This document shows, one piece after another, positions 1 to 40,038 of a stretch of 40,038 bases of DNA (its first letter is position 1; each line of letters opens with the position of its first letter). The DNA is from a bacterium. Lineage in GTDB: Bacteria; Desulfobacterota; Binatia; UBA1149; CAITLU01. Location of the stretch: assembly GCA_003354045.1 (NCBI GenBank), contig PIVZ01000003.1, forward strand, positions 1 through 40,038, in the 5' to 3' direction. Under the pieces are notes generated by a model. That model saw only the letters and a list, made by a program, of their open reading frames with translations, was not told the DNA's origin and ran no database searches. The position numbers were made by a program, and so were the translations under genes.

Positions 1-165
1 AGGCGTACTCGGCGTCGGACTCGGCGGCGTACTCGGCGTCGGACTCGGCGGCGTCCTCGGCGGCGCACTCGGCGTACTCGGCGCGCTTGGCGGCGGACTT
101 GGCGTCGGACTCGGCGGCGCGCTCGGCGCGCTTGGCGGCGTACTCGGCGGCGCACTCGGCGCGCT
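1..165. repeat. Left copy of near-terminal direct repeat (matches 39886-40038; 12 nt longer)
   Basis: First ~38 nt and nt 67-165 match the right end of the window; the middle differs and is 12 nt longer. Confidence 0.85.
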
Positions 166-272
166 CGGCGGCTGACTCGGCGGCGTACTCGGCGCGCTCG
201 GCGGCGGACTTGGCGGCGCGCCAATGGCAAACTACCCGCCTCTTCGAGTACCTCGACGGCACACGGTCGTGA
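1..272 (+). CDS. C-terminal part of Imm-5/DUF7666-like protein (continues from 39477..40038 if circular); Ala/Ser-rich repeat tail
   Basis: Frame 3 open from base 3 to TGA at 270-272 (...AYSASDSAAYSASDSAASSAAHSAYSARLAADL...RQWQTTRLFEYLDGTRS*); same repeat and frame at the right end of the window. Confidence 0.7.
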   Translation, partial: AYSASDSAAYSASDSAASSAAHSAYSARLAADLASDSAARSARLAAYSAAHSARSAADSAAYSARSAADLAARQWQTTRLFEYLDGTRS

Positions 273-481
273 AGCGAACCGAATTCATCCCGCGCGAAGG
301 CGAACGCTCACCCCCGCGAGTGGGTCGGAGCGGTGGCAGACACCCGTTGCTGTCCCGCGACGACGACCGGCCCGCTCGCATTCGGAACTGGTTCACATGG
401 CTCTTCACCGATGGTCGGGGGAGGGGAGGCGGCATCAGTGGGCTGGGAGAGGCTGCTGATGCCGCTGTGGAGGACGAATGA
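269..481 (+). CDS. hypothetical protein
   Basis: GTG start overlapping the upstream stop (GTGA); stop overlaps the next ATG (ATGA). Confidence 0.45.
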   Translation: MKRTEFIPREGERSPPRVGRSGGRHPLLSRDDDRPARIRNWFTWLFTDGRGRGGGISGLGEAADAAVEDE

Positions 482-1308
482 AGGCACCTGAGTACGACGA
501 TGAGAAGGTTGCGCTGTCACCCAGCACGGGCGAAACGCTGATCGAAGAGTCACCGCTGCACGCCCACACGTTTCACCGGCTTCTCGGCGGCAAGCGGCGC
601 AAGGGCACGGGGGCGACTGACCTGGGCACACTATTCCACGCGCTGCTGCTCGAAGACGGCAAGGGTGTCGAGGTCATCGACGCGGACGCATTCCGGTCGA
701 ACGACGCAAAGGCCGCGCGGGATCTCGCTATCTCCAAAGGCCTCGTACCTGTCGTCAAGCCGAAGTACGAGGCCGCGCTCCCGGTCGTGGAGCGGATTCG
801 CGAGAACATGGCGAAGGCGGGGTTTCCGCAAGCGAGTGGCGCGTCTGAGGTCAAGGTGGAGTGGAAGGAAGCCGCCGAACCGCGCGATGTCGTCTGCCAC
901 GCACGCATTGACTGGCTGAGCGACGACTGGACACGGATCGTCGATCTCAAGACGACCGAGGGCAGCGTCCACCCGGATGCCTGCACGGCGAGCCTGTTCC
1001 GCTATGGCGGCGCGATGCAGGATGCCGCCTATCGCAGTGCCGTGACGACGCTCCATCCGGAACTTGCGGGTCGCGTGTCGTTCACGTTCTGGTTCGTCGA
1101 ACTGCGCGAGCCCTACGCGGTCACACCGATGGAAGCTGCGGGCTGTATGCGCGAGTTCGGCGAGTCGCGTTGGCAGCGGGCGATTGCGCTGTGGTCGCGT
1201 TGTCTGGAGAACGATGAGTGGCCCGGCTACGCGACATCCGGCCGACCGAACCCCGCCTATGTCCCCGCGTGGGCAATGGCGAAGGAAACGATGGAGGACG
1301 CAGCTTGA
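478..1308 (+). CDS. PDDEXK-family (exodeoxyribonuclease VIII-like) nuclease
   Basis: 276 aa; TDLGTLFHALLLE, HARIDWL...RIVDLKTT, YGGAMQDAAY motifs typical of RecE/PDDEXK_1 phage exonucleases. Confidence 0.8.
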   Translation: MKAPEYDDEKVALSPSTGETLIEESPLHAHTFHRLLGGKRRKGTGATDLGTLFHALLLEDGKGVEVIDADAFRSNDAKAARDLAISKGLVPVVKPKYEAALPVVERIRENMAKAGFPQASGASEVKVEWKEAAEPRDVVCHARIDWLSDDWTRIVDLKTTEGSVHPDACTASLFRYGGAMQDAAYRSAVTTLHPELAGRVSFTFWFVELREPYAVTPMEAAGCMREFGESRWQRAIALWSRCLENDEWPGYATSGRPNPAYVPAWAMAKETMEDAA

Positions 1309-2231
1309 CCGACCGAACCTTCGACGCGAAACCCGCCACCCGAGAGCGCGTGCCGCTTCTCGTCGGACTCATGGGTCCGTCGGGCTGCGGGAAGACGATG
1401 AGCGCACTGCGCCTAGCGACCGGAATGCAGCGCGTCACCGACGGGGAAATCTACGTCATCGACACGGAGAGCCGCCGGGCGCTGCACTACGCGGACGACT
1501 TCGAGTTCCAGCACGTCCAGTTCGACGCGCCCTTCAGCCCGCTCGACTACCTCGCCGCCATCGAATTCTGCGTGTCGAAGGGCGCGAAGATCATCGTCGT
1601 GGACTCACTATCGCACGAACACGAAGGGCCGGGCGGCGTGCTGGAGTGGCATGACAAGGAGATGGGCGGCGACTTCAAGAAGTCGATGATCGCATGGCAG
1701 AAGCCCAAGGCGGCGCGACGGCGACTCATCAACAATGTTCTTCAGCTTGGCGTCAACGCGATCTGCTGCTTCCGCGCCAAGGAGAAGATGAAGATCATCC
1801 CCAAGAAGGAGCCCGTTCCGCTGGGCTGGATGCCAATTGCGGGCGAGGAGTTCCTGTACGAGCAAACCGTCAACTGCCTGCTCTACCCCGCGAGTGGCGG
1901 CGTGCCGACATGGAAGTCCGACGAGATCGGCGAGCGGGCGATGATGAAGTGCCCGCGCCAGTTCAACCACATCTTCGCGGATAGCCAACCACTCTCCGAA
2001 GACATCGGCCAACAGCTCGCCGAGTGGGCAGAGGGGTCGTCGGACGCGCCAAGCGAAGCGGAATTCGAGGCGCTGAAAGCCGCACTCGACCACGCCGAAT
2101 CAATCGCCGCGCTGGACTGCCTGTTGGCTGAGAACAGGTCGCTCCCGTGGACACCGAGCCAGCGCGAATTGATCCGCGAGGCATACACGAACCGGAAGGC
2201 CGAGTTGGCCGAGGAGCCCGCCGATGCCTGA
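1305..2231 (+). CDS. AAA ATPase, Sak4-like single-strand annealing/recombination protein
   Basis: TTG start overlapping the upstream stop (TTGA); Walker A GPSGCGKT, Walker B IIVVDS; next to the exonuclease. Confidence 0.75.
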   Translation: MTDRTFDAKPATRERVPLLVGLMGPSGCGKTMSALRLATGMQRVTDGEIYVIDTESRRALHYADDFEFQHVQFDAPFSPLDYLAAIEFCVSKGAKIIVVDSLSHEHEGPGGVLEWHDKEMGGDFKKSMIAWQKPKAARRRLINNVLQLGVNAICCFRAKEKMKIIPKKEPVPLGWMPIAGEEFLYEQTVNCLLYPASGGVPTWKSDEIGERAMMKCPRQFNHIFADSQPLSEDIGQQLAEWAEGSSDAPSEAEFEALKAALDHAESIAALDCLLAENRSLPWTPSQRELIREAYTNRKAELAEEPADA

Positions 2232-2436
2232 GCCGAAGCCGAGTAATCCGTGCGTTATCAACAACGGCGGGACATCCAATGAGGATATCCACTTGCGCGA
2301 CCTCTTCGCGGCGGCGGCGCTGGCGGGGTACTGCGCGAACAGCGAATACGCAGAGTCACCCGAAACCGACCGGGCTACGTGGTCGTACATGGATGCCGAC
2401 GCCATGCTCGCCGAGCGCGAGAAGGAGAGCCGATGA
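2224..2436 (+). CDS. hypothetical phage protein
   Basis: 70 aa ORF, overlaps neighbours in a packed operon. Confidence 0.6.
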   Translation: MPEPKPSNPCVINNGGTSNEDIHLRDLFAAAALAGYCANSEYAESPETDRATWSYMDADAMLAEREKESR

Positions 2437-2627
2437 GCTGCGAAGGCTGCATGTACTGGTCGGAAATGGTCGCTGCGTGCGACGGTGGCGGTCCGGTCAA
2501 GGCACTGTGTATGCACGAAAGCACGAGGGGTTGGTCTTACGATAATCGCATGACATATCAGGGCTGCGCGGAAAAAGAGCCCGGCATCCCGCTTGACATG
2601 CCCGCATGGAGGAGAGCCGATGAGTAG
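2433..2627 (+). CDS. small Cys-rich hypothetical protein
   Basis: ATGA overlap with upstream gene; MSCEGCMYW...C..C. Confidence 0.6.
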   Translation: MSCEGCMYWSEMVAACDGGGPVKALCMHESTRGWSYDNRMTYQGCAEKEPGIPLDMPAWRRADE

Positions 2628-3015
2628 CGTTACTGACGAAGTGTTCGGCGAGATATACGCAGCCTGCAAGCGTAAGGTGTCGAAGGACGTGCGGGAAGAA
2701 CTCCGCAGCCTGCGCGCAAAAGCCAAGAGACTCGAAAGGGTGGAAGCCGAGAACGCGAAGCTGCGCAAGGTGGCCGACGGAGCCGCGGGGGCAGCCAAGA
2801 ATGAACTCGACGCCGGTCGCAAGGCGCTCGCCAAAGATCGTGAGCATGTACGGAATGCGGCGCGAAAGGTGGCGCGTGCCGCTGCCGCTGTCGAGAAGCT
2901 AAAGAAGCTCAGCTTCTCGGCATTCATACACGAGCCCGATGTCTACTGGCAGACCGCCCGCAGCGCACGCCTTGGGATGGCAGCGGTGCGCAGGATGGTG
3001 AGGGTGAAGAAATGA
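2620..3015 (+). CDS. hypothetical protein, coiled-coil
   Basis: Charged helical sequence (RAKAKRLERVEAENAKLRKVADG...). Confidence 0.6.
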   Translation: MSSVTDEVFGEIYAACKRKVSKDVREELRSLRAKAKRLERVEAENAKLRKVADGAAGAAKNELDAGRKALAKDREHVRNAARKVARAAAAVEKLKKLSFSAFIHEPDVYWQTARSARLGMAAVRRMVRVKK

Positions 3016-3401
3016 CCGACGACGCGCGGGCTGCGGCTGAGGCGATACAAAGGTTTCTTGATGATGACGTACTGCTACCAGAGGATGCTGAAGTTCTCAC
3101 CGAACCCATCCAGCGCCTCGCAATCGACCCCGCCGTCGAGGCTGCGCGGCGGGAGGACAAGGATGTAATGCTGGAAATGCGCAAGGCGCTGGAGTTGATG
3201 GAAAGCCTATTTGCAGCGCAACCACCACTCGCCGTGCCAGCTGCGCCCACTATGAAACACGAGAGCGGACTTGTTCCTGTCATGCAGGCGCGAAATAAAG
3301 TTCGCGCCGTGCTCCACGTTGGCACCCGCTCTCTCGAAGACCTGTTCATCGAACACGCGCATGAAGGTGATGGAGGGGGCGACGATGGCGAGGCTCTTTA
3401 G
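3012..3401 (+). CDS. hypothetical protein
   Basis: 129 aa, ATGA overlap with previous gene. Confidence 0.6.
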   Translation: MTDDARAAAEAIQRFLDDDVLLPEDAEVLTEPIQRLAIDPAVEAARREDKDVMLEMRKALELMESLFAAQPPLAVPAAPTMKHESGLVPVMQARNKVRAVLHVGTRSLEDLFIEHAHEGDGGGDDGEAL

Positions 3402-3909
3402 ACATCATTCAGAGCTGACCGATGGCGTTGGCAGGTGTTCTGTTCCGGCATGGAGCGGTGGTTGCCCCGCTGGCTTCTGCGACGAGGACGCTTACGGGAA
3501 GCACGAAGGTCGCACGCCCAGCTACGACGGCTACGTGCCAGCCCTTGCGTGTTACCGGCACGGCGGTCCCAAGGAGAATCAAGCCAAGAAAGAGACAAGC
3601 GAAACAGTCCACGTCGTATTCGACGGCCCGCCGGGTCCGGTTGCTGGTCGATTCGTCGAACTGGAGACGCCCGAAGGTGTCGGCCTGAGTCGCGGCAAGT
3701 GGGTAGACCGTGGCGACGGCATGTGGGCGCTGGAGTTGGAACTTGCTGTCGCCCCTGCCGTCGAGGCTGCCCGCCGCGAGGGGGCGGAGGCGATGCGGGA
3801 GGCGGCGGCTGAGCAGGCATCCGATTTCATCTTCAACGAGGAGGCAGTAGCCGCAATCCGCGCCCTCCCCCTCCCCGCCGGAAGGAGCGAAGACGATGCC
3901 GAGGGTTAG
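3385..3909 (+). CDS. hypothetical protein
   Basis: ORF from ATG 3385 in the packed operon. Confidence 0.6.
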   Translation: MARLFRHHSELTDGVGRCSVPAWSGGCPAGFCDEDAYGKHEGRTPSYDGYVPALACYRHGGPKENQAKKETSETVHVVFDGPPGPVAGRFVELETPEGVGLSRGKWVDRGDGMWALELELAVAPAVEAARREGAEAMREAAAEQASDFIFNEEAVAAIRALPLPAGRSEDDAEG

Positions 3910-4441
3910 CGACGAGTTGTTGAGGCGAGAAGTCGGGCGATATAGTGGGTCGCTACATTCAGACCTCGCCCTCGACCTCCAGGACGCCCGCCGCGAACTC
4001 GCCGAGATTCAGGGGGCCGTTGCGTATGCACACGGCAGACTTGAACGGTATGCACACGGCAGACTTGAACGAGAAGCCGCCTGCCCGCAACCAGAGCACA
4101 TGGCTGATAGCCTTCGGATGCTCGCAGACGAGAGGGCCGCGTGGATCGAGGTTGCGATCGAGCACAATCAACAGTGCGCACAATTGAACCCCACATCGAA
4201 ACCCAGACACCCCCAGCAGGAAGCATGTTCGGAGTGCCGCACTCATCACCCCAATGGCTGGGCCTGTCCAAAACTCCTTGCTGCAACGGAACGCGAACTC
4301 GCCGAGGCTCTGGAAAAGATCGTTCTGCTTAACCGTTTCTGCGAAGCGGCTGGAGCAGAAGCTTACGCGATGGAGAACGGCATGGAGTCCGTAGGGCAGG
4401 CGTGTGCGTTCTTGATCTCAGACGCCGAGGCCAAGCCATGA
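3896..4441 (+). CDS. hypothetical protein with internal 24-bp tandem duplication
   Basis: 181 aa; AYAHGRLERYAHGRLER. Confidence 0.6.
   Translation: MPRVSDELLRREVGRYSGSLHSDLALDLQDARRELAEIQGAVAYAHGRLERYAHGRLEREAACPQPEHMADSLRMLADERAAWIEVAIEHNQQCAQLNPTSKPRHPQQEACSECRTHHPNGWACPKLLAATERELAEALEKIVLLNRFCEAAGAEAYAMENGMESVGQACAFLISDAEAKP
4024..4071. repeat. perfect 24-bp tandem duplication (gtatgcacacggcagacttgaacg x2)
   Basis: Read directly. Confidence 0.95.
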
Positions 4442-4737
4442 AGGACACACTCAAAGAAATCGGCGCGCAGATAGCCCACCTGCTGCTGTGCATGTTGGTA
4501 CTCGCCCCCGTCGTCTTCATGCCCGGCGCGTGGCGAATTCTCGGTGGAGCCATGAGTGGATACCTCGTCGGCTTCATTCGCGAGGACGCGCAGCATCGCA
4601 CGCCGGACCAGACGCCGGAAGGCTGGGGATGGTGGCTCAAGGGGCTGAACACGTACAGCGGCAGGCACAGGGACATGACGGCGTTTGCGCTGGGTGGGCT
4701 GATCGACGGGGCGCTTTATTGGAGGTTCTTGGGATGA
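4438..4737 (+). CDS. membrane protein, hypothetical
   Basis: 99 aa; N-terminal and C-terminal hydrophobic stretches (LLLCMLVLAPVVFMPGAW; FALGGLIDGALYW). Confidence 0.6.
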   Translation: MKDTLKEIGAQIAHLLLCMLVLAPVVFMPGAWRILGGAMSGYLVGFIREDAQHRTPDQTPEGWGWWLKGLNTYSGRHRDMTAFALGGLIDGALYWRFLG

Positions 4738-5462
4738 AACTCGCCCTCGCCCTCATCACCGCCACGCTGCTTGCAGCGCCCACCGCCAACGCGAAGAACT
4801 GGCGTCACCGGCAGGTCGATCACGACGCCACGAAGCGAGTGCTGCTGATTGGGGACTCGATCACAGTGGGACAGGGCGCAAGCAACCGTAACCGAACATC
4901 GTATGCCGCCATATTGCGAAACAAACTACCGTCGCTAGAAATTGTCAACGCTGGTTGCGGCGGTGCCACCAGCGCAGACATCGTGCGGCAAACGCCAGGC
5001 CCGGCATGGGCATGTTCGATGCACGGAACTCTTTGGCCGTCGAAGATTGCTCCTGAGTTGCCGGCTGACGTGGTGATTATCGCCGTTGGATCTAACGACG
5101 TATGGGGTGCGTGGGAAGACGCGCTAATCGAACCAGAGGTCTACGAGGAGAATCTTCGCACGACGATAGGGATGCTCGACGGCGGTCCGGTGATCTTGCT
5201 CACGCCGCCGAAGTGGAAGGGCGCTCGCAGTTCCGTTGTGCTTGACGAACGACTCAGGGCGTACCGCGAGGCCATCTATCGCATTGCTTCAGACACGCTC
5301 TGGGTAGAAGTGGTCGATGTCTATGCGCTGCTGGAACCCGAGGACTTCGAGTGGATCTGGTGGCGAGCGTGGGGGCGCGGTGTCCATCCAAACGACAGCG
5401 GTCATGCGAAGATCGCGGCTGCACTGAATCGCGTCATATCGGCGCTTTTCTCAAAGCGATGA
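4734..5462 (+). CDS. exported SGNH/GDSL-family hydrolase
   Basis: Signal peptide MKLALALITATLLAAPTANA; GDSIT (block I), GSND (block III), HPNDSGH (block V). Confidence 0.85.
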   Translation: MKLALALITATLLAAPTANAKNWRHRQVDHDATKRVLLIGDSITVGQGASNRNRTSYAAILRNKLPSLEIVNAGCGGATSADIVRQTPGPAWACSMHGTLWPSKIAPELPADVVIIAVGSNDVWGAWEDALIEPEVYEENLRTTIGMLDGGPVILLTPPKWKGARSSVVLDERLRAYREAIYRIASDTLWVEVVDVYALLEPEDFEWIWWRAWGRGVHPNDSGHAKIAAALNRVISALFSKR

Positions 5463-5602
5463 AGCTCGCCCTCGCTCTCCTGCTCCTCGGCTGCTCGCCG
5501 CCATCGTTGCCGTTTGGTGATGTCGCGGTCTGCACCAGCCGCTGCACAATGGACCCAGCGGTGCTGGAGGAGTGCCGGTGCGAGTGCCGGTGGGCTGACT
5601 AG
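5459..5602 (+). CDS. small Cys-rich putative lipoprotein
   Basis: 47 aa MKLALALLLLGCSPPS... lipobox-like LLGC; ATGA overlap. Confidence 0.5.
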   Translation: MKLALALLLLGCSPPSLPFGDVAVCTSRCTMDPAVLEECRCECRWAD

Positions 5603-5895
5603 CGAATGTCATGGAACGGCGGCAGGGCTGAGCAGACACCATCCTCAAGGTACGCGAGCCGCTCCCAGATCATTACGTTCTGCGTCGGCAGACCAGCCTC
5701 GTCCGGCCTGAACGCAATAGCGTAGGCAGCCGCATACTCGTCGGTCATGTCGCCGCGCGAGTCGAACCAGCGATCCTTCTCGCAGTCAGTCGTCCCGAGT
5801 CTTCCGCTTTGACAGCCAACGCTGGTAAGAGCCACGCACGCCACCGCGAGCAGACCAAGCAGATTGCGCCTTGTTGGATTCTTGCTGATCTTCAA
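5599..5895 (-). CDS. putative Rz1-like outer-membrane lipoprotein (o-spanin)
   Basis: TTG start at 5895 preceded by GGAGG; lipobox ALTSVGC; overlaps the TM gene 5786-6010 in another frame. Confidence 0.5.
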   Translation of the reverse strand: MKISKNPTRRNLLGLLAVACVALTSVGCQSGRLGTTDCEKDRWFDSRGDMTDEYAAAYAIAFRPDEAGLPTQNVMIWERLAYLEDGVCSALPPFHDIR

Positions 5896-6010
5896 GCTGA
5901 TCCTCCGCGTGCTTCTTGTCGGCCTTGTCGCTGCCGAGGCTGACGAGGTAGATGCCGAACCCAACGACCACCACTAGGATGCCAAGGAACAGCCCGAGTT
6001 CCGGGGTCAT
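5786..6010 (-). CDS. putative Rz-like inner-membrane spanin
   Basis: 74 aa; N-terminal TM (LGLFLGILVVVVGFGIYLVSLG) then charged helix; lysis cassette position. Confidence 0.45.
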   Translation of the reverse strand: MTPELGLFLGILVVVVGFGIYLVSLGSDKADKKHAEDQLEDQQESNKAQSAWSARGGVRGSYQRWLSKRKTRDD

Positions 6011-6204
6011 CCGTTCTTCGACTTGCCGGTGTTCCGAGCGAGCCAGTTGATTGCGTCGAGCGCCTTCTGCGTCCACACATCATCTGCCGTATTCGGCGTG
6101 AGCGTTGCGAGTTGTGCGAATGCTCCGACAATCGCCAAGAGCGACATCAGAATGAGCCCCGCGTTTTCCATGATGAACGAGCCTGCCGCGATGAGTGCTT
6201 CCAT
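6007..6204 (-). CDS. small membrane protein (holin-like candidate)
   Basis: 65 aa with one long hydrophobic segment, in lysis cassette. Confidence 0.55.
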   Translation of the reverse strand: MEALIAAGSFIMENAGLILMSLLAIVGAFAQLATLTPNTADDVWTQKALDAINWLARNTGKSKNG

Positions 6205-6213
6205 GCTGTTCTC

Positions 6214-6462
6214 CTAGCTGTTCAGGGTGAATGTCGTAGTGGTGGGATTGGACACTTCGCCACATGTCCAGAACGGCTGCACGGTCGTCGTGCTGGGTGT
6301 CACCCACCAAGGGTTGACCCAAGTCGGAGACTGGTAAATCGCGGTTGGCTGCACTTCTTTGAGTTTCTCTTGGATGCGCTTCCACTGCTTCTCGCTCGGA
6401 GCGCCCTTCATGGACTCTGTGAATCCGTCGAGCCACGCTTTGAATTCTTCGATTGTGTCCAT
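6214..6462 (-). CDS. hypothetical protein
   Basis: 82 aa, RBS-like GGAGAAC upstream. Confidence 0.55.
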   Translation of the reverse strand: MDTIEEFKAWLDGFTESMKGAPSEKQWKRIQEKLKEVQPTAIYQSPTWVNPWWVTPSTTTVQPFWTCGEVSNPTTTTFTLNS

Positions 6463-6471
6463 GCTGTTCTC

Positions 6472-6969
6472 CTATTTCTGAAACGCTTCCGTGAGGTGCA
6501 TCAGCCGCCGCATCCAGCCCTTGAGAAATACCAGAGATGCCGGGCGACGGCGAACGATCCGAATGAAGTTGCTGAGCCGCTGATCGGTGACGTGCTTGGC
6601 GATGGACGTAGGGTGGGATCTCCCGAGAGCACGCATCGTCTTAGGGCCGAACTTGCCGTCTGGGGTCGCCCCAATCGACCGCTGTAGCGCCTTCGTTGCC
6701 ACCTTGGTCCCTGAGTTCACGGCGTAGTCGAATACGGCGAGAGAGGCCGGATACGCGATGCGGTCACAGCGGCACGGAATCCAGTAGTCCTTCTCGTAAA
6801 TCGCTTCTGCTTCGGCGAGCGTCAGATTGGGAATGTCCACGTCCTTGTGCGCTCGCTGCGAGATGCCGAAGTTGGTTCTGCCGCCGGGGTCCGACGGATG
6901 ATCGACGTACCCGCCTTCTCGGCTGATAACGAAGTCGATACAGCGCCGCCATGACGGTCCCATCGTCAA
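6472..6969 (-). CDS. endolysin, glycosyl hydrolase family 108
   Basis: REGGYVDHPSDPGGRTNFGIS catalytic signature plus C-terminal GH108-associated region. Confidence 0.9.
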   Translation of the reverse strand: MTMGPSWRRCIDFVISREGGYVDHPSDPGGRTNFGISQRAHKDVDIPNLTLAEAEAIYEKDYWIPCRCDRIAYPASLAVFDYAVNSGTKVATKALQRSIGATPDGKFGPKTMRALGRSHPTSIAKHVTDQRLSNFIRIVRRRPASLVFLKGWMRRLMHLTEAFQK

Positions 6970-7193
6970 CTCACATCGTTGATGCGCTTGTGAAGGGTGT
7001 CATGGTCGTCCTTGTTTTCCTTCCTGAAATCCTTCATGTCTTTCTTGACATCACGAATTGTCTCGTTGATGAAGACGAATTCCTTCCGCGTTGCCGTGAA
7101 GAATGAGCTCGCACGCCAGAGCATCACCCCGACTGTTGCAAACGTCCCGAGCGTGCCAACGACAGCGCCCCACTCCCTCAGTAGCTCCAGCAC
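6966..7193 (-). CDS. TM plus coiled-coil protein, holin-like
   Basis: 75 aa; hydrophobic N-terminus, charged coil DVKKDMKDFRKENKDDHDTLHKRI. Confidence 0.55.
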   Translation of the reverse strand: MLELLREWGAVVGTLGTFATVGVMLWRASSFFTATRKEFVFINETIRDVKKDMKDFRKENKDDHDTLHKRINDVS

Positions 7194-7196
7194 GCC

Positions 7197-7427
7197 CTAC
7201 TCCTCATCGCAGATGTCGCCAGTTAGCCGCCCGTCGTCGCACAGTTCCTTGCGGTACTCGTCCACCGCCTTCTCGTCCTCTTGCTTCTGAATCTCGACCT
7301 CGACGTATTGTTCGATGCGCGTGATTCGCTTTTCCTTGTCCGTGTGCCCGTCTTCGGCAACGGCAACCCAACCGCCAACGCCAACGCCGATCAGCAGAAT
7401 CCACCAGTAGTCTTTAAGGATGCTCAT
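7197..7427 (-). CDS. small membrane protein
   Basis: MSILKDYWWILLIGVGVGGWVAVAEDG...; start 7427. Confidence 0.5.
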   Translation of the reverse strand: MSILKDYWWILLIGVGVGGWVAVAEDGHTDKEKRITRIEQYVEVEIQKQEDEKAVDEYRKELCDDGRLTGDICDEE

Positions 7428-7669
7428 CAGTCCCGATACCTCCGCTCGACGCCATAGATCCAATAGTTCAGTTCGTCTGTGTTGAGCGGCATCATGTACC
7501 CGCGCATCGCATCATTGGCGCTAAAGACTAGAACCCACCTATCCCCAGCGGGTCGGCTGTCGATGTAGGCGCACGTCGCAGGATCCGCACTGAAGGCGGC
7601 GCTTGTCCACGACGCCATGCTGCCAGAGGCAACATTCGCAATCAGAAGCAGCAGGAGCGGCAGTCTCAC
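7427..7669 (-). CDS. small predicted exported protein
   Basis: MRLPLLLLLIANVASGSMASW signal-like N-terminus. Confidence 0.55.
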   Translation of the reverse strand: MRLPLLLLLIANVASGSMASWTSAAFSADPATCAYIDSRPAGDRWVLVFSANDAMRGYMMPLNTDELNYWIYGVERRYRD

Positions 7670-8505
7670 GGGATGCTTCCTCCGCGCCAGTTGTCGAAGC
7701 GTATTGCAGTAAACGCGAAATTATCGAACACGCCGACGTGCCGACCGTTGGCTATGCAGGCAGACGACGGGGCGGTGTCCCACGTATCGTCGCAGCCAGC
7801 GGTACAAATTTCATAGGACACTTGGCTAGGGTCTGTCGCCCAATTGGCAAAGGCTACAGGCGCATCTGCACCGTCGAAATGCCATGCCGTCAGTTTGACA
7901 GTATCGTCACGTCCACCGTCAGACGAGATGCCAAGTCCGTCACCAACAACCGGAGTTGCGAAATCACCACCGGCGACGGTGAACGATTTGAGAATCGTGC
8001 ATGTACTTCCGGTGCAGGCCCGAAGACTGATCGTCGTATCCCCCTCGAAGTGGAACCCGTAGAAACATGAATTCGCGTCGTATCCCATGTCCCCGCGTAT
8101 GGCTGGACCGCCGAGCCTCAAATCAGAGAGACTGAATAGCGAGATGCCGGAATACTGTGCAAGGCTCGCCACGCCCGGTTGTGCGTACAAAACGCTCGTG
8201 GCATTCGAAAGCGGCGCGAACAGTGCGACACTACCGGCAGTTCTCCACGTCGCGTTCGGGCTCTTCCAGTCGCACCGCTCCATCGGGCCTTCGTCGGCGC
8301 AAGGCGTTCGCACGGCGGCGCGCGTGAACGAATCAACCCACTCATAGTATCCCGGTGCGCCGCGAGTTGCGCCGCCTTGGCGGTAGCCGCCCTGTGTGCC
8401 CTGTTCGAGCAGTTCACCTTGCGTGCCGCACGGAGCAGCAGCACAGTACGCACTCGCCGATGGAGCAAGCATCAGCAGTAGTGCCGCAATGCAAAGGAAT
8501 CGCAT
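7666..8505 (-). CDS. predicted exported protein, Cys-containing, beta-rich
   Basis: Signal peptide MRFLCIAALLLMLAPSASAYC; 279 aa; start 8505. Confidence 0.65.
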   Translation of the reverse strand: MRFLCIAALLLMLAPSASAYCAAAPCGTQGELLEQGTQGGYRQGGATRGAPGYYEWVDSFTRAAVRTPCADEGPMERCDWKSPNATWRTAGSVALFAPLSNATSVLYAQPGVASLAQYSGISLFSLSDLRLGGPAIRGDMGYDANSCFYGFHFEGDTTISLRACTGSTCTILKSFTVAGGDFATPVVGDGLGISSDGGRDDTVKLTAWHFDGADAPVAFANWATDPSQVSYEICTAGCDDTWDTAPSSACIANGRHVGVFDNFAFTAIRFDNWRGGSIP

Positions 8506-8507
8506 AC

Positions 8508-8972
8508 TCAACCCCCGCCGTGGCAAGTCACCTGCGTGCGCGGCTTTTCCGTGCCGGGGTCGCCGTCTCCAACGACCGTGATCCAGCCAGCCGCTGCACC
8601 CCAGATGATGTCGTCGTCGGCTGCACCACTCAGCGTGGCGTTCAGCACGATTTGGCAGTGGTTTGTGGAGTACGTCGGCTCCAAGCAGTGATAGACGTTG
8701 ACATTCATCGTCCCGCCTGGAGTGGCGCTGTCTACGTCTGCATCGTACAGAACGGTATATTTCATACAGTGCGAGACGGCGAGCAGCGGCGGCGTCGTGT
8801 CGTGCGGATCGTCTTCGTTGTAGTCGAAGCACCGCATATCGTTCTTGCCGATGGTGTTGCTCGTGGTCCCAGATTCAGCAGCGCCGCAAGTCTTCCAATC
8901 GTATGCCGTGGCGGTGCCGGCAAGGAGCAGCCCGAGCAAGAGCCCGAGTGTAATCGAAATGAGATTCTTCAT
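8508..8972 (-). CDS. predicted exported Cys-rich protein (paralogue of 9931-10365)
   Basis: Signal peptide MKNLISITLGLLLGLLLAGTATA; GGAGGA RBS; start 8972. Confidence 0.7.
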   Translation of the reverse strand: MKNLISITLGLLLGLLLAGTATAYDWKTCGAAESGTTSNTIGKNDMRCFDYNEDDPHDTTPPLLAVSHCMKYTVLYDADVDSATPGGTMNVNVYHCLEPTYSTNHCQIVLNATLSGAADDDIIWGAAAGWITVVGDGDPGTEKPRTQVTCHGGG

Positions 8973-9366
8973 GTTGTCCTCCTCCGTCACCGTCTGCAAG
9001 GTTCCCGTCGTCGCACGCCTCACCGAATTCGGTGTCCAGCGTGCCGTCGCCGCAAGCCGCCTTCGGAGGGTTCTGCCATGTGGATGCAAACGCATTGACC
9101 GCGAGCCCGACAGAATCAGCCACCGATGCCTCTGCGGTGCGTGTAGAACTGACGACCTCGCCATTCAGCATTCCCATTCGCAGGAAGGCCGTCACGCAGA
9201 TGTCGTTCGACCATTCTGCTGACCGAACCTTCAACTCCAGGCGAAGTTCCTCACACAGTTCAATGCTGCGAGTAACGTTGGCTGCCGGGACCGTGCATGT
9301 CAGATCCACCGCCTGCGCTTGCCCGGCGACGAACAATGACGCAAAAATAATGACAAAATACTTCAT
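8875..9366 (-). CDS. predicted exported protein with myxococcal-type disulfide-repeat motif
   Basis: Signal peptide MKYFVIIFASLFVAGQAQA; CGDGTLDTEFGEACDDGNLADGDG; AGGAGA RBS; start 9366. Confidence 0.65.
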   Translation of the reverse strand: MKYFVIIFASLFVAGQAQAVDLTCTVPAANVTRSIELCEELRLELKVRSAEWSNDICVTAFLRMGMLNGEVVSSTRTAEASVADSVGLAVNAFASTWQNPPKAACGDGTLDTEFGEACDDGNLADGDGGGQHEESHFDYTRALARAAPCRHRHGIRLEDLRRC

Positions 9367-9374
9367 GGGTTCTC

Positions 9375-9920
9375 CTAGTTGATTCTTTTGCCATAGACAA
9401 TCACTGAGTAGCCTGCGGCCGAGCCGGTACACGCACACGTACCGCTTACACAGCCATCCGGACCAGTTGCGTTGGATGGTGCATCGTGCCTGGCGACCAG
9501 TATGTTGTTTACAGAAACGGTCGTGTTGGCTAGGTCGGTTTGCGTTTCGGAATCCCCGACAGCTTTTAGGTTCGGGCTTCCGATAAAGAATGTCGCCACA
9601 GTCGCCCCGCCGTTGTCGAGAATCAAGTCGCAACCCTCAGTGCCGGTAAGCGGTGCAACGATAATCCCGACATCTACCCTGGTTATCAGTAGATCATGTC
9701 CAGGGATCACCATCTTCGAACTACCGTTGCAAGCGGCATCGGACGCCAGGGTCTGCCCAACTGATGCACACGTACCCTGCACGAACGCGCCATCATTTAG
9801 TGTGTAGTAGGCAATCGGGTATTCTTGCTCCCCCGGCCCCTTCTTGAGCCGAGTGCTCTGGGCAAACACAGGCAGCGCAATCAGCAGCGCGAGAATCAGT
9901 AGAACGATTGATCGTTTCAT
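9375..9920 (-). CDS. predicted exported Cys-containing beta-rich protein
   Basis: Signal peptide MKRSIVLLILALLIALPVFAQ; AGGAG RBS. Confidence 0.7.
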   Translation of the reverse strand: MKRSIVLLILALLIALPVFAQSTRLKKGPGEQEYPIAYYTLNDGAFVQGTCASVGQTLASDAACNGSSKMVIPGHDLLITRVDVGIIVAPLTGTEGCDLILDNGGATVATFFIGSPNLKAVGDSETQTDLANTTVSVNNILVARHDAPSNATGPDGCVSGTCACTGSAAGYSVIVYGKRIN

Positions 9921-9930
9921 TGCGTTGCTC

Positions 9931-10365
9931 CTAGTTGCACTTCACGAGGACGCGGGGGGTGGTCAATACCGGATCGGTAGTGCCCTGCGCGTAAATGAAC
10001 GCAGCCGCCGCACCCAATATCTCGAACGACGTGCTGGCACCCGTCAGCGTCACGTTGTCGATGGGCTTGCAAGAGTCCGTGCTGACCGTGGTCGAGACGC
10101 AGCTAAGAACCCGAATCGTTGTAGTGAACTCGGCCCCCGTATCGTCCGCGTCATACACGATGTCGATGTTGTCGCAGGCATCAACACGGAGAATCGGGCT
10201 CTGCAAGTCCTCAGTCGAAAGGTCTTCGTTCATCTCGAAGCAGGCGATCTGACCGGGCTGCAACATCGGCCCTATCGCCACGTCGTTGATGCAATCCTCC
10301 CATACCGCGCCCGCTGCGGGACCGGCGAGAAGGAGTGCCGCTATCAGGATGCCGATGTTCTTCAT
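9931..10365 (-). CDS. predicted exported Cys-rich protein (paralogue of 8508-8972)
   Basis: Signal peptide MKNIGILIAALLLAGPAAGA; GGAGGA RBS; start 10365. Confidence 0.7.
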   Translation of the reverse strand: MKNIGILIAALLLAGPAAGAVWEDCINDVAIGPMLQPGQIACFEMNEDLSTEDLQSPILRVDACDNIDIVYDADDTGAEFTTTIRVLSCVSTTVSTDSCKPIDNVTLTGASTSFEILGAAAAFIYAQGTTDPVLTTPRVLVKCN

Positions 10366-10375
10366 GTCGTCCTCC

Positions 10376-11089
10376 TTACCACCACCCGTGAACAAAGAAC
10401 TTCCACGAGGCGAGTGTGATTGCTACCAGCGACCCGGTCGTTAGCGACCGCACCGCAGGGTTGTTCGTTTCGCAGACGTAGAAGCTGAGGTTCGTCGCGT
10501 CGGCCCAGACCGTGATACCACCGGCTGCCGTCACGTCTGCGCCTGTCGCCATGCCGCCGATGCCCCACGCCACTTCGTCGCCGACTGCGTAGCCATGTTC
10601 GGCCGAGAGGCATTGCGCGTAGGCTCGGATATGCTTCGGTGGGAAGGTCAGCGAGTGCGCCGTGCTGTACTCCTGATCGAGCGTCATCGTGGCCGCGTTG
10701 GTGGATTCGGCATTCGGGATGGCGCGGAGCATCTCCTGATGCCGCATCGCGCCCTTGTCGATGGCGTCCGCATGAGACGAGTCGCTGAACGGGCCGCTTG
10801 CCGTGTAGGTGTACGTCTGGGTGAGTGGCGTGACGCGCTCCACCTCCCACGTCACCGTGGCGGGGAAGTTCGTAGCGCCGCTGATGGGAACAACCGCACC
10901 GGTTGACCCGCTGCCGCCGGTTACCGAATAGTGCGTGTCGAGCGTCAACTCTGTGCGGGCACCTGTGGCGGTCACGACCTTGACGACTCGGATTTCCGAT
11001 GTGGCGTAGAACTCGAATGTGACCGTCTGCGAGCTTTGGTCGCCGGTTCCCGTGAAGCTGAGTTTTTTGTTGGTGGTTGTTACGCTCAT
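10376..11089 (-). CDS. tail fibre-like protein (T7 gp17 N-terminal-like)
   Basis: N-terminus resembles T7-type fibre adaptor (FEFYATSEIRVVKV...Y.VTG..V..TVTWEVERVTPLTQ); follows internal virion protein. Confidence 0.65.
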   Translation of the reverse strand: MSVTTTNKKLSFTGTGDQSSQTVTFEFYATSEIRVVKVVTATGARTELTLDTHYSVTGGSGSTGAVVPISGATNFPATVTWEVERVTPLTQTYTYTASGPFSDSSHADAIDKGAMRHQEMLRAIPNAESTNAATMTLDQEYSTAHSLTFPPKHIRAYAQCLSAEHGYAVGDEVAWGIGGMATGADVTAAGGITVWADATNLSFYVCETNNPAVRSLTTGSLVAITLASWKFFVHGWW

Positions 11090-14000
11090 TGCATCAAAGC
11101 CTCCCGTGCCGCAACGCGCTTGGCTTCCTGTTGCGTTCGGATGAAGTCGCGGAACTGGTCAAACTGCTCGCCTTGGAAATCACTCTCGATTCCACGCGGC
11201 GGCGCAATGGCGTTCTGCGCCGAGCGCCTGAACCGCGTTACCTCGCCGCGAATCCAAAGCGACTTCGTGCCGTCGGGGCCGTCGGTCTTCATGTTGTAGA
11301 TTTCGCTGATACCGCTGACGTTTCCCGACACAACGGCACTGAGCCATTCTTCAGCGCCCATGCCGTGCGCGTTCTCCAAGGCGTGCCCTGCCAACTCGAC
11401 GTACTTCTCGTACACCTCGGGGAACTGGCGCATGTTCACGTCAACGCCTTGGAATGTGGTCTTCTTTCGGATGCGCTGGACGCTCATGCCCTGAGCGGAA
11501 ATCTCTTCGTCGATGGGGGACTGCTTGACCCTCGACGCCTTGATCGGTGATGTCACGTCAATGATGCGACTGAGTGACGGGCTGTACCCCTGCTCACTCG
11601 TCACGACCTTGCCCCACAGGTCGCGCCGCCGGGTGAGCGATGCCTGCCATATCGGAATCATCGACTGCACCGCCTCAGCAACGCCCACCGGGTCTGAGCG
11701 CGTCGGGTCGGTCAGTTTGGTGGCGCTCCGCAACAACGTGTGGGCAGGAACGAATGAAGACACCAACCGCTCGACCACCACGCCGCCGTACCGCTCCGGG
11801 TCTTTCACCGCATCGACGAGTTGCGACATCGAATAGAAATACGATTTGTTGAGCGAGGTCGTAGCCGTTGCAAGCGTCGCTGCCGCGATGATCTCTGCGG
11901 CCCCGGCAGCGTCCTCTTCGTCCACGTCGTAGTCGTCTATGACTTGCTGCACGTTGGCCGCAATCGAGAACACGAAGCCCGCCGGGTCTGTCCGACTGTA
12001 CGGGTAGTAGGTGTCGCCAACCCGAATGCTCTCGAACCTGACGCCCCTGCGCGTGGCGGCTTCGCGCTCGCCAGCATTGTTGGGGGCCACGCCCGTGATG
12101 TAGCCGTGTGCCGTGAGGTCTGATACTGCGGCGAGAACCGTTGCGCCCACGGCAAGTCGCGCCTTCGCGATTTCGGCCTCGGCCCCACCAGCAGCGATGT
12201 TCTTTCGGAAGTTGGCGTTGAGGTGCGAGAGCGCCGGAACTCGCTCGAACGAATACGACATGAGCTTTGTCGGGATCTTCACGAAAGGCAGAACGACCGT
12301 GGTTGCAAGTCTGCCAAGCGCAATGAACACATCGCCCGGACCACCGCGCATCTGCCCGCCACGCCGCAGGGCCACCATCACCTTTCCGATGGTCCCAACG
12401 TCATCTTGGAATGTGCTGTATAGCGCCATGTCGGCGGCGGCAATGCGGATCTTCTCGGGCGGGTCATTGACGAACTTCACATAGTTCGCGGCGATCTCGT
12501 CTGCTGTGCCGCCAAGTTCAAACGCTGCGCGATGCGCCTGCGCGTGGAGTTCCATGCTGTAGCCGACCGACTTGAACAAGAAGTCTTCCGCGCCCAGCGC
12601 CTTGCCGGGCAGGCGAGTGGCCGCACCAGCAAAGTCCACCGCGCGCCCCAACCCTGATTTCTCCGCAAGACCGAACGCCTTGCTGGAAATCTTCGGCTCG
12701 GGCATGTCCAGCTTGCTGCCCTCGCGGATGTACCGATGCGAAAGGGATTCGCTCGCAGCGTCCACGCTCTGCCCGCGAACGCGCTGCGCTGCCAAACTGA
12801 ACAGGTCATTGATGCCGACCATCAGCCCGTGGAACTGCGCCATCGACTCGCCGGGGGCAACACCGCCGCCCTGCGCGAAGACCTTCTCTGCGACGAACCG
12901 CTCGACGAGGTTGTTTGTGAGAACGATGGAGTTGCCGAGATTGTTGACAATGTGCGTGGATGGAGTCCAGAGGAGCCCGAGAACGAACGACTCCTGCACC
13001 GCCTCGATAGTGCGCGCCATGCGCCCACGACGCATCATTGCGCCGAGCTGCCCCGGCGTGGCCCCATTGGCTGCCGCAGACGCGATCCTGTCAGCGAGCA
13101 GGGCGGTTACCTTCTCGCCACCGGATGCTTCGAGTAGTTGATTGAGCATCCGGCCCTGCTCGTTCGTTCCGCCGACCTTGATGTTCCACGACTGGAGTGC
13201 GCGGGCCGTCTCTGCGCGTGCGCCAAGCACCTGTTCATTGATGGCTTCGAACGCCACGAGTGCCTTGCGGAACTTGAACTGATCGACCGGGCCTGCGTTG
13301 GGTGCTCTCGCAGCAGTGGCAAGATCAACCACTTGTGTCGCCGCGCTATCCCAGACCTTGCGGAATGCAACGGACTCCTCGGCGTTGAGCGTTTGCCCGC
13401 GCCTGCGACGGAGCACACCGCGGGCGGTAAGCCCGAGCCGATCCGCCGCTTCTTCTGTCAGTTGGTTGGGCCGAACGTGCCTGCGGGCTCTCGCCGTGGA
13501 CTCCGCGAAGATGTCCGTCACCTCTTGGAACAACGCAGTCACATCCTCGGGGCTGTCAATTCGCTCCAGATTGACTTCGATCTTCGTCTCTTCGAGCGCG
13601 GCGAGAGCCGTGATTTCTTCCCGACTAATGTTGTCCGTGCCGAACTTCGCCTCGATGCGCTTTTCGGCGTCGGCCAGCCGCTTCGCTCCGGTTTCGGCGG
13701 TGACGAGCCTCGGGCCGTCGAGCGGCCCAATGGACGCAGCGCCCTCGGGCAGAGAGTTTCCGGCGGCTAGATCAAGCCGCTGCTGCGCTTCGGCAATTTT
13801 CGCGTCGATCTCTTCCGCCCTGCCTTGTTGTGCGGACTTCTGCGCGTCGGTGGCATCGGCGGGAAGCGGCTCGGAAAGCGCAAGCTTCTCGCTCTCCAGC
13901 GCCTCGCGCGCCTGCGTCACCCGGTCATCAATCGTGGCCTTCGCGGCGCTCGCGATCTCTTTCTCTTTGGCGATCCGCTTGGCAGCACGACCGGCCTTGA

Positions 14001-14811
14001 TGACACGGAGCCCCTGAAGCACGCCATCTGCCACGATGCCGAGCCCGAAGTCCTCCACACCGTTCTTGAGACGGTTGACGACTGCGGGGTCTTCCTCATC
14101 GCGGGACATGAACTCGTCAATCGGCCCGCGAAGGTCGGGGTTCTCCTCGACGAAGGATTCGAGTGCGCCCTCGAGCGGGTCCATCACGAGGAAACTCGAC
14201 ATGAACCCAGCAACGGCATCGCCGGCGATGCGAGCGGCAGCGCCCGTCAATCCGTGCGCCTGCCGGAACTTGTTCACCTGCCCGACGAGCGGCACGAATG
14301 CCGACATGAACTTCACACCCTCGCGCACGACCGTTCCGCCCATCCCGCGCGGGTCGGGAACCTCGGGCAGACCCTTGCGCGCTATCGCGGCGGGAGTGAT
14401 CGAGCGATACTTCTCCATGATGCGGTCTGCTGCGTCGTCAGACATCACGCCATGCAGCGCGAACTCTCGCATGTCGTCGATGGCGTCGAGCGTACCCACG
14501 ACCGCATCGCGCACGCCGCCGACGGTCTGGAGTGGAACCTGCCGAACCGTGTCGATAGCGGCGCTACCGACGGACTTGACTGCGCCCGCACCCGCCCTCA
14601 CCACGCCCGCAGCCGATGTTGAGTCCGCTGCCGTCGGCTGCCGCTCTTGCGCAAGCTCAAACTTGCGCTCCGCAATCATCGCGTCGATCTCGTCGGAGGC
14701 GATCTCCGTACCGCGATCCTGTCGGTACTTCGCGTAGGGCTGCGACAGATCCTCGGTCACTTCGGCGGGAACCGGATTCGCGTCTTCAGGCGTCAGGATG
14801 GGCTCGGTCAT
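11086..14811 (-). CDS. large internal virion protein (gp16-like position)
   Basis: 1241 aa, largest gene, between 500-aa IVP-like gene and tail fibre. Confidence 0.65.
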   Translation of the reverse strand: MTEPILTPEDANPVPAEVTEDLSQPYAKYRQDRGTEIASDEIDAMIAERKFELAQERQPTAADSTSAAGVVRAGAGAVKSVGSAAIDTVRQVPLQTVGGVRDAVVGTLDAIDDMREFALHGVMSDDAADRIMEKYRSITPAAIARKGLPEVPDPRGMGGTVVREGVKFMSAFVPLVGQVNKFRQAHGLTGAAARIAGDAVAGFMSSFLVMDPLEGALESFVEENPDLRGPIDEFMSRDEEDPAVVNRLKNGVEDFGLGIVADGVLQGLRVIKAGRAAKRIAKEKEIASAAKATIDDRVTQAREALESEKLALSEPLPADATDAQKSAQQGRAEEIDAKIAEAQQRLDLAAGNSLPEGAASIGPLDGPRLVTAETGAKRLADAEKRIEAKFGTDNISREEITALAALEETKIEVNLERIDSPEDVTALFQEVTDIFAESTARARRHVRPNQLTEEAADRLGLTARGVLRRRRGQTLNAEESVAFRKVWDSAATQVVDLATAARAPNAGPVDQFKFRKALVAFEAINEQVLGARAETARALQSWNIKVGGTNEQGRMLNQLLEASGGEKVTALLADRIASAAANGATPGQLGAMMRRGRMARTIEAVQESFVLGLLWTPSTHIVNNLGNSIVLTNNLVERFVAEKVFAQGGGVAPGESMAQFHGLMVGINDLFSLAAQRVRGQSVDAASESLSHRYIREGSKLDMPEPKISSKAFGLAEKSGLGRAVDFAGAATRLPGKALGAEDFLFKSVGYSMELHAQAHRAAFELGGTADEIAANYVKFVNDPPEKIRIAAADMALYSTFQDDVGTIGKVMVALRRGGQMRGGPGDVFIALGRLATTVVLPFVKIPTKLMSYSFERVPALSHLNANFRKNIAAGGAEAEIAKARLAVGATVLAAVSDLTAHGYITGVAPNNAGEREAATRRGVRFESIRVGDTYYPYSRTDPAGFVFSIAANVQQVIDDYDVDEEDAAGAAEIIAAATLATATTSLNKSYFYSMSQLVDAVKDPERYGGVVVERLVSSFVPAHTLLRSATKLTDPTRSDPVGVAEAVQSMIPIWQASLTRRRDLWGKVVTSEQGYSPSLSRIIDVTSPIKASRVKQSPIDEEISAQGMSVQRIRKKTTFQGVDVNMRQFPEVYEKYVELAGHALENAHGMGAEEWLSAVVSGNVSGISEIYNMKTDGPDGTKSLWIRGEVTRFRRSAQNAIAPPRGIESDFQGEQFDQFRDFIRTQQEAKRVAAREALMQ

Positions 14812-16310
14812 TGACTGGCACTCTTCCGCGCGGCCTGCGCCTTCCTGAGTGCATCCCAGTCTCGAATCAAGTCCAATTCGCGCTTGTACTCTCGCTCGGT
14901 GATCTCCCCAGAGCCGAGGTCACGATCCAGCGCGGCCTTGGAACGCGCAAACACATCAGCGTCGATCTGCTTCCGGTCGCTGATGAAGCCGAGTGACTTG
15001 TACGGGAAGGGCATACTCAGGGCGATGTCTACATCCAAGGCCGAGTACCGTTCGGTCAGGTCGGCCTCCTTCTCCCGTATCTCTTGCGTCGTCGCGTTTT
15101 GATGCTCGCCCCACCAATCATCGAACTCGTTGAGCGCCTGATCCTTCAGGTTCTTCTGCGCGGCTTCGATCACGGGCTCTTTGAACGTGACAAGACTCAG
15201 TTTGCTATCGAGCCTCTCGCGTGCCGTGTTGTACGGCTGCCCCGGAACGAAGTCGAGCACACGGGAGCGAGCCTTTGCCCGCATACTCATGGCGGTGCCC
15301 GGCCGGATCCACCCGGCACCCACCGCCCTGTCGATGGTGCTGACGACATCGGGGTCTTTCCGGTCCAGTTCGTCTTCGATGATCCCAAGCGTGAACGGAT
15401 CGTCTTGAACGTCCTCGCCTTCCGGCCCGTCGAATCGGTCCATCAGCATCTTGGTTTTCGTCGCTGGCAGCCGCTTGCGGTAATCCGCCAAGTCTTCGTT
15501 CGTGAACGTGCCGTCGCGGATCTCAATCAAGCCCTGCTCGAAGAGGTCGTCTTCGGCCTGAGTGATTGCCTTTTCTGCCTCGCGGTCCCGACGGTTGAGG
15601 ATGGTCGCGGCCCTGCTCTCGAATCGGAACCGCTCGCCCTCGTCGAGATTTGCATACCTGTCCGTGTTCCCGAGCAGTTCGGCCGGGTTTTCACTGAGCA
15701 GTCGCGTGGCGTCGTCTTCGTCGATGTCGTGATCGAGGCGCAGGAGCGCCTTCGCTGTTTCCGTCGTTCCGGCGTGCGGCTCCAGTAGCAGGATGTCTTC
15801 GCGCGCAGACTCCACCGCCATTTCCCGGGTGAGAGGATCGCCAGCAGCAGCAATCTGCTGTCGGTGCTGAAGAATCATGCGCGGCATACTCGCGAGCACG
15901 TTTTCCCGCCGCCTTGTGTCCCGAACGCCGAGGGCTTCAACCTCTCCGATCTGCTGATTGACGGCGAAGAAGGATTCAAGCTGCGAGGAAACGGCATCAT
16001 CCTCGACCGTGGACATCACGGCGTCGAAGTCCTGCTGCGTACCCTCGCTGAACGCCTCGGGGATGCCCTCCACGTCCTGCGCGAGTTCGGCTTCCTGCTT
16101 CCGTCGCAGCAGACTCGCGGCAAGTTCGCCCTTCTTCTCGGCAAACATCACCGCCCGTTGCTGCGCGTTCTCCTCGTCCTGAATCGCAAACGCCAGATCC
16201 GAAATCTGTTGCATCGCCCCGGCAGCAGCGTTCGGCACCCGCGTAGTCGTCTCAATCGGGACTGCTCCAGATCGGACGGCTCGTGCGACTGTGGGGACGG
16301 GGAGTTGCAT
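14808..16310 (-). CDS. internal virion protein (gp15-like position)
   Basis: 500 aa, helical, N-terminus MQLPVPTVARAVRSGAVPIE; synteny. Confidence 0.6.
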   Translation of the reverse strand: MQLPVPTVARAVRSGAVPIETTTRVPNAAAGAMQQISDLAFAIQDEENAQQRAVMFAEKKGELAASLLRRKQEAELAQDVEGIPEAFSEGTQQDFDAVMSTVEDDAVSSQLESFFAVNQQIGEVEALGVRDTRRRENVLASMPRMILQHRQQIAAAGDPLTREMAVESAREDILLLEPHAGTTETAKALLRLDHDIDEDDATRLLSENPAELLGNTDRYANLDEGERFRFESRAATILNRRDREAEKAITQAEDDLFEQGLIEIRDGTFTNEDLADYRKRLPATKTKMLMDRFDGPEGEDVQDDPFTLGIIEDELDRKDPDVVSTIDRAVGAGWIRPGTAMSMRAKARSRVLDFVPGQPYNTARERLDSKLSLVTFKEPVIEAAQKNLKDQALNEFDDWWGEHQNATTQEIREKEADLTERYSALDVDIALSMPFPYKSLGFISDRKQIDADVFARSKAALDRDLGSGEITEREYKRELDLIRDWDALRKAQAARKSASQ

Positions 16311-16846
16311 CAGATCCTCTCGTCTATCCAGTAGCCGCTGGGTACGGTGTGCGGGACGCCCAGGAATCCGCCTGTCGCGGTCGAAGGAGTGCCACTGCCC
16401 TTCACCTCATCCACACGCCGAGAAGCGCCAAGCAGGGTCGATGCGCCGCCCAGAATGCCCTCGAACAGCGCATTCTGTCCGCGCCGCTCTGCGAAGGCGG
16501 CTTCGTTCTCGAATGCGAACTTCTCGCGCAGCGCCGCAACGCGACCCTCTGCGCTGAGTTGCCGAATCACGTCGGCCGCAGAGCCTACGTTCGGATCACC
16601 GCCGCCCTTGGCTGCTCGAGCGCGCGCCGTGCCGACCTTCTGCAACGCGTCGGAGAGCTTCGCGCGGTAGGCTTCTTCGCCCCGTCGCTCGAGGATCTTC
16701 GCGTTGATGCGGCCCTGCCGGTTGCCGAGAATGCCGCCCGCAATCTGGAACCCCGCCGATGCGGCTCCACCCGCAAGGCCGATCTCTCCAGCGTGATCCT
16801 TTGCCCATGCGGAGAGAGCGCCCAACGCTTGTCCGAAGTTAATCAT
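16310..16846 (-). CDS. internal virion protein (gp14-like position)
   Basis: 178 aa, Gly-rich hydrophobic N-terminal segment, helical; synteny. Confidence 0.6.
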   Translation of the reverse strand: MINFGQALGALSAWAKDHAGEIGLAGGAASAGFQIAGGILGNRQGRINAKILERRGEEAYRAKLSDALQKVGTARARAAKGGGDPNVGSAADVIRQLSAEGRVAALREKFAFENEAAFAERRGQNALFEGILGGASTLLGASRRVDEVKGSGTPSTATGGFLGVPHTVPSGYWIDERI

Positions 16847-19395
16847 CAGCTTTCACCTGCCTGCCCTGTCAGGGTCATGCTCAGAATGTTGAACGGCAGC
16901 GGCTTGTCCTGCCGGAAATAGAGTTGCCCCTCGCGGTCCCAACCGGGCGGCGGTCCGAGGTTGAGGTCGCCCGAGAACAGCGGTGTCGGCTCGTTCATGT
17001 TGTCGCGGGTGCTGCGGATCGGCAGTTCCAGCAAGTCGCTGCTGTCGCGGCCGAACTTCCCGCAGTTCGTCTCCGAGACGCGGAGAATGCAGCCGTCGAT
17101 GCGCTTCAAGAGCCCCTGAGTGGACTGCGCCTGCTTGCCACCTGCTGGGCTCGCATCGACGCGCAACGTCTGGAGATCGGAGTTGTACGCAAGGCCGATA
17201 TGGACCGTGCTCGCTGCCGTGTCGAGCGTGATCTGCCCGTTCGCTACGGTCTTGTCAGCGATGTGCATCCCGTCCGCGAGCACTTGCACCGTCTCGCCTT
17301 CGAGGTGATTGAGTCCGTAGAAGACGGTCGCGGGCGAGTCGTCGTAGGTGAGCCCGGAATCCACGAAGAACGAGTCCGTGATGTCCGTCGTGGGCTCGAA
17401 CTGGTCTTCGAGGAATTCGATGTAGCGCGTGGTCACGCTGTTGACCGTGCGCTTGACGCACATCCAGACCTGATCGTGCCCGCCGTCCGGTGACGGGATG
17501 ACTGCGACGTTCTCCACCACTGCATCGCCCGTGCTGAAGTCGCCACCGATCTGATGCCGCGCCCACGCGAAGACCTCCTCTTCTGGGACGTAGGTCAGCG
17601 CGACGAGTTTGCCGTCAGTCCGCGCGCACCAAATGATCGAGTCAGGTGTTAGCTGGTAGTCAATCTCCGAGATCGGACTCGCAGAGACATGATCGGCGAT
17701 GCGGGTGAGGTCGTCTGCGATGTAAGAGTCATCTTGCAAGGCATACCGGAACGCTCGCAGCCGCTTCTTGGTGCGGTCCACGTAGACAATGGAACTACCA
17801 ACAGTCACGGGCCTGATGGCCGCCGCGCCGACCGGGCTCCCGGCTTGCACGTTGATGTTTGTCGGGGTGACTGGTTCAGTGTCGCCGCTCGCTCGCACAG
17901 GAAAGATCGCGCCAGGCGTACCGACTGCGAGCGATCTGCCAACTGACATCCACAATACGTTGTTGACCTGATTCGAGCCGATGATGTAGGTGATACCGTT
18001 GGCGTCAGTTATGGTCAGCGCCCCAAGATCGTGCTGCGTCGGCCCGTATGCGTCGAAATTCCCACTCTCGCTGCCATAGATGGAGTGCGGGCGCTCTGGC
18101 TCGCCCCCCCACCACAAGCGCCCCTCTGCAAACGACACCGCCGCCGGGTAGTTCGCAGGCCAGAATGCACCAAGTCTCCACGTATCCTTCGTATCTCCAG
18201 ACCACTTTTGGCTATTAGTCACGTCAACATTCGTCGTACTGTTGATCGCGTCGATGACGCCGTACCCTGCCGCGAACACGTTCGAGTCTACGTCCTCGCA
18301 TCGTATCAGCCGTCCGACATCTGCCGCCCGGAATCCCGCGTCACCGTTTATGCCCTCAGTGTCAGACGCGGCAATCGTACCGTCGCCAGTGCCGCTTGGG
18401 TTCATGGTCGTCGCCGTCGCATTGATCGAATAAAACGGACCGTCCACAAACGAAACATCGCTGAGTGTCCACAGAGTGTGCCCGGTTCTGCCTAGTTTCG
18501 CTGGCGCGTGGTCTTTGTGGGCGATGTAGAGCACGTCGGCCGATTGCGCAAAGGTGAGTTCGGCAATTTCGGTCTGTGTATAAGTGGTGGTAACCGTGAT
18601 GGGCTGATCTACCGTCCCGCCAGAAGACCATGACGTGTAGCCAGCGGCGCTACCGTCCTCGTCGGTCAGCGTGAAGTTGTCGGCATCAACCCTGGTGATC
18701 TTGAAGAATCGCCCGTTGATCTCAGGCACGTCGCTCGCGGTGTCGATATACACCTCGTCCCCGGTGGAAAACGAGTGCGCCGTAATCTGGATGTTGAGCG
18801 GGTTGGAATCAACCGTTATCGCCTCAATCGCGAGCGCGTCAACATTGATAGTGCCGCCTGACGCATAGTTGTTTACCCACACCGAACCATCAATGTCGAG
18901 TGAAAAACTATCCGCGTCGATGTACGTTGCCGTAAACTGGACCCCGTTAAGCGCCGTCGAAACGTCACCCCCAGGCCCATCGTCCACAACGCCTGTGACC
19001 GTAACAAGCCTACCATCCGGCACGCCATGATCGGCCAACGTGACAACCGCCGGGTTAGCCTCGGTGATATTAGTGACTGTTGATCGCGATGCGCTGGAGT
19101 GCAGGACCGCGCCCTCGTCATAGTAGACGTGAATCTTCAGGGCACTAAACACGAGCATGTACGCCTGCTCGGTCGAGTAGATGAACGGGACTAGCTTGAC
19201 CTTGGCGGTTTGGTCGAATATCGGCTTCACGAACCGCGTGCCGGACCGACGCAGCAAGCCGCCCTCTGCTTGAATCAGGAAGTTGCGAATGACCGCAGCC
19301 GCGCGGTCGTACTTCTGGATGTCCGAGCGCCCGTACAGGCGCGGAGAGACTTCACCGCCGTTGAAGGCGTTGAGCGGCTGAGTAAAGCGGCCCAT
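16846..19395 (-). CDS. tail tubular protein B (T7 gp12-like)
   Basis: MGRFTQPLNAFNGGEVSPRLYGRSDIQKYDRAAAVIRNFLIQAEGGLLRRSGTRFV is the family N-terminal signature; start 19395. Confidence 0.85.
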   Translation of the reverse strand: MGRFTQPLNAFNGGEVSPRLYGRSDIQKYDRAAAVIRNFLIQAEGGLLRRSGTRFVKPIFDQTAKVKLVPFIYSTEQAYMLVFSALKIHVYYDEGAVLHSSASRSTVTNITEANPAVVTLADHGVPDGRLVTVTGVVDDGPGGDVSTALNGVQFTATYIDADSFSLDIDGSVWVNNYASGGTINVDALAIEAITVDSNPLNIQITAHSFSTGDEVYIDTASDVPEINGRFFKITRVDADNFTLTDEDGSAAGYTSWSSGGTVDQPITVTTTYTQTEIAELTFAQSADVLYIAHKDHAPAKLGRTGHTLWTLSDVSFVDGPFYSINATATTMNPSGTGDGTIAASDTEGINGDAGFRAADVGRLIRCEDVDSNVFAAGYGVIDAINSTTNVDVTNSQKWSGDTKDTWRLGAFWPANYPAAVSFAEGRLWWGGEPERPHSIYGSESGNFDAYGPTQHDLGALTITDANGITYIIGSNQVNNVLWMSVGRSLAVGTPGAIFPVRASGDTEPVTPTNINVQAGSPVGAAAIRPVTVGSSIVYVDRTKKRLRAFRYALQDDSYIADDLTRIADHVSASPISEIDYQLTPDSIIWCARTDGKLVALTYVPEEEVFAWARHQIGGDFSTGDAVVENVAVIPSPDGGHDQVWMCVKRTVNSVTTRYIEFLEDQFEPTTDITDSFFVDSGLTYDDSPATVFYGLNHLEGETVQVLADGMHIADKTVANGQITLDTAASTVHIGLAYNSDLQTLRVDASPAGGKQAQSTQGLLKRIDGCILRVSETNCGKFGRDSSDLLELPIRSTRDNMNEPTPLFSGDLNLGPPPGWDREGQLYFRQDKPLPFNILSMTLTGQAGES

Positions 19396-19970
19396 CAGCG
19401 CCTCGCGTCGATCCAGTCGTTGGAGGTGACGATCTCGGGGCTGTCTTCCTGCCCGTCGATGCCCTTCGCGGCCTTGACGAGCAAGTCGTATATCTGCGCG
19501 ATCTGAGCAACCTTGGCGGCGGTGCCGGTGATCTCTTCCGCCCAGTCCATCGCGAGTCGAGCAGCCAACGCCTCGCGGAACTTCGGGTCCATCCGGTTCG
19601 CGTCTTCGAGGTCGGCCGTGTACTTGATCTTGAGCGGTGACGAAAGGTCGGTGACGATGACCGTGCCGGCTGACGTGTTCTCGATTCGGTACTTCAGCAG
19701 CGACGGGTTGTAGACTTCCACGACGCGCAGGCAGTCGGACGGCAGCGGGAACGCCCGCTCGAATTCCCACACGGGCGCGGTGCTGCTCGCCGCAATCGAC
19801 AGCCGCGTCATCGCGAAGTTCCACGGGTGATCGCGCAGCAGCCCTTGACGCAGATCGTCGTAGGTGCGCTCGGCGAGACGACCCGCACGCGAGTTGTCCG
19901 TAACGTCATTGATCGGCGCTTCTCCCAGTTGCGAGAGCGCCGAGTTGATGATTCCGATTTTGCTTGCCAT
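19395..19970 (-). CDS. tail tubular protein A (T7 gp11-like)
   Basis: IINSALSQLGEAPI...AGRLAERTYDDLRQGLLRDHPWNFA signature. Confidence 0.85.
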   Translation of the reverse strand: MASKIGIINSALSQLGEAPINDVTDNSRAGRLAERTYDDLRQGLLRDHPWNFAMTRLSIAASSTAPVWEFERAFPLPSDCLRVVEVYNPSLLKYRIENTSAGTVIVTDLSSPLKIKYTADLEDANRMDPKFREALAARLAMDWAEEITGTAAKVAQIAQIYDLLVKAAKGIDGQEDSPEIVTSNDWIDARR

Positions 19971-20032
19971 TCAAGCCCCGCAGGTGGGGGACGCGCCCGG
20001 AGACAGGAACGCGCCCCCCTGGAGCGGCGGTG

Positions 20033-20548
20033 TTAGTCGCCCGCCGTGTACTCGATGATGTACGTCTGGTCGCAGCCGACGGCATCGCCAACGATCTGCG
20101 CGCAGATCTCGTACTCGGTTCCCGGCGTGGGTGCCGACGCGGGACCAGCCGCGCAGTATTCCCACAGCGCCTTCCCAAAATCTTCCGGGTTGGTGAGCCC
20201 CGTGCCGAGAATTTCGGTCGGGAACGCAATCGCGGACGAGAGGTCCGCGCCGTCCACCAGTCCATCGGCGTCGATGACGACCGGGTCGGCAGTCGTACCG
20301 GAAGGCGTCCAGATGCCGACATTGACATCGGTCGCATTCGCATCGGCGTCGTTGACGGTCCTGATCGACGTGATTCGGTTATGCGCCTTCATTTTCGTGA
20401 GCCGGAGGATTTCCCCGGCACCCGGCGAAGCGGGTACGACAACGCGACAGATGTCTACGCGCTGGCGTGCGTGCTTTTCGCCGACAGGGTGCATCACCGC
20501 CGGAGAGGCGATGACGTTGGTCATGATGCTTGATTCTGTTGCGCTCAT
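20033..20548 (-). CDS. structural/head-associated hypothetical protein
   Basis: 171 aa directly downstream of major capsid. Confidence 0.55.
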   Translation of the reverse strand: MSATESSIMTNVIASPAVMHPVGEKHARQRVDICRVVVPASPGAGEILRLTKMKAHNRITSIRTVNDADANATDVNVGIWTPSGTTADPVVIDADGLVDGADLSSAIAFPTEILGTGLTNPEDFGKALWEYCAAGPASAPTPGTEYEICAQIVGDAVGCDQTYIIEYTAGD

Positions 20549-20624
20549 GGTAAAGACTCCTCAACCATGTTGGTGGTTAGCGACCGGCACGACTCCGCAC
20601 CGGCCGCTGCACACCGTTTGATTC

Positions 20625-21485
20625 CTACTCGACGCAACGGATGTCGATGACTCCCGTGGCGTCCATTCGTGTCGCGCCCATGTCGTTCTCCGCGAAGACC
20701 TGCGTGGAGTACGACTTGTCCGCTCGCTCGCTGACCCGCACGTTGAACTCTTCCAACGTGCCGAACAGGATCGAGTTCTTCGCCCACGCCAAGCACTGCC
20801 GGTCTGTGGACGTGGTGAGGCGCTCACTCTGGATCCAGTCGAAGCCCATGAACGAGGAGATGCTCCCGCTCATCAGGGCTCGCATGGACGCATAGTCCGA
20901 GCTGGTGATGGTCGAGTCGTTGAGGACATCTTCCATCTGCTCCTGCGAGACGCAGAGCTTGAACCCCTCCTCGGGGTCGTTCTCTGCCGCACGCAGCACC
21001 TTGTTCGCGCCGATGATCTTGACGAGGGTCAGACCCGCAGCACCCGCAGCGATGGTGTAGTCACCGCCCGGGAACGTCTCGCTGCTTGAGCCGTCCACGC
21101 CGTACTTCGCCGTTCCGAGAGCCGCCGCGATGATGACATCATCGGCTGCTCGACCGAACGCTCGACCGAACGCCACGCTGAACGCGCCACTCGGATCGTT
21201 CAGGGTGCGAAGCATGTCGGCCTTGTCAATCAGGTCGGCGTGCTTGTAGCTGACCGGCACGACCATGCGCCGGGACTGGGGGGTGTCCGTCAGCGGGGTA
21301 TCCGCGTGACGAGTGGTGGACGGAACGGCCGTGACCGAGCCCACCTGATCGAAGAAGTTCCGGTCGCCCGTCTCCAACGTCTCGAATCGGACGTGGTTTC
21401 GGAGTCGGCTCTCCTTCTGCTCCGCGAGGTGCGTGATGCCCTGCTTGAAGCCTTTGACAAAATGTGTCGGTGCCTGAGTGCTCAT
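20625..21485 (-). CDS. major capsid protein
   Basis: 286 aa; MSTQAPTHFVKGFKQGITHLAEQKESRLRNHV...DTPLTDTPQSRRMV matches phage_capsid_2-type capsids; position. Confidence 0.8.
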   Translation of the reverse strand: MSTQAPTHFVKGFKQGITHLAEQKESRLRNHVRFETLETGDRNFFDQVGSVTAVPSTTRHADTPLTDTPQSRRMVVPVSYKHADLIDKADMLRTLNDPSGAFSVAFGRAFGRAADDVIIAAALGTAKYGVDGSSSETFPGGDYTIAAGAAGLTLVKIIGANKVLRAAENDPEEGFKLCVSQEQMEDVLNDSTITSSDYASMRALMSGSISSFMGFDWIQSERLTTSTDRQCLAWAKNSILFGTLEEFNVRVSERADKSYSTQVFAENDMGATRMDATGVIDIRCVE

Positions 21486-21611
21486 AACAGAGCCTCCATC
21501 GTTCGTTGTGAGTGAACGAAGTGGGTTGTCTGCTATGCAGGCCCGACTTCTAGGCTGATCTCGCCAGCCCAGGCGTCCGATCTTTCTCGGCGAGCACGCG
21601 GCCCTAGCGGG

Positions 21612-21953
21612 TTATCGCGAAGTCCTTCCTCTCCCTTTCTGCCTGCTCTGCGCAGGCTTCTGCGGTTCCTGTTTCTGTTCCGGCTTCGGGGCCGGTTTCT
21701 TCTTGGGTTCTGCGAACTCCATGATCTCGTGAGCGTGTATCATCACGTTCTCGAGCCCGGCCCGGACATTTGCCAAGCGGACTGCGATCTCCAGCGCGGC
21801 CATGCGCGGCTCGATGCCGCTGTCCCCGCCGCCCACGGCAAATTTCACCAATACTTCCCCAATCTGTTCATCTGTCATCTTCAGCGCGGAGAACTTGGTT
21901 TGGATCTGCGCAGACAACTCCAGGCACTGAATTCTCGACATAGTGACGTTCAT
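21612..21953 (-). CDS. hypothetical protein
   Basis: 113 aa with Lys/Pro-rich C-terminus between scaffold and capsid. Confidence 0.55.
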   Translation of the reverse strand: MNVTMSRIQCLELSAQIQTKFSALKMTDEQIGEVLVKFAVGGGDSGIEPRMAALEIAVRLANVRAGLENVMIHAHEIMEFAEPKKKPAPKPEQKQEPQKPAQSRQKGRGRTSR

Positions 21954-21962
21954 TCCTTGCTC

Positions 21963-22838
21963 CTATCCCGAGGAAGTCATCTGGTTCAGCGCATCACGCC
22001 GAGCGACCAGAGCCTTGTGTTCCGGGGCACCGCGCTCGTACAGCGCGGGGTTGCTGTTGATTTCTGCGAGTTCCGTTTCGACCTCTGCCGGCGTCATCGC
22101 GATCCTGCCGCCACGTCCGCCGTGGAAGCCGAGTTCGTCACCCTGCGCACCGAGCATCGAGAAGATTTCCGTCAGCGCGGCGTTGTCGCCGATGAAGCTG
22201 CCATCGGGTAGCGACTGCCCGGCGAGTTCCTCCCGCGTGAGTCCCACCGCGGCGGCGGCGGCGTCCATCCCGGCCTTCGCCTGCGCGATCTTCTCGGGGA
22301 ACGCAGCGCCGTACTTCTCCTTCAGGCCCGATTCCACGGCCGCGCGCTTCTGCTCGACGCCCTGGATGTGCTCGCCGAGGTTCTTGGCCTGCGACTGCGC
22401 GAGCGCGTCCACCATCCCGTTGAACTGATCCTTGCTGACGCCGAGTTCGCGCGCCTTCTCGGCGACTTCGCTCACGCCGTTCGCGTCCCAGATTTCGGCG
22501 AGGATCTCGGGCGGCTGGTACGCGCCCAACTCGTAACCCTCGGTCGTCTCGGGAACGCCCATTGCCTTGTGGTATTCCGCGCGCTGCTCGTCGGTCGAGT
22601 TCTCGTCGATGGGGATGATGCCCTTCTTATGGATGAGGCCCGACAGTTCGACGTAACTCTTGCCGAGCGCGTTCACGTCTTCGAACTTCGTCAGCGACGG
22701 GTTCTCGCGCAGGCCTTCATCGATGCCGTCGCGCCAGCTTGAGGGTGCGGCTTCGGTGACGGGTGCTTCCACCACCGGCTCGACCGGCGGCGCTGCGGGT
22801 GCTTCTGTCGGCGTTACTGCTGCTTCACTCATCGTCAT
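21963..22838 (-). CDS. capsid assembly/scaffold-like protein
   Basis: 291 aa, Ala/Pro/Glu-rich N-terminus, helical; upstream of capsid. Confidence 0.65.
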   Translation of the reverse strand: MTMSEAAVTPTEAPAAPPVEPVVEAPVTEAAPSSWRDGIDEGLRENPSLTKFEDVNALGKSYVELSGLIHKKGIIPIDENSTDEQRAEYHKAMGVPETTEGYELGAYQPPEILAEIWDANGVSEVAEKARELGVSKDQFNGMVDALAQSQAKNLGEHIQGVEQKRAAVESGLKEKYGAAFPEKIAQAKAGMDAAAAAVGLTREELAGQSLPDGSFIGDNAALTEIFSMLGAQGDELGFHGGRGGRIAMTPAEVETELAEINSNPALYERGAPEHKALVARRDALNQMTSSG

Positions 22839-23100
22839 CTCCTTGGTTTCTGGCTTCCTTCTTCCTGCGCTGCTCCAACTCGCGCAGATAACTTTCGTCC
22901 TTGTCGATCATGTCGAAGATCCGCAGCACGACGCCGCGTGCCCCTTCGCTGAAACTCGTTGCGTTCGGGTCGCCTGCGATGAACGTCGAACGCATCATGC
23001 ACCCGTGGTCCGCGAGGTCGGCGAGCACCTTCTCGCCCTGTGGCGAGTTGAAGACCGTCCTGTAAGCGCCTCGCAATACACGTTGCCTCTCAAACCTCAT
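22825..23100 (-). CDS. Bbp19-like phage protein
   Basis: YRTVFNSPQGEKVLADLADHGCM...GARGVVLRIFDMI signature. Confidence 0.7.
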   Translation of the reverse strand: MRFERQRVLRGAYRTVFNSPQGEKVLADLADHGCMMRSTFIAGDPNATSFSEGARGVVLRIFDMIDKDESYLRELEQRRKKEARNQGDDDE

Positions 23101-24701
23101 GCCGCCGTCGCGCCCTGAATCTTCGACATCACGTCAGCGGCGACGGTCGCCTGCTGCATGGCCTCTTGTTTCTGTGCTTCCATTGCCTGCGCTTCCGCCC
23201 GCGCTTCTCGGATCTGCTGCACCGCATCGCGTGACTTCAGCACCCGTGCCGGGACACCCTTCTGCGAGGCAATCAGCCGCATGGCCTCTTCGGAGTCCAT
23301 CACGTCGAGCACGCTCGGGTCGGACTGCGCGAGATTCGCACCGACCGTGAAGACTTCGACGATGGCGCGCGTATCCTGATCCTTCTGTGCGCGGGCGACG
23401 GGTGAGACGTACTCGACCTTGAGTTTCGCGCCCATCAGTGCGGGCGGCGGCGGCAGGAACTTGCCACTCCGCAAGAGCACGCCGAACGTCCGGTCCACCA
23501 GCGGTCCGAGGAATTCCGTGTCCTGTCGGCCGAGGATTGGTGCGAGCAGCCGCATGATCTGACCGGAGATTTCCATGACCTGAGTTGCCGTCATGCGCGG
23601 GTCGCGAATCAGTTGGAGCAAGTCCCAGTGGAATGCGTTCTGTACCTGCTGGCGAGTGTCGGTGAGCAGTTCGACGCCCCAGCCGAGATCGCCGCCCGTG
23701 TTGATGGGCTGAATCGGCGGGTTCATCGCACCGGGTCGAACGGTATTGAGCGCACCGGGGCGAAGAGCCAACTGCAACTCTTCGTCGTCGGTCATCAGCG
23801 CGGGCAGCACCTTCAGCTTGCCCGACTGGAGCATGGTCTTCTTCATCTCGTTCAGCATGGTCGCATCGGGCAACGCCACGAAGCCGGGACCGCGCCCGTA
23901 CACTTCGGAGGGGTCTTTCTCCCAACGGGCGATCATGTACGGCATCTCTTCGTAGCCGCCCGTCTCGACGATCTTCTTCTTGTCGAACGAAACGATGGCT
24001 CCCTCGAAGGGCATCCCACTCGGGCGGAAAGGCAGCGGTAGCGGTGAAGTCGCTGGGCGGACCATGTGGCAGTATTTGTGTCGCTCTTCGGACTTGCCTT
24101 CCGCTACCGCCTTTCTCGCCTTGTCGGGTGCATCATCACCCCATGCCTCCACGGCTTGACTCGCCGTGTACTGGAACTTTCGGAACACCGTGTCGATGAC
24201 GCTCGACGCATTCTCGGAGCAGTACAGTTCACTGAGCGGTCGAGCGGAAAAGGTCGGGTCGCCGCCGGGGTTGCCGCCGACGAAGAAGCCCATCGTCCCG
24301 AAGGCCACGAGTTCGGTGTACGACTCATGCACTTGCGAGGAGAACCGGGCGGTGGGCGCGTTGAAGGCGTTATACATCTGCTCTTGCGCGTCTTCCAGCC
24401 ACAGCACCACGTCGCGGTCTTCCATCAGCCGCGAGTCTTCGGTGAGCAGTGTGAACCACTCGGCTGCCGGATTCGTCAGTAGCGAGTGAAGCCCACCGGA
24501 GAGCGCCGACACGGAGAAGCGGGCCGTGCCGTCGTAGATCGTGATCTGACGGCTGCGCCCGCCCGTGACGTGCTCCGTGACGAAATCGCGCGTGCCGATC
24601 ATGCTGTCGGCGATGTTCTGCCACGTCGAATCCCACGTACCGCGTAGGCCGGCGAGTTGTTCGTACTGCTTGATGATCTGTGCGCCGTCCATCAGTGCCA
24701 C
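23097..24701 (-). CDS. portal / head-tail connector (Bbp21-like)
   Basis: 534 aa; WQNIADSMIG...G.R....YDGTA...LSGGLHSLLTNPAAEWF typical of the family. Confidence 0.85.
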   Translation of the reverse strand: MALMDGAQIIKQYEQLAGLRGTWDSTWQNIADSMIGTRDFVTEHVTGGRSRQITIYDGTARFSVSALSGGLHSLLTNPAAEWFTLLTEDSRLMEDRDVVLWLEDAQEQMYNAFNAPTARFSSQVHESYTELVAFGTMGFFVGGNPGGDPTFSARPLSELYCSENASSVIDTVFRKFQYTASQAVEAWGDDAPDKARKAVAEGKSEERHKYCHMVRPATSPLPLPFRPSGMPFEGAIVSFDKKKIVETGGYEEMPYMIARWEKDPSEVYGRGPGFVALPDATMLNEMKKTMLQSGKLKVLPALMTDDEELQLALRPGALNTVRPGAMNPPIQPINTGGDLGWGVELLTDTRQQVQNAFHWDLLQLIRDPRMTATQVMEISGQIMRLLAPILGRQDTEFLGPLVDRTFGVLLRSGKFLPPPPALMGAKLKVEYVSPVARAQKDQDTRAIVEVFTVGANLAQSDPSVLDVMDSEEAMRLIASQKGVPARVLKSRDAVQQIREARAEAQAMEAQKQEAMQQATVAADVMSKIQGATAA

Positions 24702-24904
24702 GCCGGGGGATTCTCGACGTACTTTTCGAGATCCGTCTTATCGGGCAGGCCCGCTGCTGCCCGCTCAGGATTGGGTGCATTGATGACCAGTGTTGGCGCT
24801 CCGAACGTAACCACACGCGGCGGCAGACCACAGCGACAGGACCGAAGTCGAACTGTGGTGGGCTTCTGCAAGTCCCATTGTCTGCCGCACGCGCAAGTGG
24901 TCAT
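24692..24904 (-). CDS. small Cys-rich protein
   Basis: 70 aa, CACGRQWDL...CRCG zinc-binding-like. Confidence 0.5.
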   Translation of the reverse strand: MTTCACGRQWDLQKPTTVRLRSCRCGLPPRVVTFGAPTLVINAPNPERAAAGLPDKTDLEKYVENPPAWH

Positions 24905-24907
24905 CGT

Positions 24908-25942
24908 CTAGTACGCAACCAAGATCATCCACGTATTCGCGGACTGGTCGTCGAGCGCGACGAGAAAGTCGCTCCCGCTTTCGTAGTGCGGGAAATAGCT
25001 AGTCCACTCTACGAGGGGCACAAAGTCCTGTTCTCCGGCCTCGGCATCCGGTGAGGCGACAACGCCCAGCACGCCGTCGTACTGAATCGCCAAGTTGAGA
25101 TCGATCTCCGCAGTATCAATCCACGCAGCGCCAGCGTCGATATACATAACAGCGCCGTTAAACGTGGTCGGGGACTGCGCGCTGGCTTGGATGAATACGC
25201 CGTCAACATCAGCACAAGTAGCGTCGCAGTCAGAGGCGAAGTCAACCTCCATCCACTGCCAGACGTTGGCGGTGGCGTAGGCGGGAACAACCGCGTTCCC
25301 TTCGGCTGAACTGCCGTCGTCAAGCGTGGCGTCTAGGTCACCCGAAAGGAATGTGGTGTCAGAGCGAAGCCAGAATCCGAGGCTGTCAGTGCCCGCATTC
25401 GCGTGGCCCGTAACCGTAAAGTCGATCCCGTGGTTGGCAGCAACCGTTGCGGCCCATGTGTACTTGTAACTACCTGCACCGACGCGGAAGATGGTCGTCT
25501 CTGCGGCTTCGGTCCCGCCCGTAATCGGCGCGGCCTCCCCGATGGGACTGTCGTCCATCAACGCGAAGGCTGCACCAGTACCGTCAATGCTTTCGTCGGT
25601 GGCGGAAGATACGAGCTTGATGCGGGGCACGCCGATGAATTGATTCACGGCCCCAGCGTCACCGCCCGTGGCGTCTGTGGAGATCGTTACATCGCCCGTA
25701 GCGGTAATGGCCCCGGTAACAGCAACAGCCCCGCCAGAGGTTATCGCCCCAGTGGTGGTGAGAGTGCCGTCAGAGGTGACGGTTCCGCCGTCAGTCGTGA
25801 CGATGTACGACGTGGTGGTCGATGTGCCGACTTCGCATGACTGACCGGACGGACATCGACCGGACGTGTTCACTTGTGCCGCATAAGCCGCGAAAGCGAT
25901 GAACGTCAGCGCCAACGTGACCACGATAATTCGGAACTTCAT
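24908..25942 (-). CDS. predicted exported fibre-like protein
   Basis: Signal peptide MKFRIIVVTLALTFIAFAAYAA; TSDGTLTTTGAITSGGAVAVTGAITATGDVTIS repeats; start 25942. Confidence 0.65.
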   Translation of the reverse strand: MKFRIIVVTLALTFIAFAAYAAQVNTSGRCPSGQSCEVGTSTTTSYIVTTDGGTVTSDGTLTTTGAITSGGAVAVTGAITATGDVTISTDATGGDAGAVNQFIGVPRIKLVSSATDESIDGTGAAFALMDDSPIGEAAPITGGTEAAETTIFRVGAGSYKYTWAATVAANHGIDFTVTGHANAGTDSLGFWLRSDTTFLSGDLDATLDDGSSAEGNAVVPAYATANVWQWMEVDFASDCDATCADVDGVFIQASAQSPTTFNGAVMYIDAGAAWIDTAEIDLNLAIQYDGVLGVVASPDAEAGEQDFVPLVEWTSYFPHYESGSDFLVALDDQSANTWMILVAY

Positions 25943-26481
25943 TGGTTCTCCCTCCCGCATAGAGGGCAGTCACCCTCCCAGTAAAAACTTTTGCGCTCGC
26001 AACTTCGTGCGATCCTGTCTGCCTGCTCTGCGATGTCCATCGACGCGAGGATGTGCGTCGGCGTGAAGCCGTTTGCACGCGAACTCTCGCACCCCTGCTT
26101 GTTCGATATGAGCACGACGCCGATGGCTGCCTGAACTCCCATCCGGTCGAGTTCTGTGATCGCGCGTTCGCGCAGCGCAGTGCTGATGCCTTGGCGGCGG
26201 TGGCTCTCAATCGTGTAGACACCCCATCCATAAGCGAAGTCCTCTTCGCTGGACGCAGCGCCCCAAAGCGCAACCCCTACGGTGCGCCCGTCTTCTACCG
26301 CGAACAGGCCAACGCCAGGAATCGCGCCGCTCGTGTAACTGTCGAACAGGCCACGGAAGTAACCGACATCATTCGCGCCATCGCCCGACATGGCCGCCAA
26401 TTCGTTGATGTACTTCTCGTACAGCCCGAAGAACCTGTCGGCGTCACCCTGCTTTGCAACTTCGATGACGTAGCCCATCAC
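25939..26481 (-). CDS. GNAT-family N-acetyltransferase
   Basis: VGVALWGAASSEEDFAYGWGVYTIESHRRQGISTALRERAITEL is a GNAT acetyl-CoA binding signature (RRxGxxxxL). Confidence 0.75.
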   Translation of the reverse strand: MMGYVIEVAKQGDADRFFGLYEKYINELAAMSGDGANDVGYFRGLFDSYTSGAIPGVGLFAVEDGRTVGVALWGAASSEEDFAYGWGVYTIESHRRQGISTALRERAITELDRMGVQAAIGVVLISNKQGCESSRANGFTPTHILASMDIAEQADRIARSCERKSFYWEGDCPLCGRENQ

Positions 26482-26695
26482 ATATCGTCCGATACAAGCA
26501 AGATGTCGAATGTCGCGCTAGCGTCATTATTCACGCTTGCCCCGATGCCGGTAATTTCGATGTCAGCCAGCCAGCCGCCGCAGCGATGTATAGATCGGTG
26601 ACTATCACTTCGGGGAAGACGCGGGCATACGCGCCCAGCATCAGCCACGAAAATGCCGCGAGCAGCGCGACTGGTATGAAGAACCTTCGCTTCAC
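26478..26695 (-). pseudogene. small TM/exported protein gene, apparently split by a -1 frameshift at a CTGG tetranucleotide repeat
   Basis: GTG 26695 ORF VKRRFFIPVALLAAFSWLMLGAYARVFPEVIVTDLYIAAAAGW in frame; continuation ADIEITGIGASVNNDASATFDILLVSDDM* in the -1 frame ends in TGATG overlap with the GNAT start. Confidence 0.4.
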
Positions 26696-26982
26696 GCAGC
26701 CCCCAGCAGCGTCTTCTTGCCGGTGAGTGCGGGGTCGTTTGTGCCGCCCGATCCCGTCAAGAGTGAGCCGTCGCCGCCCTGGCCCTTGATGGCCGAACCG
26801 GCTTGCTGCGCGCCGAGTGCGCTGCGTTTGGCCTGTTCGGCTGCAAGTGCTTCGCGTTCTTGATCCTTACGCTTCTTGTCGAAGGCGCGCTCTTTCTTCG
26901 CCTTCACGCCTTCGGACGTTCCAGTAGCAACAGCCGCCACGACGGCCGACACAATGGAGGAAATAACGCCCACGTCAGCCAC
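26692..26982 (-). CDS. hypothetical late protein
   Basis: GTG start 26982 overlapping upstream stop; 96 aa hydrophobic N-terminus then charged helix. Confidence 0.55.
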   Translation of the reverse strand: MADVGVISSIVSAVVAAVATGTSEGVKAKKERAFDKKRKDQEREALAAEQAKRSALGAQQAGSAIKGQGGDGSLLTGSGGTNDPALTGKKTLLGAA

Positions 26983-27250
26983 CACCCAGTATCGTTGACT
27001 TGCCACCAGACGATGCCACGGAGCCACCGAGCCCCTGCGGCGCGAGAATGGTCCCAGAGAATCCGCCATCGACGCTAGCGGCGGCGGCTTTGCGTGCCTT
27101 CTCTCTCGCCTGTTCTTCTTTCTTGGCCTGCGACTTGAGTTGATCTTCCTGCGCGTCCAGCGCCTTGTCCTGCTTGACGGCCCCAGCGACACCAGTTCCG
27201 ATGCTCGCGAGCGAAGCAGCGATAGTTGCCACATTGGCTACCCAACCCAT
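26975..27250 (-). CDS. hypothetical late protein
   Basis: 91 aa; hydrophobic N-terminus, Lys/Glu-rich coil, Gly-rich tail. Confidence 0.55.
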   Translation of the reverse strand: MGWVANVATIAASLASIGTGVAGAVKQDKALDAQEDQLKSQAKKEEQAREKARKAAAASVDGGFSGTILAPQGLGGSVASSGGKSTILGGG

Positions 27251-27258
27251 TTCCTACC

Positions 27259-29640
27259 TCACGCGCTCATCGGTGTTTCGAGCGGATCCCAGTCTGCGGC
27301 AAACGCCTTCCGAATCTTCCGCTGTTCGGTCCGGGCAAAGCGGCGCATCATCATTGCGTAACGAGATGCGCAGATCAGGTCGTCGCGCTCTGCAACCACC
27401 TTGCCGTCCTTGCGGTGATAGCCGTGGAATTCCCCGAGCCACATCTTGCAACTCGCGAAGACCTTGAAGCGTCCCGTCCGCATCCGGTCGAGCATCTCCA
27501 TCAAGCCCGCCTCGGTGCCGTTGCCGCCACTTGCGAACGTGGCGTGCTCGTGGTGCATCCGAAGGCCTTCGTGCTTGTACTCGGCGGCGAGTTCGACGCC
27601 GCCCCGGTAGCGGCGATGACCGTCATGCGGCCACGCGACGACCTTCCACTTGCCCCACGCGCTGATCGCGCGGGCATGGACAACGGGCATCTCTTCCGGC
27701 ACGCGGTACTCGTTGGTGACGTAGAGGCAATCGTTGTCGCGGTCCCATGCGACGTTCGTGGCGGCGGTCGGATGGTCGTAGCCAAAGTCGAGGCCGACGA
27801 TCTGCGGCCAATACTCGGGAATCTTGAAGTCGTCGATCTCGATGGTTTCGTCGGGAATCGGGAAGACCCGCCCACTGCCGAGCATCGGAATGCCCTTGAG
27901 TCTCGCCTCGCGTTCGTAGGGCTGGTACTTGTCGATGGCCTTCTGACGCATCTCGTCGTCCATGTGCAGGGCGTCGTCGATGGTCATCATCGTGAGATGA
28001 CGGTCGGCGGTGTTGGGCGACGGGTAGAAGTTGTTCACCACGGAGGTCGCACCCTGCAAGGGCGTCAGCGACAGGTAGACGATGCCCTTGGTGTTCGTGA
28101 CGCGGGTCAGGCATTCCTTGTAGATCATCTCGTCGGGCTCTTCGTCGAGCCAAACCCAATGCACTTCCGCGCCCGTGAACTTCTTCCACGTCTGCTCGTA
28201 GGAGTTCCCTACCCGGTAGCCCTCCGCGATGAACTCGTGCGGCCCGTCTACCCCAAGGCAGTACACCGTCTCGTTGTCGCACTCGGTAATCGAAAGGACT
28301 TCACCGCGAGGTCCGCGCGGCCGAGGCACTATGTTGGTGTCGGATTCCCGCCCGTGCTTCCCGATGATCTCGCCAAACCGAATGCGCTCAAACCCGGTCA
28401 GATCGACGTAGTGGTAGTCGCGGTGCTTCGGGTCCGGCTGAGATCGCGTAGTCACAGATCCGTGAATCCCAACACCCCACAGGAGCGCGCGAACATCGTC
28501 GGCGAGTTGCTTGCTCGTGGAAACGTATCGGGCACATAGCCGCGAGATGGTTCCATCAGTAGACCAAAGCCAGAACAGGAATTGAATTCGCTGCTCGCGA
28601 CTCAGCCGGAACACCCACGAGGGAACAAACTTATCGGGTGACTTCTTGTTCCACAGCCCGTCTCTTTCAAGAGCATCTTTCAGCCGGTTCTTCTTGTGCA
28701 GCTTTGAGCTGACAAAATAGGCGAGATCGTTCGACGGCCTTTTCGCAACGTACAAGTCATCGGGCAGCAGCCTCTCGGCATACGCAACGAGGCCCGGCTC
28801 CGCGCAGGTGATGAACGGAGTCTTCCCGCGTAGACAGCCATCCCCTATCATCAGCGCTGTCCACGCCACCTCCCATTCGGGGGCCACTTCCGCCCCGTCG
28901 ACAGCGAGGTCAGCAATTTCGAGGTCGTCGCCCACCTTGAGGTCGCCTGCTTCCACGCGACCGCGAGCGGTAAACATCTCGTGATTCGGGGTGGCGCGAA
29001 TGCGACCGCTCCTTGTAGCGATCTCGACAACCGGAGCATTGGGATACGAATGCAACTGTGAGACAACCTGCTCACCGCCACCCACCGTCAGCACCGTCTC
29101 GCCCAGAGAGACATCCTCGATCTGCTTCCACTCCCCGCTCGCCATGCAAACTCGCGTACCCGCCGGGAAACACTTGAACTGCACAACCGAGACGCCACCC
29201 GAAACGTGGCGGACGAAAATCTTGTCCACCGCGCCCGACATGCCGCGCGCCTTGTCGATCTTGATGATGTTGGCGAACGGGATGGCTCCGGTGCCCCAGT
29301 CCGTCTCGGAATCGCCGAGCAGAATCCCCTGCACCACGTCGCGGGTGATTTCGTTCGAGGTGCCACACGCCCAGCCGAGTGTCGGCTTGGGAAAACGGCG
29401 ACCATCCCACCAGTCGGGATACAATCCCGTGGCGTGCATCGCCGACTCCATGCCGCAAGTGAGACTCTTGCCCGACCGATTGGCCGCGAAGAGTGCTCGC
29501 TCGCCCTTAGTGGAGCCCGCCCGGAGGTGGTCTGCTTGTTTCGGATGCGGGTGAAAGTCGCTCAGCTTCCGCCGTTGCTTCTCCACCAGCGCCTTCGCAA
29601 GCGTCTGCATTGCTGCGTTCGATTGCATGAACCCTTTCAC
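27259..29640 (-). CDS. terL: terminase large subunit with in-frame intein
   Basis: Walker A-like ANRSGKS; VQFK/SYEQTWKKFTGAEVHWVWLDEEP (Walker B); nuclease domain GLDFGYDHPTA; intein blocks between. Confidence 0.9.
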   Translation of the reverse strand: MKGFMQSNAAMQTLAKALVEKQRRKLSDFHPHPKQADHLRAGSTKGERALFAANRSGKSLTCGMESAMHATGLYPDWWDGRRFPKPTLGWACGTSNEITRDVVQGILLGDSETDWGTGAIPFANIIKIDKARGMSGAVDKIFVRHVSGGVSVVQFKCFPAGTRVCMASGEWKQIEDVSLGETVLTVGGGEQVVSQLHSYPNAPVVEIATRSGRIRATPNHEMFTARGRVEAGDLKVGDDLEIADLAVDGAEVAPEWEVAWTALMIGDGCLRGKTPFITCAEPGLVAYAERLLPDDLYVAKRPSNDLAYFVSSKLHKKNRLKDALERDGLWNKKSPDKFVPSWVFRLSREQRIQFLFWLWSTDGTISRLCARYVSTSKQLADDVRALLWGVGIHGSVTTRSQPDPKHRDYHYVDLTGFERIRFGEIIGKHGRESDTNIVPRPRGPRGEVLSITECDNETVYCLGVDGPHEFIAEGYRVGNSYEQTWKKFTGAEVHWVWLDEEPDEMIYKECLTRVTNTKGIVYLSLTPLQGATSVVNNFYPSPNTADRHLTMMTIDDALHMDDEMRQKAIDKYQPYEREARLKGIPMLGSGRVFPIPDETIEIDDFKIPEYWPQIVGLDFGYDHPTAATNVAWDRDNDCLYVTNEYRVPEEMPVVHARAISAWGKWKVVAWPHDGHRRYRGGVELAAEYKHEGLRMHHEHATFASGGNGTEAGLMEMLDRMRTGRFKVFASCKMWLGEFHGYHRKDGKVVAERDDLICASRYAMMMRRFARTEQRKIRKAFAADWDPLETPMSA
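28204..29172 (-). mobile_element. intein (323 aa) with LAGLIDADG-type homing endonuclease blocks, in TerL
   Basis: Block A CFPAGTRVCMASG, block B ATPNHEMFT, DOD blocks ALMIGDGCL and LFWLWSTDGTIS, C-terminal VYCLGVDGPHEFIAEGYRVGN followed by Ser+1. Confidence 0.9.
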
Positions 29641-30193
29641 GCACGGCGTCCATCCGTGCGACCTGATCCAAGACGGCCGGGTTCGCCGTCAGCGCGGCCT
29701 CGATCATCAAGGCGAGTTCCTTGTCGCTCTTGTCCTCGAGTTCGTTCCCGTGCTGGTGCCGGTCGGTGAACATCGCGACCGTCTTGCCGAGCAGCTCCGC
29801 GCCCTTCAGCATCCCAGTGGTGTCCGACCGGCGGATGATCGAGCCGTCCTTGCCGGTGATCGCCGAGCCGTTCTTGCCGACGATCGGGACGCCCGCGCGG
29901 GCGAGGTCGATGGCCTCGCGGGTGAGGCTCAGCACTTCGGACTTCGTTTCGGCTGTGGACTGGACGACAATGCTGTCCGAGAGAGTCCTGAGTCGTTCGA
30001 GTTCCGCACGGACGCCAGTGCGCTGTAGCAGAATCGACCCGGCCTGGTAGAAGTTCTTCGACTTGGAACCTGCGGCTTCAGCCGCCTTTGCCCGGTCGCC
30101 GGTCTGATGAAAGACCTGGGCAAACTTCTGGTGGGACCACGAGATCGTGCCGCCTTGCGCCACACTTCCCCCAGACCGTGAGCTAAACGTCAC
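29507..30193 (-). CDS. terminase small subunit-like protein
   Basis: Directly upstream of TerL with 134-nt overlap; HQKFAQVFHQTGDRAKAAEAAGSKSKNFYQAGSILLQR HTH-like. Confidence 0.65.
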   Translation of the reverse strand: MTFSSRSGGSVAQGGTISWSHQKFAQVFHQTGDRAKAAEAAGSKSKNFYQAGSILLQRTGVRAELERLRTLSDSIVVQSTAETKSEVLSLTREAIDLARAGVPIVGKNGSAITGKDGSIIRRSDTTGMLKGAELLGKTVAMFTDRHQHGNELEDKSDKELALMIEAALTANPAVLDQVARMDAVRERVHAIERSNADACEGAGGEATAEAERLSPASETSRPPPGGLH

Positions 30194-30367
30194 GGCTCAT
30201 TTGGGCCACATATATCAGGAAGCGACATTGGATGCAACAGGAACCGGAGAAAATGTCACTTGCGCCCAGAACGGACACCTGATAAGCACTCAGATGATGG
30301 TGAATCGAAATGCGACCGATCTGTCCGGAATGTGGCTACGAAATGGGTGCAGCCAGTGAATGTTGCC

Positions 30368-30756
30368 ATGGATGTAGTGCGCCCTTCGCGCCGATACCGC
30401 GGACCGCCCCCGAAGCCCATGGCGGAACGGTTTTGGCCGAAAGTTGCAGTCGGACCAGACAACGACTGCTGGGAGTGGACTGCCTGCAAGGACCGCGAGG
30501 GATACGGGTTTATCAGATCTGGAGGTCAGCGCGACCCGATGATCCGGGCTCACCGTGCCTCATGGGAAATGCACTTCGGGAAGATCCCTGATGGGATGCT
30601 CGTCATCCACCAGTGCGACAATCCATCATGCGTCAATCCCAATCACCTCGCGGTTGGCACCGTCGTCTACAGCGTGACATTGCCGCTGATTACGGAATCC
30701 ACATCGGACATGTCTCAGACATCAAGCGACGGCTCGCGTGGCGTCATGTCGCGTAG
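30368..30756 (+). pseudogene. HNH endonuclease (HNH_3-type), decayed by deletion/frameshift
   Basis: ERFWPKVAVGPDNDCWEWTACKDREGYGF...AHRASWEMHFGKIPDGMLVIHQCDNPSCVNPNHLAVGT then frame change to RLQRDIAADYGIHIGHVSDIKRRLAWRHVA*. Confidence 0.65.
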
Positions 30757-30771
30757 AGAAGCACGGGCCGC

Positions 30772-30984
30772 ATGATGAGCCAGCCCCCGCCGCCCACTAA
30801 CCACGTCCGAGACTTCAAAATCAAGTGGCGGACCAAACGGCTGGGCAAGGTGGCCAGAGGCAAGAGGCCGCCCTGGGATCTTGAGGAGCGAGTGGATCTA
30901 GCCACGGCGAGGGAATCCAACCGTGCCGCCCTCGAACACGAATTTGCCAAGCGGATCGGCTTGGACGAGTACCCGGAACAATGA
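30772..30984 (+). CDS. hypothetical protein
   Basis: 70 aa ORF MMSQPPPPTNHVRDFKIKWRTKRLGK.... Confidence 0.4.
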   Translation: MMSQPPPPTNHVRDFKIKWRTKRLGKVARGKRPPWDLEERVDLATARESNRAALEHEFAKRIGLDEYPEQ

Positions 30985-31391
30985 ACCAACTTTGCTCGCG
31001 GGGAAGGAAAACCCACTGGCGCGAGCGGCAACACTCACCCGATCAGCGGCGGGATCCTGATCGGCACCAGGGGGGATAGGCAGACCCGCCGGCCGAGTCA
31101 CAGGCACCAAAGGCCAAGCCATCTCCGTTAGCGCGGAGTAATCATGGGGTGCCCTGCTACAAGGCTCGCGTCTCACCGAGAAGGTGCGGCGGCGAGTAGC
31201 CCGGCGGCTTCAAGCGCCGATGCGGGCTACCCAGACGGCAAGCGACGGCTGATCGGGCGGCAGAGACGACAACTTTTGTTCACCGGCTTGAGTCGTCAGA
31301 GTTGGGGCGTCGAACCCCTAACGAGGCTTCTCTTCAGACCACGACTCGCCGGGTGGGCAGGGGGATGTCGTTCTCTGCCCGAAGTGCGTTT

Positions 31392-31538
31392 TCAGTCCGG
31401 AGATGGGTTCTGCCAAGACCTCGCCATCTCACACAGGAAGCACTCGCACCAACCCTCCGGCTTCTTCCCGGCCTGGATTACCCGCCACTCCCCCAACGTC
31501 ACGCCGGGGATGCACTGGTCTTGGGGGATGTCACGCAT
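31392..31538 (-). CDS. small zinc-motif protein, possibly a homing-endonuclease N-terminal fragment
   Basis: ATG overlaps stop of HNH gene (ATGCGTGA); PGVTLGEWRVIQAGKKPEGWCECFLCEMARSW. Confidence 0.4.
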   Translation of the reverse strand: MRDIPQDQCIPGVTLGEWRVIQAGKKPEGWCECFLCEMARSWQNPSPD

Positions 31539-32013
31539 CGGGGCACCCGCGGACGTGCCTCCACGCAACGTGGGACTTAATGAGGGAAACCTGAGACCGT
31601 GACACCCCGTGACTAGCCGCAATCTCTCGTTGCGGCCGATGGTCTGACCGTATCTCGACAACCTGGCTTTCCGTGAGTTTCGCCGAACCGGCCTTTTCTC
31701 CACAGGCACCACGCCCCTTCGCGTCCCTGTCTGCGTTATTGTCTGCCAGTGTCCCCAGAAAGAGATGCTCGGGTTTGACGCACCGCCGGTTGTCGCACCT
31801 GTGCAACACGCACAACCCCTCGGGTATGGCCCCGTAGCGGAACTCCCATGCAACACGGTGAGCCTTTAGCATCTTGCTTGGAACTGTACCGCTGCCAATC
31901 GCTCCGTAGCCTTGCCTGAAAACACCAGCGGTCCACCACCAGCACCCCGGCTCGTCTAGTTTGTGGACCTTCTCCCAGAACCTCTCCGATAGCGTGCCGA
32001 TCTTGTACACCAT
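31531..32013 (-). CDS. HNH endonuclease (HNH_3-type) with C-terminal HTH
   Basis: ERFWEKVHKLDEPGCWWWTAG...AHRVAWEFRYGAIPEGLCVLHRCDNRRCVKPEHLFLGTLADNNADRDAKGR...REIAASHGVSRSQVSLIK. Confidence 0.85.
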   Translation of the reverse strand: MVYKIGTLSERFWEKVHKLDEPGCWWWTAGVFRQGYGAIGSGTVPSKMLKAHRVAWEFRYGAIPEGLCVLHRCDNRRCVKPEHLFLGTLADNNADRDAKGRGACGEKAGSAKLTESQVVEIRSDHRPQREIAASHGVSRSQVSLIKSHVAWRHVRGCPDA

Positions 32014-32020
32014 GATCGTG

Positions 32021-32048
32021 ATTATATCACGCACCACGCATTACACAA
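32021..32048 (-). promoter_or_regulatory. sigma70-like promoter (TTGTGT-N16-TATAAT) for the HNH gene
   Basis: -10 TATAAT at 32021-32026, -35 TTGTGT at 32043-32048 on minus strand, ATG at 32013. Confidence 0.45.
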
Positions 32049-32720
32049 CTGTTGCGTATTCACTACAATGTGCCCCTGTTCCGTGAAAAACGGGCATGGT
32101 CAATATAATCGATATCGAGTCGCGCGAATTTCGGGGTACCCCCCCCCGGGTAGAAAAACTAACGAGCGTCCACGTCCGATAACGTAGAGTCTGTTAAGTA
32201 GGATATGGTCTGTTACGCAAGCTGCTGCCGCTAGAGCACTATTCGCGATTATGAACCGAACGCATCGCTGCTCGCTTGCTCGATAGCCTAACGGATCGCC
32301 AGTCATGGGCTGCCGAGCATGGCCGTCCATGTTGCAGCTCGCACACTGGGCAGGCTGGCTGATACGCACGGAGCAGGCGTTAGGGCTTGAGTGGTGGCGG
32401 ATTGGTGCGAGCACGCGGGCAGGAACAGCATCTATTCTCCATCAGCCCATCCGGATATCCTCATGTCATATACGGTCACGGTCTGTCCGCGTAGGACATA
32501 GCTTGGTGCTGGCCCCGATACTCGACTGGATCGGCAGCTTGCCCGGCCTCGAGCCCATCCACTCGCCTAGCCCCGAATCAGGCTTCCGAGGTTGGCCCCT
32601 GCTGGCCGATCTGCTCCGGGTCCGATGTCTAGGTCCACCCTGAAACGAGCGGAGAGACCGTTAGAGATTATTCTCGTATCGATGCGAATATTTCGGCTCG
32701 AGGGCTTGCGGCTTCCTGCC

Positions 32721-32737
32721 GATCAATTAGATTGAGT
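32721..32737. promoter_or_regulatory. candidate operator palindrome GATCAATTAGATTGAGT
   Basis: Closely matches GCTCAATTAAATTGAGC at 38828-38844; lies ~11 nt before ATG 32748. Confidence 0.5.
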
Positions 32738-32747
32738 GGTAAGCGCG

Positions 32748-32972
32748 ATGGAGCGTATGGGAGAAACGAAGATGGCGAGCACGGTTCGATTCGATATGCC
32801 CGATGGCAAGACACTCGAAACCCATATCCGTCGCCTGCGGGTATACCTCGAAGAATGCAAGCGGAAGAACTATCTCGGTGATCCGGGCGGCTTCGACTGT
32901 TGGGCGCGAGATGTTGTCTCTGGAGCGCTCAAGAATATGAGCCAAAGCGTGTTCGTGGAATCAGGCGACTAG
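32748..32972 (+). CDS. hypothetical early protein
   Basis: 74 aa ORF from ATG 32748 downstream of operator-like palindrome. Confidence 0.55.
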   Translation: MERMGETKMASTVRFDMPDGKTLETHIRRLRVYLEECKRKNYLGDPGGFDCWARDVVSGALKNMSQSVFVESGD

Positions 32973-33054
32973 CCGTCCGCCTTCCCTCATCGGGCAGCTT
33001 CGGCTGTTCCGATGGGAGAATGCGCAATGGAGCGCACACAAGGAAGGAACCGAA

Positions 33055-33291
33055 ATGACCCGATGGACAATCGGCGGTAGGGGCGACACGGGAACGCTCG
33101 CAATACATATCACGCCTCGCGGGCATATTCTTGAGTACAACGTCCAACGGCTTCGAGGTGGTTTTTGGTTGTCCGAGGTCGAGTATTCGGACGGATCGCG
33201 AATCGAGATCAATGCGAGTGAGGGAACCGAGGCCGGAGCGCACGCGCGTTGCGAATTGCACGCTGACGGCTTTCATATCGCGAGCGCCTAA
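33055..33291 (+). CDS. hypothetical protein
   Basis: 78 aa ORF with good codon bias, GGAAGGA upstream. Confidence 0.5.
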   Translation: MTRWTIGGRGDTGTLAIHITPRGHILEYNVQRLRGGFWLSEVEYSDGSRIEINASEGTEAGAHARCELHADGFHIASA

Positions 33292-33380
33292 TCGCCCCCC
33301 ATCGGTGGCGTTCTTCGGAGCGTCACCTATTGGGCGGTGATTCAGCCGGCCGAACGCGCGGGAGCGCACTGGAGAATGAA

Positions 33381-33842
33381 ATGGGAAACCGAGCACACGT
33401 AATCTTCACCGATAAAGACGGCGACATCTCGCCCGCGGTCTATCTCCACTGGAATGGCGGACCCGAATCGGTCTACGCATTCTTGGACGAAATGAAACGG
33501 CGGAAAATCCGCTGCGATGCAAGCTACGGAACAGCCCGATTCGTTCATATTGTGGGCGATTTCTTCGATAGCGACGAGGCGGGCGGACTTTCACTCGGCA
33601 TCCACGGCGGACCGAAAACCCTCGAACCCGCGAGCCTCAAGCAGTACGACCACGGCGACAACGGCGTGTACGTCGTGAGTTGGAACGGCACTGAGCGCAC
33701 GGTACGACGCTTCAGCAACGGCAAATTCGCAGACGCTCGCCGGGTCGAATCGGAGCGAATCGCAGCGGAAAACGACGATACCTACGCGGGCATTCTGGAG
33801 ACACTCGCCGAGCAACGGCCCACCGTCTCACGGTTCGGCTGA
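33381..33842 (+). CDS. conserved phage hypothetical protein (MGNRAxVIF...HWNGGPESVY type)
   Basis: Start at ATG 33381; characteristic N-terminus. Confidence 0.65.
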   Translation: MGNRAHVIFTDKDGDISPAVYLHWNGGPESVYAFLDEMKRRKIRCDASYGTARFVHIVGDFFDSDEAGGLSLGIHGGPKTLEPASLKQYDHGDNGVYVVSWNGTERTVRRFSNGKFADARRVESERIAAENDDTYAGILETLAEQRPTVSRFG

Positions 33843-33934
33843 TGACCGCCCGCACCCTCGACACCTACCGAGCCGCCGCATTCTGGGCCCTGGGCCTGGC
33901 TATGCTGGCGGCCTCGGTACTGGACTTGCAATAA
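33842..33934 (+). CDS. 30-aa single-TM microprotein
   Basis: TGATG overlap with upstream gene; MTARTLDTYRAAAFWALGLAMLAASVLDLQ*. Confidence 0.4.
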   Translation: MTARTLDTYRAAAFWALGLAMLAASVLDLQ

Positions 33935-33983
33935 TCGGCTTTCAGGTCTGCCCGTAGGCAACTGCGGGCTTTCCTGATTGACG

Positions 33984-34178
33984 ATGGAGGAAGCGATGGA
34001 GGAAGCGATGGAACCCGATTACATCGAATATCACCGCAAGCCTACCCCGGCGGAAATACGCTTCGGGCATGGAGCGACCCACTACCGCGATTTTCTCCGG
34101 TCGTGGGTCACCAAAGCAGACGGAACCCTGAAGCGATGGTTCAAAGCCCACGACGACGGCTTGCGATATTACCGCTGA
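33984..34178 (+). CDS. hypothetical protein
   Basis: MEEAMEEAMEPDYIEYHRK...; N-terminal 12-bp tandem repeat. Confidence 0.5.
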   Translation: MEEAMEEAMEPDYIEYHRKPTPAEIRFGHGATHYRDFLRSWVTKADGTLKRWFKAHDDGLRYYR

Positions 34179-34307
34179 CACGAACACTAGAGGCAACTAG
34201 CCGATCGTAAACGGAAAACCGTAGCGGGGAGCTGCGCGCCGGAATTCTTCGCGAGCTGCGCAGAAGTGTAAGCTGCGACTAAGCCGACACAAATACACCG
34301 GCCTAAG

Positions 34308-34320
34308 AACACCCGCGCCA
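34308..34320. repeat. 13-bp direct repeat aacacccgcgcca, copy downstream of HNH gene
   Basis: Identical to 34802-34814. Confidence 0.85.
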
Positions 34321-34347
34321 ACTAGCACGGCACAAATACACCAAAAA

Positions 34348-34788
34348 CTAAACGCTTTGAACACCCGCGAGTTCTCGATGCCGGTCCTTGTGATGCTGCG
34401 CGCAAAGCCACATGACCTCAAGTGGCTTGGTGTAATCCTCGTGGTGCCCCTGAACGCGCGGAGACAAGCAAACACAGCAATTTCCGCGAGCTATCCGCCC
34501 TGATCTGACCGCATGTTGTAACGCGCCCTGAGCCCGTTTCTTCTCCGGATTGCCCGCGGCCCACTGCCGCAAATACCGCTGCGTCTTTTCTGGGTTCTCT
34601 TGCCACCACCGTCGCTGATTGGCGTTGTGCCTGTCTCGATTGGCACTCTTCCACCGCTTGCTGGCAGTTGTTTTGCACGAAACACAGACGTACAAACTGC
34701 CCGCAATCCGCCTAGCATCCAGCACAACCGGCACGCCGCACTTCGTACAGTCGCGCACGTCCCCAACCACCCACACTTTTTTACTCAT
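34348..34788 (-). CDS. HNH endonuclease-like protein (GHHEDYxKPLxxxWLCxxHHxxxH)
   Basis: CTKC...CVSC...CCVCLSPRVQGHHEDYTKPLEVMWLCAQHHKDRH. Confidence 0.8.
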   Translation of the reverse strand: MSKKVWVVGDVRDCTKCGVPVVLDARRIAGSLYVCVSCKTTASKRWKSANRDRHNANQRRWWQENPEKTQRYLRQWAAGNPEKKRAQGALQHAVRSGRIARGNCCVCLSPRVQGHHEDYTKPLEVMWLCAQHHKDRHRELAGVQSV

Positions 34789-34801
34789 CGGCCCCCACCT
34801 C

Positions 34802-34814
34802 AACACCCGCGCCA
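34802..34814. repeat. 13-bp direct repeat aacacccgcgcca, copy upstream of HNH gene
   Basis: Identical to 34308-34320. Confidence 0.85.
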
Positions 34815-35022
34815 CTTCCAAACCACCGCGGCCCAACACCATCCTCACGCCGCGCCAAACTGACCACGCCGGGGCATCCGACGCAGCACGGAACAGGCGA
34901 CTCAGACGCAGAGCGTTGATTCCAGCGTGGCCGCTCTGTAGTAGCCCTTGCATGATAAGCATCGCACGCGGTCGGTGTCAGCCACACGGACAATGCCTCG
35001 CAGCGCCAGGTTCGGATATTAG

Positions 35023-35304
35023 TCACGTTCTCGGCTCGGCAGGTTCTCCCTTGCGGTAAAACCGCGGGTCGCGTATGACGTTTTCGCAGTCCAACCACTT
35101 CTCGAAATTGAACTCCATATTCGTGCGCTGGACCGATGGCCTGAACTTCACGAGCACCTGATTGGCTGATTTGCCGGGCTCGGCTGTCGCCAACACCTCG
35201 GCGGTGATTAGCCCCACATCTATTTCCGCCTGCCCCTGCATACCGGCGGTACAAACCACGATGTCACCCTCGGCTATTCTCGCACCAAACCTGTCTCTAA
35301 CCAT
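35023..35304 (-). CDS. hypothetical protein
   Basis: Start MVRDRFGARIAEGDIVV at 35304. Confidence 0.5.
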   Translation of the reverse strand: MVRDRFGARIAEGDIVVCTAGMQGQAEIDVGLITAEVLATAEPGKSANQVLVKFRPSVQRTNMEFNFEKWLDCENVIRDPRFYRKGEPAEPRT

Positions 35305-35318
35305 TTTCCACCTCCTCA

Positions 35319-35654
35319 CTAGGCATCGGGAATCCCCTTCGGTTGATGCTTCCTGTGGCACTCGCGGAGCTGATCCAGTGCTTCCTGTGGTGAGCGCACT
35401 ACATGGAAGCAGCAGCCCACTGATTCGACCTCAGCGGCCACTTTGGACTGTGCTTCAGTCAAGACCGCGTGCGAGACGCCGCCCTTTGGCCCAGGAGCCG
35501 CTTTAACTTCAACTAGGTGGTGCAGCCCTGATTTTGAGACGATGGCGTCACAGGGCATTTTGCAGGGCGTGAGCGCATATCCGGCTTTTCGGATGGCCTC
35601 GAAAATCAGGGGCTCGTTGAGGTCGCGCTTGGCTGCCCAGCGGTTGATACTCAC
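35319..35654 (-). CDS. putative PDDEXK/VRR-NUC-like small nuclease
   Basis: RDLNEPLIFEAIRKAGYALTPCKMPCDAIVSKSGLHHLVEVKAAPG...LTEAQSKVAAE. Confidence 0.55.
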   Translation of the reverse strand: MSINRWAAKRDLNEPLIFEAIRKAGYALTPCKMPCDAIVSKSGLHHLVEVKAAPGPKGGVSHAVLTEAQSKVAAEVESVGCCFHVVRSPQEALDQLRECHRKHQPKGIPDA

Positions 35655-35821
35655 AGCACCTTCAGCAGATCGTTCTTCACGACCTCATACGACAGGCCCA
35701 TCCGCCTCGCAATCTGGTCCCTGCTTAGACCCTCACCGTACAGAATCTGGATTCGCTCGGCCCGGCCGTTCTCCTTCAGGATCACGACTGCAGAGCGTTC
35801 GAAGCTCCGGAAGGCAGCCAA
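35651..35821 (-). CDS. small HTH protein
   Basis: TTG 35821 or GTG 35785; ERIQILYGEGLSRDQIARRMGLSYEVVKNDLLKVL*, GTGA overlap with 35654 gene; below ORF-track length cutoff. Confidence 0.55.
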   Translation of the reverse strand: MAAFRSFERSAVVILKENGRAERIQILYGEGLSRDQIARRMGLSYEVVKNDLLKVL

Positions 35822-35896
35822 GAGGGCCGATACGTCAGTTTCGGCCTGGGTACGGGACGTGCTGCTGAATCACCCGGATGTGGGCTAGGATGTAAA

Positions 35897-35965
35897 TGGA
35901 GCGCCAGAGAGTCGAACCCTGCGGGCGTGGCTGTAAGAACCTGCACCGGCAAACCTGCGCGCCCC
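35897..35965 (-). other. tRNA-like element (7-bp acceptor, canonical T-arm, degenerate D and anticodon arms)
   Basis: GGGGCGC...CAGGGTTCGACTCTCTG-GCGCTCC-A; length only 69 nt. Confidence 0.35.
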
Positions 35966-35983
35966 TGAGAGTGTGGCCCTAGA

Positions 35984-36030
35984 CGGCCTCCCAACCCAGA
36001 ACGTTGCAAGCGGCTGAGGTTGGGAGGCCG
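35984..36030. other. 13-bp perfect-stem hairpin
   Basis: cGGCCTCCCAACC (35984-35996) / GGTTGGGAGGCCg (36018-36030). Confidence 0.85.
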
Positions 36031-36116
36031 GATTTCTGTTGTACGCGCCTGCCGAGGCGTATCCAACGGTTTTCTGACTCGGCAGCGTTGACAGGCGCGG
36101 TCGGTGGTGTTTCGCT

Positions 36117-36647
36117 TCATGCAATCCCCGCAACCACGCCTTGCCACTCCGCGCGCCGCGGGTCGATCTCGCGGTTCGCCTCGGCCCACGCGAGCTTCTC
36201 CTCAGCCTCGAGGAGTGCCACGCGATCACCGTGACAGATCGGCTGATGATCGCAGTGCCTGCCCTCAATCCAGACGCCCTCGACATCGCAAAATGTCACA
36301 CCGCGGACAGCCAACTTGCGCCAAACGCGCATTTCACGGGCGTGCAGCGGCCCGAAACGGATCATGCCGCGACCATCGCCGAGCAGTGGCGGACCGTCTT
36401 GGCGGGCTTTGAGGCGGTCACTGCGGGACTCGCGCAGATGCTTCAGGATCTCGGCCAGCGGTGGATAGGTCCGAGCCTCACGAACGTGGATCAGTCGCTG
36501 GACCGCTTCTCCCAGGTCGCGCGGATCCGCGTCGATTCGCTTCAACTGGTCGGCGTAGAGCGTGAGTTGCTTCTCATCTACGCCGCCGCTCGGAAAGGCT
36601 ACGGACAGCAGCGTGAGCAATGACGCGATCGTCGGCGGTTGATTCAT
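36117..36647 (-). CDS. putative replisome organiser/helicase loader-like protein
   Basis: LYADQLKRIDADPRDLGEAVQRLIHVREARTYPPLAEILKHL resembles phage G39P-like loaders; next to O-like gene. Confidence 0.5.
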   Translation of the reverse strand: MNQPPTIASLLTLLSVAFPSGGVDEKQLTLYADQLKRIDADPRDLGEAVQRLIHVREARTYPPLAEILKHLRESRSDRLKARQDGPPLLGDGRGMIRFGPLHAREMRVWRKLAVRGVTFCDVEGVWIEGRHCDHQPICHGDRVALLEAEEKLAWAEANREIDPRRAEWQGVVAGIA

Positions 36648-37380
36648 TCTCGGTTTGCTCCTGTAGAAATTGCGACAACTTCTCGTCGCGGGCGTTGAGG
36701 CGTAGTTCGTCGAATGTCTGCGGGGTGTTCCCCGTGGAACACTTCAAGCCCTCGAACACCCACCCCTTGCGAATCGCCCGCTGGAATGTCGCATACCAAT
36801 CGGCCTTGGTCGTACCGCTGCCCTTGAACGACTCGTGGAACGATTCCCATGCGTAGCGAAGAGATGCCGGATCATGTGGGAAGCCACGGCCATCAGCCCA
36901 GACCACGATGGCTTCACGCTCTCCGACCGACAATTCCTCTGGGCAGGGAGATTCCTTTTTCTTAGGCCCTCTTGGTGCACGCACTCTTTGTTTCTTCTCT
37001 GCTTTTGCTTCTGTATATGCTTCTGCTTCTGGGGCAGACTTTCCGGGTGCGTTCTTTGAGTCGAATCCCTGTTTTTTCCGCAGGTTAGGGATTCTTATCG
37101 ACCAGTAGTCACCGCAACGTTCGGCTGATATCGGCGAGACTTCGGCGAGATGTTCGAGAGACTTCCGCGCGACATCGGCTCGATGTTTGCCGAACAGGCC
37201 ACCGAGTTCTCGGTCGTGCACACTGAAAACCCCGCCGGTATTTGGGGCAAAACGCTCCAGTGCGAGCATTAGGATACGCGAATAGGCAGCCATCATGTCA
37301 TTGTCGGCGTACATCGCGGCTGTCTTGGGGTGGTATCGGAGGGAGATGTGGAGTTTCGCGTGCGGCCTAGCTCTGGGCAT
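36574..37380 (-). CDS. phage replication initiation (O-like) protein
   Basis: N-terminal winged-helix-like region, charged linker, C-terminal WYATFQRAIRKGWV. Confidence 0.55.
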   Translation of the reverse strand: MPRARPHAKLHISLRYHPKTAAMYADNDMMAAYSRILMLALERFAPNTGGVFSVHDRELGGLFGKHRADVARKSLEHLAEVSPISAERCGDYWSIRIPNLRKKQGFDSKNAPGKSAPEAEAYTEAKAEKKQRVRAPRGPKKKESPCPEELSVGEREAIVVWADGRGFPHDPASLRYAWESFHESFKGSGTTKADWYATFQRAIRKGWVFEGLKCSTGNTPQTFDELRLNARDEKLSQFLQEQTENESTADDRVIAHAAVRSLSERRRR

Positions 37381-37711
37381 CGGCCGGCCAGATCAGGTGC
37401 TTGATGGCATTCTCTTTTGGCGGACCGGTACACACACCATCGTGCCTGAGAAGGCCCATGATACCGTCCGATATTGAGAACCACTCGCCACGGATGCGCT
37501 CATCGGCGAAGTGGCGGTGGATGGCTGATTCGAGCTCCCTGTGTGCCGATGCTCGTATGAAGCCAACTACGTTGAGTTTATTGTGGTTTCCGGTCTGCAT
37601 GGTCTGAACCCTGGAAGCCACGCCGCGCGGGCTGTTTGACACTCCTATTTTGACGGCATCATCACCTGCCGCCACGAAGTAGACAATCCCGCTATCGCTT
37701 TTCCGCATCAC
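37367..37711 (-). CDS. GIY-YIG / T5orf172-like nuclease domain protein
   Basis: GIVYFVAAGDDAVKIGVSNSPRGVASRVQTMQTGN..LNVVGFI....RELESAIHRHFADERIRGEWFSI. Confidence 0.75.
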   Translation of the reverse strand: MMRKSDSGIVYFVAAGDDAVKIGVSNSPRGVASRVQTMQTGNHNKLNVVGFIRASAHRELESAIHRHFADERIRGEWFSISDGIMGLLRHDGVCTGPPKENAIKHLIWPADAQS

Positions 37712-37730
37712 GCTCGCCCCTCAAATGCAA

Positions 37731-37785
37731 AGCGCGGCCCCAGGCTGATGCGCCGTGTCGGATGACCGACGCCCAGGGCCGCGCT
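37731..37785. other. nested inverted repeat / RNA hairpin
   Basis: AGCGCGGCCC (37731-37740) / GGGCCGCGCT (37776-37785), inner GTCGG-atga-CCGAC (37757-37770). Confidence 0.8.
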
Positions 37786-37829
37786 GAAGTATTCGTGAGA
37801 CTGACGCATCGCTAGGGATGATACCTCAC

Positions 37830-38312
37830 CTACGCCTCATCGAAAAGGTGAACGGCGGCGGGATTGATAACTCGGTGGTGCTTCGCATGGCACGCCCGGC
37901 AGAGCCACGTAACCGCGAGAGGTTTACCGTAATCGTCGTGGTGCCCCTCTACCTTGGGGTTCCCGCAACCGACGCATGGGGACTTTTCCAGCCAGCCGTT
38001 CTTTAAGGCCGTGGCAACGCGCTTGTGGGCTTTCCTCTTTTCCGGATTTCTTTGCCGCCATTTGCGGACACATTCATTCCTAGTCTCTCGATATTTGTCT
38101 GGGTGATTCTTCCGCCAACGCCGTGACGCATCCAGCGCCCCTTCGGGTTTTGTCGCTCGCCACTTCCTGTTGTTTTCGCGGTTGAGTTCACGGGCGCGTT
38201 CCGGATTTCTTTGCTTCCAATCCATATTATCGCCGTTCATAAATCTCACCAGCCCGCAGGATTCGCACCTGCCGTGTTGCGCGGTCGATTTTCGAAACAG
38301 GCTCCCGCGCAA
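37830..38312 (-). CDS. HNH endonuclease-like protein (same family as 34348-34788)
   Basis: CVGCGNPKVEGHHDDYGKPLAVTWLCRACHAKHH. Confidence 0.75.
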   Translation of the reverse strand: MRGSLFRKSTAQHGRCESCGLVRFMNGDNMDWKQRNPERARELNRENNRKWRATKPEGALDASRRWRKNHPDKYRETRNECVRKWRQRNPEKRKAHKRVATALKNGWLEKSPCVGCGNPKVEGHHDDYGKPLAVTWLCRACHAKHHRVINPAAVHLFDEA

Positions 38313-38364
38313 AGATTCCCGTCACCCTCGTCGCGTTGACGAGCCGGGGCTGGTTCACCGCCAT
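38227..38364 (-). CDS. small basic hypothetical protein overlapping HNH 5' end
   Basis: MAVNQPRLVNATRVTGIFAREPVSKIDRATRQVRILRAGEIYERR*; ATG 38364 overlaps upstream gene end. Confidence 0.4.
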   Translation of the reverse strand: MAVNQPRLVNATRVTGIFAREPVSKIDRATRQVRILRAGEIYERR

Positions 38365-38552
38365 CTCCACCACCACCAACCCCGCCGCTTCCGGACCGGC
38401 GGATCCAGCACTATCCCCATCATCTCCAGACCCGAGAGGATTTCCACCCGCCTGAACTTCTCGCCGGGCTTGGGCGAGCGGTAGGGCTTGTGCGCGAGGG
38501 CGGATTCGAGCTTCTCGGCAAGGTCGGGGTCGTCTAGGCGGATGTCGGTCAC
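38355..38552 (-). CDS. hypothetical protein
   Basis: 65 aa, start overlaps XRE gene stop (ATGA). Confidence 0.5.
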   Translation of the reverse strand: MTDIRLDDPDLAEKLESALAHKPYRSPKPGEKFRRVEILSGLEMMGIVLDPPVRKRRGWWWWRWR

Positions 38553-38773
38553 GTCCCCGGCCTCTCCCAGTTCACCACGTCAAGCGGCGAAATCTTCAGC
38601 CTTTTCAACTGCTTGGGGTACGTCTTCCACAGCTTTGACACAAATCGGGAGCCCGCCGGAGCGACGCCGGTTTCGATCTGGCAGATGCGACTCGGAGCAA
38701 ACCCGAGGTCATCGGCCATGCCCTTCTGCGAGATACCGAGGTGGGTGCGGAGAGCCAGTACGGGATTTTCCAT
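38549..38773 (-). CDS. XRE/Cro-CI-family HTH regulator
   Basis: MENPVLALRTHLGISQKGMADDLGFAPSRICQIETGVAPAGSRFV; divergent to 38891 operon. Confidence 0.8.
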   Translation of the reverse strand: MENPVLALRTHLGISQKGMADDLGFAPSRICQIETGVAPAGSRFVSKLWKTYPKQLKRLKISPLDVVNWERPGT

Positions 38774-38827
38774 ATGGCGTGTGTAGCAGCGCACTCAGCC
38801 CCGTGCAACGAAACTTTTTCAGAAAAG

Positions 38828-38844
38828 GCTCAATTAAATTGAGC
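38828..38844. promoter_or_regulatory. candidate operator palindrome GCTCAATT-A-AATTGAGC
   Basis: Perfect 8-bp arms in the divergent intergenic region between XRE gene and rightward operon. Confidence 0.65.
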
Positions 38845-38890
38845 GGAGGCCGATTAGGTCTGCTAAACGTCCGTCAACCGAGGAGATGAA

Positions 38891-39388
38891 ATGCCCAACC
38901 CGATCTGCCCCAATTGCTTCAGCCGATTCCACCGCAACGGATGCCCGAACGACGACGAGCCGGACATCTGCCACGAGCACGGCCTCGAGCTCGACGACTG
39001 CCCCGGCTGCGCGGCTCACGCGGCGATGGTGATCAAGACGGAGCCGCTGTTCATCACCGTCACGGACGACCACGATGCCTTCGTGGATTGGGTCGTCGAA
39101 GAATCGAGCGGCAACCCCGGCCGCGCGGCGGGCCTCTTCTGCGAGATCCAACAGAACCCCTACCTCGTGATCCGAGAGTGGCGCATGTCTGGCGGCCCGC
39201 CTTACAGCAATGAGGTTGGCACGCTCGTCCTGCACTGCTGCCGCCGCTGCGATGCGCTCGACCGCGAAGAGTGGCGCTGCGGCGAGAAGGCCGAGATCAA
39301 GGCGAGCGTCGTCTACACGAACGGACCGCTCTGTTACGACTGCGCTGCGGACGAGGCGTATTGTTACGCGCTGGCGGTGGTGGCCTGA
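38891..39388 (+). CDS. Cys-rich hypothetical protein
   Basis: 165 aa with CPNC, CPGC, CCRRC, CYDC motifs; GAGGAGATGAA upstream. Confidence 0.65.
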   Translation: MPNPICPNCFSRFHRNGCPNDDEPDICHEHGLELDDCPGCAAHAAMVIKTEPLFITVTDDHDAFVDWVVEESSGNPGRAAGLFCEIQQNPYLVIREWRMSGGPPYSNEVGTLVLHCCRRCDALDREEWRCGEKAEIKASVVYTNGPLCYDCAADEAYCYALAVVA

Positions 39389-39480
39389 TGCGCGAATCGA
39401 TAGTCGACGCACTCGTGGCCATCGCCATCATCTTGACGTTCGTGATATTCGGGCTGTTCTACATCGGGAGGATTCAATGA
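39388..39480 (+). CDS. 30-aa single-TM microprotein
   Basis: MRESIVDALVAIAIILTFVIFGLFYIGRIQ*; TGATG and ATGA overlaps with both neighbours. Confidence 0.5.
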   Translation: MRESIVDALVAIAIILTFVIFGLFYIGRIQ

Positions 39481-40038
39481 CCGAGCGGTTGTTCAAGGTT
39501 CTGCGCGAGGACGGCATATCTCCGTATGCGGACTACAAGTGGCCGCCGCTGAATGAGTGGCTGAAGGCCGAAGGCGATCTCGTCATGTGCGCCAACGGCA
39601 TTCATCTATGCCGCGAGCAGGACTTGCTCGATTGGCTCAATGCCGAAATCTACGAGGCCGAAGCACGCGGCGAGCGCATCGACGGGGATGACAAGATCGT
39701 TGTCCGCGAGGCGCGGCTGATTCGACGCTTCGAAACGTGGAACGACAAGACGGCAAGGCTGTTCGCTGCGGACTGTGCGGAGCGGGTGCTGCCGAATTTC
39801 GAAGTCCATTTTCCAGACGATGCTCGCGTGCGGGATTGCATCGCGATGTCGCGAGCATTCGCGCGCGGTGAGGCCACTCGCGAGCAGGCGTACTCGGCGT
39901 CGGACTCGGCGGCGTACTCGGCGGCGCACTCGGCGGCGTACTCGGCGTACTCGGCGCGCTTGGCGGCGGACTTGGCGTCGGACTCGGCGGCGCGCTCGGC
40001 GCGCTTGGCGGCGTACTCGGCGGCGCACTCGGCGCGCT
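39477..40038 (+). CDS. Imm-5/DUF7666-like protein, N-terminal part (continues at 1..272 if circular)
   Basis: MTERLFKVLREDG...WLKAEGDLVMCANGIHLCREQDLLDWL...ARLFAADCAERVLPNFEVHFPDDARVRDCIAMSRAFARGEATREQA then Ala-rich repeats. Confidence 0.75.
   Translation, partial: MTERLFKVLREDGISPYADYKWPPLNEWLKAEGDLVMCANGIHLCREQDLLDWLNAEIYEAEARGERIDGDDKIVVREARLIRRFETWNDKTARLFAADCAERVLPNFEVHFPDDARVRDCIAMSRAFARGEATREQAYSASDSAAYSAAHSAAYSAYSARLAADLASDSAARSARLAAYSAAHSAR
39886..40038. repeat. Right copy of near-terminal direct repeat
   Basis: Final 99 nt (39940-40038) identical to 67-165; first ~38 nt identical to 1-38. Confidence 0.85.

Follow-up and report, generated by a model that had tools for sequence, protein, structure and literature searches.

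Nixviridae prophages of Porphyromonas gingivalis carry signal-peptide genes of unassigned function, whose products have been proposed to modify the outer membrane, and some major capsid proteins also have predicted signal peptides (PMC10367356). In phage T5, the gene for the superinfection-exclusion lipoprotein Llp adjoins the receptor-binding gene pb5 (PMC9586334). Here we analyze a block of six consecutive minus-strand genes, A to F (10365 to 7427), that lies between the gp17-type fibre gene and the lysis genes of another phage. An earlier note on this DNA proposed the block as its best candidate for an undescribed system of secreted or surface-displayed proteins. Predicted export, cysteine richness and late position are all supported, and no known phage module matches the block. 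The word ‘undescribed’ is too strong, given the precedents in PMC10367356, T5 Llp and a pelagiphage-like contig (L181).

Phage genome and gene block

The window is the whole of contig C7 (40,038 bases), one of 1676 contigs in a 5.9-Mb bin. It is a podovirus distantly related to T7 whose minus strand encodes a T7-type virion module: genes for portal, capsid, tail tubes A and B, internal virion protein and a gp17 N-domain follow one another in order (Table 1). Among annotated phages, the HTVC010P-type pelagiphages are closest (capsid 44%, portal 36%), and IMG/VR contains a single near relative, the 6.3-kb fragment L089 (portal 62%, capsid 64%). The host is putative, as contamination of the bin that holds the contig is 7%. 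On the host question, the best matches of ribosomal protein S7 (62–66%) are in Desulfobacterales and Binatota.

Table 1. Features of the 40,038-base window, with scores from the signal-peptide (SP) detector and ribosome-binding sites (RBS)
Feature	Position	Strand	Evidence
Gene A, 144 aa: signal peptide (cut after residue 20, AGA) and small all-beta 6-Cys domain; paralogue of D	9931-10365	-	SP score 5.08; RBS AAGGAGG
Gene B, 181 aa: signal peptide (cut after residue 20) and 6-Cys domain	9375-9920	-	SP score 5.65; RBS AGGAG
Gene C, 163 aa: signal peptide, ~80-aa domain and truncated myxo_disulf (TIGR02232) repeat	8875-9366	-	SP score 4.76
Gene D, 154 aa: signal peptide and 6-Cys domain; paralogue of A	8508-8972	-	SP score 4.62; RBS GGAGGAGG
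Gene E, 279 aa: signal peptide and 10-Cys mature protein	7666-8505	-	SP score 4.87
Gene F, 80 aa, GTG start: signal peptide and ~64-aa mature protein with 1 Cys	7427-7669	-	SP score 4.51; RBS GGAGG
Gene S, 344 aa: signal peptide and repetitive Thr/Gly-rich protein, between terminase and portal	24908-25942	-	SP score 4.96
SGNH/GDSL hydrolase with signal peptide, plus-strand operon	4734-5462	+	SP score 4.25; PF13472 2.3e-25
Putative 47-aa Cys-rich lipoprotein (MKLALALLLLGC...); start overlaps SGNH stop, convergent with lysis cassette	5459-5602	+	sequence
Rz1-like outer-membrane lipoprotein, lysis cassette, lipobox SVGC	5599-5895	-	RBS GGAGG
Endolysin (glycosyl hydrolase 108 and peptidoglycan-binding), lysis cassette marker	6472-6969	-	
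gp17-type tail-fibre gene, short, 237 aa, block border, not exported	10376-11089	-	PHROG tail-fibre N-domain matches, residues 1-122
Internal virion proteins	11086-16846	-	
Tail tube B	16846-19395	-	
Tail tube A	19395-19970	-	
Capsid	20625-21485	-	
Scaffold		-	
Portal	23097-24701	-	
Terminase	27259-29628	-	

Several other features of the genome were recorded. The contig ends (1-219 and 39887-40038) hold the same 12/33/66-base GGCGGACTCGGC-type tandem repeat, at 91% identity between ends; the genome may be circular or terminally repetitive, with the break inside a repeat. Repeats of the GGCGGACTCGGC-like kind are also present in host-class genomes. The terminase large subunit is apparently split by an intein, with matches to Intein_splicing, Hint and LAGLIDADG at residues ~147-470 of 789. 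The non-structural region encodes a small MUG113/T5orf172 (GIY-YIG-type) protein (37367-37708, minus strand). T7-like portal genes occur in two bacterial genomes of the same class (G070:C160:8153-9739 and G084:C9:66347-67963) and possibly belong to further phages infecting hosts of the source bacterial lineage.

Within the block, the E start codon lies within the D stop (TGAGTATG) and F overlaps the E stop by 4 nt. A gene for a 76-aa membrane protein begins at the F stop, so the block runs into the lysis genes. The late-operon position that the earlier note assigned to the block holds. Its statement that each gene has its own RBS applies to five of the six, which have a clear Shine-Dalgarno sequence; E has only a weak G-rich stretch upstream.

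Predicted export and cysteine content

Signal peptides were scored with a rule-based detector that considers n-region charge, the hydrophobic core and the residues at -3/-1 (cut-off 4.2). In calibration, it recognized 8 of 9 known E. coli signal peptides. A to F score 4.5–5.65, confirming the proposed run of six signal-peptide genes between tail fibre and lysis cassette. The other ORFs in the window that reach 4.2 encode the S protein, the SGNH hydrolase and the Rz1-like lipoprotein; among the remaining ORF starts the highest score is 3.9 (~1,250 in-frame starts, ORFs of at least 60 aa, both strands). A positive n-region, an uncharged hydrophobic core and small residues at -3/-1, the sequence pattern of Sec-exported signal peptidase I substrates, are present in A to F, S and the SGNH hydrolase (4.25–5.65).

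Scores this high are rare in controls. Shuffling the N-terminal residues of A to F gave 4.2 or more in 0.4–2.6% of trials, and 22 of 20,000 random peptides drawn from non-exported proteins reached it. In the fuller contigs of related phages, 131 genes follow the homologous fibre gene; six of them reach 4.2, of which at least three look like membrane anchors. Comparing 6/6 in the block with 6/131 in relatives gives p = 1e-7, with the caveat that neighbouring genes are not independent. A survey of 1.7 Mb in 164 contigs of related phages found just five ORFs, each on the coding strand, that combine an ATG, a Shine-Dalgarno sequence and a score of 4.2 or more. Since high scorers are so rare downstream of relatives' fibre genes, the run of six is exceptional among relatives, though single cases exist. 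From these sequence features we predict, with high confidence, that A to F are exported via Sec.

Cysteine content points the same way. The mature block proteins have 36 Cys in 884 residues (4.1%) compared to 42 in 6168 (0.7%) for the other window proteins tested (p = 2e-13), which bears out the cysteine richness noted earlier. The three internal virion proteins have zero Cys in more than 1,900 residues. The counts in mature A, B, D and E (6, 6, 6 and 10) are consistent with full pairing. A and D are 37% identical over 107 aa (E 4e-19), and all six Cys are invariant between them. Cysteine content and A/D invariance are independent support for the predicted folding in an oxidizing compartment, and most block proteins are likely to be disulphide-bonded.

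The earlier description of the proteins as beta-rich stands for A, whose AlphaFold model has eight strands at modest confidence (pLDDT 61, pTM 0.60). The model of B is unusable, and the support is confined to A. Matches of the A fold to CUB, carbohydrate-binding and jelly-roll-like structures are weak (TM-scores up to about 0.5), and we drew no function from them.

The exported set is larger than the six block genes initially proposed, as it also includes S and the SGNH hydrolase. S adjoins a GNAT acetyltransferase gene. Its homologue in the near relative (L089:521-1228) has a signal peptide and the same gene order (45% over the first 58 aa, E 3e-12), so the signal peptide is kept despite only 62% portal identity. 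The SGNH hydrolase has the GDSI motif and is likely to be active; it lacks the Asp three residues before the HPN histidine, which leaves some uncertainty about activity. A host origin of its gene was considered and set aside because the lineage matches are generic TesA-like hydrolases. The Rz1-like lipoprotein is an ordinary exported phage protein.

Relatives and history of the block

Database searches returned little. A, B and E have no relatives in viral contigs, annotated phages or lineage genomes, and no homologues elsewhere in the bin genome or in 57–97 related genomes; for B, the search of phages, viral contigs and 58 genomes of the lineage gave no match. The A/D pair has no relatives in GTDB genomes, and the paralogy of A and D is the only relationship detected for A, B, D or E. 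PHROG, Pfam, NCBIfam and PDB searches gave nothing convincing for A, B, D, E or F, and A to F match no known virion family. A match of D in L075/L077 (E 0.014) is a chance overlap with a capsid protein. No near relative spanning the block was found in the collections searched; L089 ends before the block.

Signal-peptide proteins do occur elsewhere in related phages. Another T7-type phage encodes a repetitive, fibre-like 1153-aa signal-peptide protein between its capsid and tail-tube genes (L168:9700-13161). It has no relatives in annotated phages, and common ancestry with S and its L089 homologue was rejected, as they do not align. Behind the fibre gene of L181, a distant relative, are two signal-peptide proteins (4061-6239, minus strand) of 184 aa, similar to phrog_20531, and 560 aa. 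In pelagiphages, the slot after the fibre gene holds small proteins, some annotated as virion structural or C1q-like.

Gene C is the block member with a family match. It matches TIGR02232 at 26 bits (cut-off 20.8, E 5.9e-6), covering profile positions 3-25 of 38 only. D overlaps the 3′ end of C by 98 nt, which cuts the disulphide repeat off at position 25 of the profile. The repeat ends near the start of the D ribosome-binding site, and the remainder of C is the frame that runs through the D signal peptide, as if D with its own RBS had been joined into C, cutting the repeat. C, previously listed as well supported, has an open frame and a signal peptide but is not intact, given the overlap with D.

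Each of the 13 genomes searched from the bin's order has TIGR02232 in at least 84 places, and none of 14 control genomes has it. Abundance in the bin lineage and absence from controls tie the phage to this lineage. The same distribution suggests that a host-type surface motif was taken up into at least one block gene and that C carries a motif taken from a host-type surface protein. We rejected a host origin for the N-terminal domain of C because essentially the repeat alone aligns. Third-position GC is 0.59 in B and 0.61 in E compared to 0.72–0.84 in core genes; C is also lower, but less so, and codon use in A, D and S is more phage-like. With A and D duplicated and C cut, the block genes appear to turn over fast.

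Possible functions and comparison with known systems

Our best reading, which we put slightly below an even chance, is that the block is a lineage-specific late secretome cassette that alters the host surface. Made during virion assembly, the six late gene products would be sent into the periplasm and onto the outer surface of a cell about to die. Once the surface was altered or covered, incoming related phages and the phage's own progeny would not be bound productively to the infected cell or its debris. The secreted SGNH hydrolase, encoded on the opposite strand, would cut back polymers at the surface, with S from the head module as a further product for export or display. Whether the block proteins act on the surface rather than as part of the virion we judge evenly balanced. 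Receptor masking or a superinfection block in particular is possible but somewhat doubtful. T5 provides a precedent for such a putative arrangement, as its exclusion gene for Llp lies beside the receptor-binding gene pb5 (PMC9586334). Against surface masking, no block member has a relative of known function, and we infer the step from export to receptor masking. A set of six also argues against this role, since superinfection exclusion in known cases usually takes a single small protein or lipoprotein. A lytic phage that kills in one cycle also has little to gain from exclusion unless co-infection is common.

The tail-fibre neighbourhood suits virion accessories equally. A to E could decorate the virion or form its fibre tips: as proteins dependent on disulphides, they would be exported to the periplasm and join tails or heads once lysis brings the compartments together. 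We consider this rather unlikely, though several observations fit: the block is directly downstream of a short 237-aa fibre gene, the pelagiphage counterpart of this slot includes annotated virion structural and C1q-like proteins, the model of A is beta-sandwich-like, the L168 signal-peptide protein is encoded between capsid and tail-tube genes, and S lies in the head module with its signal peptide kept in L089. However, A to F match no virion protein in family, PDB or PHROG searches, the structural matches of A are weak, and particles would first have to assemble without these parts. A more general form, in which a tailed phage finishes its particle in an oxidizing compartment and secreted disulphide-bonded adhesins attach at burst, would unite S, the L168 protein and A to E under one principle; this we regard as unlikely. 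The premise that virion proteins normally lack signal peptides is not absolute, given the L168 protein and the capsids in PMC10367356.

Two further explanations seem less probable still. As the block is continuous with the lysis genes (by way of the F/E overlap and the 76-aa membrane protein gene) and an exported hydrolase is encoded elsewhere in the genome, the exported proteins could weaken the outer membrane or surface layer alongside endolysin and spanins. We find such a role improbable: spanin-like and endolysin genes are already there, A to F have no hydrolase or spanin features, and Cys-rich folds point to binding over membrane disruption. Even more improbably, the block could be decaying cargo, host surface genes captured in a permissive slot with no infection function. 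The truncation of C, its host-type repeat and the outlying codon use of B and E fit such decay. Yet six open frames are present with intact signal peptides and mostly good RBSs, codon use in A and D is phage-like, Cys are conserved after deep divergence, and homologues of A, B and E are absent from the rest of the bin genome and from the related genomes searched.

Lytic phages have mostly been studied for their intracellular actions. Six probably disulphide-bonded late products and a conserved S would be a sizeable investment in the cell exterior, as in the surface remodelling that we favour, or in particle parts matured outside the cell. Either reading, surface or particle, would explain what a class of orphan phage genes does.

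By sequence, A to F would be filed under neither Llp/Cor nor the virion families. Their cleavage sites are AxA-type or similar, without the Cys at +1 of the Llp/Cor lipobox. T5 Llp is likewise a small exported phage protein encoded beside a receptor-binding gene, but it is a single lipoprotein, whereas A to F are several different proteins without a lipobox. The Porphyromonas prophages similarly have several Sec signal-peptide orphans in one phage. Those phages are temperate, infect Bacteroidota and follow the Q rule, unlike this T7-type phage with six consecutive Cys-rich late genes. TIGR02232/DUF4215 surface proteins have many tandem copies in the host, compared to one truncated copy, above cut-off, in C. 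The pelagiphage-like L181/L096 phage also encodes signal-peptide proteins behind its fibre gene, two rather than six, and its late proteins have no detectable homology to A to F. HTVC010P and Lederberg have their late genes in the same order, and small proteins follow the fibre; these HTVC010P-type proteins fail the same detector, except for one likely membrane anchor in HTVC010P. Signal-peptide orphans in phages are thus already known, and what is new here is a run of six Cys-rich late genes in a T7-type phage.
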